DNA from: Brucella daejeonensis
GTDB taxonomy: Bacteria > Pseudomonadota > Alphaproteobacteria > Rhizobiales > Rhizobiaceae
Assembly (NCBI RefSeq): GCF_014199265.1
Contig: NZ_JACIJG010000010.1
Span: forward strand, 122,910 to 186,909
Direction: 5' to 3'
DNA length: 64,000 nucleotides
A program made the translations under genes and the position numbers. The notes under the pieces are model-generated. The model was not told where the DNA came from and did not search any database. It saw only the letters and a program-made list of their open reading frames with translations. Of the stretch, positions 1 through 64,000 are shown one piece after another. The stretch's first letter is position 1. Each line of letters begins with the position of its first letter.

Positions 1-563
1 GGCTTCATGCCGATGATCGTCCGCCCCGTTTCAGGAGAAGCCGCCAGACACAGAACCACGAAAATCAGCACGATCATGCCGCCCAGATAGCCAAGCCCCC
101 AGGCGATGTTCGATACGCGTCCGATATCCCTGCCCGGCACCAGCCGCGGCATCATGGAATCGTTGAAGACGATGGAAAACTCCGCCGCGATCATCGCGAT
201 GCTGAAGGCCAGAAGCACCCAGAAGAGCTTCGCGCCCGGCACCGCGAACCACAATGTCATCAGGCTTGCGATCTTCAGGACGGCGAAGAACCCGATCCAC
301 GGCTTCCGGGCGCCCGTCTTGTCGGCAATCGCGCCCAGTACGGGCGAGAGAATGGCGATCGCAAAACCGGCCGCGGCGAAGCCATATCCCCATGCGACCT
401 GCCCCGCCTCCGGGCTATCCGCCATGCGGGATATGAAATATGGACCGAAAATGAATGTCACGACGACCGTGAAAAACGGCTGGGCCGCCCAGTCGAAAAA
501 AATCCAGCCCCATATTCCGCGACGCGACGCATAGCCGTGCGCTTCCAGAACCTGATCGCTCAA
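1..563 (-). CDS. MFS transporter, Atg22/UMF1-like (partial, 3' end outside window)
   Basis: The reading frame runs off the left edge, so only the N-terminal approx. 187 residues are present. They show several hydrophobic segments, a WIFFDWAAQPFF motif near the N-terminus and an ADKTGARKPWIG loop after the second membrane helix. That loop is the conserved cytoplasmic motif of major facilitator proteins, and the FDWA motif is typical of the UMF1/Atg22-like branch. Start chosen: TTG at 563, preceded by GGAAGG eight bases upstream; no better ATG is in frame. The substrate cannot be told from the sequence. It probably forms its own transcription unit downstream of the gdhB terminator. Confidence 0.75.
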   Translation of the reverse strand, partial: MSDQVLEAHGYASRRGIWGWIFFDWAAQPFFTVVVTFIFGPYFISRMADSPEAGQVAWGYGFAAAGFAIAILSPVLGAIADKTGARKPWIGFFAVLKIASLMTLWFAVPGAKLFWVLLAFSIAMIAAEFSIVFNDSMMPRLVPGRDIGRVSNIAWGLGYLGGMIVLIFVVLCLAASPETGRTIIGMK

Positions 564-670
564 TTGTTTGTTCCTTCCCCCCGCCAGAAAGCAGTCACCG
601 ACATACCCATCGGGCGCTTCTCTTTGGCGGGAACGATCCTATACCCCGGAATGCGGGTCACAAGAAACGA

Positions 671-694
671 AAAGGGCGGCCGAAGCCGCCCTTT
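671..694 (-). terminator. Rho-independent terminator of glutamate dehydrogenase gene
   Basis: A perfect 10-bp stem (AAAGGGCGGC/GCCGCCCTTT) with a CGAA-type tetraloop lies 36 bp past the gdhB stop. Read on the minus strand it is followed by a T-rich stretch (TTTTCGTTTC). Confidence 0.8.
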
Positions 695-729
695 GGAGAA
701 AAATATCAGGGCCGTGACCCCGACAAGCG

Positions 730-3700
730 CTACTGTGTCAGGTCGGACATCAGCCCGGCCGCGACCGCCAGCCGCGAAACGGTAAGGTCGCCGCCTTCGG
801 TGAGCGCCACCATACGGCTCTTCACCTGCTCGATGCGCGCGCCGTCCGCGGCGAACCACGCCGCCGCCGGGTCCTTCTCCCCGGCAAAACGCTTGAGCGC
901 CGTAATGGTGATACCGCGCGCGGCCTGGGTGATCGTATCGTTCGCCCGCGACAGGGCCAGGCCGTCATAATAATCCGTGACGGGAATGCTGCGCGCGGCT
1001 TCCTCGATGCGGCCGATGCGGAAGGTTTCCGAAACGCCGAAATAGGCTTTTGCCGTGGCCACCAGATCGGCGCCCGCCAGATGCGCGATCAGCGCGATGT
1101 CCGGCATGATGCCCGCAAGCTGGAGATTGGCGAGGCGTTGCGCCAGTTTTTCCGGTGCGCCCTTTTCCACGAAAGCAGCCTTGTCGGCCTGAACCGCGCT
1201 CTTGAGGAATTGCGGCATCAGACCGTCGAAACGCGGCTCCAGTTCGGCACGCGCCCCGGTGATCGTATCCACCAATTCCGTCAGGTTGGCGCGGGTCGTG
1301 TCGTTGCGCAGCACCCAGGCCGTGGTGGCCAGCAGCATTTCGCTGACGATCTGATAGAAACCGTTCTGCACATCGCCCGGCACACGATTGTCGAGCGCAT
1401 CGATGGCGTCATAGATCGCATCGATCGCAAAGCCGTCACGCACCGCCACATAGGCCCGAACGATATCGGCGGGCGACTTGCCTGTCGTATCGGCCAGACG
1501 GCTGATGAAGGTGATGCCGCCGCGATTTATGACGTCATTGGCCAGAAGGGTCGCGACGATTTCCCGCTTCAGGCGATGGTTGGAAATTTCCTGCGTATAG
1601 GTCTTCACCATGCGCTTGGGGAAATAACCGAACAGCAGAGACTGGAAATAGGGTTCGTCGGGAAGCGCGCTTGCCACCAGATCGCCCGACAGCGACAGTT
1701 TCGCATAGGCAAGCAGAACCGCCAGTTCCGGGCGCGTGAGCGGCTGGCCTGCCTTCTGGCGTTCGATGAGCACGGCATCGGACGGCAGGTACTCCACCTT
1801 GCGGTCGAGAAGCTTGCGGTTTTCCAGTTCCGCCATGAAGCGCGCCTGATAAGGCAGCTCGGCCAGTCCCTGACGCTCGCTGAGCGAAAGCGTCAGCGGT
1901 TGCAGATAGTTGTTGCGCAGCACCAGTTCGGACACGTCGTCGGTCATGCTGACGAGAAGCTTGTTGCGCGCCGGACGCTTCAGCTTGCCCGAGCGCATGG
2001 CGGCCGCGAGCGCGATCTTGATATTGACCTCGACGTCCGAGCAGTTGACGCCCGCCGAATTGTCGATGGCGTCGGTATTGCTCCGGCCTCCGCCGGACCC
2101 GCCGGCCCCACCGACCAGAGCATATTCGATACGTCCGCGCTGCGTCACGCCGAGATTGGCACCCTCGCCGATCACGCGTGCGCGCACCTCCGCCCCGGTG
2201 ATGCGGATCGCATCGTTGGCACGGTCGCCCACCTGCGCATCCGTTTCGGCGGAGGAGCGAATATAGGTGCCGATGCCGCCGAACCAGAGCAGGTCCACCC
2301 TGGCCTTGAGGATCGCCGTCATGATTTCCTGCGGCGTGCCGGTGGTCGTCTCCAGACCGATGGCTGCGGCAGCTTCCGGCGAAAGCGTAATCGTCTTCTG
2401 GCTGCGGCTATAGATGCCGCCGCCAGCAGAAAGCTTGGTGCGGTCATAGTCCTGCCAGCTCGAACGCGGCAGGTCGAACAGGCGCTTGCGCTCGGCAAAG
2501 CCCGTCGCGGGGACCGGATCGGGATCGATGAAGATATCGCGATGGTCGAAAGCTGCCACGAGCCTGATCTGCTCGGAAAGCAGCATACCGTTGCCGAACA
2601 CGTCGCCCGACATGTCGCCCACGCCGACCACCGTGAAAGGCTCGCTCTGGATATCCATGTCGAATTCGCGGAAATGCCGCTTCACGGCCTCCCACGCACC
2701 GCGCGCGGTGATGCCCATGCCCTTGTGGTCGTAACCGGCGGAACCGCCGGATGCGAAGGCATCGTCCAGCCAGAAATCATGCGCCTGGCTGATGGCGTTG
2801 GCCGTATCGGAGAAGGTGGCCGTGCCCTTGTCGGCGGCGACCACGAAATAAGGATCGTCCTTGTCGTGGCGCACGACGTCCGTCGGCGGAACGACATGAC
2901 TGTCCTCGATATTGTCCGTGACCGACAGAAGCGTGGAAATGAAAATCTTGTAGGCGTCGCGACCGGCCTCGAAGACCGCATTGCGGTCGCCGCCGACAGG
3001 CAGGCGTTTCGGATAGAAGCCGCCCTTGGCGCCGACAGGCACGATCACGGCATTCTTGACCTGCTGCGCCTTCACGAGGCCCAGCACTTCGGTGCGATAA
3101 TCCTGTGCGCGGTCCGACCAGCGCAAACCGCCGCGGGCGACCGCGCCGAAGCGCAAGTGCACCCCTTCCACTTCCGGCCCGTAGACGAAGATTTCGCGAT
3201 AGGGGCGCGGCTCCGGCAAGCCGTCGACAAGACGCGGATTGAGCTTGAACGCGAAGGTCACGCGCGGCTTGCCATCGGCATCGGGCTGCCAGGCATTGGT
3301 GCGCAGCGTCACTTCGATCAGGTTGCGGAAACGGCGCAGAATCTGGTCGTCATCGATGCTCGGCACGCCGAGAAGCGCGGTTTCGATACCGCCGACGAGC
3401 TTCTTTTCCGCCGTATCGCGGCGCTTGGCCGACGGGTTGAGACGCAGATCGAACAGCGAATAGAGATCGCTCGCGATCTCTGGATAACGGTTGAGCGCGG
3501 CAGCGATGAAGCCCTGCGAATAGGCAATGCCCGCCTGTTGCAGATAGCGCCCGTAGGAACGCAGGATCATGATCTGGCGGGCGGTCAGCCGCGCCGTCTG
3601 CACCAGCGCGTTGTAGCCGTCATTGTCGGCAAGGCCGTTCCAGACGCTACGGAACACGTCTTCCAGCATCTCGCCGTCGTCGGAAAGATCGACGGCAGAG

Positions 3701-5568
3701 CCATAGGCGTTCACAAGCTGCATGTCGTGCAGGTAGACGGTCGCCCCGTCCTTGCCAGCCCCATCTCCGCCGACATGTGGAAGATCGATGGTCTGCTCGC
3801 TGACCACGCGGAAGCCCATATTCTCCAGAAGCGGCACGCGCCGCGACAGCGCGACCGGCGCGCCATGGTGATAGAGCTTGAGCGAAACCGCATCCGGCCC
3901 ATCGGTGCGATAGCGATAGAAATCGACGAAAAGCGGTTGTTCGGCGCTCAGGCCCGCAATACGTTCGGCATCGACCAGCGCTTCCGGTGCGGTGAAGATT
4001 TCACGATAGGACGGCGGGAAACTCGCGGCCAGGGCGACGGTCTTTCCATCCGCCGTTTCGGTGCTTTCGCGAACCGCATCCTCCCAGGTTCGCACCATGG
4101 CGCGGATTTCCTTTTCCAGCGCCTCACGGTCCACATGCGGCGTGGAACGCTCGTGGCGGCGGATGACGAACTGGACGCGCGTCAACCCGCTTTGCAGGAA
4201 AACCGGATGGAATTCGAAACTGTCGCCGCCATAGACGTCGACCAGATACTGGCCGATCTTCTCGCGCACGACCGAGTCGTAACGGTCACGCGGAATATAG
4301 ACCAGCACCGTTGCGAAACGGCCGAAACGGTCGAGACGCGGGATAGCCCGTACGCGGGGTCTTTCGCCCAGCGCGAGGATCAGTTCGGCATTGGCGGTCA
4401 GGCTTTCCGTGTCGATCTGGAAAAGCTCGTCGCGCGGATATTCTTCCAGCACATTGATGAGCGCCTTGCCCGAATGGTCTTCGCGGTTGAAGCCGAGATG
4501 CCGGATGACCGCATCCGCCTTCGAGCGGATGAACGGGATACCGGCGACCGAGCTTGTATAGGCAACGGAGGTGAACAGGCCCACCAGACGCAATTCGCCG
4601 ACCGCTTCCCCCGCCGGCCCGAAAATCTTGATGCCGATATAGTCGAGATAGGAGCGGCGGTGCACCGACGAAAGCGTATTGGCCTTGGTGACCATCAGCG
4701 GTTCGGCGCTGTCGAGGAATTCCGTCACCTCGCGCGGCGTCACCGTGTCGTCGTCGTGCTTGCGCAGCACGCGCACTTCACTGTCGTTGAGAACGCCGAG
4801 CGTTTCCTTGACCGGAACCAGTTCGCGCTTGTCGCCCTTGCCCTTGAAGATCAGTTCGCGAAGCCCGAGGAAGATGAAGCGATCGTCGCGCAGCCATTCC
4901 AGAAATGCGATCGCTTCCGGCATGGCCGCGTCGCCGCTCATTTCATGAACGCGCTTGTAATCGGCGATTGCGCCGTCGAGGCGCTTGAGCATCGGCTTCC
5001 AGTCGCTGACGGCAGCGCGAACCTGTCCCAGCACACGCTTGATGGCGGCGATGAGATCGGCCTTCGCCTGCTTGTCCAGCGCGGGAAGGTGAACCTGCAT
5101 GAGGCTGACGCGCTCGACGCCCTCGGCGGGTGCAAGCTGCGACGCTTCACCGAGAATGACCAGTTCGTCCTTCTCGCGTGAAATATCCAGAACCGGGTGC
5201 ACGACCATGAAGATCCGGCTGGCGCGGTCGTTCAGCTCGCCCATGATGGAATCGAGCAGAAACGGCATGTTGTCGTTGACGATGGTGATGACGCTCACCG
5301 GTCGATTATGGGGCTTGCCGCGACGTTCGATACCGTTATCGACGCTGACGATGCTCTTGCCCTTGCGCCAGGATAGAAGCGCTGCGTAACCGTGACGGGC
5401 CGAACTGTCGAGAGCGGCGGCATCATAGGCGGCCAGATCTTCCGGCGGCGCCCACTCGAAGAGAAGCTGCGAAAAGGCGGCGAGCACCTTCGACGTTCCT
5501 CCCTTCTTTTCCTTCTTGCCTGCCTTGGACGCTTTAACCTTGCTCGACCGATCCTGCTTTGCAGTCAC
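730..5568 (-). CDS. gdhB: NAD-specific glutamate dehydrogenase, large (approx. 180 kDa) type
   Basis: This is a 1,612-residue protein of the large NAD-GDH class, which oxidatively deaminates glutamate to 2-oxoglutarate and ammonia in the cytoplasm. The length matches the family (about 1,600). The long N-terminal ACT-like regulatory region comes first. The catalytic core follows at about residues 800-1150, with VPVGAKGGFYPK carrying the substrate lysine, DMSGDVFGNGML and the Gly-rich WFGGIGTYI nucleotide segment. Start chosen: GTG at 5568, which has GGAG eight bases upstream; the in-frame ATG at 5586 and TTG at 5604 have no ribosome-binding site. It appears monocistronic, with its own terminator at 671-694. 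Confidence 0.93.
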   Translation of the reverse strand: MTAKQDRSSKVKASKAGKKEKKGGTSKVLAAFSQLLFEWAPPEDLAAYDAAALDSSARHGYAALLSWRKGKSIVSVDNGIERRGKPHNRPVSVITIVNDNMPFLLDSIMGELNDRASRIFMVVHPVLDISREKDELVILGEASQLAPAEGVERVSLMQVHLPALDKQAKADLIAAIKRVLGQVRAAVSDWKPMLKRLDGAIADYKRVHEMSGDAAMPEAIAFLEWLRDDRFIFLGLRELIFKGKGDKRELVPVKETLGVLNDSEVRVLRKHDDDTVTPREVTEFLDSAEPLMVTKANTLSSVHRRSYLDYIGIKIFGPAGEAVGELRLVGLFTSVAYTSSVAGIPFIRSKADAVIRHLGFNREDHSGKALINVLEEYPRDELFQIDTESLTANAELILALGERPRVRAIPRLDRFGRFATVLVYIPRDRYDSVVREKIGQYLVDVYGGDSFEFHPVFLQSGLTRVQFVIRRHERSTPHVDREALEKEIRAMVRTWEDAVRESTETADGKTVALAASFPPSYREIFTAPEALVDAERIAGLSAEQPLFVDFYRYRTDGPDAVSLKLYHHGAPVALSRRVPLLENMGFRVVSEQTIDLPHVGGDGAGKDGATVYLHDMQLVNAYGSAVDLSDDGEMLEDVFRSVWNGLADNDGYNALVQTARLTARQIMILRSYGRYLQQAGIAYSQGFIAAALNRYPEIASDLYSLFDLRLNPSAKRRDTAEKKLVGGIETALLGVPSIDDDQILRRFRNLIEVTLRTNAWQPDADGKPRVTFAFKLNPRLVDGLPEPRPYREIFVYGPEVEGVHLRFGAVARGGLRWSDRAQDYRTEVLGLVKAQQVKNAVIVPVGAKGGFYPKRLPVGGDRNAVFEAGRDAYKIFISTLLSVTDNIEDSHVVPPTDVVRHDKDDPYFVVAADKGTATFSDTANAISQAHDFWLDDAFASGGSAGYDHKGMGITARGAWEAVKRHFREFDMDIQSEPFTVVGVGDMSGDVFGNGMLLSEQIRLVAAFDHRDIFIDPDPVPATGFAERKRLFDLPRSSWQDYDRTKLSAGGGIYSRSQKTITLSPEAAAAIGLETTTGTPQEIMTAILKARVDLLWFGGIGTYIRSSAETDAQVGDRANDAIRITGAEVRARVIGEGANLGVTQRGRIEYALVGGAGGSGGGRSNTDAIDNSAGVNCSDVEVNIKIALAAAMRSGKLKRPARNKLLVSMTDDVSELVLRNNYLQPLTLSLSERQGLAELPYQARFMAELENRKLLDRKVEYLPSDAVLIERQKAGQPLTRPELAVLLAYAKLSLSGDLVASALPDEPYFQSLLFGYFPKRMVKTYTQEISNHRLKREIVATLLANDVINRGGITFISRLADTTGKSPADIVRAYVAVRDGFAIDAIYDAIDALDNRVPGDVQNGFYQIVSEMLLATTAWVLRNDTTRANLTELVDTITGARAELEPRFDGLMPQFLKSAVQADKAAFVEKGAPEKLAQRLANLQLAGIMPDIALIAHLAGADLVATAKAYFGVSETFRIGRIEEAARSIPVTDYYDGLALSRANDTITQAARGITITALKRFAGEKDPAAAWFAADGARIEQVKSRMVALTEGGDLTVSRLAVAAGLMSDLTQ

Positions 5569-5853
5569 GTCGGATACTCCTGTCATGATGGCAATGCGCG
5601 CCAAACTAGCAGATTAGCCATCGGTTTCGATGGAAATTCACGGCAAATAACGAAAAATTTCCCCGAAAGTCAGAAAAGTCGCGTTTAATCCATTTAATTT
5701 GGAACAAAACTCCGAAAACTCCTCCCGAAATTTCGGAATATGCCGGAAGGCTTCGCGATCCCTCGCGAAAGGCGGCGTGAAATGGTGAAGCAACCGGCTC
5801 GCTTCGCCACTTTTTTGACTAAAGTCTAAATATCTGACTAAAAAAACAGGCCG
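5569..5853. other. Intergenic region upstream of gdhB
   Basis: This 285-bp stretch is AT-richer than its surroundings and carries the presumed promoter of the glutamate dehydrogenase gene (leftward) and the 3' flank of the TPM-domain gene. I see no open frame of note and no clear hairpin. Confidence 0.4.
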
Positions 5854-6495
5854 TCAAAGCTCGACCAGATGATCGTCAAGCTCGTTGGCATTCTCCGCCC
5901 CGGCCGGGAAATGCTTTCGCAGGAGAAGCCCCGCCTGGCCGATCGCCTGCACGAACCCCTCCGCCACCTGCGCCTGCGATGCATGACGGGTGAGCGTCGC
6001 GACGATCCCGTTCCATTCCTCCTGCCCGACACGGGCATTGATGCCCGCATCGGCAATCACCTCGGCATAATGTTCGGCCATCGAGACGAAGAGCAGGATG
6101 CCGGTGCGGTTCTCGGTAATATGGACATTGCGCGCCAGAAACTGTTGTAGCGCGTTGAGATGGGCGCGCTTGTAGCGGATGCGGCGCGGCACCAGAAGCA
6201 TACGCAGCGACGGCAGGAGCCAGAGTACGAGCATGGCGCTCAGAAACGCCGCCAGCACAGCAAGGCCGAACAGCGGCAGGCGGATATCGAACCAGTACCA
6301 GTGCGCGAGAAAGGCCGCGATCACCGAAGCGGCCAGGATGCCGCAGGCCGCGACAAAGCCGGCGGCGAAGAAATAATCGTCGCTGGAGCGCGCCAGCACG
6401 GCGTAGATTTCGCCGCTCGTTTCAGCCTCCGCCTGCCGGATCGCTTCCGCGATGCGGGCATGATCCGCGGTGCCGATGATCGTTCTGTCGTGCAT
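5854..6495 (-). CDS. TPM-domain membrane protein (second TPM paralogue)
   Basis: A 213-residue protein. An N-terminal segment (GTADHARIAEAIRQAEAETSGEI) resembles the start of TPM-domain proteins, two hydrophobic helices lie at about residues 45-95, and a C-terminal soluble part contains VHITENRTGILLFVSMAEH. It follows the YgcG-like TPM gene by 11 bp and lemA further upstream, so the three genes form one minus-strand operon. TPM proteins are linked to membrane or photosystem maintenance and in bacteria commonly accompany LemA; the biochemical role is unknown. Start chosen: ATG at 6495 with GAGG upstream; a GTG at 6501 is an alternative. Confidence 0.8.
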   Translation of the reverse strand: MHDRTIIGTADHARIAEAIRQAEAETSGEIYAVLARSSDDYFFAAGFVAACGILAASVIAAFLAHWYWFDIRLPLFGLAVLAAFLSAMLVLWLLPSLRMLLVPRRIRYKRAHLNALQQFLARNVHITENRTGILLFVSMAEHYAEVIADAGINARVGQEEWNGIVATLTRHASQAQVAEGFVQAIGQAGLLLRKHFPAGAENANELDDHLVEL

Positions 6496-6506
6496 GGCCA
6501 CCCTCT

Positions 6507-7376
6507 CTACCAGCTTCCCGAAGCGCCGCCGCCACCGGACGAACCGCCGCCGCCGGAAAACCCTCCACCGCCCGACGACCAGCCGCCGCCACCGCCGAAG
6601 CCGCCGCCCCGGCCACGACCAGAACCGCCGCGACTGTTATAATCGACGACCATGCCGAGCCATTCATACCGGCCCGGCCCTATCTTGCGGCCGAAGACCG
6701 GCGTCAGGATCGACATGCCGAACCCGCCGAAGAAGATCAGGCACCAGAAGGCGATGAAGGCCACGAACACCCAGTCCACATCGTCGGAACTCGTCTGCGC
6801 ATTGCGCTTTGTCCGCGCTTCCAGTTCCGCCGCATCGCCGGACAGGACCGACAGGATGCCGTCGACGCCCTGCACGATGCCGCCCGAATAATTGCCGGTA
6901 CGGAATTCCGGGATGATGGTGCCGTTGATGATGACGCTCGAAAGTGCGTCGGTCATGATGCCTTCCAGCCCGTAACCGACCTCGATGCGCACCTTGCGGT
7001 CGTTGGGGGCGACCACCAGCAATATGCCGTTGTTCTCCTGTTTCTGCCCCAGCGCCCAGGCGCGGAACAGACGGTTGGAATAGCTCTCGATATCCTCGCC
7101 ATTGAGGCTCGGCACCGTCACCACCACCACCTGATCCGACGATTTTGCTTCGAAATCGGCCAGCTTCTGCGTCAGTTGCTGGCGCTGCGCGGGATCGATG
7201 ATTCCCGCCGCATCGACGACGCGGCCGGTCAGCGCCAGCGCGGACTTGCCCGCATCCTGCGCCCATGCCGCAGGGCACAGGGCAAGTGTGGCGAAAAACA
7301 GAAGAATGGCCGCGATGAAGCCCCGCGACCAGCTCCAGCCGCGAGACGTGTCATGCAAGAGCCCGATGCGCATCAT
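6507..7376 (-). CDS. TPM-domain protein, YgcG family, Gly/Ser-rich C-terminus
   Basis: A 289-residue protein with an N-terminal signal peptide (hydrophobic residues approx. 19-36, ending AWAQ), then a TPM domain (LTGRVVDAAGIIDPAQRQQL, VVVTVPSLNG, NNGILLVVAPNDRKVRIEVGYGLEG). A transmembrane helix lies at about residues 205-228, and a low-complexity Gly/Ser tail ends the protein. This layout is the standard YgcG architecture: a periplasmic TPM domain anchored by a C-terminal helix. It lies 11 bp after lemA and 11 bp before the second TPM gene, so the three are probably co-transcribed and may work together at the membrane. Confidence 0.88.
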   Translation of the reverse strand: MMRIGLLHDTSRGWSWSRGFIAAILLFFATLALCPAAWAQDAGKSALALTGRVVDAAGIIDPAQRQQLTQKLADFEAKSSDQVVVVTVPSLNGEDIESYSNRLFRAWALGQKQENNGILLVVAPNDRKVRIEVGYGLEGIMTDALSSVIINGTIIPEFRTGNYSGGIVQGVDGILSVLSGDAAELEARTKRNAQTSSDDVDWVFVAFIAFWCLIFFGGFGMSILTPVFGRKIGPGRYEWLGMVVDYNSRGGSGRGRGGGFGGGGGWSSGGGGFSGGGGSSGGGGASGSW

Positions 7377-7387
7377 GGCGGTGCCGG

Positions 7388-8011
7388 TCAGTTGAAGTTG
7401 ACCTTGGGCGCGCTCTGGCTCGCTGCGTCGGCGGTGAATGTCTGCATGGGTTGGGCGTCACGGAACCAGATCCATGTCCAGATCATCGTCGGCATGGTCT
7501 TGAGCGCCGTATTATAGACACGCACCGCCTCGATATAGTCGCGGCGCGCCACGGCGATGCGGTTTTCCGTGCCTTCGAGCTGCGATTGCAGCGCAAGGAA
7601 ATTCTGGTTGGCCTTGAGGTCGGGATAACGCTCGACCACCACCATCAGGCGCGACAGCGCGCTGGTGAGATTGGCCTGATTGTCCTGAAACTGCTTGAAG
7701 AGTTCGGGATTGTTCAGCGTTTCGGGCGTGATCTGCACCTGCGTCGCCTTGGCGCGCGCATCGATCACGGCCTCAAGGGTTTCCTTTTCATGCGCGGCAT
7801 AGCCCTTCACCGTCTCGACCAGATTGGGCACGAGATCGGCGCGGCGCTGATACTGGTTCTGTACCTCGCTCCAGGCAGCCTTTGCCTTTTCCTCATTGGT
7901 CGGAATCGTGTTGAAACCGCACGCCGAAAGCAGCGGGACCAGAACGATCAGACCGAGAGCGATGAAAATACGGCGGAAAGAGAAGGAAGTCGCAACCGTC
8001 GCAGCCGACAT
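7388..8011 (-). CDS. lemA: LemA family lipoprotein
   Basis: A 207-residue LemA protein. The N-terminus has a hydrophobic stretch ending in LLSAC, a lipobox, so it is probably lipidated. The family signature RADLVPNLVETVKGYAAHE and the helical ERYPDLKANQNFLALQSQLEGTENRIAVARRDYI segment are complete. LemA function is unknown, but it is often paired with TPM-domain proteins, as here. Start ATG at 8011 has AGGAGA upstream. It is the first gene of the lemA-TPM-TPM operon. Confidence 0.92.
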   Translation of the reverse strand: MSAATVATSFSFRRIFIALGLIVLVPLLSACGFNTIPTNEEKAKAAWSEVQNQYQRRADLVPNLVETVKGYAAHEKETLEAVIDARAKATQVQITPETLNNPELFKQFQDNQANLTSALSRLMVVVERYPDLKANQNFLALQSQLEGTENRIAVARRDYIEAVRVYNTALKTMPTMIWTWIWFRDAQPMQTFTADAASQSAPKVNFN

Positions 8012-8173
8012 GGGGTTCTCCTGAAAAGAGGCGTTGAAGCGCCCGGAAACATCAATATCAGTACCGGCAAATTCGCTTTCACGGAAATGCGAGCCGTCAA
8101 ATCAACAAGATAGAGAAAATCTGGCAAGTTTCCAGCCGGTTTCGACAAGAACCCTGACCGACCGCCCAAAACA

Positions 8174-8203
8174 AAAAGGCGACGGATTGCTCCATCGCCT
8201 TTT
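8174..8203 (-). terminator. Terminator downstream of rpsP
   Basis: A 9-bp stem (AAAAGGCGA/TCGCCTTTT) with a 12-nt loop lies 24 bp past the rpsP stop. On the minus strand it runs into TTTTTGTTTT, a strong intrinsic terminator. Confidence 0.8.
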
Positions 8204-8226
8204 CAAGACAACTGACTGCGAACGAA

Positions 8227-8643
8227 TTATTCGCCTGCAGCTTCCTCAGCCGGAGCGGCAGCGGCTTCTGCGGCGGCGGCAGCAGCCTCGGCAGCCTTGG
8301 CTGCGGCTTCTTCTTCAGCCTGCTTGGCCATGGCGATGCGTTCCTGAGCCTTCTTGCCCGGTTCGCCCTTGGTCGGGTTGTTGCGGGCCGGACGCTTGGC
8401 AATGCCAGCCTGGTCGAGGAAGCGCAGAACGCGGTCGGTCGGCTGTGCGCCCTGTGCGATCCAATGCTGGATGCGCTCGGCGTCGAGCTTCACGCGTTCA
8501 GCGTCCTTGGCCAGCATCGGGTTCCATGCGCCAACGGTTTCGATGAAACGGCCGTCACGCGGGCTGCGAACGTCGGCAACGACGACGTGGTAGTAAGGGC
8601 GCTTCTTGGAGCCAGCGCGGGCAAGACGAATCTTCAGAGACAT
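8227..8643 (-). CDS. rpsP: 30S ribosomal protein S16
   Basis: A 138-residue protein. The first approx. 85 residues are a complete S16 ([56 protein letters not shown]). The rest is an Ala/Glu-rich extension (about 50 residues of A/E/P) of the kind seen in Rhizobiales S16. It is part of the small ribosomal subunit near the 5' domain of 16S rRNA. It sits downstream of ffh and the chorismate mutase gene on the same strand. The usual followers rimM-trmD-rplS are absent: a terminator and then lemA come next. Confidence 0.97.
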
Positions 8644-8719
8644 TTTTTCTTTCCTTTAGACAATTGCTTCGCCCGGGGGATGGCCGGGGCAAAACGGGTT
8701 GAACCGCCTTTTACGGTTA

Positions 8720-9031
8720 TTACTTTCCGCCGTGGTTTGCGGCGGTATGCTCATGATGCCGAATGACTTCCTTCACGATGAAGTTCAGGAATTTTTCGGC
8801 GAAATCAGGATCGAGATGGGCATCGACTGCCAATCCGCGCAGACGCTCCACCTGACGCCTTTCGCGCGTCGGATCGGCGGCTGCGAGACCGCGTTCGGCC
8901 TTCAGAACGCCGACAGCCTGGGTGCAGCGGAAACGTTCCGCCAGCATGTGGATCAGCGCCGCATCGATATTGTCGATGGATGCGCGCAGCGTCAGAAGTT
9001 CGGCAGGTACGGTATTCTGTTCGTCGTTCAT
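8720..9031 (-). CDS. Chorismate mutase, AroQ type
   Basis: A 103-residue all-helical AroQ-type chorismate mutase, which converts chorismate to prephenate for phenylalanine/tyrosine synthesis. The conserved N-terminal helix LRASIDNIDAALIHMLAERF and the KAERGL / RERRQVERL segments carry the family's Arg/Lys active-site residues. The start ATG at 9031 lies 5 nt beyond the ffh stop; a GTG at 9040 would overlap it, so translational coupling to ffh is likely. The ffh-chorismate mutase-rpsP order is common in alphaproteobacteria. Confidence 0.9.
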   Translation of the reverse strand: MNDEQNTVPAELLTLRASIDNIDAALIHMLAERFRCTQAVGVLKAERGLAAADPTRERRQVERLRGLAVDAHLDPDFAEKFLNFIVKEVIRHHEHTAANHGGK

Positions 9032-9036
9032 GATGC

Positions 9037-10605
9037 TCACTTCTTCTTCGGCAGGCCCGGAAGGCCACCGCCAAGACCTGGAAGCTTCGGCCCGCCCAGA
9101 CCGGGCAAGCCGCCCGGAAGACCGCCACCGGGAAGGCCCGGCAGACCGCCACCCTTGGTCAGGCCGGCCGCTTCCGCCTGCTTGGCCAGCGCCTCAAGCT
9201 GCTTGGGGTCCATCCTGGACAGATCGGGCATACCGCCCATACCGCCGCCGCCAAGACCCATCTTGCTGGCAAGACCGCCCATCATCTGCTTCATCATGCC
9301 GCCTTTGCCCTTGCCCATGACTTTCATCATGTCGGCCATCTGGCGGTGCATCTTGAGAAGCTTGTTGATGTCGGCGGCGCTCGTGCCGGAACCCTTGGCG
9401 ATGCGCTGCTTGCGGCTATGCTTGAGAATGTCGGGATTGGCGCGCTCGGCCCGGGTCATAGAACCTATAATGGCGATCTGGCGATCGAAAAGCCTGTCGT
9501 CCAGACCGGCGGCAGCCACCTTGTCCTTCATCCCGGCCATGCCCGGCATCATGCCCATGATGCCGCCCATGCCGCCAAGCTTCTTCATCTGGCCCAACTG
9601 ATCGGCGAGATCGTTGAGATCGAACTTGCCTGACTGCATCTTCCTGGCCATCGCCGCGGCTTTTTCCGCGTCGATGGTTTCGGCAGCCTTTTCGACCAGC
9701 GAAACGATGTCGCCCATGCCGAGAATGCGGTCGGCGATGCGCTTGGGATAGAATTCCTCAAGCGCATCCATCTTTTCGCCGGTGGCGATCAGCTTGATCG
9801 GCTTGCCGGTGATGGCGCGCATCGAAAGGGCTGCACCGCCACGGCCATCGCCGTCCATGCGGGTCAGCACGATGCCGGTGATGCCGACGCGTTCATCGAA
9901 ATTACGCGCCAGATTGACGGCGTCCTGACCGGTCAGGCTGTCGGCGACGAGCAGGATTTCATGCGGATTGGCGGCCTTGCGGATATCCGCCATTTCCACC
10001 ATCAGCGGCTCGTCGATATGGGTGCGGCCCGCCGTATCGAGAATGACGACATCGTGTCCGCCGAGTTTCGCGGCCTGAACGGCGCGGCTGGCGATTTCCA
10101 CCGGCGACTGGCCGGCAATAATCGGCAATGTATCAACGGAAGTCTGGATGCCGAGCTGGCGAAGCTGTTCCTGTGCGGCCGGACGGCGCGTATCGAGCGA
10201 GGCCATCAGCACTTTTTTGCGTTGGCGCTCGGTCAGGCGCTTGGCGATCTTGCCCGTCGTGGTCGTCTTGCCCGAACCCTGAAGACCGACCATCATGACG
10301 ACGACCGGGGCAGGCGCATTCAGATCGAGCGTGACGCCTTCGGTGCCCAGCATTTCCACAAGCTCGTCATGGACGATCTTGACGACCATCTGGCCGGGCT
10401 TGATGCTTTTGAGAATTTCCGCGCCGACGGCCTTTTCACGCACGCGGTCGGTAAAGGAGCGAACCACTTCCAGCGAAACATCGGCCTCGATCAGCGCGCG
10501 GCGCACTTCGCGCAGCGCCGCCGTCACGTCGCTTTCGGAGAGAGCGCCGCGTCCGGTCAGGCCGTTCAGGATGGAGCCGAGACGCTCCTGAAGTGATTCA
10601 AACAT
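9037..10605 (-). CDS. ffh: Signal recognition particle protein Ffh
   Basis: A 522-residue SRP54 GTPase that binds signal sequences of nascent membrane proteins together with 4.5S RNA and delivers ribosomes to FtsY. Seen in order: the N-domain (MFESLQERLGSILNGLTGRGALSESDV), the G-domain with GLQGSGKTTTTGKIA, DTAGRTHID and TRMDGDGRGG, then the Met-rich M-domain (MKKLGGMGGIMGMMPGMAG). A Gly/Pro/Leu tail ends the protein. Start chosen: ATG at 10605, with AAGGA eight bases upstream, over an in-frame upstream ATG at 10671. Confidence 0.97.
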   Translation of the reverse strand: MFESLQERLGSILNGLTGRGALSESDVTAALREVRRALIEADVSLEVVRSFTDRVREKAVGAEILKSIKPGQMVVKIVHDELVEMLGTEGVTLDLNAPAPVVVMMVGLQGSGKTTTTGKIAKRLTERQRKKVLMASLDTRRPAAQEQLRQLGIQTSVDTLPIIAGQSPVEIASRAVQAAKLGGHDVVILDTAGRTHIDEPLMVEMADIRKAANPHEILLVADSLTGQDAVNLARNFDERVGITGIVLTRMDGDGRGGAALSMRAITGKPIKLIATGEKMDALEEFYPKRIADRILGMGDIVSLVEKAAETIDAEKAAAMARKMQSGKFDLNDLADQLGQMKKLGGMGGIMGMMPGMAGMKDKVAAAGLDDRLFDRQIAIIGSMTRAERANPDILKHSRKQRIAKGSGTSAADINKLLKMHRQMADMMKVMGKGKGGMMKQMMGGLASKMGLGGGGMGGMPDLSRMDPKQLEALAKQAEAAGLTKGGGLPGLPGGGLPGGLPGLGGPKLPGLGGGLPGLPKKK

Positions 10606-10793
10606 CGACTTGTCCTTTTCATCCGAGACAGACCGGGAGCGCCCAAAGCAGTGCCGCACCCGAGGGCGCATCGCGCTGTCGGATGTGGACCTCCGGGATC
10701 GCTTTATACCTTGATGGGTCCCGGTCGGTGGCTCGCGTTCAGAAGATCGCGGATAGATATTGCGCAGGCTTTAAGGCGATTGGCCCTCAATGT

Positions 10794-10883
10794 CAAGCAA
10801 AAGGCCGGAAACCGGCCCCTGGTCAAGCAAAAGGCCCGAAACCGGCCCTTGGCCAAGCAAAAGGTCCGAAACCGGCCCGCGAC
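10794..10883. repeat. Three tandem 30-bp repeats
   Basis: Three consecutive units begin at 10794, 10824 and 10854, each starting CAAGCAAAAGG and containing the internal palindrome CCGAAACCGG. The second and third differ from the first at a few positions. The array ends next to an inverted copy of the same sequence (10884-10899) that folds with the third unit. Confidence 0.85.
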
Positions 10884-10899
10884 AGGGGCCGGTTTCCGC
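10867..10899 (-). terminator. Hairpin/terminator of the lactate permease gene
   Basis: GAAACCGGCCC pairs with GGGCCGGTTTC around a 7-nt loop, 14 bp past the permease stop. On the minus strand it is followed by GGACCTTTTGC. One arm is the last unit of the 30-bp tandem repeat. Confidence 0.6.
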
Positions 10900-10912
10900 T
10901 TCGATACAGGAT

Positions 10913-12616
10913 TTATTGCACGCCGGCGCCGACGAGCGGGTCGCCGATTCCCAGCACATAAAGACCGATCAGCAACAGCGTTCCGGCAAGAACGACATAA
11001 TAGATCGTCGGAATGATGGTCATGCGCAGCGTTGTGCCCTCGCGGCCGAGCAGGCCGACCGTGGCCGACGCCGCAACGACATTGTGGATCGCGATCATGT
11101 TGCCGGCGGCGGCGCCCACCGACTGACCGGCGACCAACAGCGCGCCGGAGACGCCAAGCCCTTCCGCCACACCGTACTGGAACTGGCTGAGCATGAGGTT
11201 CGACACCGTGTTGGATCCGGCAAGGAACGCGCCCAGCGCACCCACCGATGGCGCGAAGAACGGATAGATATTGCCGACTTCCGTCGCAACCCAGTTCGCC
11301 ACCATCAGCGGCATGCTGACCAGTTCATTGCCATTGACGCCGGAATTGATCATGACGCGCACCATGGGCACGGTGAAGAGCAGCACGAAGCCCGCCCCGA
11401 CCAGTGTCTTGGTGCTCTCGCCGAGAGCCTTGCCGAACTGCCCGCCCTTCATGCGATGCAGGAAGAAGGTGATCAGGCAGACGATGACCAGAAGGCCGCC
11501 CGGCAGGAACAACGGCGTGAAATCGCCGCCGATGCCGGTTTCGCCCATGATATTGGTGGCGGCGAAGCTGATCGACTTCAGCACATTGCCGACCGACGGG
11601 AACACGCGGCTGACAACCAGGAAGATTGCCAGAAGCACATAGGGCGTCCATGCCAGGGCGAGCGGAATTTTCCTGGATGTCAGTTCATCGAGCTTGACCT
11701 CGATGCTGCCGATCCAGCCTGAAGGCCATTCCGATGCGGGTGGGAAATCCCAATTCTGCTTCGGCATCAGGAAACCGGCGCGCGCCGCGAATGTCGCTAG
11801 CGACAGCCCGACGAGACCGCCGATCATGGACGGGAATTCCGCGCCGAGGAAAACCGCGCTCAGCACATAGGGAATGGTGAAGGCGAACGCCGCGAAGATC
11901 GCGAAAGGCAGGATTGCCAGCCCTTCCGTCCACGAACGGTTACGCCCGAAAAAGCGGGTCATGATGAGCACGAGAAACAGCGGCATGAGCGTGCCGCAAA
12001 TCGCGTGCAGGATCGCCACCTCCGACGTGATGATATGGAAAAACTGTTCCCAGCCCGAACCGCTCCCCTGCAATTGCGCCGTCAGCGCCTCGCGGTTGAG
12101 GCCGGATTGCACGCCGACGATCAGCGGTGTGCCGACCGCGCCGAACGAAACGGGAGTGGACTGGATCATCAGCCCGAAGGTGACGGCGGCGAGCGCCGGA
12201 AAGCCGATCGCAACCATCAGCGGCGCCACCACGGCGGCGGGTGTGCCGAAGCCGGACGCCCCCTCGATGAAGGAGCCGAACAGCCAGGCGATCAGGAAGA
12301 CCTGTATGCGCCTGTCCGGGCTGATCTGGGCAAAGCCCGACCGGATGGCCGAGATGCCGCCCGAATATTTGAGCGTATTCAGAAGCAGGATCGCACCGAA
12401 AATGATCCAGAGCAGCCCGGCCGTCTGGATCAGTCCCTGAATGGTGGAAGCGGCGACACGATTGCCGCTCATGCCCCAGACCGCCATCGCGATGACGACT
12501 GTCAGGACATAGGTCACCGGCATGGCGATGCGCGCCTGAATGCGAAATCCGACCAGCATGACGCCGGCCACAAGAATTGGCAGAAACGCAAATAGCGCGA
12601 GAAATCCGTTCGACAT
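10913..12616 (-). CDS. lldP: L-lactate permease
   Basis: A 567-residue integral membrane protein of the LctP/LldP family, with more than a dozen hydrophobic helices. Family segments are [29 protein letters not shown] split over helices, [23 protein letters not shown], and [23 protein letters not shown] near the end. It imports lactate or glycolate with protons across the inner membrane. Start ATG at 12616 has a strong GGGAGG site. A palindrome 54 bp upstream may be a GntR-type operator. No lactate dehydrogenase gene is adjacent, so the physiological partner is elsewhere. Confidence 0.93.
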
Positions 12617-13001
12617 GTGGCGTCCTCCCTCGTCAATGTCACGAACTTGAAATCGATTCTATCGATGGGTGGTAAATATTCTTTACCAGTACCGCCATAA
12701 GCAATAGGTATGAAAGCGACAGCTTCCAAGCGAAAAATTTCAGCTTGGCCCCGCAGACCGGCAAATACTTGGATGTATTGACAGGAAAATGGCCGTAAGC
12801 CCGGCATTCGGGAGCGCGTTTCCCAGGGCAGCGCCTCGTTCCCGGCAGAAATCACGCCCGACGGACGATTGGGACGGATAATTAAGTTAGTCTGAATTAC
12901 CGCGCTCTAACGTGCCCATCGCATTCGCCAAGCCGGATGACTTTTGGTGTAAGGAATGGCAAATTCGCGTCGAGGTCGAATCAACTCCAAAGGAGAAACG
13001 A
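12617..13001. other. Divergent intergenic region, lldP / lytic transglycosylase
   Basis: This 385-bp non-coding stretch lies between two divergent genes. It should hold both promoters. Apart from the TGGTAAA/TTTACCA palindrome I see no gene or strong structure. Confidence 0.5.
12670..12688. promoter_or_regulatory. Candidate operator upstream of lldP
   Basis: TGGTAAA and TTTACCA form a perfect inverted repeat with a 5-nt centre, 54 bp before the permease start. GntR-family lactate regulators bind TGGT...ACCA sites, so this is a plausible operator. The regulator is not encoded nearby. Confidence 0.4.
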
Positions 13002-13829
13002 ATGGCATTGATTGCCGAGAGCCGGTCTTGGACGGCAGCAGCAGTTCTTGCAATCAGCATGATGACAGGCGCAGGCGTCGCCGAGGCAGCCCAGTGCGGC
13101 AACAATGCCGGCGGGTACAATGCCTGGCTCGATCGGACGGTGAAGGAAGCCGCCTCCCGCGGCATCGGCAGGGCCGGCGTCAACGCGCTTGCCAACACCA
13201 AATATGCCAGGGCCACCATCAATGCGGACCGCAACCAGAAGAGCTTCAAGCTCTCCTTCGAGCAGTTCATGCAGAAGCGCGGCGCCAACACCATCATCAA
13301 GCGCGGTCGCTCGATGAAGCGGCAGAACGCATCTCTCTTCGCCAATATCGAAAAGCGTTATGGCGTACCCGCCGGTCCGCTGATCGCCATCTGGGGCATG
13401 GAAACCGGCTTCGGCTCCTATATGGGCAAGCAGCACACGCTGTCCGCCGTGGCGACGCTGGCCTATGACTGCCGCCGCAGCGACTATTTCACCAACCAGC
13501 TTTATGCCGCTCTTCAGCTCATCGACCGCCGGGACCTCAGCCCCAATGCGATCGGCGCCATGCACGGCGAAATCGGCCAGACCCAGTTCCTGCCCGTCAA
13601 TGTGCTGAAATACGGCGTGGACGGCGATGGCAGCGGCCATATCGACATGGCCCGCTCGAAGGCGGACGCGCTTTATTCGACAGCCAACTTCCTCGTCGGC
13701 CATGGCTGGCGGCGCGGCGGGGGCTACCAGCCCGGCGAAGCGAATTACGGCGCGATCCAGGGCTGGAATGCCGCCCAGGTTTACCAGCGCGCGATCGCCG
13801 TGATGGGCAAGGCCATCGACGGTAACTGA
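13002..13829 (+). CDS. Lytic murein transglycosylase (MltB-like, SLT_2 domain)
   Basis: A 275-residue exported protein that cleaves peptidoglycan glycan strands non-hydrolytically. The signal peptide covers about residues 1-29 (ending GVAEAA). The MltB-like domain shows IEKRYGVPAGPLIAIWGMETGFGSY, where the Glu of METGFG is the expected catalytic acid. TLSAVATLAYDCRRSDYF and the EIGQTQFLPVNVLKYGVDGDG segment follow. There is no peptidoglycan-binding tail. Start ATG at 13002 is set by AGGAG at 12991-12995 and by the signal peptide. It is monocistronic, with two hairpins after it. Confidence 0.92.
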   Translation: MALIAESRSWTAAAVLAISMMTGAGVAEAAQCGNNAGGYNAWLDRTVKEAASRGIGRAGVNALANTKYARATINADRNQKSFKLSFEQFMQKRGANTIIKRGRSMKRQNASLFANIEKRYGVPAGPLIAIWGMETGFGSYMGKQHTLSAVATLAYDCRRSDYFTNQLYAALQLIDRRDLSPNAIGAMHGEIGQTQFLPVNVLKYGVDGDGSGHIDMARSKADALYSTANFLVGHGWRRGGGYQPGEANYGAIQGWNAAQVYQRAIAVMGKAIDGN

Positions 13830-13845
13830 TCGGCAGAACCCGAAA

Positions 13846-13868
13846 AAATTCAACCAATGGTTGAATTT
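13846..13868 (+). terminator. First hairpin after the transglycosylase gene
   Basis: Perfect 10-bp arms (AAATTCAACC/GGTTGAATTT) with a 3-nt loop lie 17 bp past the stop. The T-tract is weak. Confidence 0.55.
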
Positions 13869-13895
13869 GCCTTCAAATAGCCATGATTGCCACGA

Positions 13896-13924
13896 AATAG
13901 CCCCGTTTCAAGGGGCTATTTTTG
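13896..13924 (+). terminator. Intrinsic terminator after the transglycosylase gene
   Basis: The stem AATAGCCCC/GGGGCTATT with a 7-nt loop is followed by TTTTTGC on the plus strand. This is the stronger of the two hairpins. Confidence 0.75.
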
Positions 13925-13992
13925 CATCTTTTGCTCCGAATTGACGTCGTTTGAGCGCAAAACGCGGATTTTCGTGTGTTTAAAATAAGGCA

Positions 13993-14024
13993 AAGCGGCT
14001 GCTTTCGATCCGAAGGAAGCCGCT
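13993..14024 (-). terminator. Hairpin downstream of carbonic anhydrase gene
   Basis: AAGCGGCT pairs with AGCCGCTT, with further inner pairing (CTTTCG/CGAAGG). On the minus strand it runs into TTTGCCTTATTTT. It lies 26 bp past the carbonic anhydrase stop. Confidence 0.55.
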
Positions 14025-14049
14025 TCGACCGTTCGATTTCGGGAGTGCT

Positions 14050-14694
14050 TCAGCCGACATCCGGGCGTTTGAAATCGCCAGTCTGGTGATCCATCACCCA
14101 AAGCTCTCCGCTCGAAATATCGAACCATGCGCCGTGCAGGGTGAGCTTGCCCTTCTTCTCCAGAATGTCGACGCAGGGGAATGTCCGCAGATTGTTGATC
14201 GAATAGCGGATCGAGATGCGCTCCAGCGCGGTCTGGCGCTCAGTCGGCGTCATCAGCTGATTGCCGCTGACCGCCTCGGCGGCCGGAGCGATCAGGCTCA
14301 TCCACTTGCCGATGAAGTCACCGGGCGAAAGCGGCGCGCTTTCGGTATCGAGCGCGGCCTTGATGCCGCCGCAACGGCCATGGCCCATGACGACGATATT
14401 CTTCACCTTGAGGCTTTGCACGGCAAATTCCAGCGCGGCGGATGCCGCGTGATATTCGCCGTCCGGCTCGTAAGGAGGAATGAGATTGGCAACGTTGCGC
14501 AGGACGAAGATTTCGCCCGGCGCGGTGTTGAATACGGTTTCGGGAGCGGCACGCGAATCACAGCAGGCAATAACCAGGGTTTCCGGCGACTGGCCCTGAT
14601 CCGCCAGATGGCGGTAGCGTGAAGTCTCGTGGGTAAAATGCTCGCTCATGAAGGCTCGATAACCGGCGAGAAGTGAATCTGGAAGATCAGCCAT
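14050..14694 (-). CDS. Beta-class carbonic anhydrase
   Basis: A 214-residue beta-carbonic anhydrase that interconverts CO2 and bicarbonate. The zinc-binding set is complete: Cys in ACCDSRAAPE (with the Asp-Arg dyad), and His and Cys in VMGHGRCGGI. The length and the GEIFVLRNVANLIPPYE segment match plant-type bacterial enzymes. The C-terminal LHGAWFDISSGELWVMD is also typical. It is probably monocistronic. Confidence 0.95.
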   Translation of the reverse strand: MADLPDSLLAGYRAFMSEHFTHETSRYRHLADQGQSPETLVIACCDSRAAPETVFNTAPGEIFVLRNVANLIPPYEPDGEYHAASAALEFAVQSLKVKNIVVMGHGRCGGIKAALDTESAPLSPGDFIGKWMSLIAPAAEAVSGNQLMTPTERQTALERISIRYSINNLRTFPCVDILEKKGKLTLHGAWFDISSGELWVMDHQTGDFKRPDVG

Positions 14695-14807
14695 GTTTTT
14701 CCATTATCCCTATCGAAAACCGAGAGCAATCGAATTGAACGGGCAAGGCTGCATTCGAATGCACGCATTTCCAAACGCAGACCGTTTCACATTTTTGCTG
14801 GAAATGT

Positions 14808-15704
14808 TCAAGCACGAAGCCCCTTGGTCGGATGCATCAGCCGTCGCGTCTGCACCATGGCCATCGGCGCGGCGAGGCTCGACGCATCGGCCTCCAGCAT
14901 GAGTTCATCGGCGCCGCGCTTGGCCGAACGCGCCATGATCTCGAAGACGGCGGCGGTCGTGCTTTGCAGCATTTTTTCCTCCGTCATGCCCGACAGGCGC
15001 CGCGCCAGAAACACCGCCGATGTCAGGTCCCCCAGACCGTTGGTCGGCCCCTCCACACGGCGGTTCTCGGCCATCAGCGCCAGGGTCGGCGTCAGCAAAA
15101 TATTGCCGATACTGCCATTCATCAGCGGAAAGGCGGAAGTCACCAGCATCGTCGCCGGACCGGCATCGAGCGCCGCTTCCATGAGCGCCTTGTTGTCTTC
15201 CAGCGGCACGCCGGCCAGCCATGAAAGCTCGAAACGGTTGGGCGTTGCAATGTCGGCAAGCGGCAAAAGCCGGTCGCGGATGCCCATGGCGGTGGCCTCG
15301 GGCACATAGAGCCCTTTTTCATCGCCGATGACCGGGTCGCACAGATAGACGGCGCCGGGATTGTTCGCCTTCACGGTCTTGACCAGCCCGGCCACGGCTT
15401 CCGCCTGTTCGGGATGGCCGAGATAACCGGTCAGCACGGCCCCGACCTCGTTCAGCCACGGCGCGCGCTGCAAATCCTGCATCAGGCGCGAAAACTCTTC
15501 CGCAGGCGGCACGATGCGCCCGGCAGGCGCGCCCGGAACCCCATGGCCCGGGTGCCAGGGCAGAACGACCGTAGGCACGGCCCAGACCGGAAAACCCAGC
15601 GTTTCCAATGCGAAGACGGCAGCGCGATTGCCCACCGAACCGCGAACGACATGGCTTGAAATGACAATAACGGTTGTCGCATCCGAAGGCGCGGGAAGCG
15701 TCAT
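14808..15704 (-). CDS. pdxY: Pyridoxal kinase PdxY
   Basis: A 298-residue ribokinase-fold kinase that phosphorylates pyridoxal for PLP salvage. It shows SSHVVRGSVGNRAAVFALETLGF at the N-terminus (split here), LCDPVIGDEKGLYVPEA for substrate and metal contacts, TPNRFELSWLAG, and PTNGLGDLTSAVFLAR, where the Asp of LGD is the catalytic base. It lies 7 bp downstream of the small membrane protein gene at 15712-15993 and is probably co-transcribed with it. Confidence 0.92.
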   Translation of the reverse strand: MTLPAPSDATTVIVISSHVVRGSVGNRAAVFALETLGFPVWAVPTVVLPWHPGHGVPGAPAGRIVPPAEEFSRLMQDLQRAPWLNEVGAVLTGYLGHPEQAEAVAGLVKTVKANNPGAVYLCDPVIGDEKGLYVPEATAMGIRDRLLPLADIATPNRFELSWLAGVPLEDNKALMEAALDAGPATMLVTSAFPLMNGSIGNILLTPTLALMAENRRVEGPTNGLGDLTSAVFLARRLSGMTEEKMLQSTTAAVFEIMARSAKRGADELMLEADASSLAAPMAMVQTRRLMHPTKGLRA

Positions 15705-15711
15705 TTTGTAC

Positions 15712-15993
15712 CTAGCTTTGCATGAGATAGGAAATGAGCCAGACGATGATCGCCAGCGTTATGAGAAGGCCGAGGCCGCGCCCGATGCGGGTGGCCCAGA
15801 GTTCTATCGGATCGTTTTCGGGCGCATCGACGGCGGAAAGATGGTGCGCCGTACGGGACAGGCCGCGCCGCACGATGCCTTCGGCACCGGTCTGCTCGCG
15901 CTCCAGCCGTTCGAGAATGCGACGGGCCTCTTCCTGGCGCTCGCGCCCCGGTCCGCCGCCCTCGCCTATGCCCGCCTGATGGCGTTCACCCAT
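15712..15993 (-). CDS. Small single-pass membrane protein, unknown function
   Basis: A 93-residue protein with a charged Arg/Glu-rich N-terminal half (GRERQEEARRILERLEREQTG) and one C-terminal transmembrane helix (GRGLGLLITLAIIVWLISYL). I do not recognise a family. Start chosen: ATG at 15993, after a GCAGG site; the upstream extension to 16074 lacks one. It precedes pdxY by 7 bp on the same strand. Confidence 0.6.
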   Translation of the reverse strand: MGERHQAGIGEGGGPGRERQEEARRILERLEREQTGAEGIVRRGLSRTAHHLSAVDAPENDPIELWATRIGRGLGLLITLAIIVWLISYLMQS

Positions 15994-16396
15994 GCTCTGC
16001 CTGCTCTTTGAAAAGACTCGATTTCCACCACAGGAAACAAACAACAGCATCACGCCCGGAGCGCGGTTCTGCAAGCAATTTATTATAATAGCGGGCGAGC
16101 TTCGCGACAGGTTTACCGGCGCTTCCCGGCAATTTCAGCCGTATCTGTCCGAAACCCTATCGCAGAATTTAGGCGTCCGGCGATTAGCCCATCTCGGCTT
16201 TGAGGCCCGAAGCAACCAGTATAGGACTGATTTGCTCGTGTCCGAGGTGGGGTGGATTGCGGACTGACAGCTTTTGGACGGCTAACTCCGAGGAAGCGGC
16301 CATTCAGACGCCGTGCCACTTGAGTAGGCCCTCGGTTCGGTTTTCACCATAAAAGGCGGTTTGTCTGTTGTAGTAAAAAGGGGCAAAGATGAGAGT
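15994..16396. other. Non-coding stretch with left direct repeat
   Basis: 403 bp without a gene I can support. It contains direct-repeat copy A (16110-16244) and AT-rich sequence. An open frame on the plus strand (to 16267) encodes a peptide that is partly shared with repeat copy B and is probably not a real protein. Confidence 0.5.
16110..16244 (+). repeat. Direct repeat copy A flanking the PIN-like gene
   Basis: About 135 bp match copy B at 17881-18014 in the same orientation, with scattered substitutions and one 1-bp indel. A further short match (CAGCTTTTGG) follows both copies. Confidence 0.85.
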
Positions 16397-17566
16397 CTAA
16401 GGATACGCGACGGCGAGTGCCTGTCGGTGCTCATCGGTCATCTCCGCTTCGATGTCATCGAACCAAGCCAGCATCTCGTCCCAGTTGCTACGGCTGAATA
16501 CCTTCACTCCGTAACGCTTTTCTAAGTCCACCTGTTGCCTGCCCACGATCTCATGCATGGGCCCGTCGATGAGAATAGCGTCACAATAGGGCGCATAGGT
16601 CGAAATGTGATCCACGTCGTAATAGAAGCCGGAGAGCTTCTTCAGAGCGTTATCTCTGTTCTGGTAGGCTCCTTGGACCACTAGCATCTTCAGTGTGGCA
16701 AACATCCGACTCTTGAGGTCCTGCACCGGGGCGGCCCGGAACTGTTCGGTTGAATAGAACTCAACGATTCGTTCTAGCTTGGCCTTGTGGTCCATTTCCT
16801 TGGAAAACTGGCTCAACATCACTTGCACCACTTCGGACATGACAGGCGAGTCCAGGAGGGCGGTGTAGTCGCCCGAAAACATCCGCTTTGCGTAGGTTAT
16901 GTAGGAGTTGATGTAGCCTCTGGCAGCAGCTTCATGCTCCAATCCTTTGTCTTGTTCAAAGGTGTTGGTCGAGTTTCGCCAGTTCGGGAAAAGGTCAATC
17001 AATCCTTCGATAGCTTCGACTTTTCCCTTTCGAACAACGTCACGGTTGCGGTTGTAGCCGCCGACGTCAATTCGATAATACCCATCCCAAACATGGATGT
17101 CGTCGTTGATGGCGTCAGCTTTCTCAAACTCCACCGGCTCGTTGTGGAGCCAAGCATGGAGGGCATCCTGTAATTGGTCGTTCTCAATGTGAAAGGCATG
17201 CCTGAACTCATGACCGCGTGACGTGTGCTTGATGAACTCCATCAACTCCGCGTACCTCTCCCACATGTGCGTTTCGTCCTCGTGGATGTTAGAGAACGGC
17301 ACAACCAATTGCTGGCTGGCTGTGAGGTTGGAAATGCGTTCGGCCGCCTCAACAAATACGGGATCGTTAGCGCGGAAGGCATGACTAAAAAAGAATTGGT
17401 CCAGATACAGGACCTTTTTCTTCAGCTCAGGCAGCGGGACTTTCTCATTGTACCGACAACGTCCGCACCCACGGTACACGTACCGGGAATAGACATCTAC
17501 ATTGCCAAAGGCTTGCTTGGCGCTGCAGCCGGGACAATCTCCGATAATGTAGCTGACAAGGGCCAT
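16397..17566 (-). CDS. PIN-like domain protein with N-terminal zinc ribbon
   Basis: A 389-residue protein I do not recognise by name. The N-terminus has two Cys pairs (CPGC at 11-14, CGRC at 34-37), a likely zinc ribbon. Residues from about 50 (KKKVLYLDQFFFSHAF) to the end (YYDVDHISTYAPYCDAILIDG) carry acidic residues in PIN-like order, suggesting a metal-dependent nuclease; this is inference. Start chosen: ATG at 17566 with GGAG just upstream; the open frame continues to 17779 but only through repeat DNA. Base composition is lower in GC than the neighbours, and direct repeats flank it, so it is probably acquired. No antitoxin-like partner is adjacent. Confidence 0.65.
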   Translation of the reverse strand: MALVSYIIGDCPGCSAKQAFGNVDVYSRYVYRGCGRCRYNEKVPLPELKKKVLYLDQFFFSHAFRANDPVFVEAAERISNLTASQQLVVPFSNIHEDETHMWERYAELMEFIKHTSRGHEFRHAFHIENDQLQDALHAWLHNEPVEFEKADAINDDIHVWDGYYRIDVGGYNRNRDVVRKGKVEAIEGLIDLFPNWRNSTNTFEQDKGLEHEAAARGYINSYITYAKRMFSGDYTALLDSPVMSEVVQVMLSQFSKEMDHKAKLERIVEFYSTEQFRAAPVQDLKSRMFATLKMLVVQGAYQNRDNALKKLSGFYYDVDHISTYAPYCDAILIDGPMHEIVGRQQVDLEKRYGVKVFSRSNWDEMLAWFDDIEAEMTDEHRQALAVAYP

Positions 17567-17667
17567 ATTGCTCCGAATCGGGCACAGTACCCGCTCCAGA
17601 GATATAACGAATTTAAGGGTCCGAGAACAATACCGAGGGAAAGGAGGGCGTAACCTGCGAATTGCCA

Positions 17668-17716
17668 TCACCTCGCCCTTCGAGACGGCGCTTCGCGCCT
17701 CCTCAGGATGAGGTGA
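17668..17716. repeat. Palindromic intergenic element
   Basis: TCACCTC and GAGGTGA close an approx. 49-bp element with a GC-rich centre (GGCGCTTCGCGCC). It resembles the short REP-like palindromes dispersed in Rhizobiales genomes; a partial cousin (CCCGAGGAGGCG) is seen near 19323. Confidence 0.55.
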
Positions 17717-17733
17717 TCGGCGCAATGCTGACG

Positions 17734-17790
17734 TCATTATCGGAATGGCGAACTCCGCACCGTCTTTCACGTCAGACAACCAGTGACGGG
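17734..17790 (-). pseudogene. Decayed fragment resembling the 3' end of mmsA
   Basis: The minus-strand translation WLSDVKDGAEFAIPIMT parallels the MmsA C-terminus (WPSGVKDGAEFVIPTMK) encoded at 20997-21060. By eye about three quarters of the bases agree over some 53 bp. No other part of the gene is present. Confidence 0.5.
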
Positions 17791-17880
17791 AAACCTACCC
17801 TCCGTTCGGGCAAAACAAAGCCCCGCCACAAGGGCAGAGGTCGAGTGCCACGACAAAATTCCCCTTTGCCGCAAGGGTCA

Positions 17881-18014
17881 GGTTTGCCGGCGCTTCTCGA
17901 CAATTTCAGCCGTATCTGTCCGAAACCCCATCGCAGAATTTGGGCGTCCGGCGATTAGCCATGTCGGTTTTGAGGTCCGAGGCAACCATTATAGGACTGA
18001 TTTGCTCATGTCCG
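17881..18014 (+). repeat. Direct repeat copy B flanking the PIN-like gene
   Basis: The partner of copy A at 16110-16244, same orientation. The pair encloses the PIN-like gene, a palindromic element and the mmsA fragment. Confidence 0.85.
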
Positions 18015-18103
18015 GCAGCTTTTGGTGGTGAGCAGACCGGCGCTCACCGGTCCTGCCAGAAGCAAAGCTGCCATATCGTGCCGACAGCCCACAGGTCGAG
18101 ACG

Positions 18104-18502
18104 TCAGATTCCAGCCGGGATTCGAGCGATCACTTTGATCTCGAAATCGAAGCCGGCGAGCCAGTTGACACCGATGGCGGTCCAGTTCGGATAGGGCGGC
18201 TGCGGGAAAACCGCGCTCTTTACCGCCATGATCGTTTCGAACTGATTTTCGGGATCGGTATGGAACGTCGTCACGTCGACGATGTCGTCAAAGGTGCAAC
18301 CGCCCGCAGCCAGCGTTGCTTCCAGATTGGAAAAGGCAAGCCGGACCTGCGCGGCGAAGTCCGGTTCCGGCGAGCCATCGGCACGGCTCCCCACCTGGCC
18401 GGAAACGAACAGGAGATCGCCGGACGCGATGGCCGCCGAATAGCCGTGGGCCTCGTAGAGGGCATGGCGATCCGTCGGAAAAACGGCATTGCGTTTAGTC
18501 AT
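18104..18502 (-). CDS. RidA (YjgF/YER057c/UK114) family protein
   Basis: A 132-residue RidA-family protein, with FVSGQVGSRADGSPEPDFAAQVRLAFSNLEATL (in pieces) and VTTFHTDP as family landmarks. True RidA deaminates reactive enamines and imines and needs an Arg in its C-terminal region. Here NWTAIGVNWLAGFDFEIKVIARIP has no Arg at the usual RVEVE-type position, so it may belong to another Rid subgroup. Start ATG at 18502 has AGGAAGG. It is divergent from the TetR gene at 18673, with palindromes between, so that regulator probably controls it. Confidence 0.85.
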   Translation of the reverse strand: MTKRNAVFPTDRHALYEAHGYSAAIASGDLLFVSGQVGSRADGSPEPDFAAQVRLAFSNLEATLAAGGCTFDDIVDVTTFHTDPENQFETIMAVKSAVFPQPPYPNWTAIGVNWLAGFDFEIKVIARIPAGI

Positions 18503-18591
18503 GGTATCAACCTTCCTAAAAAGTAAACTGCCTGAATGATGGCGGTCATCGCGGCACCGGCCGGGGCTTCTCGTATACGGCGCAATTTGAT

Positions 18592-18604
18592 ATACGCTAC
18601 GTAT
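18592..18604. promoter_or_regulatory. Second, shorter TetR operator candidate
   Basis: ATACGCTACGTAT is a near-palindrome sharing the ATACGC core of the larger palindrome 8 bp downstream. It lies in the RidA/TetR divergent region. Confidence 0.5.
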
Positions 18605-18611
18605 CTAGATA

Positions 18612-18636
18612 TTTGACATACGCTGCGTATGTCAAA
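18612..18636. promoter_or_regulatory. Perfect 25-bp palindrome, probable TetR operator
   Basis: Twelve-base arms (TTTGACATACGC and its complement) surround a single central base. The site lies midway between the divergent RidA and TetR genes, where an autoregulating TetR protein would bind. Confidence 0.75.
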
Positions 18637-18672
18637 TGAAATATGTTCCATATGTGAAAGGAGAGACGCTTC

Positions 18673-19263
18673 GTGACCGGACGACGACGCATTGAAACCA
18701 TGGAAGAGAACCGCGCCAAATTGGTCTCGGCGGCTCGCCGGGCCTTCGCCGCGAAGGGTTTTGCGGCGGCCTCGATGGACGAACTCACTGCGGATGCCGG
18801 CCTCACGCGCGGAGCGCTTTACCATAATTTCGGTGACAAGAAGGGACTGCTTGCCGCGGTGGTCGCTCAGGTCGACGGTGAAATGGCCCGGCGGGCGCAG
18901 GAGGTGGGAGCAGCCGCGCCGAACGATTGGGAAGGTCTGCTTGCGGAAGGATCGGCCTATATCGAAATGGCGCTCGATGCGGAGGTGCGTCGGATCGTCT
19001 TGCTGGACGGACCGGCATTCCTGGGGGACCCTTCGCGATGGCCGAGCCAGAACGCTTGTCTGGAAATGACGAAGCAAGCCATTGGCCGCCTGATCGCGAA
19101 CGGGATCGTGAAGCCCGTCGATGTCGAGGCGGCGGCGCGGCTTCTCACCGGCGCGGCGCTGAATGCCGCTTTGTGGGTAGCGGCAAGCGACGAGCCAAGC
19201 CTTGTTCTCCCCAAAGCCATCGAGGCGTTCCGCGTAATGGCGGCAGGCTTGCTGGCCGATTAG
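18673..19263 (+). CDS. TetR/AcrR family transcriptional regulator (RidA-linked)
   Basis: A 196-residue TetR repressor. The N-terminal helix-turn-helix reads ARRAFAAKGFAAASMDEL followed by AGLTRGALYHNFGDKKGLLAAVV, and the rest is a helical ligand domain (TetR_C-like). Start is GTG at 18673, with GGAGAG seven bases upstream; no upstream ATG is in frame. Palindromic operators lie 37-80 bp upstream, so it probably represses itself and the divergent RidA gene. The inducer is unknown. Confidence 0.92.
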   Translation: MTGRRRIETMEENRAKLVSAARRAFAAKGFAAASMDELTADAGLTRGALYHNFGDKKGLLAAVVAQVDGEMARRAQEVGAAAPNDWEGLLAEGSAYIEMALDAEVRRIVLLDGPAFLGDPSRWPSQNACLEMTKQAIGRLIANGIVKPVDVEAAARLLTGAALNAALWVAASDEPSLVLPKAIEAFRVMAAGLLAD

Positions 19264-19337
19264 AATTATCCCGCTCTACGTCTCTTATGAGGGCGCGGTC
19301 GGCCAATTGCCATCACCCCATCCCGAGGAGGCGTGAA

Positions 19338-19360
19338 GCGCGCCCATCAAATGGGCGCGC
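19338..19360. terminator. Bidirectional hairpin between TetR and SDR genes
   Basis: GCGCGCCCAT and ATGGGCGCGC form a perfect 10-bp stem with a CAA loop between two convergent genes. There is no strong T-tract on either side. Confidence 0.5.
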
Positions 19361-19391
19361 ACCACGACTTGTCCGTCAGGCAGTCATCGCA

Positions 19392-20153
19392 TCAGCTTGC
19401 GACGCCACCCGCCACATCGATGACGCCGCCGGTCATGTAACCGGCGTTTGGTCCGGCCAGGAAGGAGACGAGCGCGGATACCTCTTCCAGCGTGGCGATC
19501 CGGCGGATGGGATGCATGTCGAGTAACGCATCAGGCGCCGTCGTGCTGCCCAATGCCTCAACCATCATGTCGGTCGGCATGACGCCCGGCTGAACGACGT
19601 TGACCGTGATATTGCGCGGCCCTAAGTCACGTGCGACCCCTCTCGCGTAGCCGGTGATGGCAGCCTTGGTTCCCGCATAGTCCGCGATACCGGGCATGAG
19701 TGCATGGGAGCCGCTGAGAGATCCTATGAAGATGATCCGGCCGCCATCGGAAAGGACCTGTGCCGCCGCGCGCGTGGTTGCAACGGTGCCCATGACGTTG
19801 ATCTGCCACTGGCGGTCAAGCGCGGCCGTATCGAGATCGGGATCATCGACATTCTGGCCCTTGGCGACGATCGCCGCGTTGTTGACGAGGATGTCGAGCT
19901 TGCCGAAATCCGCAATCACCTTCCCGACCATCGGCTTTGCCGCAGCGGTGTCGGCCTGGTCGCTCTGGATTGCGATCGCCCTCACGCCTTTCGCCTTCAG
20001 CCTCTCGACGACGGCCTCGGCCTTTTCGGTGGACGTGACATAGGTGATCGCGATGTCCGCGCCCTGATCGGCCAGCGCTTCCGCCATGGCTGCACCGAGC
20101 CCCCGCGAGCCTCCGGTAATGAGTGCGACCTTGCCCTTCAACGTATTCGACAT
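19392..20153 (-). CDS. SDR family oxidoreductase
   Basis: A 253-residue classical short-chain dehydrogenase/reductase, similar in layout to 3-oxoacyl-ACP reductases. It has the cofactor motif TGGSRGLGAAMAEAL, NNAA, a catalytic Ser in FIGSLSGS, YAGTK (Tyr and Lys) and NVVQPGVMPTDM. Start ATG at 20153 has GGAAG upstream; the longer frame to 20192 has none. It is divergent from a TetR gene with palindromes between and is likely its target. The substrate is unknown. Confidence 0.9.
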   Translation of the reverse strand: MSNTLKGKVALITGGSRGLGAAMAEALADQGADIAITYVTSTEKAEAVVERLKAKGVRAIAIQSDQADTAAAKPMVGKVIADFGKLDILVNNAAIVAKGQNVDDPDLDTAALDRQWQINVMGTVATTRAAAQVLSDGGRIIFIGSLSGSHALMPGIADYAGTKAAITGYARGVARDLGPRNITVNVVQPGVMPTDMMVEALGSTTAPDALLDMHPIRRIATLEEVSALVSFLAGPNAGYMTGGVIDVAGGVAS

Positions 20154-20231
20154 AGCTATTCTTCCAATCCACAAATTTGCCTTGCCCGTCATCCGGGCCT
20201 GGTTGCGCCCATTCTATAATGAACGTTACGA

Positions 20232-20243
20232 TAACGATCGTTA
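20232..20243. promoter_or_regulatory. Palindromic operator candidate between SDR and TetR genes
   Basis: TAACGATCGTTA is a perfect palindrome in the 155-bp divergent promoter region. Related sequence (AACGTTACG at 20223, AATAACGGTCATTACG at about 20276) flanks it, suggesting several binding sites. Confidence 0.6.
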
Positions 20244-20308
20244 ATGAATGTGGACTTATGCTGTCAAGCGGTTTAATAACGGTCATTACGAATAATATGG
20301 AGACAGTG

Positions 20309-20887
20309 ATGGGTCGCCACCGCGAATTTGACGTGGAGAAGGCGCTCGATGGCGTGTTGTGCGCATTTTGGCGCAAAGGCTATGAGGGCGCGTCCTATAC
20401 GGACCTGACCGAAGCCGCGGGCGTGGAGAGGCCCGCCCTTTATTCTGCGTTCGGCAACAAGGAGGCCATGTTCCGCAAGGCGCTGGCGCGCTATTACGAG
20501 CGTTACATGGACTACATTCCGACCGCGCTGAACCTTCCAACGGCTCGCGAGGCGGCTGCGCATTTTCTGCGCGGAACGGTCGACCTCAATACGCGGTTTC
20601 CCACGCATACCGGATGTCTTGGTATCAATGGCCTGCTGGCGGGGTCGGATGAGGCTGAGCCTGTGCGGCAGGCCCTGATAGAATTTCGCGCGGAGGGCCA
20701 AAGGCTTTTGCGCGACAGGTTCGAGCGAGCCAGGCTCGAAGGCGACTTGCCGGAGACGGCCAATCCCGATGCACTGGCAGCCTTCATCCTTGCAGTTGCC
20801 CAGGGTATAGCGGTACAGGCGAAAGCGGGGGCAAGCCGTGACATGCTACAGGCCGTTGCCGATCAGGCGCTTTCCACCTGGCCCTGA
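20309..20887 (+). CDS. TetR/AcrR family transcriptional regulator (SDR-linked)
   Basis: A 192-residue TetR protein with MGRHREFDVEKALDGVLCAF and a helix-turn-helix YTDLTEAAGVERPALYSAFGNKEAMF. TGCLGINGLLA in the C-terminal domain is typical of the group that regulates divergent oxidoreductases. Start chosen: ATG at 20309, with GGAG seven bases upstream. It is probably an autorepressor that also controls the SDR gene across the shared promoter. Confidence 0.92.
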   Translation: MGRHREFDVEKALDGVLCAFWRKGYEGASYTDLTEAAGVERPALYSAFGNKEAMFRKALARYYERYMDYIPTALNLPTAREAAAHFLRGTVDLNTRFPTHTGCLGINGLLAGSDEAEPVRQALIEFRAEGQRLLRDRFERARLEGDLPETANPDALAAFILAVAQGIAVQAKAGASRDMLQAVADQALSTWP

Positions 20888-20996
20888 AGACGGGATAGCT
20901 GCGCTCGGTTCCAAGAGGTGACAAGCGTAATGCTTGGCTCATCAGCAGCGCGCCCGCCGCCGAAGCGAGGGCGCGCAAGCAGAAAAACGTCCGGTG

Positions 20997-22493
20997 TTAC
21001 TTCATCGTCGGGATGACGAATTCAGCCCCGTCCTTGACGCCAGACGGCCAGCGGGACGTCACGGTCTTGGTCTTGGTGTAGAAGCGGAACGCATCCGGGC
21101 CATGCTGGTTGAGATCGCCGAAGCCGGAAGCCTTCCAGCCGCCGAAGGTGTAGTAGGCAATCGGAACCGGGATCGGCACATTGATACCGACCATGCCGAC
21201 CTGCACGCGGCTGGCGAAATCACGCGCCGCATCGCCGTCGCGGGTGAAGATCGCAACGCCGTTGCCAAATTCATGATCGTTCGGCAGCGCCAGCGCTTCC
21301 TCGTAATTCTTGGCGCGCACGACCGACAGAACCGGGCCGAAAATCTCTTCCTTGTAGATGCGCATGTCGCGCGTCACATGGTCGAACAGGCAGCCGCCCA
21401 TGTAGAAGCCGTTTTCATAGCCCTGCATCTTGAAATTGCGGCCATCGACGACGAGCTTCGCGCCTTCCTCGACGCCGAGATCGACATAGCCGCGAACGCG
21501 GTCGAGAGCGGCCTGCGTGACGACCGGGCCGTAATCGGCGGAACCGTCGGTGGACGGGCCGATCTTCAGGGATTCGACGCGCGGGATCAGCTTTTCCATC
21601 AGGCGGTCGGCGGTGTCCTCACCAACCGGAACCGCAACGGAAATCGCCATGCAGCGTTCGCCAGCCGAACCGTAGCCTGCGCCGATCAGCGCATCGACGG
21701 TCTGGTCCATGTCGGCATCCGGCATGATGAGCATGTGGTTCTTCGCGCCGCCGAAGCACTGCACGCGCTTGCCGTTCGAGCAGCCGCGGCCATAGATATA
21801 CTGCGCAATCGGCGTGGAACCGACGAAGCCGATAGCCTTGACATCGGGATCGTCGAGCAGCGCATCGACCGCATCCTTGTCGCCGTTGACGACATTGAAA
21901 ATGCCAGCCGGAAGACCGGCTTCCATGAACAGTTCGGCCAGGCGCATCGGCACGCCCGGATCGCGCTCGGACGGCTTCAGCACGAAGGCATTGCCGCAGG
22001 CGATTGCCGGACCGGCCTTCCACAGCGGAATCATGGCCGGGAAGTTGAACGGGGTGATGCCCGCCACGACGCCCAGCGGCTGGCGCATGGAATAGGTGTC
22101 GATGCCGGTGCCGGCATTATCGGTGAACTCGCCCTTCAGCATATGCGCCGCGCCAAGGCAGACTTCCACCACTTCGAGACCGCGCTGGATGTCGCCCTTC
22201 GCGTCCGGGATGGTCTTGCCATGTTCGCGGGCCAGAAGTTCGGCCAGGCTGTCATATTCGGCTTCGACCAGTTCGATGAACTTGCGCAGGATGCGCACGC
22301 GGCGCTGCGGGTTGGTCGCCGCCCATGCGGGCTGCGCTGCCTTGGCGTTTTCGACAGCCGCGCGCACTTCCTCCTTGGTGGCGAGCGCCACCTTGGCCTG
22401 CACCGTGCCGTCGAGCGGCTGGAAGACGTCAGCCGCGCGGCCGCTCTTGCCCGCCACATGCTTGCCGCCAATGAAATGTCCGATATTGCGCAT
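20997..22493 (-). CDS. mmsA: CoA-acylating methylmalonate-semialdehyde dehydrogenase
   Basis: A 498-residue aldehyde dehydrogenase of the MmsA class, which converts methylmalonate or malonate semialdehyde to propionyl- or acetyl-CoA in valine and inositol catabolism. Seen: GVVAGITPFNFPAMIPLWK, FVGSTPIAQYIYGRG, CFGGAKNHMLIMPDAD, the catalytic Cys in SAGERCMAI, and EIFGPVLSVVRA. Start chosen: ATG at 22493 with GGGAGG seven bases upstream. A LysR gene is divergent and may regulate it. A decayed copy of its 3' end lies at 17734-17790. Confidence 0.94.
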   Translation of the reverse strand: MRNIGHFIGGKHVAGKSGRAADVFQPLDGTVQAKVALATKEEVRAAVENAKAAQPAWAATNPQRRVRILRKFIELVEAEYDSLAELLAREHGKTIPDAKGDIQRGLEVVEVCLGAAHMLKGEFTDNAGTGIDTYSMRQPLGVVAGITPFNFPAMIPLWKAGPAIACGNAFVLKPSERDPGVPMRLAELFMEAGLPAGIFNVVNGDKDAVDALLDDPDVKAIGFVGSTPIAQYIYGRGCSNGKRVQCFGGAKNHMLIMPDADMDQTVDALIGAGYGSAGERCMAISVAVPVGEDTADRLMEKLIPRVESLKIGPSTDGSADYGPVVTQAALDRVRGYVDLGVEEGAKLVVDGRNFKMQGYENGFYMGGCLFDHVTRDMRIYKEEIFGPVLSVVRAKNYEEALALPNDHEFGNGVAIFTRDGDAARDFASRVQVGMVGINVPIPVPIAYYTFGGWKASGFGDLNQHGPDAFRFYTKTKTVTSRWPSGVKDGAEFVIPTMK

Positions 22494-22630
22494 CGAAGAA
22501 CCTCCCTGATGATCGCTTTGGAGGGCGCGCAGGCCCGCCATCGTGACCGCTATCCTGACTCTGCGAATTCATGATTGCAAGGCGCTGAAAAGCGTATCCG
22601 TTGTGCAATTTTTGTAGTACGGATAAAGCC

Positions 22631-23512
22631 ATGAACTGGGACGATATTCGCATATTTCTGGCCGTCGCCCGCTCGGGCCAGATTCTCGGCGCCGCCAAGA
22701 GGCTCGGCCTCAATCACACCACCGTGGCGCGGCGGCTGACCGCGCTTGAGACAGCGCTTTCGACCACGCTTCTCACGCGCCGCACCAACGGCTCGACGCT
22801 GACGCAGGCGGGCGAGGAATTCCTGCTTGCCGCCGAACGCATGGAAGCCGAAATGCTCTCCGCCCGCGCGCAGGTCGGCAATGCGGACATCGCCGTGTCG
22901 GGCACGGTGCGCATCGGCGCGCCGGACGGGTTCGGGGTCGATTTTCTCGCCCCCCGTCTGGCGCGGCTGACGCAGAAATATCCCGACCTCACCATCCAGC
23001 TCGTGCCGGTGCCGCGCTCGTTTTCGCTGTCGCGCCGCGAAGCCGATATCGCGATCACCGTCGAGCGCCCCGATCAGGGGCGTCTCGTGGCGCGCAGGCT
23101 CGTCGATTACACACTGGGGCTTTATGCGCATCGCGCCTATCTGGAGGCCAACGGCACGCCGCAAAATGCCGATGACCTCGCCCGCCATCGGCTGATCGGT
23201 TATGTGGAAGATCTGGTCATCAATCCGTCGCTCGCCTATGCGCCGGAAATCAGCCGCGACTGGAAGCCCGCCTTCGAGGTTTCCAGCGCGCTCGGCCAGG
23301 TCGAAGCCGTGCGGGCGGGCGCGGGCATCGGCATATTGCACGCCTTCATCGCCCGCGCCGATCCCGATCTCGTTCCTGTCATGCCGGACCGCGTGATCCG
23401 CCGCGCCTATTGGCTCGCCTATCACGAATCCGCGCGCACGCTGCGCCGTGTTACTGCGGTATCTGCACTCATTTCCGAACTGGTGGAGAGCGAGAAGTCG
23501 CTGTTCAGCTAA
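22631..23512 (+). CDS. LysR family transcriptional regulator (mmsA-linked)
   Basis: A 293-residue LysR regulator. The winged helix (WDDIRIFLAVARSGQILGAAKRLGLNHTTVARRL in pieces) is followed by a substrate-binding domain (IRIGAPDGFGVDFLAPRL). Start ATG at 22631. It is divergent from mmsA across 137 bp, the classic arrangement for a LysR activator and its target. Its last 8 bases overlap the convergent DUF1275 gene. Confidence 0.92.
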   Translation: MNWDDIRIFLAVARSGQILGAAKRLGLNHTTVARRLTALETALSTTLLTRRTNGSTLTQAGEEFLLAAERMEAEMLSARAQVGNADIAVSGTVRIGAPDGFGVDFLAPRLARLTQKYPDLTIQLVPVPRSFSLSRREADIAITVERPDQGRLVARRLVDYTLGLYAHRAYLEANGTPQNADDLARHRLIGYVEDLVINPSLAYAPEISRDWKPAFEVSSALGQVEAVRAGAGIGILHAFIARADPDLVPVMPDRVIRRAYWLAYHESARTLRRVTAVSALISELVESEKSLFS

Positions 23513-24149
23513 GCTTCATATAGGCGACCATGACGCCGACGATCATGATGGCCGGGACGAACAGCACGTCCAGACCGACGAAATAATGGCCGAAGCCGCC
23601 GCCGATGGCGCCGAACATCAGGGAAAACCAGACGGCCACATGCTGAAGCCAGCGCCATTTCGGCGTCTCGCCGCGCAGCGAGCAGGCAAGATCGGCGGCG
23701 GCGTTGAAGAGCGTTCCCGTGACATAGGTGACGCCGAGGCGCGCCGCGCCGATGGGCTGCACCGCCGCATTCTGCGCGCCCATGGCGGCGGCGAGCAGCA
23801 GAACGGGCTGGATGATCAGGGCGCCTTCGCGCCGCAGCACGCCGACCGCGAGTAGGATCGCCACCACGCTTGCCATGACATAAAGGCTGCCCCAGCGCCC
23901 GTAAGCGCGCACCACCAGCGTGCCGAAAAAGGCCCCGGTGAAGAACAATACGATCAGGACTGCGGGAAACCAGACCAGCACCGTGCCCTGCGGTCCCGGC
24001 TGTCCGGCAAGCGCGGCGCCAAGCTGCGTGGTATTGCCACTCATGAAGGAGGCAAAGAAACCGCCCAGTTGCAAAAACGCGACGGCATCGACGAAACCGG
24101 CTGATGCAGTAAGAACCAGGCCGAGCGACAATTTGGAATTCGGTGTCAT
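23505..24149 (-). CDS. YoaK/DUF1275 family membrane protein
   Basis: A 214-residue membrane protein with about six helices. Landmarks are SAGFVDAVAFLQLGGFFASFMSGNTTQLG (in pieces), AAAMGAQNAAVQPIG and GVTYVTGTLFN, all characteristic of DUF1275. Its role is unknown. It converges on and overlaps by 8 bp the preceding LysR gene. Confidence 0.88.
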   Translation of the reverse strand: MTPNSKLSLGLVLTASAGFVDAVAFLQLGGFFASFMSGNTTQLGAALAGQPGPQGTVLVWFPAVLIVLFFTGAFFGTLVVRAYGRWGSLYVMASVVAILLAVGVLRREGALIIQPVLLLAAAMGAQNAAVQPIGAARLGVTYVTGTLFNAAADLACSLRGETPKWRWLQHVAVWFSLMFGAIGGGFGHYFVGLDVLFVPAIMIVGVMVAYMKLS

Positions 24150-24172
24150 TTCAGCAGACTTTGAGAAGAAAA

Positions 24173-24200
24173 AAAGCCCGGCTTGGGAAAGCCGGGCTTT
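24173..24200 (-). terminator. Terminator of the GlsB/YeaQ-like gene
   Basis: AAAGCCCGGCTT and AAGCCGGGCTTT pair with a 4-nt loop. On the minus strand the stem is followed by TTTTTTTCTTC. Confidence 0.8.
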
Positions 24201-24285
24201 GTTTAGAGCGTATTGCGAAAACTGTAAACGATTTTCGGAAAAGAGTGTCCCTTGATACCCGAAAGGGCCCTCCCACGCCCGATCG

Positions 24286-24543
24286 TCAGGCGCGTTTTAC
24301 GATGCGCAGAATGATCAGGAGGATGGCCGCGCCGATAAACGCATTGATGATCGAGGAGACCATACCGCCGCCGACGGAAAATCCGAGACGCGGCAACAGC
24401 CAGCCCGCGAAGAACGCGCCGATGACGCCGACGATGATATTGCCGATCAGGCCGAAACCGCCGCCCTGCACGACCTTGCCGGCCAACCAGCCAGCAATAA
24501 GACCCACAAACAGAAAGACAAGAAGACTTCCACCACCCATCAT
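24286..24543 (-). CDS. GlsB/YeaQ/YmgE family stress-response membrane protein
   Basis: An 85-residue, very hydrophobic protein with three predicted helices and the family pattern VGLIAGWLAGKVVQGGGFG, IGNIIVGVIGAFFAG and FIGAAILLIILR. The family is the transglycosylase-associated (Tag) group, induced in stress in enterobacteria; the mechanism is unknown. It has its own terminator. Start is ATG at 24543, with the adjacent ATG at 24540 as an alternative. Confidence 0.9.
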   Translation of the reverse strand: MMGGGSLLVFLFVGLIAGWLAGKVVQGGGFGLIGNIIVGVIGAFFAGWLLPRLGFSVGGGMVSSIINAFIGAAILLIILRIVKRA

Positions 24544-24637
24544 GCGCTTTTCTCCCTCTCACGACGCACCGTTCGGCGCGTCTGGGGCAAGTTGACTATA
24601 TGTTGCCCCGTGACACAAGGGGGCCAATCGAAACAAA

Positions 24638-25162
24638 TCAGGGCGCCAGATGGCGGAAAGCCGCCACGACGTCCTCATAGACCTTGCGCTTGAAGGGAAC
24701 GATCAGATCGGGAAGTTCCTGCATCGGCTTCCATCCCCAGCGGTCGAACTCCGCCGTATGCCCGCCGGGCGGCGGATTGATGGCGATTTCGCTCTCGTCG
24801 CCCTCGAAGCGATAGGCGAACCATTTCTGCGTCTGGCCGCGATACTTGCCCTTGAGCGCCACGCCGACCAGATGCGGCGGCAGATCGTAATTGATCCAGT
24901 CCGACGCCTCTTCCAGCAGGGACACCGAGGTCATGCCGGTTTCCTCGTAAAGTTCGCGGAGCGCGGCTTTTGCCGGGTCCTCGCCCTTGTCGATCCCGCC
25001 CTGCGGCATCTGCCAGAGCTGCGTCGCGCCGTCCATCTCGTCGCCCGGAATGACGATGCGCCGCCCGGCCCAGACCAGACCGGCTGCGTTGAGCACCATC
25101 AGCCCGACGCAGGGGCGATAGGGCAGGCTTTGCGGATCGACCGGACCCTTATGTTTCGACAT
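24638..25162 (-). CDS. rppH: RNA pyrophosphohydrolase RppH
   Basis: A 174-residue Nudix hydrolase that removes pyrophosphate from 5'-triphosphate mRNA ends and so starts decay. The Nudix box [22 protein letters not shown] is complete (key residues G, E, REL, EE). The N-terminal [23 protein letters not shown] and WQMPQGG are typical of RppH/NudH. The length fits. Start ATG at 25162 has GGAG. It is downstream of ctpA, separated by a terminator. Confidence 0.94.
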
Positions 25163-25195
25163 TCCGTTCTCCGTATAGTGTTCTCAAACAGCAAA

Positions 25196-25219
25196 ACGCG
25201 GAAGCCATGGCCTCCGCGT
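25196..25219 (-). terminator. Terminator downstream of ctpA
   Basis: ACGCGGA/TCCGCGT with further inner pairing forms an 11-bp stem with one wobble pair, 30 bp past the ctpA stop. On the minus strand TTTTGC follows. Confidence 0.65.
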
Positions 25220-25248
25220 CATGATTTTTCAAGGCAGCATTCCGCCGA

Positions 25249-26577
25249 TCAGTTCAGCACGCCCTTCTTCGGGTCCGGCGGGAATGCGGCATTGGCCACT
25301 TCGCCGCGCAGGAGCTTCAGCGCCTCGTTGAGCTGGATATCGTCCTTCGGCTCGGCAGGCACATAGGCCGACGAACCGGAACCGTTATCGTCTTCCTGAT
25401 TGCCCTTGATATGACCCTTCAGTTCCGACTCGCCGCGAACCACGTCCTCGCCCTTCAGTTCCGGCGGCAGCGGCTGATCGACCTTGATGTCGGGCGTGAT
25501 GCCCTTGCCCTGGATCGACTTGCCCGACGGCGTGTAATAGAGCGCCGTCGTCAGACGCAGCGAACCGTTTTCGCCAAGCGGGATGATGGTCTGCACCGAG
25601 CCCTTGCCGAAGGACTGCGTGCCGAGCACGGTGGCGCGGCGATGATCCTGCAACGCACCGGCGACGATTTCCGACGCGCTGGCCGAACCGCCATTGATCA
25701 GAACGATGACCGGCTTGCCGTCGGTCTGGTCGCCCTTGCGCGCATCGAAGCGCGTCACGTCCTGCGGATCGCGGCCACGGGTCGAGACGACCTCGCCCTT
25801 GTCGAGGAAGGCATCGGAGACGGCCACGGCCTGATCGAGCAGGCCACCCGGATTGAGGCGCAGATCCAGCACATAGCCCTTGAGCTTGTCGGCGGGAACC
25901 TTGCCCTGAATGTCCTTGATCGCCTTCTTGAGATCTTCCGACGTCTGCTCGGTGAACGAGATGACGCGCAGATAGCCGACATCGTTCTCGACGCGCGAGC
26001 GAACCGCCTTCACCTTGATGACGGCGCGGTTGATCTTGAGCGTGATCGGCTTGTCGGCGCCCTTGCGCTCAATCGTCAGCTCGATCGGCGAACCAACCTC
26101 GCCGCGCATCTTGTCGACGGCGTCCGTCAGCGAAAGGCCGCGTACTTCCTGCCCGTCGATCCTGGTGATGAGATCGCCCGCCAGAACGCCTGCCTTGGAA
26201 GCGGGCGTATCGTCGATCGGCGCGATGACCTTCACGAGATCGTTGTCCATGGTGACTTCAATACCGAGACCGCCGAACTCGCCCTTGGTCTGCACGCGCA
26301 TGTCCTGCGCGGCTTCGGGGTTGAGATAGGAGGAATGCGGGTCGAGCGAGGTCAACATGCCGTTGATCGCGCTTTCGGTCAGCTTCTTGTCGTCGGGCGG
26401 CGTCACATATTGCGCGCGCACACGTTCGAAAATATCGCCGAAAAGAGCCAGTTCCTTGTAGACATCGCTGTCTTTCCCTGCCGCAAAGGCGGTGGAAGCC
26501 GGCGCGCCCTGGACCATCACCATGGCTGACGCCCCCAGAAGGGCTCCGGCGAACAGCAGCGACAGTTTACGTATCAT
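25249..26577 (-). CDS. ctpA: Carboxy-terminal processing protease, S41 family
   Basis: A 442-residue exported serine protease. It has a signal peptide (residues 1 to about 30), a PDZ domain (GGLGIEVTMDNDLVKVIAP, DLITRIDGQEVRGLSL) and an S41 domain with the catalytic Ser in NGGSASASEI and Lys in QSFGKGSVQ. It degrades or trims periplasmic proteins. Start ATG at 26577 lies 2 nt after the stop of the EnvC-like gene, so the two are coupled; co-location with a murein hydrolase activator suggests control of cell-wall enzymes. Confidence 0.94.
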   Translation of the reverse strand: MIRKLSLLFAGALLGASAMVMVQGAPASTAFAAGKDSDVYKELALFGDIFERVRAQYVTPPDDKKLTESAINGMLTSLDPHSSYLNPEAAQDMRVQTKGEFGGLGIEVTMDNDLVKVIAPIDDTPASKAGVLAGDLITRIDGQEVRGLSLTDAVDKMRGEVGSPIELTIERKGADKPITLKINRAVIKVKAVRSRVENDVGYLRVISFTEQTSEDLKKAIKDIQGKVPADKLKGYVLDLRLNPGGLLDQAVAVSDAFLDKGEVVSTRGRDPQDVTRFDARKGDQTDGKPVIVLINGGSASASEIVAGALQDHRRATVLGTQSFGKGSVQTIIPLGENGSLRLTTALYYTPSGKSIQGKGITPDIKVDQPLPPELKGEDVVRGESELKGHIKGNQEDDNGSGSSAYVPAEPKDDIQLNEALKLLRGEVANAAFPPDPKKGVLN

Positions 26578-26579
26578 TT

Positions 26580-27902
26580 TCACGTCCTTCCAGAAAGCCG
26601 TTCGGTCCACCACGGGGCCGGATCAACGGGTTTTCCATCCTTTCGAAATTCAATGTAAAGCAATGGCGCGCCATTGCCCACCTCTATCGGTGCAACACTT
26701 GCAAGAAGTTTTTCTCCCATTGCGCCGACCGGCTCTCCCGCAAGTACAAATTGGCCCTGCGATACGTCGATTCGCCCCATGCCGGCCATTACGACATGAT
26801 ATCCATTGCCCGCATCGAGTATCAAGAGCTGCCCGTAGGAGCGAAACGTGCCCGCATAAAGTATCACGCCATCGGAAGGTGACGTAATCGTGGCGGAAGG
26901 CAGTGTTTCGACCACCTGGCCCATCATTGAGCCGCCGACACCGTCCCTGTCGCCGAAACGGCGCACGGCTTTTCCGGCGGCGGGCGGGGCCAGCCTGCCC
27001 TTCAGGGAAGCGAAATCGATCTGCGCGCGCAGATGCGTGTCGTCAGGCGTGGATTCCCCGGCCTTTTCCCTTGCCGCGGCCAGACGGTCCGCCTCGGCCT
27101 TGCGGGCAGCTTCCGCCGCGTCCCGCACACCGGCCATCTGCTCGTCGAGCCCATCGATGAGGTCCTTGAGGCTGCCCGCCCTGGCTGCAAGCTCTTGCGA
27201 ACGCTTGCGCTGGGCTTCCATTTCCTGCTCCGACTGCGACTGAAGCTTCTTCTTTTCTTCAAGAAGAAGTGATTGCCGCTTCTGTTCCTCGGCCTGCGCC
27301 GTGCGGCTGGCCCTGAGCTTCCCCTGCTCCTCGGTGATGGAGGCGGCGACGCGCTGCATATCCTTCAGGTCGCCGGTCAGTTCCTCGACCTGTTCGCGCA
27401 TTTCGGGCACGACGGCGCCCAGAAGCACGGCGCTGCGCACCGAAGCCAGCGCGTCGTCGGGCCGGACCAGAATGGCGGGCGGCGGGTTCAGCCCCATGCG
27501 CTGCAATGCCGCCAGCACTTCCGCCAGAACGCCGCGCCGCGCACGCAGCGACGCGCGGATCCCCTCCTGCTGTTCGTGCAGGGCTGTCAGCTTGTCGGCA
27601 ATGGCGGCAATGTCCTGCTGCAATTTCTTGTCGGTTTTGGCCGACTGGATCAGCGCCGCGGTGATGGTGGCCTGATCCTTCTTCAGCGCTTCCACTTCGC
27701 TTTCGAGCTGTTTCAGCTTGTCGCCGGTGACGGTGAGTTCGTTGCTGAGCTTTTCATATTCGCTTGCCGCCTGATCGCGCTGCTGCTGCAATGCATCCTG
27801 CGCAAAAGCCGACGGCGTGCCGGCAAGTGCACAGGCCAGCACAAGGCCAGCCCGCGCGAATGCAAGCAATCGTGGTCTTTTGAAAAGGCTTACTGGGCTC
27901 AT
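26580..27902 (-). CDS. EnvC-like murein hydrolase activator, degenerate LytM (M23) domain
   Basis: A 440-residue protein with a signal peptide (to about residue 34), a long coiled coil (about residues 35-270) and a C-terminal LytM/M23 domain (from about 300). The zinc ligands of active M23 peptidases are largely missing: no HxxxD in the N-terminal part, LLYIEFR where active enzymes have HFE, and a lone His in GYHVV. This matches EnvC-type activators of amidases rather than a peptidase. Start ATG at 27902; no clear ribosome site. ctpA follows. Confidence 0.9.
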   Translation of the reverse strand: MSPVSLFKRPRLLAFARAGLVLACALAGTPSAFAQDALQQQRDQAASEYEKLSNELTVTGDKLKQLESEVEALKKDQATITAALIQSAKTDKKLQQDIAAIADKLTALHEQQEGIRASLRARRGVLAEVLAALQRMGLNPPPAILVRPDDALASVRSAVLLGAVVPEMREQVEELTGDLKDMQRVAASITEEQGKLRASRTAQAEEQKRQSLLLEEKKKLQSQSEQEMEAQRKRSQELAARAGSLKDLIDGLDEQMAGVRDAAEAARKAEADRLAAAREKAGESTPDDTHLRAQIDFASLKGRLAPPAAGKAVRRFGDRDGVGGSMMGQVVETLPSATITSPSDGVILYAGTFRSYGQLLILDAGNGYHVVMAGMGRIDVSQGQFVLAGEPVGAMGEKLLASVAPIEVGNGAPLLYIEFRKDGKPVDPAPWWTERLSGRT

Positions 27903-28052
27903 GCGTGTTCTATCGGGGCGAAACAAGGCTAAATTCAGGGCCGAAACGAGGGCCGAAGCCGGAACCTAGCCCGATACCGTTAACGAACCATCAACCATAG
28001 AACGGAGAGGAAAAGCCGCCCGGCAAATCAGTACTCCCGTGGCCGCCCGTTC

Positions 28053-28535
28053 TTACACCCGATGATACGGGTGCCCGGCCAGAATGGTGGCGGCGCGATA
28101 AAGCTGTTCGGCGATCAGGATGCGGGCGATCTGGTGCGGCCATGTCAGTTCGCCCAGCGCCAGCACGAGATCGGCGCGCCCGCGCAGTGCCGGATCATGG
28201 CCGTCCGGCCCGCCAATGGCGACAATGAGCTGGCGCTTGCCGTCATCGCGCATTCGCCCGATGCGTCCGGCAAAAGCTTCCGATCCGAGCGCCTTTCCGC
28301 GCTCGTCGAGCAGGATGAGGGCGGCGCCGCCATTGAGCGCCTCGTGGATGCGCTGGGCTTCCTCGGCCTTGCGCAGTTCCGGTGTCTGGCCCCGGCTTTC
28401 GGGTATCTCGCTCACACCGGCGAATTCAAGCCCCAGCGGTGGCCCTGCTTTGGAAAACCGGTCGAAATAGCGCTCGACCAACTCCCGTTCGGGGCCGGCC
28501 TTCATCCGGCCCACGGCAAAAACGCTCACACGCAT
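28053..28535 (-). CDS. rlmH: 23S rRNA (pseudouridine1915-N3)-methyltransferase RlmH
   Basis: A 160-residue SPOUT methyltransferase that methylates pseudouridine 1915 in helix 69 of 23S rRNA. ALILLDERGKALGSEAFA, LIVAIGGPDGHDP and a C-terminal RILIAEQLYRAATILAGHPYHR match the family, including the knot-forming SAM-binding loop. The length is standard. It lies 20 bp after rsfS, the usual partner. Confidence 0.95.
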   Translation of the reverse strand: MRVSVFAVGRMKAGPERELVERYFDRFSKAGPPLGLEFAGVSEIPESRGQTPELRKAEEAQRIHEALNGGAALILLDERGKALGSEAFAGRIGRMRDDGKRQLIVAIGGPDGHDPALRGRADLVLALGELTWPHQIARILIAEQLYRAATILAGHPYHRV

Positions 28536-28555
28536 GACGCCCTCTTACGACCTGA

Positions 28556-28945
28556 TCAATGCACCGTTCCCAGCGCCTGCTCGTCGTCGAAATTATCGTC
28601 CAGCCAGATCTTCTCGATATTGTAGAAGTCGCGGACTTCCGGTCGGAAGATATGGACGATGATATCGCCTGTGTCGATAAGGACCCAGTCGCCACTCTCG
28701 AGGCCTTCGATCCGCATGTCCTTGCAGCCTGCCTCACGCAGGGCCTGCAAAAGGTGATCGGCGACCGCCGTCACATGACGATGCGAACGACCCGACGCGA
28801 CGATCATGTAATCGCCGATTGTCGATCTTCCGCGAATGTCGATGGGGGTGATGGATTCCGCCTTGGAGTTTTCGAGACTGGCCAAGGCCGCGTCGAAGGT
28901 CGTGGACACGAGATCGGTCTCGTTCATCCCAACCGTGGAAGGCAC
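28556..28945 (-). CDS. rsfS: Ribosomal silencing factor RsfS
   Basis: A 129-residue Iojap-family protein that binds L14 and blocks subunit joining during starvation. DIRGRSTIGDYMIVASGRSHRHVTAVADHL (in pieces), GLESGDWVLIDTGDIIVHIF and YNIEKIW are the family core. Start taken as GTG at 28945 (AAGG upstream); ATG at 28927 is possible. It is between nadD and rlmH, the normal order. Confidence 0.94.
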   Translation of the reverse strand: MPSTVGMNETDLVSTTFDAALASLENSKAESITPIDIRGRSTIGDYMIVASGRSHRHVTAVADHLLQALREAGCKDMRIEGLESGDWVLIDTGDIIVHIFRPEVRDFYNIEKIWLDDNFDDEQALGTVH

Positions 28946-29089
28946 ATGGTGAGCCTTCTTCTGAACTGCTGTTCTCAGCGTATTCCCTTTCCAACAAGAA
29001 CAACTTCATGCGGCAGGTATAAGCACCGCACTCCTTAAGATAGGCAGAGTCCCTGTTTTGTTTCAAGAGTCCGTGGCCCTGGCAGCCGT

Positions 29090-29755
29090 TCACTTTTTCA
29101 GAATATTCGCCTGTTTGCGAAGCGCCGTCGAGGAGAGCGACGAACGCGGCCCATGGATGAATGTCCAGGCCGGAGGCGTGCGCCGCGCCAGCATCGGCGC
29201 ATATTGCTCGTCGAGGCGGCTGTCGGAAAATGTCTGCGCCATGCGCGACGACAGATAGGCGAGCGTCGATCCCGGCCGGTCGATGACGGCAATCGGAAAA
29301 TTCCGCGCGATCTCGCGCCAGCGCTGCCAGCGATGGAAAGAAGCGAGATTGTCGGCCCCCATCACCCAGACGAAATGGACGCCGGGATTGGCGTCGCGGA
29401 TAAGCGCCAGCGTATCCGCCGTATAGCGCACATCGAAAGCCGCTTCGAGCGCCGTCACCTTGATGCGCGGATCGGCGCAAACGTCCTCGCTGAGCTTCAG
29501 CCGCTCGGTGAGCGGCGCCAGTTCGCGGTGGTTCTTCAGCGGATTGCCGGGCGTCACCATCCACCAGAGCTGGTCGAGCCTGAGCCGCCGGATTGCGATT
29601 TCCGCCACCAGCGCGTGACCGCCATGGGGCGGATTGAACGAGCCGCCGAAAAGCCCGACCGCCATGCCCTTTTCGACATGCGGCATACGCAGATAATGCG
29701 CATCGACGCCCGGATAACGCTCTTTCAATGCAGAAAGCCCGAAGCCGAATTTCAT
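29090..29755 (-). CDS. nadD: Nicotinate-nucleotide adenylyltransferase
   Basis: A 221-residue enzyme that adenylates nicotinate mononucleotide to deamido-NAD. The nucleotidyltransferase motif GGSFNPPHGGHALVAE (HxGH type) and the C-terminal segment starting SSLSSTALR match NadD. ATG at 29755 is used; ATG at 29689 (MPHVEKGMAVGLF) is an alternative since the catalytic core begins just after it. It lies 6 bp past proA. Confidence 0.93.
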   Translation of the reverse strand: MKFGFGLSALKERYPGVDAHYLRMPHVEKGMAVGLFGGSFNPPHGGHALVAEIAIRRLRLDQLWWMVTPGNPLKNHRELAPLTERLKLSEDVCADPRIKVTALEAAFDVRYTADTLALIRDANPGVHFVWVMGADNLASFHRWQRWREIARNFPIAVIDRPGSTLAYLSSRMAQTFSDSRLDEQYAPMLARRTPPAWTFIHGPRSSLSSTALRKQANILKK

Positions 29756-29761
29756 CCGAGC

Positions 29762-31045
29762 CTAACCACGAATCTGCCCGTTGCCGCGCACGCGATATTT
29801 GAACGAGGTCAATTGCTCGACGCCGACCGGCCCGCGCGCGTGCATCTTGCCGGTGGCGATGCCGATTTCCGCCCCCATGCCGAACTCGCCGCCATCGGCA
29901 AACTGCGTCGAGGCATTGTGCAGGAGAATGGCCGAGTCGATCTCGTTGAAGAACCGCGCAACCGCTTCCGCATCTTCCGCCACGATGGCTTCCGTATGAT
30001 GCGAGGAATAACGGTCGATGTGTTCAACCGCGCCACCAATCCCGTCGACCAGGGCGACGGAAATGATTGCATCGAGATATTCGGTCGACCAGTCCTCTTC
30101 GCTCGCGGGCTTCGCCGCGGGAAAAAGCGCCCTCACCTCTTCGGAGGCGCGAATTTCACAGCCCCTGGCGGCAAGGTCTTCGAGAACCGGCACAAGATGC
30201 GTCGTAGCGGCGGCGCGGTCTACCAGAAGCGTTTCCGCCGCGCCGCAAATGCCGGTGCGCCGCATCTTGGCATTGACGGCGATGCCGCGCGCCATGTCGA
30301 GATCGGCGGATTTGTCGATATAGAGATGGCAGATGCCTTCCAGATGGGCGAAGACCGGCACGCGCGCTTCCGACTGAACGCGCGCGACGAGGCTTTTTCC
30401 ACCGCGCGGCACGATCACGTCAATCGCGCCGTCCAGGCCTTTCAGCATCTCGCCGACAGCGGCGCGGTCCGTCACCGGCACGATCTGGATTGCATCCGCT
30501 GGCAGACCAGCCGCTTCCAGCCCGGCGACCAATGCCTTGTGAATAGCCGCCGATGAATGGGCGGAATCGGACCCGCCGCGCAGGATCACCGCATTGCCCG
30601 CCTTGAGGCAGAGCGCACCAGCATCCGCTGTTACATTGGGGCGGCTTTCATAAATGACGCCGATCACGCCGAGCGGCGTGCGCACGCGCTCGATATGGAG
30701 ACCGTTCGGGCGGTCCCATTCGGCAATCACCTCACCCACCGGATCGGGCAGGCTGGCTATGGCGCGAATGCCTTCGGCAATGGCCGCGATACGGCTGCCG
30801 TCCAGCGTCAGCCGATCCACGAAGGAAGCCGCCATCCCGCTCGAAGCGGCATTGGCGAGATCGCGCCTGTTGGCCTCAAGAATTTCGGCCCGGCTTGCGA
30901 CAATCGCATCGGCGGCGGCTTCGAGCGCCCTGTTCTTCTGCTCGCGCGTGGCGATGGAAAGCGGGCCTGCCGCGGCTCTGGCCTTGCGGCCCACTTCGGC
31001 CATCACCGAGGCGATGTCGTTTGCCGTATCTGCTTTCGTCAGCAT
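29762..31045 (-). CDS. proA: Gamma-glutamyl phosphate reductase
   Basis: A 427-residue enzyme of the second proline-biosynthesis step, reducing glutamyl-5-phosphate with NADPH. Seen: [32 protein letters not shown], the catalytic Cys in [12 protein letters not shown], and [17 protein letters not shown]. Start ATG at 31045 has GGGGAGAG. It lies 10 bp after proB, so the pair is an operon. Confidence 0.96.
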
Positions 31046-31055
31046 ATTCTCTCCC

Positions 31056-32192
31056 CTATGCCGCTTGCGCGTCGCTGGCGGCGCGCACCACCAGATCGTT
31101 GCGATGGATCATCGCCGCCCGGGCATCATAGCCAAGAATGGCGCTGATCTCATCGCTTTTGTGCCCGGCAATCCTGCGCGCATCCCCGGCATCATAGGCG
31201 ATCAGACCGCGCGCGATCTCGCGACCGTCCTCGTTCAGCACCGCGACCGTGTCGCCGCGCTCGAAATCCCCGCCGATCTCCTTCACGCCAGCCGGAAGGA
31301 GCGACTTGCCGGATTTCAGCGCCCGTGCCGCACCGGCATCGACCGTCAGGCGGCCGGCAGGTTCAAGATTGCCGGAAATCCATGTCTTCCACGCATTGAC
31401 CGGCGCATTCGCGGCCTCGAACAGCGTCGCGCGCTCGCCGCGATCGATGGCCGAAAGCGGGCCGAAGCGGGTTCCCGACGTGATGATCATCGCCGTGCCC
31501 GCCGCATTGGCGATCTTGCCCGCGTCGAGCTTGGTCTTCATGCCGCCGCGCGACAGTTCCGACGCCGCCGCCCCCGCCATCGCTTCGATCTGCGGCGTGA
31601 TGTTTTCGACCAAAGGCAGGAACTCCGCATCCGGGTTCTTGTGCGGGGGAGCGGTGTAAAGCCCGTCAATATCGGACAGCAGGATCAGAAGATCGGCGCT
31701 CATCATGGTGGCGACGCGCGCAGCCAGCCGGTCATTGTCGCCATAGCGGATTTCCGTGGTCGCCACCGTGTCGTTTTCGTTGATGACCGGCACGGCCTTG
31801 AGCTTCAAGAGCGTCTCGATGGTCGCCCGCGCATTGAGATAGCGGCGGCGTTCCTCGGTATCGGAAAGCGTGACCAGAATCTGGCCCGACCGGATGCCGT
31901 GGCCGCCCAGCACATCGGCATAGGCCTTGGCGAGCGCAATCTGCCCCGCCGCCGCCGCCGCCTGGCTTTCTTCAAGCTTCAGCGCCTTTTTCGGCAGCCC
32001 CAGAACGGTGCGGCCAAGGGCGATGGCCCCGGACGAGACAACGAGCACTTCCACGCCCGCGTGATGCAGGGCGGCAATATCCTGCCCGAGGCTTTCCAGC
32101 CAGTCGCGCTTCAGGCCGCTTGCGCGGTCCACCAGAAGGGCGGACCCGATTTTCACAACGATGCGGCGATAGTCTTTCAGTTGCTTCAGCAT
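31056..32192 (-). CDS. proB: Glutamate 5-kinase
   Basis: A 378-residue kinase for the first proline-biosynthesis step. The amino-acid kinase domain shows [36 protein letters not shown] and [15 protein letters not shown]-terminal PUA domain ([23 protein letters not shown]) is present, as in most bacterial enzymes. Feedback inhibition by proline is known for the family. It lies 30 bp downstream of obgE. Confidence 0.96.
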
Positions 32193-32222
32193 GTTCTCAT
32201 TCCCCGCGCCGTCTCTGTACCG

Positions 32223-33308
<1,086 letters not shown>

Positions 33309-33373
33309 TCAGGCGCCCCGAATTTCGTTACATACGGGCACAGCCCGCATGTGATGTGTTGCAATTACAGCAA

Positions 33374-33408
33374 AACCGGCTTCCTGCAAACAGTCGAGGA
33401 AGCCGGTT
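33374..33408. terminator. Hairpin between the GNAT gene and obgE
   Basis: AACCGGCTTCCT and AGGAAGCCGGTT form a perfect 12-bp stem, 6 bp past the stop of the GNAT gene (33414), which is transcribed leftwards. On the minus strand it runs into TTTTGCTG, so it terminates that gene and sits upstream of obgE. Confidence 0.75.
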
Positions 33409-33413
33409 CTGAC

Positions 33414-33965
33414 CTATTTCGGGTTCCAGGCCGGATCGGTGAAATCGATATAGATCAATTCCTGATCCAGATACTGTCCCTGCACGTAAAGTGACTTGGT
33501 TTCGACGCCGTAAGTCTTGAAGCCGAGCCCGTAATAGACCCGTTTGGCGGCTTCGTTGGTCGCCACCACCTTGGCCTCCAGAATGACGACATGGCCGGCC
33601 GCGTGGTCGATGACCTTCTGCACAAGCGCCTTGCCAAGGCCCAGCCCCTGCGCTTCCGGCGTCACATAGACGCTGACGAGCGTGCCGCGATGATGCTCGC
33701 TCCTGCGCTCGTACCGGTAATGGCCCGCGATGCCGAGCAGATTGTCGCCATCGAACGCACCGAAGATCACATTGCCGTTCACCTGTTCCAGACGGCGCGC
33801 GAATACGGCGTCGGAATAAGCGTTTTCTTCCTCGAAGCTCGAACCGAAAGCCAAGGGCGCGCGCTGTAGCGCGCTGAGCCTGATGGCGCGAAAGCGATGC
33901 AGGTCGCCCTTGTCGAGCGCGCGCACCAAAACCCTGTCGCAGGCGATTGCGTGAATATCCGTCAT
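33414..33965 (-). CDS. GNAT family N-acetyltransferase
   Basis: A 183-residue GNAT protein. VLVRALDKGDLHRFRAIRLSALQ opens the fold, and the acetyl-CoA loop is VYVTPEAQGLGLGKALVQKVIDHA (Gln/Arg-x-x-Gly-x-Gly/Ala type). AKRVYYGLGFKTYGVE ends it. The substrate is unknown. Start ATG at 33965 follows GGGGAA; a longer frame to 34007 lacks support. It is between a second GNAT gene and obgE, on the same strand. Confidence 0.88.
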   Translation of the reverse strand: MTDIHAIACDRVLVRALDKGDLHRFRAIRLSALQRAPLAFGSSFEEENAYSDAVFARRLEQVNGNVIFGAFDGDNLLGIAGHYRYERRSEHHRGTLVSVYVTPEAQGLGLGKALVQKVIDHAAGHVVILEAKVVATNEAAKRVYYGLGFKTYGVETKSLYVQGQYLDQELIYIDFTDPAWNPK

Positions 33966-34031
33966 TTTATTCCCCGAGGGCTGTCGGTCCTGCGGCACAA
34001 GCGGCAAGGCTTGGCGCGCAGGACCCCTTGT

Positions 34032-34726
34032 TTATGACTGCCAGCTTCTCAGCCCGATCCACGTCCGGCGGTCGAGGACATAGCGCTCCACCGGCACATT
34101 GCCGGCGGCGAGCGAATCCTCCATGCCCATGCCGCTGAACTGGAACCCGCATTTGTGAATCACGCGGCGCGAACCGGCATTGCTGGCGCGGCACGAGACA
34201 TGCAGCCGTTCGATGGCCGTCGCGCGGAAGGCTAGGTCGATCAGCGCATGTGCGGATTCGGTGGCAAAGCCATGCCCCCAATAGGGTTCGCCCAGCCAGT
34301 AGCCGATTTCCAGCCCCTCGCCATGCTTGTGCGCATGGATGCCGCAGCAGCCCATAAAGATGCCGGTTTCCGCTTGCGTGATGGCGTAGATGCAATTGCC
34401 CATCTCGCCTTTTCGCACGCGCTCGACAAAATCGACGGCATTCTCACGCGTGTATGGATGCGGCATACGGGCAAGCATACCGGAAACGCGGGCGTTATTG
34501 GCAAGATAGGAAATCGCATCCACGTCTTCGACATGCGGCGGCCGCAGGACCAGCCTTTCGGTGACGAGCACAGGACAATCAAGTTCACTGGCCAGATCGG
34601 GGGCCAGATCGGGGGCCAAATCATCAGCCAGTTCATGCGCCGCACCGGGCGGCAGATCGGCGTAACTGGCGCCTCTCCCGCTACTGCTTGCGTCGTAACA
34701 GTCTTCTTCCAGAACTTCGACAACCA
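34032..34726 (-). CDS. GNAT family N-acetyltransferase with acidic repeat segment
   Basis: A 231-residue RimJ/RimL-like GNAT protein: VTERLVLRPPHVEDVDAISYLANN, GCCGIHAHKHGEGLEIGYWLGEPYWGHGFATES and SRRVIHKCGFQF. An unusual acidic stretch before the domain consists of short repeats (DLAPDLAPDLASELD), encoded by 12-bp tandem units near 34590-34625, a slippage-prone sequence. Start ATG at 34726 has GGAGG; the frame to 34970 is unsupported. Substrate unknown. Confidence 0.87.
34590..34625. repeat. 12-bp tandem repeats inside the GNAT gene
   Basis: Units of the form GGGGGCCAGATC/CGGGGGCCAAATC repeat in frame and encode alternating DLAP blocks. Copy-number change would lengthen or shorten the linker without a frameshift. 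Confidence 0.65.
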
Positions 34727-34749
34727 TTTTTCGTTCCTCCAGATGCAAA

Positions 34750-34778
34750 AAGGGAAGATGGTGGCCCCATCTTCCCTT
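34750..34778 (-). terminator. Terminator of the rplU-rpmA operon
   Basis: AAGGGAAGATGG and CCATCTTCCCTT form a 12-bp stem with a 5-nt loop. On the minus strand TTTTTGC follows. It is 71 bp past the rpmA stop. Confidence 0.8.
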
Positions 34779-34848
34779 CGATCTTTTGGCTAGGCTGCCA
34801 TTTGCACCGGGTCCGATGGGACGCCGGTGCTTTATGAGAGTGCCCGGC

Positions 34849-35118
34849 TTACTCTGCTGCTTCCGCGATCGGGTTAACCGACACGTAGGTGCGACCGTTG
34901 GCTTTCGTGCGGAAAGACACGGAGCCGTTGACGGTTGCAAAAATCGTGTGGTCCTTGCCGAGGCCGACATTGGCGCCCGGATGCCACTTCGTGCCGCGTT
35001 GGCGCACGATGATGTTGCCGGCGAGCACAGCTTCGCCGCCGAACTTCTTCACGCCAAGGCGTTTGGATTCTGAATCGCGACCGTTACGCGAGGAACCGCC
35101 AGCTTTTTTGTGTGCCAT
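34849..35118 (-). CDS. rpmA: 50S ribosomal protein L27
   Basis: An 89-residue L27, near the peptidyl-transferase centre. [24 protein letters not shown] is the flexible N-terminus, and [24 protein letters not shown] is the core. Start ATG at 35118 has AAGGAGA. It is second in the rplU-rpmA operon, 25 bp after rplU. Confidence 0.98.
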
Positions 35119-35143
35119 TGGTGTTCTCCTTTAATCTCTCTGT

Positions 35144-35572
35144 TTACTCAGCCGACTCGGCCTTGGCTGCGGCCTTCTTGGGCGCTGCCTTCTTCGGCTT
35201 TGCGGCTTCGCCTTCAGCGGAGGCTGCCTTCGGAGCCTTCTTCTCGGCGGCCTTCTTGGAAGGCTTCGCGCCGTCGGTGAGGATCTCCGAGATGCGGATG
35301 GTCGTCAGTTCCTGACGATGGCCGCGGGTGCGCTTCGAGTTCTGACGGCGACGCTTCTTGAAAGCGATGACCTTGCGGCCACGGCCCTGCTCGACGACTT
35401 CGGCGGTGACGAGGGCGCCAGCGACGGTCGGTGCGCCGATGGTCGTGCCGACCATCAGGACTTCCGCGAATTCTACGATGTCGCCGGCTTCGCCAGCAAC
35501 TTTTTCGACCTTGACGAGGTCGTTTGCGGCAACGCGGTACTGCTTGCCACCGGTCTTGATGACTGCGAACAT
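35144..35572 (-). CDS. rplU: 50S ribosomal protein L21
   Basis: A 142-residue protein. The first approx. 100 residues are L21 ([46 protein letters not shown]). A Lys/Ala/Glu-rich tail of about 40 residues follows, as in other Rhizobiales. Start ATG at 35572 has GAAAGGAC. First gene of the L21-L27 operon; the tRNA-Ser gene lies upstream on the other strand. Confidence 0.97.
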
Positions 35573-35806
35573 TTGTTGTCCTTTCGGTTGTTCGGTCCGG
35601 CTCTCATTTCCACGACGCTGACGTCGAAGCGATGGGCCGTCTTTTTATCAGTCGGTTGATGAGCGGGCTTTTAGCCCTTGACTGCGGTTCCGAAAGCCGG
35701 AATTCCGCAATCAAAACAATAGGCGCGGATTACCCCACGCCCAAGGTCTGGTGCTTATAGGGGCGAGGCGGCGGAAAAGTCAAGAATTTTAACGACAGAA
35801 TGCAAA

Positions 35807-37603
35807 TTAGCTCTTGTCTAATCGGCGCTGGCCCGTTATTGAGCCGCTGCACGCTCGGCATTCGTTATTGATGCTCATTGACTGTGCGATTCTGCAAGGG
35901 TCGTTTACAGTGCTGCACAAAGCGGAGAGGTGGCTGAGCGGTTGAAAGCACCGCACTCGAAATGCGGCATGGGGGCAACTCCATCGGGGGTTCGAATCCC
36001 TCCCTCTCCGCCACTTCAGTCCCTGAGTGGGCACTGAGTTTACGCCACTTCCCGCCACAAGCGTCTGTAGCAGCCGGGACTTCGATCCCATGATGCGAAC
36101 CTCGCCCTCGGCGACCTCGACACGCTGGGCGAGCGCGCGCAGGTGGTCGCGGCGATAGCCGCCGCCTTCGAGCCGGATACGCTCGCGGGCGGTTGCGGCG
36201 AACTTGCGCAGCATCTGCGGCGTTACCGCCTTCTGCCCCGAGTTCTGGAGCATAGCCTGCGCACGCTCTGCATCGACCTTTGCCTGATCGCGGATGGCCT
36301 TGAGACCGTCGATGCGGTCTTTCAGCGCCGGGTCATTCAGATCGGCAACGCCTGCCTCGATGGCGTCATAGAGGCGCTTGAGGCGCAGTTCCGATTCGGT
36401 TGAGCGTTTGTTCAACTCGGCGATATGCTCGCGGCGGCGCTCGGCGTGTTCTTCCCTCCGGTCGAGTGCTGCGGCAAGAACGGTTTCCAGCCGCTCGGGC
36501 TGGAGTAGCTGTTTCTCAAGGTGATTGACGACCAGATCGTCCAGCTTTTCCATCGGCACGGCCATGCCCTCGCAGGCGGTCGGCCCCTGCCGCGCCTTCA
36601 TCGAGCAGGCATAATAACGATAGCGCCCGCCCTTGCCGGTGCGGATGGTCATGGCTCCGCCGCACTTGGCGCAATGGATCAGGCCGGTGAGCATGGTCGG
36701 GCCGCTGATGACGCGGGCGGGCATGACCTTGGGATTACGAGCCTTGAGCAGCTTCTGAACCGCCTCGAAGGTCTCGCGGTCGATGATCGGCGGTACGGGA
36801 ACCGTCACGATCTCGCTGACCGGCTTCAATTCCTTGGTCTTGGACCGCTTGTTGAACTCATGCTCGCCCATATAGGTGCGGCGGGTCAGGATGCGGTGGA
36901 CCTGACCGATGCCCCAGCGCCCGCCGTCGCGGGTGAAGATGCGGCGGCTGTTGAGGTAGGAAACGATATTCTTGACGCCCATCTGGCCGGTGGTGCCGTC
37001 GCCTTCCAGCGCAAGACGATAGATCAGCCGCACCGTGTCGGCGTGGAGCGGGTCGATTTCCAGCTTCTTCTTGGTCTTGGCTCCGCGCTGCTCGGCGGCG
37101 ACGGTGCGATAGCCGATAGGAGGAAGCGAGCCGTTCCAGAAGCCTTGCCGGGCGTTCTCCTTCAGGGCCCGCATGACGTGCTTGGCGTTTTCCTTGGACT
37201 GGTATTCATCGAACAGCGCCATGATCTGCCGCATCATGACGTGCATGGGGTCATCCCCCATTTCCTGTGTGATCGAAACCAGCTTCACGCCGTTCTTCGC
37301 CAGCTTGCGGACATAGAACTCAAGCTCGAAGTGATCGCGGAAGAACCGGCTGAACGAATGGACCACGACCACATCAAAGGGTGCGGGCTTGGACGTTCCC
37401 GCCTCGATCATGCGCTGGAACTCGGGGCGGCGGTCGTTGGTCGCCGATGCGCCGGGTTCGATGAAGGTTTCGACCAGTTGCAGGTTGCGGGACTCGCAAT
37501 AGGCTTCGCCCTGCCGCTTCTGATCGGGAATGGAAACGTCATGCTCGGCCTGCCGCGCCGTCGAGACACGCAGGTAAAGGGCAGCGCGCAGCGGCACGGT
37601 CAT
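35807..37603 (-). CDS. Large serine recombinase (integrase of the tRNA-Ser element)
   Basis: A 598-residue large serine recombinase. The resolvase domain has the nucleophile Ser in YLRVSTARQ and VVVHSFSRFFRDHFELEFY. A recombinase domain (LPPIGYRTV, RRTYMGEHEFN) and a zinc ribbon (CAKCGGAMTI ... YACSMKARQGPTACEG) follow, then a coiled coil. The last approx. 70 residues are not native: WRRGRDSNPRWSCPHAAF onward is the antisense reading of tRNA-Ser and its 5' flank. Start ATG at 37603 with AGGAGA. It probably catalyses integration and excision at this tRNA. Confidence 0.92.
   Translation of the reverse strand: MTVPLRAALYLRVSTARQAEHDVSIPDQKRQGEAYCESRNLQLVETFIEPGASATNDRRPEFQRMIEAGTSKPAPFDVVVVHSFSRFFRDHFELEFYVRKLAKNGVKLVSITQEMGDDPMHVMMRQIMALFDEYQSKENAKHVMRALKENARQGFWNGSLPPIGYRTVAAEQRGAKTKKKLEIDPLHADTVRLIYRLALEGDGTTGQMGVKNIVSYLNSRRIFTRDGGRWGIGQVHRILTRRTYMGEHEFNKRSKTKELKPVSEIVTVPVPPIIDRETFEAVQKLLKARNPKVMPARVISGPTMLTGLIHCAKCGGAMTIRTGKGGRYRYYACSMKARQGPTACEGMAVPMEKLDDLVVNHLEKQLLQPERLETVLAAALDRREEHAERRREHIAELNKRSTESELRLKRLYDAIEAGVADLNDPALKDRIDGLKAIRDQAKVDAERAQAMLQNSGQKAVTPQMLRKFAATARERIRLEGGGYRRDHLRALAQRVEVAEGEVRIMGSKSRLLQTLVAGSGVNSVPTQGLKWRRGRDSNPRWSCPHAAFRVRCFQPLSHLSALCSTVNDPCRIAQSMSINNECRACSGSITGQRRLDKS
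35924..36013 (+). tRNA. tRNA-Ser (anticodon CGA), CCA encoded
   Basis: A 90-nt class II tRNA. The acceptor stem GGAGAGG/CCTCTCC is closed by discriminator G and encoded CCA. The anticodon loop CTCGAAA gives CGA (reads UCG), the long variable arm is ATGGGGGCAACTCCAT, and the T-loop TTCGAAT is intact. It is the presumed attachment site of the element to its right, whose recombinase gene overlaps it in antisense. Confidence 0.95.
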
Positions 37604-37661
37604 GGCAATGTCTCCTTCTCAAACCTTGACTCGGCCCAAACTGGTGGACCGTTGGCCGCGC

Positions 37662-37970
37662 TCAGGCGGCGTTCTGTAACGGGCGCGCGCGCTCAACCCG
37701 CTCGCGCTCCTTGGGCGTGTTCATCACCTCCCAAAGATCGCTGCGTCGCTGCACGTTGAGCCAGAAGTCCGGGCTGGTGCCGAACACACGGGCGAGGATC
37801 AGCGCCGTCGCCGCCGTCACGTTCCTGCGGTTGCCGCATAGTTCGTTGACGTGCTTGCGCTGGACGCCCATCGCCTCGGCGAGCGCGCCCTGTGTCAGCC
37901 CCATCGGCAGCATGAATTCTTCGGTCAGTATCTCGCCGACAGTCGCCGGCTTACGCTTGGTGGTCAGCAT
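37662..37970 (-). CDS. higA: HigA-type antitoxin (addiction module, XRE HTH)
   Basis: A 102-residue antitoxin of the HigA family. PATVGEILTEEFMLPMGLTQGALAEAMGVQRKHVNELCGNRR holds the helix-turn-helix and the family's opening motif, and TSPDFWLNVQRRSDLWE closes it. Start ATG at 37970. It follows higB by 13 bp, the toxin-first order typical of HigBA. It should bind and autoregulate the promoter upstream of higB and help keep the element in the population. Confidence 0.92.
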   Translation of the reverse strand: MLTTKRKPATVGEILTEEFMLPMGLTQGALAEAMGVQRKHVNELCGNRRNVTAATALILARVFGTSPDFWLNVQRRSDLWEVMNTPKERERVERARPLQNAA

Positions 37971-37983
37971 GGTTGCCTCGCTT

Positions 37984-38280
37984 TCATCGGTAGCTGTGAT
38001 CGTCCAGATAAATCCCGTCCGCCTCGCCGCGTTCACCATCCCAGCGGAAGATCAACCGCCATTGCTGGTTGACGCGGATCGAATGGAAACCTGCGAGATT
38101 GCCGCGCAGCTTCTCGAAGTGATTGCTGGGCGGCACGCGCAAGTCCTGATCGGTCACGGCATCGTCAATCATCTGGAGCTTGCGGAACAAGCGGGCTTCA
38201 AGATCGGATGGGATGTTGCGGGAACGAACATCATCCACAAAGAAAGCCCGAAGCCAGCCGTCCCGAAAGCCTACGATCAC
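37984..38280 (-). CDS. higB: HigB/RelE-type toxin
   Basis: A 98-residue RelE-superfamily toxin of the HigB (killer protein) branch. LEARLFRKLQMIDDAVTDQDLRVPPSNHFEKLRG and HSIRVNQQWRLIFRWD are the hallmarks. Family members cleave mRNA on the ribosome. Start is GTG at 38280 (MIVGF). It is upstream of higA in one transcript. Confidence 0.92.
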   Translation of the reverse strand: MIVGFRDGWLRAFFVDDVRSRNIPSDLEARLFRKLQMIDDAVTDQDLRVPPSNHFEKLRGNLAGFHSIRVNQQWRLIFRWDGERGEADGIYLDDHSYR

Positions 38281-38343
38281 AGGTTTACTCCGATATTGGG
38301 CATGTGTACCACTCTATAACTCATATTGCAATGGGGAAATGGC

Positions 38344-38601
38344 TCAGGAGCCGGAGCCAAATAATTCATCGAACAGGTCGCCGAACCATCGCTCGAACAC
38401 CTCGATTTCAGCTTCCGTGACCGGAACGGGATCGGGCCAGTCGTCGGTGACGGTCCATGTGCTGAGGTCGTGCTTGGGCGGCCTGCCGGGGAATGGCCAC
38501 GGATAGCCCAGCAATTCCTCAAGCTGCTCCGACGCCGTGGGCGGTCGTTTGGCGTGCCGGGTTGTCTTCGGCTTGTCGTCGTCCCTGCGGTCAATAATCA
38601 T
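38344..38601 (-). CDS. Small conserved-looking protein, unknown function
   Basis: An 85-residue acidic protein with no family I can name. It contains Trp/Pro-rich blocks (LLGYPWPFPGRPPKHDLSTWTVTDDWP) and a C-terminal EVFERWFGDLFDELFG. Start chosen: ATG at 38601, overlapping the last codons of the alpA-like gene, so translation is probably coupled. Its place between alpA and higB fits an element-maintenance role, but this is only position. Confidence 0.6.
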   Translation of the reverse strand: MIIDRRDDDKPKTTRHAKRPPTASEQLEELLGYPWPFPGRPPKHDLSTWTVTDDWPDPVPVTEAEIEVFERWFGDLFDELFGSGS

Positions 38602-38818
38602 CGAGGAAGTCGAACTCGTTACGCGAGCGTTGCCGCCACCCGGCGGGATCGGCAATCCAGCGGTTGATGTCGGATTCTCGCCATCCAGCGCCGTTGGTGC
38701 TGATCTTCAGTTGGGCCGGGAACGTGCCTTCGGCGATCTTGCGATAGATGGTGGACCGCGACAGACCCGTGCGAGCGCGGACGGTGTTAAAGCGGATGAT
38801 ACGGTCTGGTTGACGCAT
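38591..38818 (-). CDS. AlpA-family DNA-binding protein (excisionase-like)
   Basis: A 75-residue MerR-like/AlpA helix-turn-helix protein: RIIRFNTVRARTGLSRSTIYRKIAEGTFPAQLKI and WRESDINRWIADPAGW. AlpA-type proteins activate or direct excision of integrated elements and are common beside site-specific recombinases. Start ATG at 38818 has AGGAGG. The next gene overlaps its 3' end. Confidence 0.9.
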   Translation of the reverse strand: MRQPDRIIRFNTVRARTGLSRSTIYRKIAEGTFPAQLKISTNGAGWRESDINRWIADPAGWRQRSRNEFDFLDDY

Positions 38819-39139
38819 GATTGCGCTGCCTCCTGCTGGCTGTTTTTGACGATTGCAGAGACCAGACAGAGCAACGAATTGTCATTGCGCAACAGATATT
38901 TACCGTTCGTAGTGCTGTAGCGTAGAAACGGCGGTAAAAAGGAAAACCATACAGGCTGAAACCTCGGCCTCTGCCAAGGTCAATGCCGCGTGTGACGGAG
39001 AGTCTGCGGCCAAGACTGCGGCCTGATTCGAGACTGATGCCGAGTTCGCACCTACGCGGTCTTTGCAGCTTTGCGCCCAGCAGATACTGGCGCTGTATAT
39101 GGATGGGTGAGGCGCGTAAAGCAGAGGGCGAGCGGCGCG
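38819..39139. other. Gap with alpA promoter and traA remnant
   Basis: 321 bp with no intact gene. It holds the leftward promoter of the alpA gene, the decayed traA 3' end (38952-39047), and the rightward 5' region of the HEPN-LOTUS gene. Confidence 0.55.
38952..39047 (-). pseudogene. Remnant of a traA 3' end
   Basis: The minus-strand peptide ELGISLESGRSLGRRLSVTRG, then IDLGRGRGFSL, parallels the intact TraA C-terminus QLGISMDFDSGMRLGRQLAL, then SHGLGRGRGIGL. A 13-base stretch (CTGATGCCGAGTT) is identical in both. Sequence upstream does not match TraA. Confidence 0.7.
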
Positions 39140-40009
39140 ATGACAACATTATCGGACGATGCGCTGCAAACGATTCAGCGTGAAATACAGAGATTGCTGG
39201 GTCGATGCCTACTGCGACTGCAACAGTACGAACGCCTTATCAAGGCAATCGTGGCACATCACGAAATCTCGGGACCGCCTCACGCGCTGGAGGCGATCCG
39301 AGCGGCGCGCGTAACGGAGACCGCGCGCAAGACACTCGGCACACTGATCGGCGATCTCCTCGGATCGTATGTTGTCGTCAACGGCGATCAGACCGCACCC
39401 AAGGACACGATCAATTCATCTGAGGATACGGTTTCGTTCAATTTTCGGATGCAGTTGGGCCTATCCGACATAGATTTCGCCCGGACAGAAACTGAACTTA
39501 GAGAATTGGTGCTGCTGCGGAACAGCTTGGTTCACCACTTCATCGAAGAGCACGACCTCTGGAGCTTGGAGGGATGCCGTGGCGCTCACGGGGCGTTGCT
39601 CGCTGCCTACAGCCGCATCGACCAACACTTTGAACAGCTTCGCGGGTGGGCAGAACATATGGAACAAAGTCGGCGTCTGGCCGATGCTTTTGTCCGTTCG
39701 AATGAGTTTCGGGATTTGGTCATCAATGGCATTGCCCCGGACGGCAAGGTGGATTGGTCTGCCGCAGGCATCGTACGCGCCTTGCGGGAAGCTGCTAAGG
39801 AATTGGCTGTCGATGGGTGGGCATCTATCACGGAGGCGGGCAAGTGGATTGCCGAGCGGTTCCCAGAACAGCTACCTGCAAAATATGGATGCGGCAGTTG
39901 GCGTCAGGTCGTGCATGAATCGCGTGCCTTCGAGATTCGTTACCTTGATATGAATGGTAAGCGCGCTGCGCGGTATCGGGAAAAAGAGAAGCCTGCGACC
40001 TCGCGCTGA
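39140..40009 (+). CDS. Putative RNase: HEPN-like domain fused to OST-HTH/LOTUS domain
   Basis: A 289-residue soluble protein. The N-terminal approx. 170 residues are helical and contain R127-N-S-L-V-H132, an exact RNxxxH motif as in HEPN ribonucleases. Residues about 205-282 (GIVRALREAAKELAVDGWAS, AGKWIAERFPEQLPAKYGCG, SWRQVVHESRAFEIRYLD) match the OST-HTH/LOTUS fold, which binds RNA. Start ATG at 39140 is the first Met giving the complete HEPN-like part. It is on the opposite strand to traA and alpA and looks like inserted cargo. The RNase and defence role is inference from motifs. Confidence 0.72.
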   Translation: MTTLSDDALQTIQREIQRLLGRCLLRLQQYERLIKAIVAHHEISGPPHALEAIRAARVTETARKTLGTLIGDLLGSYVVVNGDQTAPKDTINSSEDTVSFNFRMQLGLSDIDFARTETELRELVLLRNSLVHHFIEEHDLWSLEGCRGAHGALLAAYSRIDQHFEQLRGWAEHMEQSRRLADAFVRSNEFRDLVINGIAPDGKVDWSAAGIVRALREAAKELAVDGWASITEAGKWIAERFPEQLPAKYGCGSWRQVVHESRAFEIRYLDMNGKRAARYREKEKPATSR

Positions 40010-40089
40010 AATACGTTGGCGCTGCGCGCGAAGGGGACAAAACTGGCAATCGCGCCCTCGGTGTCGAGTGGCACTATTCTTGGCGCACT

Positions 40090-43059
40090 CTACAATCCGA
40101 TGCCCCGTCCCCTGCCGAGACCGTGACTGAGGGCAAGTTGCCGCCCGAGCCTCATCCCTGAGTCGAAATCCATGCTGATGCCGAGTTGCTTCTTGCGGCC
40201 TTCGAGCAGGGATTCCATCTGCGGATCGCGTTCCAGACTCATCGCCATGTTGCCCATCTCCGCGCGCGCTGACCTGTAGCCGGAATAGTTGCCCGCCGCA
40301 TATTGCCGGTCGCCGGTCTGTTTGAGTTCCCGGAACCGTTCCACGAAACGGTCGGCGCGGCGCTCCGGGCTGGTCCGAATCTCGGTTTCGAGTTGGAGGG
40401 CGCGGATGGCGCGATTGACCTTGCCCGATCCCGCCTCATGGGCAAGGCTCTCATCCTTGGCATAGGCCGCTTCCGCGTCCTGCCAGCCATAGGGGCGCAC
40501 CTGATCGAATGCCCTGCGGGAATCGACCAGTTCTTCCCATTGCGCCGGGCTTGCCTTGCCCCCGGTATCCTCGGCGTTGAAGACCTGGCCGACGGCATGG
40601 GCATGACGAATGAGCGCCATTCTGCGGGCATGGCGCAAGGCATCCTCCGAGTCTATTCCGGCTTCCTTCGCCGCCGCTTCGATCTCCTGTCTTATCCCCC
40701 TGCCGGCCACCTCCCTTTCCGTCTCGTCTGCGCCGTCCCGAGGTTCGCGGACGCTCAAGATGATGTCGTTGATCCGGTCGAGAACTCTGTCTGGGACGTG
40801 TATCTGTTCAACGGCAACATCACGGGCGCGGAAGGTGATGCCGCGCCGCTCGGCATAGTCCTGCGCCGGGTCGTAATCCGTCGCCATATCCTTTGCCCCG
40901 TCGCACGACAGGGTGTTCACCAGCCTGTCCTGACTGGTGAAGTCGTCGCGGCCATAATGCAGGTCCATGCCGTCGCGGTGACGCGACAGGGCGACATAGC
41001 TGCCGTGGGCGTCCATGCCGGGTGTCGCCAGAACATGGGTGCGGTCCACGGTCATGCCCTGCGCCTTGTGGATGGTCGCGGCATAGCCGTGGTCGATGCG
41101 GTCGTAATCCTTGAGGTCGAACGCGATAGAGCGGCCATCGTCGGTCTGCACGCTCATGCTCTGCGTGCTGACCTGTTCGATGGTGCCGAGCGTGCCGTTC
41201 TTCACCCCAAGCCCGCGCTCGTTTTGCAGGAACATGACGCGATCACCGACGGCAAAGCTGCGTTCGCCACGCTCGACCATTACGCGCACGTCCTCGCCCA
41301 GATCGCCAGCCTCCCGCATCCGGTCGCGGGCGGCCTCGTTGAGTTCCCGCACCTCGGCATTGGTATGGGTGAGAATGATCCTGCTCGCGTCCGGTGACGC
41401 CTGCCGCTGACGGTCCCATCTGTCGATCAGATCGCCGCGCGCCTGTTCACGTGTTTCGGCGGAATGCACCATGTCGTGCGCGTCATAGGCGGCAATGGCA
41501 TTGCCGGTTCTGCCGCTCGCCAGACCGCGCGTGGCGTCACGCTGCCAGTCCTCGCGCTGGCGGCGCACTTCATGGATTTCGACGCCACCGTGACGCTCGT
41601 GGATGGACCGGAAAGCGGCACCGGCTTCGATGGATTGCAACTGCTGCGGATCGCCGACCAGCACGACCTTCGCGCCTGCGTCGGCGGCATGGGACAGAAC
41701 CCGCTCCAACTGCCGCGTGCCGACCATGCCCGCCTCGTCGATGACAAGCACGTCCCGGCTGGTGAGCATGTCGCGCCCGTTCTTCCAGCCATGTTCCATG
41801 CTGGCGATGGTGCGGGACGCAATGCCCGATCCACTTTCGAGATTTTCCGCCGCGATGCCGGACAGGGCAACGCCCCGGACCTCAAAGCCTGACGCCTCCC
41901 AAGCCTCGCGCGCCACGCCGAGCATGGCGCTCTTTCCCGTTCCGGCATAACCGACGACAATGCCAAGATCGCGCCCGTCCGTGACATGCGCAAGCGCCCG
42001 GGCCTGCTCGCCGGAAAGGACAAGGCCGCGCTGTTCGGCGCGCACAAGCGCCTCAATCCTGTCTCTGTCGTTCACCTCATGGCGTTCCCGTTCCGCCATC
42101 ATCTCTGCGGCGCGGTGCAGGCGCTGTTCGGCCTCGATCATATCGCGCGTGGTGAAGCGGTCCTCGCCGCGTCCGTCTTGCCCGAGTTCGACCAACTCGG
42201 GCGAACCGCGCATCGCGCCCATCACCTCGTTGAACTGCTCGATGCCGTCGCTGTGCCGGTGCGCGAACATCGCCATGTCTCGCCGCGTGAAAGTCGATTG
42301 CTGGTGCGTGATCGCGTCCAGCGCAATGGAAGGATCGGCAATGATACGTTCGCCATTGTTGCGCGCGATCTCCCGATGCATTTCCGCCCGGTCTGCGGCT
42401 TCAATGCCTTCGCCTTCGATGCGCTGTGCAGGCGCGCCGATCTGGCTTTGCGGCTCAAGCCCAATGCCCTGCGCCTCAAGGCTGCGATGGTCGACCCGGG
42501 CGTCGATGTCGAGTTCAGCCAGTCGCTCGTTGGCAAGCTCGGCCCATCGTTCCCGCCACCGCTCCACCATCTCCGTGCGGTTCCAGTCCCGAACCTTAGG
42601 ACCGAACCCGTCCTCGTTCACCGACCGCATGTTGAGCATGACATGCGCGTGGGGCTTCGGCATCCCGTCCTCGCCGATGTCCCAATGCACATTGAGGTCG
42701 GCGATCATGCCCTGATCGACAAACTCCGACTGGGCGAAGTCGCGGGCGAGATCGATACCTTGCGCCTGCGTCATCTCACGCGGAATGGCGAACTCCACCT
42801 CGCGGGCAAGCTGCGCATCCTTGCGCACCTCGAACGCCTCGACATCATTCCAGAGCCGTTCGCGGTCGCTCCATGCCTCTGGCGCGTTCTCCGGCAACAG
42901 CACCTCGGAATGAACGACACCGCGCTTGTTGGAAAAATCCTGCACGCGGTCCAGCCGCTCGTCGCGCATCCGCGAAGCCGAACGGTAGGCAGCGGAAGCC
43001 ACCGCACTGCTTCCGGCCTTGCGGCTGATGACCTTGACGTGAAGATGATAGATCGCCAT
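40090..43059 (-). CDS. traA: Ti-type conjugative relaxase/helicase TraA
   Basis: A 989-residue MobA/MobL relaxase joined to a RecD-like helicase. The N-terminal relaxase starts MAIYHLHVKVISRKAG and carries the metal-binding HAHVMLNMRSV. The helicase has the Walker A GYAGTGKSAMLG, a DEAG box (VLVIDEAGMVGTRQLE) and GDPQQLQSIEAG, and DRIDHGYAATIHKAQGMT. It nicks at oriT and unwinds the strand for transfer. Start chosen: ATG at 43059, the standard MAIYH start. oriT is expected upstream, between traA and traC. It may rely on another element's secretion system. Confidence 0.94.
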   Translation of the reverse strand: MAIYHLHVKVISRKAGSSAVASAAYRSASRMRDERLDRVQDFSNKRGVVHSEVLLPENAPEAWSDRERLWNDVEAFEVRKDAQLAREVEFAIPREMTQAQGIDLARDFAQSEFVDQGMIADLNVHWDIGEDGMPKPHAHVMLNMRSVNEDGFGPKVRDWNRTEMVERWRERWAELANERLAELDIDARVDHRSLEAQGIGLEPQSQIGAPAQRIEGEGIEAADRAEMHREIARNNGERIIADPSIALDAITHQQSTFTRRDMAMFAHRHSDGIEQFNEVMGAMRGSPELVELGQDGRGEDRFTTRDMIEAEQRLHRAAEMMAERERHEVNDRDRIEALVRAEQRGLVLSGEQARALAHVTDGRDLGIVVGYAGTGKSAMLGVAREAWEASGFEVRGVALSGIAAENLESGSGIASRTIASMEHGWKNGRDMLTSRDVLVIDEAGMVGTRQLERVLSHAADAGAKVVLVGDPQQLQSIEAGAAFRSIHERHGGVEIHEVRRQREDWQRDATRGLASGRTGNAIAAYDAHDMVHSAETREQARGDLIDRWDRQRQASPDASRIILTHTNAEVRELNEAARDRMREAGDLGEDVRVMVERGERSFAVGDRVMFLQNERGLGVKNGTLGTIEQVSTQSMSVQTDDGRSIAFDLKDYDRIDHGYAATIHKAQGMTVDRTHVLATPGMDAHGSYVALSRHRDGMDLHYGRDDFTSQDRLVNTLSCDGAKDMATDYDPAQDYAERRGITFRARDVAVEQIHVPDRVLDRINDIILSVREPRDGADETEREVAGRGIRQEIEAAAKEAGIDSEDALRHARRMALIRHAHAVGQVFNAEDTGGKASPAQWEELVDSRRAFDQVRPYGWQDAEAAYAKDESLAHEAGSGKVNRAIRALQLETEIRTSPERRADRFVERFRELKQTGDRQYAAGNYSGYRSARAEMGNMAMSLERDPQMESLLEGRKKQLGISMDFDSGMRLGRQLALSHGLGRGRGIGL

Positions 43060-43240
43060 CGCAATCAAGAAATGGCACGGCCAAGCGCACGTCGGAACGA
43101 CGTATAAGCGCGCCCTCCCTCGAAAAAATCTCGGGATGGACCGGGCCGTGCCAGACCGTCCCAGCAACAATACTGCGTTCCGCTGTCTGCGCAACTATCC
43201 TTGCTGCATCAACGACTTGCGACCGGGAAAGGACACGACG
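43060..43240. promoter_or_regulatory. traA-traC divergent region, probable oriT location
   Basis: In Ti-type systems oriT lies between divergent traA and traC. This 181-bp gap has that position and shows short GC-rich blocks and the shared promoters. I could not identify a nic consensus with certainty. Confidence 0.35.
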
Positions 43241-43567
43241 ATGCGGAAACCGAGAGACTATGACGCGGAACTCAAGGCGCTTGAGGACAAGGCGCGGGAA
43301 CTCAAGATACGGAAGGTGCAGCAGTTTGGCGAACTGGTCATCGCCACTGGGGCCGATGGCCTCACCGCCGACGAATTGGCCGGTGCGCTCGTCGCGCTGG
43401 CCGAAACCAAGGATGCCGGAAAGAGGGAGGCATGGGCGAAACGCGGGGCAGCGTTCTTTCGTGGCAGGTCGCGGCGAACTGCATCGGCGTCTGATCGCGA
43501 CGCTGGCGGCGCTGCAACGCAATCGGGCGGCGCGCAACCGGCATCAGGCGGCGCGGGCGCGGCATGA
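43241..43567 (+). CDS. traC: Conjugal transfer protein TraC
   Basis: A 108-residue protein with the TraC pattern: MRKPRDYDAELKALEDKARE, LKIRKVQQFGELVIATGAD and LTADELAGALVALAETKDA. It is an accessory relaxosome protein in Ti-type transfer systems. Start ATG at 43241 follows AAAGGA. The C-terminus is an Ala/Gly/Ser-rich tail. It is divergent from traA and 1 nt before traD. Confidence 0.88.
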   Translation: MRKPRDYDAELKALEDKARELKIRKVQQFGELVIATGADGLTADELAGALVALAETKDAGKREAWAKRGAAFFRGRSRRTASASDRDAGGAATQSGGAQPASGGAGAA

Positions 43568-43568
43568 C

Positions 43569-43835
43569 ATGCGGACATGGCAGGTCGAGCGCCGCAGACG
43601 CACGCGGTATTTGATCGAACTAGGCGGTCTCGTCGTCAAGGCCGGGATAGTGGACCTGACCGGCAATGACCGCGCCATGATCTACGGCGCGATGATCTGG
43701 ATCGCCGAAAAGCTCAAGAGCGAGGACGGCGAACACGCGCGCGGCGTCTGGACAAAGCTAGGAAAGATGGCGTTCGAGATGGAGCGTTCGGCAGGCCCGA
43801 ACGACAGAGTGCAGTCGCAGCAGGATCGGGCGTGA
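43569..43835 (+). CDS. traD: Conjugal transfer protein TraD
   Basis: An 88-residue TraD-like protein: MRTWQVERRRRTRYLIELGG, LVVKAGIVDLTGNDRAMIYG, AMIWIAEKLKSE. In Ti-type systems traC-traD-traG is an operon; here traG is not found after it. The frame extends upstream through traC, but ATG at 43569, one base after the traC stop, gives a protein of normal size. Confidence 0.85.
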   Translation: MRTWQVERRRRTRYLIELGGLVVKAGIVDLTGNDRAMIYGAMIWIAEKLKSEDGEHARGVWTKLGKMAFEMERSAGPNDRVQSQQDRA

Positions 43836-43987
43836 CCGATGGCGGGCGGCGCGGAGACCCCACATATCGCAGCGCCGCCCGCCATCGCGCGGCAACGCCG
43901 CGCAAAAACGGTGAGCATCAGGGCGTTGTGCTGCCGTGGTGGCTTGTGCGATCTTGCCATTATTGCGTTGGAAAGGGCGAATACTGA

Positions 43988-44707
43988 ATGCGGGATCAAT
44001 ATGCTGGGGATGTGAGTGATGTAATCAAATTTGCCTTCCTCCGCGCCCTTGCAGGCAAGGATAGAACACTAGGCATCGCATGGTATTACGCCCCGAGTCA
44101 CGATGGTCGGTCAGATGGTCGGCATCTTGAATGGCGAGACGAAGCGGCGTGGCGCACGCTTGATGAGGAACTGCACACAGGTCTTGCAACCTTGCCGGAA
44201 CGCAGCGTGGCCGCCCTCGAACAGGCGATGATCTGGCCGGAAGGTGCACTGTTTCATCGCGAGCCTGTGCCATCCCGAGTCGAACGACATGCGTGGGGAG
44301 TACGCAAGCGGAGCGCGCTTGATGCTGCCGACATTCTGTTCCTCGATCCCGACAACGGCATAGGCGGAGAAACCGAGAAACACGCGACCTTCTCGGAGGT
44401 CCGGCTGTTGCGCAGGCCCGGACGCGCCATCGTCTTCATCACATTTCCGGGCCGGAGCATGACGCACGATGCCCTTTTGAAGCAGTTGCATGAACGGCTC
44501 TCTATCGAAACGGGCACCGATAACATCGCCACACTGCGAACCAACGTGTCGGTGCCACGCGCCGCTGGCTCGTCGTCTTATGTGCAGCGCCAGCGCTGGT
44601 TTACAGTCATCGACCCTGACGCCGAACTGATGGCTAGGGCGCACGCTTTTGCTACTGCGCTTGCATCTGTTCCCCGCGTCCGCGCGAAATTGGAATGTCT
44701 GACGTGA
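43988..44707 (+). CDS. Conserved protein of unknown function with DPDNG motif (operon gene 1)
   Basis: A 239-residue protein. Its opening (DQYAGDVSDVIKFAFLRAL) and the later LDAADILFLDPDNGIGG recall a family of approx. 230-residue bacterial proteins starting NQYxGDxxDxxKY, whose function I do not know. The DPDNG segment and flanking strands (RAIVFITFPGRSM) could be a nucleotide or SAM pocket; this is inference. Start ATG at 43988. It overlaps the next gene by 13 bp, which points to one operon with the following three genes. Confidence 0.7.
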   Translation: MRDQYAGDVSDVIKFAFLRALAGKDRTLGIAWYYAPSHDGRSDGRHLEWRDEAAWRTLDEELHTGLATLPERSVAALEQAMIWPEGALFHREPVPSRVERHAWGVRKRSALDAADILFLDPDNGIGGETEKHATFSEVRLLRRPGRAIVFITFPGRSMTHDALLKQLHERLSIETGTDNIATLRTNVSVPRAAGSSSYVQRQRWFTVIDPDAELMARAHAFATALASVPRVRAKLECLT

Positions 44708-45291
44708 GCGTTTCCGAGAACATCCGCGCGTTGGCGCGCGAAGGGTTGAAGGTTGCCGAGATTGCAAGGCGACTGGGGATTCGTTACCAGCATGCCTACA
44801 ATGTGTTGAAGCAGTCTCCTGCGCCGTCGTCGGCTGCTGCACGGGACAGTCAAAGGAAGGTGTCACTCGACCTAACCGACGCCCTTGTTCTCGTTTCATG
44901 TGTGAGTCAAAAGCTCACCCGACCAGCTCCTGCACAACTGCTTTATCGTTCGGAATGGTTCCTCAAAGTGCGGAAGGTGGTCGAAAGCCAAAAGGCTGAC
45001 TGGCTTATACTGTCCGCACTCCACGGCGTGATCGCGCCGGATACAGAAATTGCCCCTTATGAAAAAACGCTCAATACCGCTGACGTGATTGAGCGCCGCG
45101 CATGGGCAGAAAACACTCTCCGACAATTAGGCCCACATCTGATCGGACGGCGACGGGTCGTGATATTTGCTGGACAACGCTATCGCGAGTTTCTGGTCCC
45201 CGCATTGCACGACGACGGTTACGAAGTGGACGTGCCAATGGCGAACCTGCGTATTGGAGAACAATTGGCATGGCTGACCTCGCGATCATGA
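44695..45291 (+). CDS. HTH plus YaaA/DUF6884-like protein (operon gene 2)
   Basis: A 198-residue protein. Residues 1-40 form a helix-turn-helix (ENIRALAREGLKVAEIARRLGIRYQHAYNVL). From about 60 it has LVLVSCVSQKLTRPAPAQLLYRSEWFLK, WLILSALHGVIAPDTEIAPYEKTL and FAGQRYREFLVPAL, the pattern of DUF6884/YaaA-like proteins. YaaA binds DNA and protects against peroxide; DUF6884 genes are often phage- or island-borne. The fusion to an HTH suggests DNA targeting. Overlaps both neighbours. Confidence 0.7.
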   Translation: MSDVSVSENIRALAREGLKVAEIARRLGIRYQHAYNVLKQSPAPSSAAARDSQRKVSLDLTDALVLVSCVSQKLTRPAPAQLLYRSEWFLKVRKVVESQKADWLILSALHGVIAPDTEIAPYEKTLNTADVIERRAWAENTLRQLGPHLIGRRRVVIFAGQRYREFLVPALHDDGYEVDVPMANLRIGEQLAWLTSRS

Positions 45292-46019
45292 GCAGGACAG
45301 ATGATCTTAACCGCCTGTATCGGATCTTGGACCGGCTGGAAGTTCTGACGGGTGGCAAAAGGTTTCTGGCTCAACTTCCCCCTTCGAGAACTTGGCCGCG
45401 AAGGGGTGTTTATTTCTTCTTTGAGCCGGGCGAAACCCGTACAGGCAGCGGTCACGGCCCGAGGCTCGTCCGTGTAGGCACGCATGCTTTGGGTGCTGGC
45501 GCGCGCTCAACCCTACATCAACGTCTGCGCCAGCACGCTGGCAGGTCGTCCAGCCTCGGCGGAAACCATCGGGGGTCAATCTTCAGATTGCTTGTTGGCG
45601 AGGCTCTAATCGCTCGTGGTGACTGCCCGGAGTGTCCGTCTTGGGGGGTGAAAGGCGATATTGGGAAGGCTGCGGAAATGCTGACCATGCAAAGGGCCGA
45701 GTTGGCAGCCGCTGAGGCACCAATTGAAGCCGCCGTATCTGAGTATTTGGGTAGACTTCCCTTTTTGTGGCTTCCCGTGGACGATGAGCCGGGGCCTGCC
45801 TCCCTACGTGGTTACATCGAGCGGAATGCGATTGCGCTCACAAGCGGCCTGCACGAGCCGATGATTGATCCACCCTCACCGTCATGGCTGGGCTTCCGTT
45901 CGGGCAGGGATAAGGTCCGCCGCTCCGGCCTTTGGAACCAGCGACATGTAGATGAGAACTACGAGCCTCGCTTTCTCGATGTGCTGGAAACAGCTATCGA
46001 ACGCAGTACAGATTCGTAG
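45270..46019 (+). CDS. GIY-YIG-like protein (operon gene 3)
   Basis: A 249-residue protein. RGVYFFFEPGETRTGSGHGP, RLVRVGTHALGAGARSTLHQ and RLRQHAG follow the GIY-YIG order: GxYFF strand, VRVGTHA in place of YIG, then a helix with Arg and His. The catalytic Glu would be near the end (candidate in EALIARGD or later). Such folds cut DNA. Start chosen: ATG at 45270, with GGAG upstream and 22 bp inside gene 2; ATG at 45288 overlaps the stop as ATGA and is an alternative. Confidence 0.65.
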   Translation: MADLAIMSRTDDLNRLYRILDRLEVLTGGKRFLAQLPPSRTWPRRGVYFFFEPGETRTGSGHGPRLVRVGTHALGAGARSTLHQRLRQHAGRSSSLGGNHRGSIFRLLVGEALIARGDCPECPSWGVKGDIGKAAEMLTMQRAELAAAEAPIEAAVSEYLGRLPFLWLPVDDEPGPASLRGYIERNAIALTSGLHEPMIDPPSPSWLGFRSGRDKVRRSGLWNQRHVDENYEPRFLDVLETAIERSTDS

Positions 46020-46049
46020 AACGATAGAGCAAATAGGGAAATACAGAGC

Positions 46050-47957
46050 ATGGCAGGGGCGTCCTTCCAGACTAATCCTATCGACCTTCACCGGCTGCTC
46101 GATGAGTGCCATCGGGGTATCATCCAGTTGCCGGATTTTCAGCGAAGCTGGGTCTGGGACGAAGATCGGATCAAGAGCCTGATCGCCTCGATTTCGCGCG
46201 CCTTCCCCGTCGGTGCGCTCATGTCGCTCGACACCGGCGGGCCGGTCAATTTCAAGCCCCGCCCTGTCGAAGGCGCGCCAGCGGAAGCCCGAAAGATAGC
46301 GCCGCAATCCCTTCTGCTCGATGGTCAGCAGCGCATGACTTCGCTCTATCAGGTGACGTTGCGCGGCAAGGTCGTGGAAACCGTCACACCGAAGAAGAAG
46401 CGCGTGAAACGCTGGTTCTATCTCGACATTGCCAAGGCGATTGATGAGACGGTGGACCGCGAGGAAGCTGTGATAGGCGTGCCGGAAGATCGCGTGGAGC
46501 GCACAGATTTCGGACGCGAAGTCGCTCTCGACCTCTCCACGCCGGAAAGGGAATACGCCGCGCTGATGTTCCCCGTCAGCCAGGTATTCGATTGGGACGC
46601 ATGGCAGGACGGATTCAACGACCACTGGTCGGGTGACGAGCACAAGGCGGTGCGCGAGCAGTTCCGCACCTTCAAGAAAGAGGTGCTGGAAAACTTTAAG
46701 ATGTATCGCGTGCCGGTGATCGCGCTCGACCGCTCGACCTCCAAGGAAGCCGTCTGCGTGGTGTTCGAGAAGGTGAATACGGGCGGCAAGCCGCTCGATG
46801 CCTTCGAGCTGGTCACGGCGATGTATGCGGCCTCGGGCCACGAGTTGCGCAAGGACTGGTATGGCGATGAAGGCGTCAAGGGCCGCCACCAGCGACTTGC
46901 CGATACCCTGCGCCCCGCGGATTCCGATGCCGGCATTCTAGCCGGTGTCGGCAATACCGATTTCTTGCAGGCCATTTCGCTCTTTTTCACCCGCGACCGG
47001 CGGCGTGCCGCCGAACAGGCGGGCAAGGAAGGCAAGGAATTGCCTGCCGTGTCGGGCAACCGGCAAGCCCTGCTCGACCTGCCGCTGGAAGCCTACAAGA
47101 AATATGAGGCGCAGGTGGAACGCGGCTTCATACAAGCCGCCAAGTTCCTGCACATGCTCCATATCTACCGCATTTTCGATCTGCCCTATCAGTCGCAGAT
47201 TGTGCCACTGGCGGCGATCCTCGGCGACATTGGCGATGCGTGGGAGCATGAAGCCAACCGGGCGAAGCTGGTCCAGTGGTATTGGAACGGCGTATTCGGC
47301 GAGCTTTACGGCTCCGCTGTCGAAACGCGCATCGCCAAGGATTTCATGGAGGTCACGCGCTGGCTGAGCGGCGGGCCGGAGCCTTCGACGGTCAGCGAAA
47401 CCATCTTCCGCTCCGACCGCCTGAAAACCATGCGGATGCGGCTTTCAGCGGCCTATAAGGGCATGAACGCCCTGTTGATGAAGGAAGGCGCGCAGGATTT
47501 CCGGTCGGGCCAGAAGTTCGACCATACGGTATTTTTCGGGGAGAACGTGGATATTCACCACATCTTCCCACAGGACTGGTGCCGGACGCAGGGTATCAAG
47601 CCTGCGGTGTTCGATTCCATCATAAACAAGACGCCGCTGTCGTATCGCACGAACAGGATCATCGGCGGCGTTGCGCCAAGCGAGTATCTGGCGAAGCTGG
47701 AAAGTGGAAACAACTCCACGCCGCCCATCGCCAGCGAAAAGCTGGACAGCTATCTGCAATCGCACCTGATCGACCCCGCCCTTCTCCGTGCCGACAAGTT
47801 CGAGGCGTTCATGGAAGATCGGCAAAAGCGCCTGCTTGGCCTGATCGAACAGGCGATGGGCAAGGCTGCCTATAGTGGCAACGTCCCGGAAGAAGGCGAG
47901 GACACCGAAACAATCGAAGATGACGCCGAAGCGGCCTTGCTCCTTCCGACAGGCTGA
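46050..47957 (+). CDS. GmrSD-like DUF262/DUF1524 protein (operon gene 4)
   Basis: A 635-residue protein. The N-terminal DUF262 domain has LPDFQRSWVW (27-36) and DGQQRMTSL (91-99), the ParB-like nucleotidase motifs. The C-terminal part has DIHHIFPQDWC (about 500-511), the HNH motif of DUF1524. This is the single-chain layout of GmrSD type IV restriction enzymes, which cut glucosylated hydroxymethylcytosine phage DNA using NTP. Start ATG at 46050, 30 bp after gene 3. It is the best-understood member of the operon and the reason to suspect phage defence. Confidence 0.85.
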   Translation: MAGASFQTNPIDLHRLLDECHRGIIQLPDFQRSWVWDEDRIKSLIASISRAFPVGALMSLDTGGPVNFKPRPVEGAPAEARKIAPQSLLLDGQQRMTSLYQVTLRGKVVETVTPKKKRVKRWFYLDIAKAIDETVDREEAVIGVPEDRVERTDFGREVALDLSTPEREYAALMFPVSQVFDWDAWQDGFNDHWSGDEHKAVREQFRTFKKEVLENFKMYRVPVIALDRSTSKEAVCVVFEKVNTGGKPLDAFELVTAMYAASGHELRKDWYGDEGVKGRHQRLADTLRPADSDAGILAGVGNTDFLQAISLFFTRDRRRAAEQAGKEGKELPAVSGNRQALLDLPLEAYKKYEAQVERGFIQAAKFLHMLHIYRIFDLPYQSQIVPLAAILGDIGDAWEHEANRAKLVQWYWNGVFGELYGSAVETRIAKDFMEVTRWLSGGPEPSTVSETIFRSDRLKTMRMRLSAAYKGMNALLMKEGAQDFRSGQKFDHTVFFGENVDIHHIFPQDWCRTQGIKPAVFDSIINKTPLSYRTNRIIGGVAPSEYLAKLESGNNSTPPIASEKLDSYLQSHLIDPALLRADKFEAFMEDRQKRLLGLIEQAMGKAAYSGNVPEEGEDTETIEDDAEAALLLPTG

Positions 47958-47987
47958 TGCGGCAATATCGTTATCTATGGTAGGGCT

Positions 47988-48031
47988 ATGGCATAAACGT
48001 AGTGATCATCACTATCGGTCGCGGCCCGCCA
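47988..48031 (+). repeat. Diverged direct repeat, left copy
   Basis: GGGCTATGGCATAAACGTAG, then a variable core and CGGCCCGCC, resemble the sequence at about 59099-59141 in the same orientation, with many substitutions in the middle. The two copies border the 48-59 kb redox cluster. Confidence 0.4.
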
Positions 48032-48347
48032 AACACCACCGATTGCCGTACTAATAGAACTAATATCCTTTATTTATCAGTAAGATAGATCCTCGTGAGA
48101 TCATTGGGTCCAGGGTATGGTTCTCGCGCGCCTAGGCAAGCAGGATAGCCCTACCGGTATAACCGCCGATAACACGCCATAGCCCGCTTCGCTTCAGCCT
48201 CGGCATGGACCGGACGGGGGCAGTGAACGGCCTGTCCAGTTTTTGGCCCGAACTTGTGATAAGCCGACGTTCCGCAACCGACCCTCGTCCCCGCCGTTCC
48301 GTTCGATTCTACCGGAACCTGAAACCTGCCGTCCACTCACTGTCGAT

Positions 48348-48563
48348 CTATATCTGGAACTCGCCCGTGAACGGACTGACGGTTTTCCGCTCCACCAGTA
48401 CTGGACCATTGGCGTAACGTTGCTGATGATAATTCCAAAAATGACCGGTAGCCGCATCTGAAAAGCCACCATAGCCGGAGTCTGTGATGCTGATGCACAA
48501 GTCAGCTCCGGTGGGCTTCTCCAGCACTCCCACTCCCTTGCCGAGAAGCTCCTGCGCAACCAC
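48348..48563 (-). pseudogene. Orphan coding fragment, unknown
   Basis: A 71-residue frame on the minus strand opens at GTG and ends at a stop, with coherent protein-like content (DLCISITDSGYGGFSDAATG, HFWNYHQQRYANGPVLVERK). The frame continues upstream to 48624 without a start before a stop. No recognised family. It may be the C-terminal end of a truncated gene. Confidence 0.35.
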
Positions 48564-48680
48564 CGCAATCCTGTTTTGGAAGACTTTGGGCCCATTGAGG
48601 TCACCTGAACTTGATTGGGGAAAGTCGGAGCTGATCGCTCAGCGGCTTTTGGTGGCGCGTGAGCCATCCCCGGAATGCGC

Positions 48681-48710
48681 AATGGCCCCTGCATCTCTGC
48701 AGGGGCCATT
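48681..48710. terminator. Perfect 13-bp stem hairpin
   Basis: AATGGCCCCTGCA and its complement enclose a TCTC loop, 48 bp past the stop of the small secreted-peptide gene. No T-tract follows, so termination is uncertain. Confidence 0.5.
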
Positions 48711-48758
48711 CGGGTGTGGGGCGTTGGGCTGTCAGAACAAAGACGGCCGCTCGAAATG

Positions 48759-48911
48759 TTAGTTTTCGTTCCAGCGAAAGTGCGGCTGAGCCTGGATGGC
48801 CTGCGTGCTGTAGGCGACGTCCGTCGGCGAGGCCGCATCACGATCCTTGGCAACCGCGGCGCCTGAGAAGCCCAGCACAGTGAGGGAGGCGAGAAGGATG
48901 ATCGTGCGCAT
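48759..48911 (-). CDS. Small secreted peptide, unknown function
   Basis: A 50-residue protein. The first approx. 21 residues are a signal peptide (MRTIILLASLTVLGFSGAAVA), followed by KDRDAASPTDVAYSTQAIQA. Such short exported proteins are frequent in rhizobia. Start ATG at 48911 has AAGGGA. It is followed by a strong hairpin. Confidence 0.6.
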   Translation of the reverse strand: MRTIILLASLTVLGFSGAAVAKDRDAASPTDVAYSTQAIQAQPHFRWNEN

Positions 48912-49036
48912 TGTATTAGTCCCTTTGGTGTTGGGACTGAGCAATGCCTTGGAAGTACGCATAGCCAGCGCATTCCAGTAGGCCGGCGCCGGTACCGGTG
49001 TGACACCAGCCGATACCGATCCGCGTGACGAAGATG

Positions 49037-49666
49037 TCATGCAGCCAATGCTGGATCTGTCAAAAGGTCGAGACGGTTCTCGGCACGACCGATGATATCT
49101 TCGTCAGGCTCAAGCCCAAGACCAACGCCCTCGATGTCGATGAACTCGACATCGGTCATGCCGAGAAAACCGAGCATTGTCTTGAGATAGGGCCGGGCAT
49201 GATCCATGGGCGCGGCCGGACCACCATTTGTGTAGATGCCTTTTGAGGCAAGGATCACATAGACTCTCTTGCCTTTGACCAAACCTTCCGGACCGCTCTC
49301 GGAATAGCGGAAGGTCTTGCCCGCGCGTGCCACATAGTCGAACCAGGACTTAAGGGCCGACGGAATGGAAAAGTTTATCATTCCCGCCCCGATCACGACC
49401 GTATCGGCGGCAAGCAGTTCCTCCACGGCCTGGTCGGAAAAGTCGGCGAGGGTCTGCTGGACGGCGCTGCGCTCGTCTTGGGGAGAAAAGAGCCCGCCGA
49501 GGAAGTCGCCGTCGATATGTGGCAGCGGCGCGTTGACGAGATCGCGGTGAGCGATCTTCGTCCCGGGCCGTAAAGCGGCGAGCCGTTCAGCGAGCTTCGT
49601 GGCTGTGCGTGTCGATATCGAGGTGCCCGCGCGTGGGCTCGATGTGACGAGAAGAATGGACGACAT
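49037..49666 (-). CDS. azoR: FMN-dependent NADH-azoreductase AzoR
   Basis: A 209-residue flavodoxin-fold quinone/azo reductase. SSILLVTSSPRAGTSISTRTATKLAERL is the FMN loop, followed by MINFSIPSALKSWFDYVARAGKTFRY and LASKGIYTNG. It reduces azo dyes or quinones by two electrons. Start chosen: ATG at 49666 with AAGGAG. It is divergent from a LysR gene 120 bp away, its likely regulator. Confidence 0.92.
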   Translation of the reverse strand: MSSILLVTSSPRAGTSISTRTATKLAERLAALRPGTKIAHRDLVNAPLPHIDGDFLGGLFSPQDERSAVQQTLADFSDQAVEELLAADTVVIGAGMINFSIPSALKSWFDYVARAGKTFRYSESGPEGLVKGKRVYVILASKGIYTNGGPAAPMDHARPYLKTMLGFLGMTDVEFIDIEGVGLGLEPDEDIIGRAENRLDLLTDPALAA

Positions 49667-49786
49667 GGTATTGCTCCTTCGTATATCGCCGCCGCGCAGG
49701 TCGCGACGTCTTTCGGGTCGGAAGATGGCACTCGACATTCATCCGTAAAACAGGGAAAATGTAGGTTATCTTGATCTGGAAAATCG

Positions 49787-50776
49787 ATGGAAGCAAACCC
49801 GACGCTCGATCAGCTTTTTATCTTCGCGGAAGTCGCCGACAGCGGCGGCTTTTCAGCGGCCGCGCGCCGGCTGAAGCGCTCGCAGTCCGTCGTCAGTTAT
49901 GCGATCGCCAATCTCGAGGACCAGCTTCAGGTCAAGTTGTTCGAGCGCCACGGCACGCGACAACCCCGGCTTACGGAGGCAGGGACGGCTCTGCTCATGG
50001 ACGCACGAAGGGTGCTCTCGGGGCTCGATGGGCTTCGGGCGCGTACCCGCGCCCTGCAACAGGGACTGGAGGCCGAGATCGTTGCGGCGGTCGATCCGAC
50101 CGTGCCTACGCAAGTGCTATCCAGGCTGCTTTCGACATTTGAGGAGCGGTTCCCTACCGTAGACATTCGTCTCCATGTTGGCGCGATCGGTGTTGTTCAC
50201 GATCAAGTCGCGCGACGGATCGCCGATGTCGGCTTCGGGGGCGAACTGAACCGTGGCGACGGGCAGGTCGTGCTGCAGCCGATGGGGTTCGCTTCGCTGG
50301 TGCCTGTGGCGGCACCCTCGCATCCGCTTGCCCGGGCACAGAAGCCGATCCCGCGCTCCGTCGCGCGCCAGTACACGCAGATCGTCATCACCGATGTCAC
50401 CGACCAGACGCGCGGCCGTGATTTTGGCGTCATTGCAGATCGCACATGGCGCATGACGGACATGGGCCTCAAACAAGAACTTACGCTCGCCGGGCTCGGC
50501 TGGGGCGGGTTGCCTTATGCAAAGGTGGCCGGGGACATCCACGATGGCCGGTTGGTTCTTCTCGACCTGGAGGACTACCCGGTACAACAATTCCCGCTGG
50601 TCGCCATGCATCACGTCGCACGGCCGCCCGGCCCCGCGACGCTGTGGATGATCGAGCGGTTCCGCACGGTCCTGCTCGAGGTGGAAACTGCCTGCAAGGA
50701 GCATCCGGGCGCGCCGATCGTCCAAGGCCATCGCTCGGTGGACGGAGCGTCTTCCGGCGATGGAAGTCAACCATAA
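49787..50776 (+). CDS. LysR family regulator, divergent to azoR
   Basis: A 329-residue LysR regulator: LDQLFIFAEVADSGGFSAAARRLKRSQSVVSYAI (in pieces) is the winged helix, and IVAAVDPTVPTQVLSRLL begins the effector domain. The C-terminal tail is a little longer than usual. It probably regulates the divergent azoR. Confidence 0.92.
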   Translation: MEANPTLDQLFIFAEVADSGGFSAAARRLKRSQSVVSYAIANLEDQLQVKLFERHGTRQPRLTEAGTALLMDARRVLSGLDGLRARTRALQQGLEAEIVAAVDPTVPTQVLSRLLSTFEERFPTVDIRLHVGAIGVVHDQVARRIADVGFGGELNRGDGQVVLQPMGFASLVPVAAPSHPLARAQKPIPRSVARQYTQIVITDVTDQTRGRDFGVIADRTWRMTDMGLKQELTLAGLGWGGLPYAKVAGDIHDGRLVLLDLEDYPVQQFPLVAMHHVARPPGPATLWMIERFRTVLLEVETACKEHPGAPIVQGHRSVDGASSGDGSQP

Positions 50777-50833
50777 GAGACGGCCGTCTGCTCGGCGAAT
50801 TCTAGAATCTCTTCGCCGGCGATCTGCTGCGCA

Positions 50834-51730
50834 TCAGTCGCCCGATACAGACAGCCCGGCAAGAAGTGGCGCGTAGGCGGCGAGCCTGCGGGATACGAAC
50901 TCGGTGAAGAGCCGCACGCGCTTCGTCTTGCGTGTCTCGCCCTGCGTGAGAAGCCAGAGCGTTCCGTGCATGTGAAGGCCAGAGCCGGGCGCTCTCACCA
51001 GCAGCGGGTCGGCATCTCCGACAAAACACGGCAGTATCGTCATGCCAAGCCCCTGCCGCACTGCCGCGATCTGCGTCTCGCCGTCCGTGGTCTTGAATGG
51101 AACCTCCGCGGCGCGGACCTCGCCCTCGCGAGCCCAATCGGAGATGCCATTCTGGCTCACGACGATCCACCGAATGGGATCAGCGGTGCCCGCACGCCAC
51201 TCGGCCAGTCGATCGCGGGACATATAGACGCCGCCGAACAATTCCGGTCCCTTCAGGCCGTGAAGATTGAGCGGCAGGGTCTTGCGGTCGTAGACGACAC
51301 GGATCGCGACGTCGGCCTCTCGGTTGGTCAGGTTTGCCAGTTCGCCGGATGGCAGGATTTCCATCTCGATGTCCGGATGCAGACACGCAAACTCAGCGAA
51401 GTCGGGCATGAGCAAGTGCGTCGCAAGCGTCGGCGCCAGTGTCACCCGCAAGTGACCGCGTATGCTCTGGTCGCGCCCGAAGATTCGCGTCTCCAGCCGG
51501 TTCGACGACGCCTCCATCTGCTCCGCGAGTTCGACGACCTCCTCACCCGCCTCCGTCAGGCGGTAGCCCGAGGGTAGCTTCTCGAACATCTGGACCCCGA
51601 GCCGTCCCTCGAGTTGGGCGATACGTCGCAGCACCGTCGAGTGGTTCACCCCGAGGCGTTCGGCGGCGGCCCGGACCGAGCCCCCACGCGCGGCGGCAAG
51701 AAAGTAGCGAACGTCGTCCCAGTCGATCAT
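50834..51730 (-). CDS. LysR family regulator, divergent to SDR gene
   Basis: A 298-residue LysR protein: WDDVRYFLAAARGGSVRAAAERLGVNHSTVLRRI (in pieces) and RGHLRVTLAPTLATHLLMPDF. It converges with the LysR gene at 49787 and is divergent from the SDR at 51959, the likely target, across a 228-bp promoter region. Confidence 0.92.
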   Translation of the reverse strand: MIDWDDVRYFLAAARGGSVRAAAERLGVNHSTVLRRIAQLEGRLGVQMFEKLPSGYRLTEAGEEVVELAEQMEASSNRLETRIFGRDQSIRGHLRVTLAPTLATHLLMPDFAEFACLHPDIEMEILPSGELANLTNREADVAIRVVYDRKTLPLNLHGLKGPELFGGVYMSRDRLAEWRAGTADPIRWIVVSQNGISDWAREGEVRAAEVPFKTTDGETQIAAVRQGLGMTILPCFVGDADPLLVRAPGSGLHMHGTLWLLTQGETRKTKRVRLFTEFVSRRLAAYAPLLAGLSVSGD

Positions 51731-51958
51731 GGTGCATTCCCGCGCCGCGCAGTGCGGCTTCCGAAGCTCATTCTAACACACAGAGCCGGAGTTTGCGCGA
51801 AGATCGCAGCACTTGATTATCGGTATGGATCGTTTTCGCACCACCGATGTGCGCGATTGCTCACTGTCTGGCTGACTTCGGCAGTGCCATGTTCAGCTTC
51901 TTGGGAAGACCTCCCGTACAGCCAAAGACCCGAGATAGCGATACGAAGGATGCGTGAT

Positions 51959-52693
51959 ATGACCAGACTGAATGGAAAGACCGCCGTGATTACGGGTGGC
52001 GCTACCGGCATCGGCTTCGCCGCTGCAAAGCGCTTCATCGAGGAAGGCGCCTTTGTCTTCATCTTCGGCCGCAGGCAGGAAGCGCTCGACGCTGCTATAG
52101 CCGAACTCGGGCCCAATGCCCGCGCGGTGAAGGGCTCGGTCTCCGATCTGGCTGACCTCGACAAACTCTACGCGGCGGTGAAGGCCGAGCGCAGGACTCT
52201 CGACGTCGTCTTCGCCAATGCCGGGGCGGGAAGCCCGCTTCCGCTCGGCGAGATCACTGCCGAGCATATCGACGAAACGTTCGACACAAACGTGAAGGGC
52301 ACGACCTTCACTGTCCAGAAGGCGCTGCCACTGATGAGCGAAGGCGGTTCGATCATCCTGACCGGATCGAGCGCGGGCACCACGGGCGCCCCGGCAATGA
52401 GCATCTACAGCGCGAGCAAGGCGGCCGTGCGCAACCTTGCGCGGACTTTTGCAGAGGACCTGAAGGGCACCGGCATCCGGGTCAACGTGCTGTCGCCCGG
52501 GCCAACGGCGACCGAGCTCGCAAAGGCAGCGCTGGGCGAGGAAGGCCAGAAGGTCTTCGCCTCGATGAATCCGCTCCAGCGCATGGCCGATCCGTCGGAA
52601 CTCGGGGCGGCTGCTGCCTTTCTGGCGTCGTCGGACAGCAGCTTCATGACCGCCAGCGAAGTCGCCGTCGACGGCGGTCTGGCGCAAATCTGA
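51959..52693 (+). CDS. SDR family oxidoreductase
   Basis: A 244-residue classical SDR: TGGATGIGFAAAKRFIEEGA (cofactor), NAGAGSPLPLGEIT, a catalytic Ser in LTGSSAGTTG, YSASK and SPGPTATELAK. Start chosen: ATG at 51959 with AAGGA eight bases upstream. First of a run of rightward genes (51959-58496) that are mostly NAD(P)-dependent enzymes. Substrate unknown. Confidence 0.92.
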   Translation: MTRLNGKTAVITGGATGIGFAAAKRFIEEGAFVFIFGRRQEALDAAIAELGPNARAVKGSVSDLADLDKLYAAVKAERRTLDVVFANAGAGSPLPLGEITAEHIDETFDTNVKGTTFTVQKALPLMSEGGSIILTGSSAGTTGAPAMSIYSASKAAVRNLARTFAEDLKGTGIRVNVLSPGPTATELAKAALGEEGQKVFASMNPLQRMADPSELGAAAAFLASSDSSFMTASEVAVDGGLAQI

Positions 52694-52726
52694 CGCGCTA
52701 CGCCCGGCGGGCGTTCCATCCGATTG

Positions 52727-52753
52727 TTCGGAGCGCCGTCGGGCTCGGCAAAC
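52727..52753 (+). repeat. 27-bp leader repeat, copy 1
   Basis: TTCGGAGCGCCGTCGGGCTC followed by GGCAAAC recurs at 53693-53719 with one mismatch. Both copies lie 14-21 bp before a start codon. Confidence 0.8.
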
Positions 52754-52773
52754 CTACTGAAGGGATTAAGTAA

Positions 52774-53610
52774 ATGGCTATCATTACCACCAAAGACGGC
52801 GTTGACATCTTTTATAAGGACTGGGGTCCAAAGGATGCCCAGCCAATTGTCTTCCACCATGGTTGGCCGCTTTCCTCGGACGATTGGGACGGCCAGATGC
52901 TGTTCTTCCTCTCCAAGGGCTATCGTGTCGTTGCTCACGACCGCCGCGGCCATGGCCGCTCTGCTCAGGTCGCCGATGGTCACGATATGGATCACTACGC
53001 TGCCGACGCCTTCGCCGTCGTCGAAGCGCTCGATCTGAAGAATGCCGTCCATATCGGCCATTCCACCGGCGGCGGCGAAGTCGCCCGCTACATCGCGAGG
53101 CATGGCCAACCGGCCGGCCGCGTCGCCAAGGCAGTTCTGGTCTCGGCCGTCACCCCCCTGATGCTCAAGACCGCGAGCAATCCGGAAGGTCTTCCGATCG
53201 AGGTGTTCGACGGCTTCCGCTCGGCGCTTGCCGCAAACCGCGCACAGTTCTTCCGAGACGTTCCGGCCGGGCCGTTCTACGGTTTCAATCGCGACGGCGC
53301 CACGGTCCAGGAAGGCGTGATCCAGAACTGGTGGCGCCAGGGCATGATGGGCGGCGCCAAAGCCCACCATGACGGCATCAAGGCCTGGTCCGAAACAGAC
53401 CAGACGGAGGATCTGAAGGCGATCACCGTACCTACCCTCGTCCTGCACGGTGAAGACGATCAGATCGTTCCGATTGCGGACTCTGCGCTTAAGTCGGTCA
53501 AGTTTCTCAAAAACGGCACGCTCAAGACCTATCCGGGCTTCTCGCATGGCATGCTGACCGTCAATGCTGACGTGCTGAACGCTGATCTTCTCGCTTTCAT
53601 TCGGTCGTGA
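52774..53610 (+). CDS. Alpha/beta hydrolase, non-haem chloroperoxidase-like
   Basis: A 278-residue alpha/beta hydrolase. The nucleophile is the Ser in GHSTGGGE, the oxyanion motif is HHGWPLSSDDWD, the acid is in GEDDQIVP, and the His is in FSHGM. DRRGHGRS and TPLMLKT are typical of the cofactor-free haloperoxidase/arylesterase group. The natural substrate is unknown. Start ATG at 52774 follows GAAGGG. The short leader before it is repeated before the next gene. Confidence 0.92.
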   Translation: MAIITTKDGVDIFYKDWGPKDAQPIVFHHGWPLSSDDWDGQMLFFLSKGYRVVAHDRRGHGRSAQVADGHDMDHYAADAFAVVEALDLKNAVHIGHSTGGGEVARYIARHGQPAGRVAKAVLVSAVTPLMLKTASNPEGLPIEVFDGFRSALAANRAQFFRDVPAGPFYGFNRDGATVQEGVIQNWWRQGMMGGAKAHHDGIKAWSETDQTEDLKAITVPTLVLHGEDDQIVPIADSALKSVKFLKNGTLKTYPGFSHGMLTVNADVLNADLLAFIRS

Positions 53611-53692
53611 CCCAATCGCTGGCCGCGGCAGACTTGCTGCGGCCGCCCTCAAGGATTCCCCCATTCGTCCACTTGTTCGCCGATGGCCGTTA

Positions 53693-53719
53693 TTCGGAGC
53701 GCCGTCGGGCTCGGTAAAC
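53693..53719 (+). repeat. 27-bp leader repeat, copy 2
   Basis: Second copy of the sequence at 52727-52753, one mismatch. It lies immediately before the ribosome site of the NADPH-reductase-like gene. Confidence 0.8.
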
Positions 53720-53733
53720 TCAAGGAGAATATC

Positions 53734-54336
53734 ATGAGCTACGCAATTATCGGCTTCGGCAATGTCGGCCAGGCTCTGGCCAAGGCGTTTGCCCGAAGCG
53801 GCATCGACGTATCCGTTGCGACCACGCGCGACCCGGAAAGCTTTGCATCCGATGCAGCCGCGATCGGACCCACGATCATTCCCAAGACACTGGCGGAAGC
53901 CGTCAAGGCAGACATCATCTTTTTGGCTGTCCGTTTCGAGGCCCACCCGGATGTCGCAAAGGCGCTGCCCCACTGGCAAGGGAAGACCATCGTCGATGTG
54001 ACCAATGCCTACGGCGTACCCCCTGAGCAACTGGGAGAGCAGCCCTCTTCCGCCGTCGTTGGGCAGGCCTTCTCAAGTGCAAAACTGGTCAAGGGCTTCA
54101 ACCATTTGATCGCTGCGACCCTTGACCAGGATCCGGCCGTAAAGGGTGGCAGGAGAGTCGTATTCCTGGCGAGCGACGATGAAGACGCTGCAGCACAGAT
54201 CGGCGCGCTCGCGGAAAATCTTGGTTTCGCACCGATCAAGCTTGGCGGGCTTTCGGAAGGCGGACTGCTCGTGCAGGCGCGCGGAAATAGCTGGGGTCAG
54301 TTGATCTTCAAGGATCTGGTCAAGTTCGACGGCTGA
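53734..54336 (+). CDS. NADPH-dependent F420-reductase-fold protein 1
   Basis: A 200-residue Rossmann protein: SYAIIGFGNVGQALAKAF (GxGxxG), IFLAVRFEAHPDVAKALP, VDVTNAYGV and LVKGFNHL. The fold is that of F420H2:NADP oxidoreductases, but proteobacteria of this group are not known to make F420, so it probably uses another acceptor. Start ATG at 53734 with AAGGAG. It is one of three related proteins in this cluster. Confidence 0.85.
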   Translation: MSYAIIGFGNVGQALAKAFARSGIDVSVATTRDPESFASDAAAIGPTIIPKTLAEAVKADIIFLAVRFEAHPDVAKALPHWQGKTIVDVTNAYGVPPEQLGEQPSSAVVGQAFSSAKLVKGFNHLIAATLDQDPAVKGGRRVVFLASDDEDAAAQIGALAENLGFAPIKLGGLSEGGLLVQARGNSWGQLIFKDLVKFDG

Positions 54337-54398
54337 ACCCGACTTTCCGGCCGGGAGAGCCACGACCCACGCGATCCGAGGGAAATGGAGGAATTCCT

Positions 54399-55451
54399 AT
54401 GAATACCGAGAAGAACGTCCAGACCGTGAAGGACTTCTTCGCCGCGATCGGCCGCGGCGACAGGGAGGGTCTGCTGGCGCTGGTCGCCGAAGACATCGAG
54501 TGGATCATCCCGGGCGAGAACTGGCCATTGGCTGGTACGCACCGCGGACACTCTGGATTGGCGGATTTGCTTCTAACGGCGTCCAAGACGTTGGAAACGT
54601 ACACAGAGCCCCGCGAATACGTAGCGCAGGGAGATCGGGTCCTGGTCCTCGGTTTCGCAAGGGGCAAGGTCAAGGCTACGAACAGGGCGTTCGAGGACCA
54701 TTTCGTCTTCGCCATTACCGTCCAGAACGGCAAGCTGACGAACATCCGGGAGTATATCGATACCCAAGCACTGGCGCGGGCCTCCGACATGGCCGCGAAC
54801 CCGGGACCCTTAATCACCGAGACGATCAGCATCATCGGATCAGGCGGCATGGCCGCGGCGATCGGCGGCCTTGCCGCCTGGGCCGGGCACACCGTCGAGG
54901 TGACGGCGCGCGCCGCCGCCAAGGCGCAGGCGCTGGCCGAGCAAATCGGAGCCGGCGCGACGACTGGGGCCTACGGCGCCGCTCCGACCGGGGACATTGT
55001 CATCCTGGCGGTTCCCTACGCAGCCGTTCTCGACGTGGTGAAGCAGTACGGCGAAAAGCTGGCAGGCAAGCTCCTCGTCGACATCACCAACCCCATCAAG
55101 TCCGACTTCACGGGCTTCTTGACCCCGGAGGACAGTTTCGGCGCGCGGGAGATCGCCAAGGTCGCTCCTGCCGCCACGGTGATAGTCAAGGCGTTCAACA
55201 CCCAGAACTCGAACGTTCTTGCCGCCGGTCCGGTCGAAGGCCGCACATTGGACATATTTCTCGCCGGCGACGACGCGCAGGCGAAGGCGCGCGTTTCGGC
55301 GTTCATTGATAGCCTTGGACTGCGGCCGATGGATACCGGGCCACTTACGATGGCGCGGACGCTGGAGCACGCCTGCATGTTGTGGCTGGGCCTGATGACC
55401 CACTCCGTCAAGCACACCAATTTCTCAATCGGCGTCAGTCTTCCCGGCTGA
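54399..55451 (+). CDS. Fusion protein: SnoaL-like domain + F420-reductase-fold domain
   Basis: A 350-residue fusion. Residues about 1-130 are an NTF2/SnoaL-like domain (NVQTVKDFFAAIGRGDREGL, WIIPGENWPLAGTHRG, ITVQNGKLTNIREYID). Residues from about 140 (TISIIGSGGMAAAIGGLAAW, IVILAVPYAAVLDVV, VDITNPI, VIVKAFNTQNSN) form a reductase-fold Rossmann domain, paralogous to 53734 and 56492. The joint shows no stop or frameshift, so it seems a genuine single protein. Start ATG at 54399 has GGAGG. Function unknown. Confidence 0.85.
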   Translation: MNTEKNVQTVKDFFAAIGRGDREGLLALVAEDIEWIIPGENWPLAGTHRGHSGLADLLLTASKTLETYTEPREYVAQGDRVLVLGFARGKVKATNRAFEDHFVFAITVQNGKLTNIREYIDTQALARASDMAANPGPLITETISIIGSGGMAAAIGGLAAWAGHTVEVTARAAAKAQALAEQIGAGATTGAYGAAPTGDIVILAVPYAAVLDVVKQYGEKLAGKLLVDITNPIKSDFTGFLTPEDSFGAREIAKVAPAATVIVKAFNTQNSNVLAAGPVEGRTLDIFLAGDDAQAKARVSAFIDSLGLRPMDTGPLTMARTLEHACMLWLGLMTHSVKHTNFSIGVSLPG

Positions 55452-55498
55452 GCAAGCCCGTCCCGCAACTTCTCGCGTCGCCCACAAGGAGCAGTACC

Positions 55499-56437
55499 AT
55501 GCACGTTTTCGTCACAGGGGGGACCGGCCATTCCGGTCCGTACATTATCTCCGAGCTCGTCGCCGCCGGCCACGAGGTTACCGCTCTGGCCCGGTCAGAC
55601 GTAACTGCGGCGGCAGTGTCCAAACGCGGCGCCAAGGTGCGTCGCGGCAGCCTGGAGGATCTCGACGGGCTCAGGGCGGCGGCGGCGGAGTCCGACGGTG
55701 TCATTCACGTCGCGCACAGGCAAGACCTGCTTCCCTCCGGCGGCATCGACGCCGTGGCTGCGGCGGAGGTCCAGATCATGCTCGCCTACGGCGAGGCGAT
55801 GGCTGGGACTGGAAAGCCGCTGGTCGTATCGGGGAGCATTGGCTCGCCCGGCTGGGAAGGCCTGGGCCGACCGGCCACCGAGGTCGACCCGGCTCTTCCC
55901 GGTGGCGGATACAAGGGCACGTTGCGGGTTCGTAACATCGTGGAGACTGCGGTAATCGGCCTGGCCGAGAAGGGCGTACGGTCCTCGGTTGTGCGGATTC
56001 CTCCCGTCATGCACAGCACGACCGACAATGCCGGCTTCCTCCCGCTGCTGATCGGACTCGCGAAGGAGAAGGGCGTCGTCGGATACCCCGGAGACGGCGC
56101 AAACCTATGGCCAGCCGTGCACGCCCGCGATCTCGCCTCCCTGTTCCGCCACGCGCTGGAGAAGAGCGTGGCCGGCAGAAATTGGCACGCGGTCGGCGAC
56201 GAGGGTATCCCGTTCCGCGAGATCGCCGAGGCCATTGGCGGCCGCCTGGGCCTGCCCACCGTGCCCATTCCCGCCGACGTCCTGATGCTGCCGGGGTACT
56301 TCGGGTTCCTCGCGAATCTGGTCACGTTGGACGTCCCGGCGTCCAACGCCATCACGCGCCAAGCCCTCGGCTGGGAACCCGCACAACTCGGCCTGCTCGC
56401 CGACCTGGACAACGGCCATTATTTCCCGGCCGGCTGA
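55499..56437 (+). CDS. NAD-dependent epimerase/dehydratase family protein
   Basis: A 312-residue extended SDR: HVFVTGGTGHSGPYIISELV (GxxGxxG), LRAAAAESDGVIHVAH, and VVRIPPVMHS. The usual YxxxK is not obvious (GGGYKGTLRVRN carries Tyr and Lys), as in atypical epimerases. Start chosen: ATG at 55499 with AAGGAG. Substrate unknown. Confidence 0.88.
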   Translation: MHVFVTGGTGHSGPYIISELVAAGHEVTALARSDVTAAAVSKRGAKVRRGSLEDLDGLRAAAAESDGVIHVAHRQDLLPSGGIDAVAAAEVQIMLAYGEAMAGTGKPLVVSGSIGSPGWEGLGRPATEVDPALPGGGYKGTLRVRNIVETAVIGLAEKGVRSSVVRIPPVMHSTTDNAGFLPLLIGLAKEKGVVGYPGDGANLWPAVHARDLASLFRHALEKSVAGRNWHAVGDEGIPFREIAEAIGGRLGLPTVPIPADVLMLPGYFGFLANLVTLDVPASNAITRQALGWEPAQLGLLADLDNGHYFPAG

Positions 56438-56491
56438 CCCTGGTCGGAGGCCACAAGCAGAAGCAGCATTTCAAACAACAGGAGACTGGAC

Positions 56492-57109
56492 ATGAGCACT
56501 ATCAGCATCATCGGCGCAGGAAACATGGCCACGGCGATCACCGGCCGTATCGCCAAGGCCGGGCATACCGTGGAGGTGATCACGCGCGACCCCGCCAAGG
56601 CCCAGGCGCTGGCCGACAAGCTCGGGTCCGGCGCGACCACTGGGACATACGGCGCCGCGCCGAAGGGCGATATCGTGATCCTCGCTGTGCCTTACTCCGG
56701 CGCGGCGGCTGCGGTGGCCGACTTTGGGGACGCGCTCGACGGCAAGGTTGTTATCGACATCGCCAATCCGGTTGCCCCCGACCTTTCGGGCCTTGTCACT
56801 CCCTCCGGCAGTTCCAGTGCGCAGGAGACTGCTAACGGCGTCCCCGGCGCGCATGTCGTGAAGGCGTTCAACACGATCTTCGGTCACGTACTTGCCAAGG
56901 GTGGACGGCTCGACGCGTTCATCGCGGCCGACGACGCCGAGGCGAAGGCGCGCGTCTCGACCTTCCTCGAGAGTCTCGGGCTTCGTCCGCTGGATGTCGG
57001 CGACCTGCACATGGCCCAGTCGCTCGAGGCGCTCGGCCTGATGATGATCGGCTTGGCCAAAAACGGCGCCGGCACCTGGGATTTCGCCATGAACGTCGAT
57101 CTCGGCTGA
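56492..57109 (+). CDS. NADPH-dependent F420-reductase-fold protein 2
   Basis: A 205-residue Rossmann protein closely related to the C-terminal domain of the fusion at 54399: TISIIGAGNMATAITGRIAK, EVITRDPAKAQALADKLGSG, IVILAVPYSGAAAAV, VIDIANPVAPDLSGL and VKAFNTIFG. Start ATG at 56492 follows GGAG. The repeated presence of this fold in one cluster suggests a shared hydride-transfer theme. Confidence 0.88.
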   Translation: MSTISIIGAGNMATAITGRIAKAGHTVEVITRDPAKAQALADKLGSGATTGTYGAAPKGDIVILAVPYSGAAAAVADFGDALDGKVVIDIANPVAPDLSGLVTPSGSSSAQETANGVPGAHVVKAFNTIFGHVLAKGGRLDAFIAADDAEAKARVSTFLESLGLRPLDVGDLHMAQSLEALGLMMIGLAKNGAGTWDFAMNVDLG

Positions 57110-57205
57110 ACAGCCGACACGCATCGCGTGGGGCGGCTATCCGCGGAGCGGAGCCGAAGCCGCGAACGCCGTCACTTGAACCGCCATCCACCGGAGAAGA
57201 ATCAC

Positions 57206-58000
57206 ATGCACATCGAACTCAAAGGCCGCAAAGCTATCGTGACCGGCTCAACCGCCGGGATTGGCCGAGCGATTGCCGAAGGACTGGCACGCGCTGGTGC
57301 GTCGGTCGTAGTCAATGGCCGCACGCAGGAACGCGTGGACATGGCGTTGCGCGAAATGCGCGCGCTGTTGCCGCAGGCAGAACTGCATGGCGTTGCTGCC
57401 GATATCGCCACGCCGGAAGGCTGCGCCGCGCTGATCGCGCACGCGCCCGATGCCGACGTCCTGATCAACAACGCCGGCACCGCGCGCCCGAACAACTTCT
57501 TCGATCAAACCGACGAAGAATGGCTCGACCTGTTCCACCTCAACGTGCTCAGCGGCGTGCGCCTGGCGCGCCATTACCTGCCGAAGATGACGGCTCGCGG
57601 CTGGGGACGCGTGGTGTTCATCAGTAGCGAATCGGCGTTGAACATCCCGAAGGAAATGATCGACTACGGAGTGACCAAGACCGCGGTACTCGCCGTATCG
57701 CGTGGGTTGGCCGAACTCGTCGCCGGCAGCGGCGTCACCGTCAATGCGGTGTTGCCCGGCCCGACCGATTCGGAAATCCTGTCCAACTGGATGAAATCGA
57801 TTGCGCAAGAGCAAGGCATCACGCCAGCGCAGGCCGAACAGGACTTCCTGAAAACGATGCGCCCGACCACGTTGATCCAGCGTTTTGCAACTACAGAAGA
57901 AGTGGCGAACATGGTGGTCTATGTCGCTTCGGAACAAGCTTCGGCGACGACCGGCGCAGCCTTGCGCGTGGACGGTGGCGTATTGCGCTCCATTGCCTGA
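57206..58000 (+). CDS. SDR family oxidoreductase
   Basis: A 264-residue classical SDR: VTGSTAGIGRAIAEGLARAG, LINNAGTARPNNFFD, FISSESALNIP (Ser), YGVTK (Tyr, Lys) and LPGPTDSEIL. Start chosen: ATG at 57206 with GGAG. Codon use looks somewhat different from the genes to its left (more AAC/CAG-type choices), so it may come from another donor. Substrate unknown. Confidence 0.9.
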   Translation: MHIELKGRKAIVTGSTAGIGRAIAEGLARAGASVVVNGRTQERVDMALREMRALLPQAELHGVAADIATPEGCAALIAHAPDADVLINNAGTARPNNFFDQTDEEWLDLFHLNVLSGVRLARHYLPKMTARGWGRVVFISSESALNIPKEMIDYGVTKTAVLAVSRGLAELVAGSGVTVNAVLPGPTDSEILSNWMKSIAQEQGITPAQAEQDFLKTMRPTTLIQRFATTEEVANMVVYVASEQASATTGAALRVDGGVLRSIA

Positions 58001-58088
58001 CTGTTTCCGTAGGGCTGAATGACTATTCAGCACATCACCTGCAGTGCGTTACAGTTTTAAGAAAGCGACATCACGGTTAGGATTAAGC

Positions 58089-58496
58089 ATGTTTGATACA
58101 AAGGTCGCCATTCTGGTTTTGAATGATCTCGCAACCTGGCAGAAGCTGAACGTCACTGCGTTTCTCGCGACCGGCATAGCCGGTGCGGTGCCGGAGGCCA
58201 TGGGCGATCCTTATGAGGATGCGTCAGGACGGCAATTCACAAGCCTTCTCGGACAGCCGGTGATGATCTTTGCCGCCGGGCCCGAAGAGCTAGCACGCGC
58301 TCACCGGATTTCCGGCGAGAATGGGCTGGTTACGGCTGCCTATGTGCGGGCGATGTTTCAAACAGGGCACGACGCGGCCAACCGCGAGGTGTTCAAGGCC
58401 GAACCAGCCAATGCACCCGATCTCGTCGGCATCGCGATCCGAGGCCCGAAGAAAATCGTCGACAAGGCGACCAAGGGAGCAAAGCTGCATCCATGA
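58089..58496 (+). CDS. DUF2000 family protein
   Basis: A 135-residue protein: FDTKVAILVLNDLATWQKLN, VTAFLATGIAG, and GNREVFKAEPAN-like later segments match DUF2000, a peptidyl-tRNA hydrolase II-like fold without known activity. Start chosen: ATG at 58089, with AGGA six bases upstream; the frame from 58044 is less likely. Confidence 0.82.
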   Translation: MFDTKVAILVLNDLATWQKLNVTAFLATGIAGAVPEAMGDPYEDASGRQFTSLLGQPVMIFAAGPEELARAHRISGENGLVTAAYVRAMFQTGHDAANREVFKAEPANAPDLVGIAIRGPKKIVDKATKGAKLHP

Positions 58497-58677
58497 CGAT
58501 GGCGGTGGGCGTGGTGGTTAGATGAGCGTGCGGGTCGGCGAGAAATCCCTTCCATGTATCGAAGCGGTAGTCCGCCTCGGTCAAGCGCGTCCTGATCTCG
58601 TCCGCCTTGTTCGTCGATAGGAGCAGGAAACCCAACACCTGAACGGCCGCTATCCCGACCTCGCCACCCAGCAGCCG

Positions 58678-58860
58678 TCAGGCAGGATTCCACCCCGCTT
58701 GAGCCATTCCGGAGCAGCGAGCGAAGCCGGTGACGTCCTTTCCGGCCACCAGCTTTGTGCCGTCTGACAGCGTGACGTTGAGCAGGCCGCAATAGCCATG
58801 GAAAGATCGGATCGTTGACATCGCGGCCTGGCTGGCGTGCTGCGCGCCCTGATTGACGCG
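58678..58860 (-). pseudogene. Remnant of a DJ-1/PfpI family gene
   Basis: The minus-strand translation HGYCGLLNVTLSDGTKLVAG followed by KDVTGFA matches the region after the nucleophile elbow in DJ-1/PfpI proteins (HGPAGLLNVxLSDGxxLVxGKxVTGF). The frame breaks off after about 20 further residues. N-terminal parts are missing. Confidence 0.55.
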
Positions 58861-59098
58861 GACAATCCTCGATATAGCCCTTGCAGCATCTTGCGACGCC
58901 CGGTTTGGAACTGGAGGACACGTCCACGATGGAAAAAGGTCGTGCGGTAGCCAATCCGCGGATGAGAGTTTGATCAATCGTCGTCAGAAACAGACGCGCG
59001 CAGCACACCAGCCAGGCCGTTCAATCCACATCTTGCATCGGACTTCGTGCCGGTGTCACAATAGCCATGTGCTCGTCCAGACGTGACCATCATGAGAG

Positions 59099-59141
59099 GG
59101 CTATAGCGTAGACGTAGTTCTCGGTTTCGTCGTTCCCGGCC
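59099..59141 (+). repeat. Diverged direct repeat, right copy
   Basis: GGGCTATAGCGTAGACGTAG, a variable core, then CCCGGCCCGCC: compare 47988-48031, same orientation. Confidence 0.4.
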
Positions 59142-59237
59142 CGCCATTTATTTCATTCCATGATCGGTTTGTTTTTAGCCAGCACGGAAATCGCCCAATG
59201 CTTCTCCGCGACAGGCAAACCATGCTAGAAGAACGCC

Positions 59238-59906
59238 ATGAGTGTCTTGTCAGCCGTTTCTCCCGTTTATAATCCGCCGCAGGAGCCTTATGTCTCGGTC
59301 ATCCATCGCGACGCGGACATTCTCGTGCTGGACAAGCCGAGCGGCCTCCTGTCCGTTCCTGGGCGCCATCCGGCATTATCGGACAGTCTGGCGACGCGGG
59401 TAAGGGAACAGTTCCCCCGGGCGCAGATGATCAACCGTCTCGACAAGGATACGTCCGGCCTCGTGCTGATGTCGCTCAACCGCAAGGCACATGCAGCCAT
59501 CGCCTCTCAGTTCGAAGCCCGCACAACGCAGAAATCCTATATCGCCGTAGTCTCGGGCCGGATCGAGGATGATGAAGGCCTGATCGACCTGCCATTGGCA
59601 ATCGATCCCGAAAACAAACCGCGCCATCGCGTCGATCACGAGAACGGCAAGCCGGCACAGACACGCTGGCGCGTTCTGCATCGTGACCGGAAAACCACCC
59701 GGCTGCGGCTTTTCCCGTTGACGGGCCGCACGCATCAATTGCGCGTACATATGAAGGCTTTGGGACACGTCATCCTGGGAGACGAGTTTTATGCCGAAGG
59801 AGAAGCTCTGGCCGCTGCAGACCGTCTGCTTCTGCACGCGGAAGAACTGGCCTTTCGACACCCCGACGGGCGCGACGTGCAGTTTACAGCGCCCTGCCCG
59901 TTCTGA
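59238..59906 (+). CDS. RluA-family pseudouridine synthase
   Basis: A 222-residue RluA-type pseudouridine synthase without an S4 domain. The catalytic Asp is in MINRLDKDTSGLVLMS, with TTQKSYIAVVSG, LFPLTGRTHQLRVHM and GHVILGDEFY following. The short length and lack of S4 favour the RluA subgroup (23S 746 / tRNA position 32) over RluC/D. It is 8 bp before the methyltransferase gene. Probably core chromosome. Confidence 0.9.
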   Translation: MSVLSAVSPVYNPPQEPYVSVIHRDADILVLDKPSGLLSVPGRHPALSDSLATRVREQFPRAQMINRLDKDTSGLVLMSLNRKAHAAIASQFEARTTQKSYIAVVSGRIEDDEGLIDLPLAIDPENKPRHRVDHENGKPAQTRWRVLHRDRKTTRLRLFPLTGRTHQLRVHMKALGHVILGDEFYAEGEALAAADRLLLHAEELAFRHPDGRDVQFTAPCPF

Positions 59907-59914
59907 GAGAACCC

Positions 59915-60532
59915 ATGCCGCAAAAAATAGATGTATCGGATCTGGTTGTTGATTTCATCGGGGGAGCCGTCGGTCATCGCTTTCGTTCGGGCGAAGGGCG
60001 CAACCAGCCGCTCGCCCGCGCCGCTGGACTGACACGCGATGTGATGCCGGACATTGTCGACGCGACGGCCGGTCTCGGGCGCGATGCCTTCCTGCTGGCC
60101 TCGCTCGGTGCAAAGGTAACCCTGATCGAACGTTCCGCGAGAATGCATGAGCTGTTGGCCGAAGGACTGGCCCGCGCCGCAGCACAAGGCGGGCGCTATG
60201 CCGAAACAGTTGCGCGGATGACCTTGCTGCGCGGCGATTCCTGTACCCTCCTGCCGGAACTGAAACCACAGGTCGTTCTGGTCGATCCCATGCATCCACC
60301 CCGCGGAAATACCGCTCTCGTCAAAAAGGAAATGCGCCAGATTCGCGAAATTGTCGGCACGGATCCCGACGCCGAAAAACTCATGCATGTGGCGCTGGAA
60401 GCAGCGCAGAACAGAGTGGTGCTGAAATGGCCCTTACGTGCGGAACCAATGGCCGGCTTGCGTAAACCCTCGCACCAGATCCTCGGCAAGAGCACCCGCT
60501 ACGATGTGTTTGTGAAGGCGAAAATCGCCTGA
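59915..60532 (+). CDS. rsmJ: Class I SAM methyltransferase, RsmJ family
   Basis: A 205-residue protein: VDATAGLGRDAFLLASLGAKVTLIER, HELLAEGLARA, VVLVDPMHPPRG, and KWPLRAEPM match RsmJ, which methylates G1516 of 16S rRNA. It lies 8 bp after the pseudouridine synthase gene, so both may act on rRNA. Its last bases overlap the antisense tail of the neighbouring recombinase. Confidence 0.88.
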   Translation: MPQKIDVSDLVVDFIGGAVGHRFRSGEGRNQPLARAAGLTRDVMPDIVDATAGLGRDAFLLASLGAKVTLIERSARMHELLAEGLARAAAQGGRYAETVARMTLLRGDSCTLLPELKPQVVLVDPMHPPRGNTALVKKEMRQIREIVGTDPDAEKLMHVALEAAQNRVVLKWPLRAEPMAGLRKPSHQILGKSTRYDVFVKAKIA

Positions 60533-62271
60533 GGGCGAAGCCGCGATCCTGACAGTCGGAGCGGGCTTCCGGCGCGTGGGAACGCAAGAAGCCCCACGGC
60601 GGGGACCATGGGGCTTTTTCGATAATTTTGGTTGCGGGGGCGTGCATCGGCTACGAGTATAAGACCGGGTTCCCTTTGGGCTTCTTCCGCCTTGATGAAG
60701 TCGAGAATACCGAACAACTCGCCGCGTAGCTCGGCATGAACCTCGCCGCGCTTTTCGCCGGGCGTGAGAATGATTTCCCCGATAAGGGAGCGAAGAGCTT
60801 CCGCCGCCTGCCTGCCGCCGTCCGGATCGCTGAGTGCTTCGGTCAAACGCTCGACTCGAAGGCGGTAGAGATTAGCGATATTCGGATGAACGTCCGGCAC
60901 ATCGGCGGGCGCTTGCGCCATGCGGACGGTGATTTCAGCCTTCTGGCGTTCAAGTTCATCCATGCGGGCCTTCATGCTCGGCTGATACATGCCATCTTCG
61001 ATAGCCGCGATTATCCCGACAATCGCCTTCTCGATTTTGGCAAGTGCTTTCTGGTCGGTCTGCACCTGTGTACGCAGATCACGGTTGAGGCGGTTCATTT
61101 CCTCCGCATAGGCTTTGACAGCTTCGGCAACCGATTCCGATGATACAAGCCGCTCTTTCAGGCCACTGAGGACACGGGCTTCTATGTTCTGGCGGGTGAT
61201 GGAGCGACCATTGTCGTTGGTGCCACGCCGATGATGGTTGAGGCAGGCATAGCGGTTAGGCGTGATGATGCCGTATTTGCCGCCGCAGCATCCGCAGGTC
61301 AGAAGGCCGGAAAGGAGATGAACCGGTCTGTTTGCCAGATGGACGCGCTTCATGCGACCTTCGAGTGTGTTTGCTGGGTTCGGACCAAAGATTTCCGATA
61401 TCTGCTTCTGGCGTGCACGGGTGGCGTTCCAAAGTTCGTCGTCCACGATGCGTAGGGGCGGAACCTCGGTCCTGATCCATGCGCTTTCCGGGTTGATGCG
61501 CGATACGCGCCTGCCGGTGGATGGGTCTTTGATATACCGCAGGCGGTTCCAGACCAGAACTCCTGCATATAGCTCGTTATTGATGATGCCGGTTCCCCGA
61601 CTGACATGGCCGCGAATGCTGGTGTCACCCCATGCACGGCCAAGCGGACCGGGAACGCCTTCTCGATTGAGATCTTTAGCGATTGACTTCGGGCTTTTGC
61701 CGGACGCGAATTCGCGGAAGATGCGGCGGATGGTGTCGGCTTCCTCGGGGATGATTTCCCGGTCGCCACGGATCGGCTCGCCGTTGGCGTCGAACTTCTT
61801 CACCACCTTGTAACCGTAGCAAAGCCCACCTCCTGCCTTGCCCTTCTCCACCCTGCCCCGAAGACCACGATGTGTCTTCATGGCAAGGTCTTTCAGGAAC
61901 AGAGCATTCATCGTGCCTTTCAGGCCGACATGAAGCTCGGAGATTTCGCCTTCAGCCAATGTCACTATGGTGACGCCTGCGAATTTCAGATGTTTATAGA
62001 GCGTGGCAACGTCCGCCTGATCGCGGCTGATACGGTCTAGCGCCTCGGCCAGAACCACCGTGAACATGCCACGCTGCGCGTCCCGCACAAGTTGCTGAAT
62101 GCCAGAACGTAAGATTGTGCTGGAACCGGAAATGGCCGCGTCCTGATAGCTACCCGTCACCTGCCAGTGTTCCCATGCTGCATATTCCTCGCAAAGCCGG
62201 AACTGATCTTCAATGGATGCTTCCCGCTGATTATCCGAAGAATAGCGGGCATACAAAGCTACACGGGTCAT
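60499..62271 (-). CDS. Serine recombinase (integrase of the tRNA-fMet element)
   Basis: A 590-residue large serine recombinase. The resolvase domain has the nucleophile in YARYSSDNQREASIEDQ, and EALDRISRDQAD. The recombinase domain (GLCYGYKVVKKFD, RGTGIINNELYAGVLVWNRL) and the zinc ribbon (CGCCGGKYGII ... CLNHHRRGTND) follow. The native protein ends at about 60641; the rest (from NQNYRK on) is read from chromosomal DNA beyond the attachment site, over the rsmJ terminator and its 3' end. A small gene precedes it by 18 bp. Confidence 0.93.
   Translation of the reverse strand: MTRVALYARYSSDNQREASIEDQFRLCEEYAAWEHWQVTGSYQDAAISGSSTILRSGIQQLVRDAQRGMFTVVLAEALDRISRDQADVATLYKHLKFAGVTIVTLAEGEISELHVGLKGTMNALFLKDLAMKTHRGLRGRVEKGKAGGGLCYGYKVVKKFDANGEPIRGDREIIPEEADTIRRIFREFASGKSPKSIAKDLNREGVPGPLGRAWGDTSIRGHVSRGTGIINNELYAGVLVWNRLRYIKDPSTGRRVSRINPESAWIRTEVPPLRIVDDELWNATRARQKQISEIFGPNPANTLEGRMKRVHLANRPVHLLSGLLTCGCCGGKYGIITPNRYACLNHHRRGTNDNGRSITRQNIEARVLSGLKERLVSSESVAEAVKAYAEEMNRLNRDLRTQVQTDQKALAKIEKAIVGIIAAIEDGMYQPSMKARMDELERQKAEITVRMAQAPADVPDVHPNIANLYRLRVERLTEALSDPDGGRQAAEALRSLIGEIILTPGEKRGEVHAELRGELFGILDFIKAEEAQREPGLILVADARPRNQNYRKSPMVPAVGLLAFPRAGSPLRLSGSRLRPQAIFAFTNTS
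60593..60617 (+). terminator. Terminator after rsmJ
   Basis: AAGCCCCA and TGGGGCTT pair around a 12-nt loop and are followed by TTTC on the plus strand. On the minus strand it could also terminate tRNA-fMet before integration of the element. Confidence 0.65.
60629..60641. repeat. Left attachment repeat of the tRNA-fMet element
   Basis: TGGTTGCGGGGGC is identical to 63906-63918, the complement of the tRNA-fMet 3' end. Confidence 0.75.
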
Positions 62272-62289
62272 GGTCAGTTCTCCGTTCGA

Positions 62290-62544
62290 TCAATCCTCGT
62301 CTGCTTCGCCCTCATTGTCTCCGGTGCTGCGAAGCTCATCATTATCGTTGGCGGTGGCGGCGTGCAGCCGCTCGAAGTCTTCTCGCGCCATCTGCCTGCC
62401 AATGAGGCGAGCAATGGACAGCACAACCTTGTCCAGTTTTTGCCATGGTGTAATATCGCTGTCGTCATTCTGACGTTGCAGCGGATGATTGTCATTGGCT
62501 GGTTTCCAGCCTTCATCCGATGGCGGTTTTGCTTCGTCTTCCAT
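62290..62544 (-). CDS. Small recombinase-associated protein, unknown function
   Basis: An 84-residue hydrophilic protein with a helical core (WQKLDKVVLSIARLIGRQMA, REDFERLHAATANDND). I recall similar short proteins beside serine recombinases in alphaproteobacteria; function unknown, perhaps a directionality or accessory factor. It ends 18 bp before the recombinase start. Confidence 0.65.
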   Translation of the reverse strand: MEDEAKPPSDEGWKPANDNHPLQRQNDDSDITPWQKLDKVVLSIARLIGRQMAREDFERLHAATANDNDELRSTGDNEGEADED

Positions 62545-62865
62545 CCTTCAACCTGTTTTCTATTGAAACCGAACAGGCATGAAACAGCGCCCAGCGTAAA
62601 ATCGGAAACGATTTCGAACGCCATGCGGCTATAGCGAAGGATCGGCGGCAAATCGGATAGTTTGCAATTCATTGTCGTCTCCGGCGTTGCCGTCAAAAGG
62701 GGAGTGCTCGCGCTCACCCCTCGCCTTATCTGCTTCCCAAGCCTCTGTCGGGGGCGGCGCCATTCGGTCAAGGCTGGCGTGATAGCGCCACCGCGAAGCG
62801 GCTTGGCCTTGACGGAATGGCGCCGCTCCGGCCTCATCGTTCAAGCAGAAAAGCCAAGGCACTGA
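62545..62865. other. Non-coding stretch with inverted repeat
   Basis: 321 bp between the small gene and the LysR gene. It holds an inverted repeat (62755-62825); short open frames here look non-coding. Confidence 0.5.
62755..62825. repeat. 19-bp inverted repeat with 33-bp spacer
   Basis: CGGCGCCATTCGGTCAAGG (62755-62773) and its near-perfect complement (62807-62825, one mismatch) can form a long hairpin just past the LysR stop. Confidence 0.75.
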
Positions 62866-63753
62866 TTACCGATCCAATTCCTTTTGCATTCTTTCCGCGA
62901 GACCAAGAAAATTACGCAATATCTGACTGCGATTGTTCGGTGACCAGACCGCAGAGAAGGCCACCGCTTCCGGCTCATCTGTGATTTCTCGAACAACGAT
63001 GCCCAATGGGGCAAGGGATAGATTTTCCTTGGCGAAAAGCGAAATACCTTGTCCGGCAGCTATCATCGACAGAAGCGTATCCCGGCCAACATCATAACGC
63101 TGGATAGCAGGAACAGGCCAACGGCCTGCTGAACGCATAATAATCAGATCATGCACCTGCGGGCCGGTGCCACCATAGCGGACAAGGAACGTTTCCTCTA
63201 CAAGTTGCCGCCATTCTACATCTGGCTGAGTTGCTAGTGGATGCTTTGCATGCAAAGCCACCGTTAGGCGGTCATGCCAGATGATCCGGGAATTGAGATC
63301 TGGGATGTCGTGCATCCCGGCCATGAAGATCAGGTCGAGCTTACCCTCGCGCAGCATGAGTTGGGCGTCTCGCGCTGTGCCTTCAGTGATATGCAGGCGG
63401 ACATTAGGATATCTCCCGTGGAAGCGTTCCAGTAGCCGATCGAGAAATCCACCCGCGACAAGGCCATGAACGCCGATCCAAAGCTCGCCTTCCTCACCGC
63501 GTGCCCGCATCCCAGCCGTCTTGACCGCATGATCGAGAATGCTCATGGCGCTATTGACCTGTTCGACGAACCTCCGCCCAGCTTCCGTCAGACGAACGCC
63601 GCGCGTATTACGGTCAAAGAGGACGACTCCGAGATCCGCCTCCAATGCCTTTATCCGGGTGCTAACGCTCGACTGACTTGTGCGAAGCGCCTGTGCCGCA
63701 CGGTAGAAGCTGAGATATTCTGCAACTGCAAGTGCCTGAATTAATGAGCTCAT
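62866..63753 (-). CDS. LysR family regulator carried by the tRNA-fMet element
   Basis: A 295-residue LysR protein: SSLIQALAVAEYLSFYRAAQ, LRTSQSSVSTRIKALEADLG (winged helix) and ELWIGVHGLVAGGFLDRLL (effector domain). Start chosen: ATG at 63753. I recall close relatives near integrases and transfer genes in alphaproteobacteria, so it may regulate the element rather than metabolism. No adjacent target gene. Confidence 0.88.
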   Translation of the reverse strand: MSSLIQALAVAEYLSFYRAAQALRTSQSSVSTRIKALEADLGVVLFDRNTRGVRLTEAGRRFVEQVNSAMSILDHAVKTAGMRARGEEGELWIGVHGLVAGGFLDRLLERFHGRYPNVRLHITEGTARDAQLMLREGKLDLIFMAGMHDIPDLNSRIIWHDRLTVALHAKHPLATQPDVEWRQLVEETFLVRYGGTGPQVHDLIIMRSAGRWPVPAIQRYDVGRDTLLSMIAAGQGISLFAKENLSLAPLGIVVREITDEPEAVAFSAVWSPNNRSQILRNFLGLAERMQKELDR

Positions 63754-63905
63754 TGGCACACGACCTTCGTGCAACAATGATGGGGAACGCCCGGGTTCTT
63801 TGCTACTTTCTAAACGCAAAAACCACCCCTGGATGACAGAGACAGTGCGAGAGATCGGCGATTATCGCTTGTTAGATCGGTGTGATCAGCGCTTTATGCA
63901 GGAAC

Positions 63906-63982
<77 letters not shown>

Positions 63983-64000
63983 ATAAACCTTTGAGCACCG

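What the first reader, a model, noticed from the sequence alone, without database searches (positions are those of the whole stretch)
43988..47957. Four-gene, overlapping cargo operon: candidate undescribed defence system
Seen: four same-strand genes with overlaps of 13 and 22 bp and a 30-bp gap, encoding a DPDNG-motif protein, an HTH plus YaaA/DUF6884-like protein, a GIY-YIG-like protein and a GmrSD-like DUF262/DUF1524 protein. Known: GmrSD is a type IV restriction enzyme; GIY-YIG proteins can be nucleases. Inference: tight coupling inside a mobilizable element, directly after traD where traG is expected, suggests one functional module with two nucleases and a DNA-targeting or modification-sensing part.
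Basis: partly seen in the sequence, partly recalled or inferred. Interest (0 to 1): 0.8.

Follow-up and report, generated by a model that had tools for sequence, protein, structure and literature searches.

The report
Mix-and-match nuclease cargo of mobile element
A 12-kb mobile DNA element beside a tRNA gene carries four genes that likely help a bacterium cut foreign DNA; in other genomes they come apart into three separable pieces, and the second gene's predicted DNA-binding start often stays behind gene one while the predicted cutting part attached to it is exchanged.

Summary
The four genes, their order and tight spacing are real, look intact and show purifying selection. They fill the right-hand cargo slot of a 12-kb element beside tRNA-Ser. 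They are not one obligate four-gene system. (1) g2+g3 match both proteins of PADLOC's untested candidate PDC-M57. Of 19 other g3 loci, 13 have a partner with CxxxK/LSAxxG motifs adjacent or fused (background 1 of 2,999 ORFs), so this pair is the solid unit: a predicted base-inspecting, YaaA-like domain plus a GIY-YIG-like nuclease. (2) g4 is a GmrSD-like (type IV) protein found without the others on sphingomonad plasmids; a sister element (L009) has a different predicted nuclease in that slot. (3) g1 matched no named family; its confident model has the RlmJ methyltransferase fold but DPDNG instead of DPPY. New here: in 10 of 20 close g1 loci the same HTH follows g1, while what is fused behind it differs (DUF6884, a GIY-YIG-type domain, or neither). 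So: a known candidate pair plus a known enzyme type, with a new RlmJ-fold/HTH element that looks like a swappable-nuclease platform. Defence function is predicted, not shown.

The parts
36014..48031 (.). Integrated mobilizable element (about 12.0 kb) beside tRNA-Ser; g1-g4 fill its right end
   Evidence: Similarity to the 29 same-genus loci examined ends at 36013-36025; similarity to the sister elements L009, L010 and L022 ends at 48031 in all three; both edges end in CCGCCA
35924..36013 (+). tRNA-Ser(CGA), apparent integration site
   Evidence: ARAGORN
35810..37603 (-). Large serine recombinase ORF (its frame runs on over the tRNA gene)
   Evidence: Resolvase, Recombinase and Zn_ribbon_recom domains
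40090..43194 (-). MobA/MobL-TraA relaxase-helicase
   Evidence: TraA annotation of plasmid relatives
43136..43835 (+). Two small TraD-family genes (43136-43567, 43566-43835)
   Evidence: PF06412 twice
43988..44707 (+). g1: RlmJ-fold protein with DPDNG in place of DPPY; unnamed family
   Evidence: No PADLOC, NCBIfam or PHROG hit and no Pfam hit over cut-off; AF2 pLDDT 95.5; RlmJ tops both structure comparisons
44695..45291 (+). g2: HTH + DUF6884 (PADLOC PDC-M57A); start may be GTG 44704
44704..44814 (+). HTH segment of g2, often kept behind g1 while what follows is exchanged
   Evidence: DNA similarity to L011, L013 and L023 ends at 44810, to L018 at 44816; HTH-region protein search
44887..45279 (+). 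DUF6884 domain (YaaA-like fold per Pfam paper) with CVSQK and LSALHG motifs
45270..46019 (+). g3: GIY-YIG-like nuclease (PADLOC PDC-M57B; PF26468 precomputed for its relatives); start may be ATG 45288
46050..47957 (+). g4: GmrSD-like DUF262 protein with an HNH-type motif
   Evidence: own GC3 of 76.4% against 57-62% for g1-g3
47980..48031 (+). Conserved right end of the element (52 bp)
   Evidence: Shared with L009 (94% over these 52 bp), L010 and L022

Best explanation
The four genes are the cargo of a 12-kb mobile element and are likely a stacked set of DNA-cutting defences made of three separable pieces, not one four-part machine. Shown: the pieces separate in other genomes; the g2-type domain and g3 form a recurrent pair, sometimes one protein; the HTH start of g2 often stays with g1 while what is fused behind it changes. 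Inferred: the DUF6884 domain of g2 would inspect or flip a (modified) base in incoming DNA and g3 would cut there; the HTH and g1 would form the constant part that positions or licenses whichever nuclease is attached. g1 is predicted to be an RlmJ-fold enzyme or ligand sensor that keeps the catalytic Lys and Asp positions but has lost the DPPY and GxG signatures. g4 would act on its own as an NTP-using, modification-dependent (type IV) endonuclease.
For: PDC-M57A/B matches. A CxxxK/LSAxxG partner adjacent (within 200 bp) or fused in 13 of 19 M57B loci; background 1 of 2,999 ORFs; single-protein fusions in L145, L134 and L136. DUF6884 has a YaaA-like fold with a base-flipping AlphaFold3 model (PMC11701544 passages). 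HTH behind g1 in 10 of 20 close loci: DUF6884 fused in 4, GIY-YIG-type domain in 3, neither in 3. Among 120 listed of 142 proteins with this HTH: 85 one GIY-YIG-type domain (84, plus 1 called by the P0115 C-terminus), 32 DUF6884, 3 matching neither (they read as a second GIY-YIG type). One g1 protein, P0115, carries such a domain itself. DUF6884-type rows are not one clade on the g1 tree (p-AU 0.027). RlmJ fold of g1. Slot 4 holds g4 in the window, L010 and L022 but in L009 a protein with weak LEM-3 GIY-YIG and PD-T4-3 matches. PD-T4-3 is a type IV enzyme, CMoRE (PMC12923530 abstract and passages). g4's GC3 differs from g1-g3.
Confidence: 0.5

Rival explanations
1. A restriction-modification-like set: g1 would methylate or otherwise mark host DNA at a site chosen by the shared HTH, and g2/g3 (or the exchanged nuclease) would cut unmarked DNA at that site.
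For: RlmJ is an N6-adenine methyltransferase and g1 has its fold; the Lys and Asp positions shown to be needed in RlmJ (K18, D164; PMC3814359 passages) correspond by eye to K14 (nearly invariant) and D120 (invariant) of g1; g1 and the HTH persist while the nuclease changes.
Against: Motif IV is DPDNG, not DPPY; the only GxG of g1 lies next to that motif, not at motif I; RlmJ's Y4/H6 tail and adenine-binding motif III appear absent (read by eye); profile comparison with RlmJ gives 1% probability.
Confidence: 0.17
2. A toxin-antitoxin or self-regulating module: the HTH represses the operon and g1 or the nuclease is toxic, stabilising the element.
For: HTH at the N-terminus; overlapping genes; carried on a mobile element.
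Against: The element already has a HigB toxin with an HTH neighbour; the HTH is fused to nuclease-type domains rather than forming a small antitoxin; g2-g3 type pairs exist without g1.
Confidence: 0.12
3. Counter-defence or establishment genes that help the element survive in a new host (DNA repair or antirestriction) rather than defend the host.
For: A DUF6884 gene lies near antirestriction, ssb and KleE genes on pCMS1 and M57B next to an ArdC-like gene in Haloarcula; YfjM was found among proteins interacting with DNA lesions (PMC11701544 passage); M57 pairs occur in viral contigs.
Against: GIY-YIG, HNH and GmrSD-type nucleases are typical of attack; slot 4 is filled by type IV-like proteins.
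Confidence: 0.15
4. Chance accretion at a cargo hot spot: the genes have no joint function beyond each being useful alone.
For: Different GC3; independent occurrence of each piece; all four together seen only in one element type.
Against: Overlapping genes, the repeated HTH-g1 link across effector types, and fusions of g2-type with g3-type domains.
Confidence: 0.2

Closest known systems
PDC-M57 (PADLOC-DB 2.0.0 candidate defence system, proteins PDC-M57A and PDC-M57B)
   Same: g2's DUF6884 part and g3 match the two proteins and are adjacent and overlapping.
   Different: g2 carries an extra N-terminal HTH and is coupled to g1, which matched no PADLOC model; no paper in the library uses the name PDC-M57, and the PDC passages I saw do not mention it.
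GmrSD / BrxU / SspE (DUF262 + DUF1524 enzymes)
   Same: g4 has the DUF262 domain, DGQQR and an HNH-type DIHHIFP motif.
   Different: No DUF1524 model match; PADLOC's best matches are PDC-M55C and HEC-05, with SspE weaker; substrate unknown.
RlmJ (23S rRNA m6A methyltransferase, DUF519)
   Different: DPDNG instead of DPPY, no motif I GxG, shorter; no detectable sequence relation. The genome has its own PF04378 (RsmJ/RlmJ-type) gene elsewhere.
Uzume protein UzuA (PADLOC)
   Same: UzuA-type proteins stand directly before g1 in L003, L018, L021 and L079; L003's scores 9e-83 against UzuA.
   Different: Absent from the window; g1 matched no PADLOC model.
CMoRE / PD-T4-3
   Same: L009 has a protein with a related GIY-YIG region in the slot where the window has g4.
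   Different: Match limited to the N-terminal part, E 1.4e-6.

Membership tests
PDC-M57 (PADLOC candidate) | M57A-type DUF6884 protein | tested here: met
   E 1.9e-34
PDC-M57 (PADLOC candidate) | M57B-type protein | tested here: met
   E 1.3e-85
PDC-M57 (PADLOC candidate) | The two genes adjacent | tested here: met
   overlap by 22 bp, or 4 bp with the alternative start
PDC-M57 (PADLOC candidate) | Protection against phage | not testable with these tools
   no experiment; no paper found for the name
GmrSD-type type IV restriction enzyme | DUF262 / GmrSD_N domain with DGQQR | tested here: met
   E 9.1e-28; DGQQR at residue 91; motif described in PMC10952713 passages
GmrSD-type type IV restriction enzyme | DUF1524 / HNH nuclease domain | tested here: inconclusive
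   no Pfam match at E up to 1, but DIHHIFP motif at 501-507
GmrSD-type type IV restriction enzyme | Cuts modified DNA only | not testable with these tools
   needs enzyme assay
RlmJ methyltransferase family (for g1) | RlmJ fold | tested here: met
RlmJ methyltransferase family (for g1) | Motif IV DPP(Y/F) | tested here: not met
   DPDNG; D120, P121, N123, G124 invariant and D122 nearly invariant in 60 rows; motif definition from PMC3814359 passages
RlmJ methyltransferase family (for g1) | Catalytic Lys/Asp pair (K18, D164) | tested here: inconclusive
   K14 nearly invariant and D120 invariant; correspondence by eye, and for D120 by a low-probability local profile alignment
RlmJ methyltransferase family (for g1) | Sequence homology | tested here: not met
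   hhalign probability 0.2% and 1.15%
GIY-YIG nuclease superfamily (for g3) | GIY-YIG fold | tested here: inconclusive
GIY-YIG nuclease superfamily (for g3) | GIY and YIG motifs, conserved Arg and Glu | tested here: inconclusive
   GVY at 46, RVG (not YIG) at 68; R85, H89, E149, E153 invariant in 43 rows
DUF6884 (for g2) | Domain over Pfam cut-off with CxxxK and LSAxxG | tested here: met
   155.6 bits against cut-off 30; motifs at 69 and 106; motifs named in PMC11701544
   full order in 2 of 20 close g1 loci, both in the same element type

The most novel reading that the evidence does not exclude
g1 plus the HTH is the constant core of an undescribed, modular defence family: an RlmJ-fold protein with a rewritten active site (DPDNG) that senses or makes a nucleotide-type signal and licenses an HTH-guided nuclease whose catalytic head is swapped by recombination (DUF6884+GIY-YIG, two other GIY-YIG types), much as type I systems swap specificity halves.
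Probability: 0.25. Interest if true: 0.75.

Novelty: new variant of a known kind. Interest (0 to 1): 0.5.

Why it matters
It turns a vague four-gene candidate into three testable pieces: a recurrent but untested base-inspection/GIY-YIG-like pair, an RlmJ-fold family with no name in the libraries searched and an unusual invariant active site, and a type IV-like protein. If the g1-HTH core really carries exchangeable nuclease heads, it would show how mobile elements diversify DNA-cutting defences while keeping the sensor, and would give DUF6884 (YaaA-like fold, function unknown) a physiological role.

Tried and rejected
Four-gene obligate unit: rejected.

Defence-gene enrichment around distant g1 relatives: 98 adjacent and 108 far proteins scanned with PADLOC at E up to 1e-10. 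Adjacent: 46 families, two of them (mad3, AriA) with two members, the others shown with one; far: 106 families, those shown with one member each, many from a single type I specificity protein. The tool gives no per-protein total, so no enrichment is shown. Pfam tally of the 98: among the 25 of 92 families shown, Macro, AAA_15, AAA_21, GIY-YIG, rve_3 and SMC_N have two members, the rest one.

UzuA profile: the four loci it matched (L003, L018, L021, L079) were its own seeds, and no further locus matched; the independent evidence for L079 is phmmer E 7e-10.

Sequence link g1-RlmJ by profile: not found; solved-structure sequence search gave one irrelevant E 0.48 hit. Foldseek on g3 found nothing significant.

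g3 in 50,697 phage records: no match at E 1e-5. g1 in viral contigs: two distant relatives, E 1e-20 and 1e-12.

Contig-length matching of protein lists as a stand-in for genomic context: 5 g1/HTH-DUF6884, 6 g1/HTH-GIY and 10 g3/HTH-DUF6884 coincidences at 2 kb or more. Indirect; the g1 coincidences 3253, 2755 and 3428 join proteins from different sources and may be chance, as may the single g3/HTH-GIY coincidence (3428).

The partner motif test used motifs named in the Pfam paper, but the spacing limits, the 200-bp limit and an L[ST]A variant were my choice, made after seeing some of the loci.

Rows left out: g1 loci beyond the best 80 of 277 relatives were not returned; the HTH search listed 120 of 142 proteins. 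The 20 'close' loci are L003, L009-L025, L031 and L032; in several (L012, L014, L023, L031, L032) a frame of g1 or of what follows it is broken; they were counted as found. L129 and L130 look like near-duplicates and were counted apart. Of 15 plasmid hits listed for the cargo region (23 in all), I opened two g4 ones.

Papers: PMC11701544, PMC3814359, PMC10952713, PMC11811056, PMC12988326: passages only; PMC12923530: abstract, outline and passages; PMC8565338: passages, nothing relevant; others seen as search listings only.

Full report
OBSERVATION. Relatives suggest that translation of g2 and g3 may start at GTG 44704 and ATG 45288, each overlapping the previous stop by 4 bp. In ten comparisons with L009, L010 and L016 (g4 with L010 only) the genes differ mainly at silent sites (dN/dS 0.05-0.24). 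GC3 is 57-62% for g1-g3 but 76% for g4, close to the relaxase's 77%, a first hint of two origins.

CONTEXT. The genes lie in a 12.0-kb element beside tRNA-Ser(CGA). In the 29 same-genus loci compared (34 of 35 genomes matched), similarity to the window stops at 36013-36025, the 3' end of the tRNA. Similarity to sister elements in L009 (Xanthobacteraceae MAG), L010 (Brevundimonas nasdae) and L022 (a proteobacterial MAG) ends at window base 48031 in all three. The element has a large serine recombinase, a HigB toxin with an HTH neighbour, an AlpA-type regulator, a LOTUS-domain protein, a MobA/TraA relaxase and two TraD-family proteins. The cargo sits between the TraD genes and the right end.

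EXCHANGE BEHIND g1. Of 20 close g1 loci (63% identity or more: L003, L009-L025, L031, L032), the HTH of g2 follows g1 in 10 by tblastn: fused to DUF6884 in L009, L010, L016 and L022; to a different, GIY-YIG-type domain in L003, L018 and L023 (in L023 in two frames); to neither in L011, L013 and L032. L012 keeps only the first residues. In L014 a g3-type frame follows g1 directly; in L015 an AAA ATPase that I read as McrB-like follows within about 140 bp. DNA similarity to the window ends at 44810-44816, the end of the HTH, in L011, L013, L018 and L023. A protein search restricted to the HTH region lists 120 of 142 proteins: 85 with that GIY-YIG-type domain behind it (84 by the Ensifer domain, 1 by the P0115 C-terminus), 32 with DUF6884, and 3 matching neither, whose sequences read as another GIY-YIG type. 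The label comes from source annotations and reading; Pfam and PADLOC did not match the examples tried. P0115 is a g1 protein with such a domain of its own. On a g1 tree of 34 rows the DUF6884-type rows are not one clade (p-AU 0.027) and at least three changes separate DUF6884 from GIY types, but 16 of 30 inner branches are open and ten rows were labelled by contig-length coincidence. UzuA-type proteins precede g1 in L003, L018, L021 and L079, the last a Firmicute with a distant g1.

SLOT FOUR. g4 is GmrSD-like. It occurs at 80-83% DNA identity on the four sphingomonad plasmids listed with a DUF262 hit, in the two opened without g1-g3 and behind a 726- or 730-aa HTH protein. In L009 the same slot, ended by the same stretch, encodes a protein with weak matches to a LEM-3-like GIY-YIG domain (below cut-off) and to PD-T4-3 (1.4e-6); PD-T4-3 is the type IV enzyme CMoRE (PMC12923530, abstract and passages).

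HOW IT LIKELY WORKS. Inferred: the g2 HTH and DUF6884 domain place and inspect, g3 cuts; g1 is the constant partner of the HTH; g4 is a separate type IV enzyme. Confidence is high that there are three separable pieces and that g2-type/g3-type is a real pair; moderate for DNA restriction as the outcome; low for the role of g1.

VERDICT. A new variant of a known kind: a known candidate pair and a known enzyme type, plus an unnamed RlmJ-fold/HTH platform with exchangeable nuclease-type domains.

Noticed in passing
window 35810-37603 (-): The serine recombinase frame runs antisense across tRNA-Ser (35924-36013) and beyond the inferred left end of the element at 36014, so integration may have changed its C-terminal end.
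   Followed up: partly
window 39071-40006 (+): A protein with a C-terminal OST-HTH/LOTUS domain (PF12872, 2.3e-9) sits inside the mobile element; unusual in an element of this kind (my judgement).
   Followed up: no
window 60502-62837 (-): A second serine-recombinase-like ORF by its first residues (60502-62271), with 62723-62834 similar to a stretch of L013: possibly another integrated element or remnant.
   Followed up: no
L079:6975-8558, L003, L018, L021: UzuA-type proteins lie directly upstream of g1 relatives in Alphaproteobacteria, a cyanobacterial MAG and a Firmicute, so g1 may be an unlisted partner of Uzume.
   Followed up: partly
L041, L088, L089: Distant g1 relatives lie about 1.3-2.2 kb downstream of a shared ATPase family that looks McrB-like; L041 and L088 also share macro-domain and vWA-type neighbours (names are my reading of the sequences).
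   Followed up: no
L005, L214: Plasmid M57B and DUF6884 genes lie near ArdC-like or antirestriction genes, which would fit a counter-defence role.
   Followed up: no
L207:2777-4957, L208:2741-4933: g4 relatives on two sphingomonad plasmids are preceded at 19-28 bp by a 726/730-aa HTH protein; beyond the HTH no Pfam domain was found in the one scanned: perhaps their native partner.
   Followed up: partly
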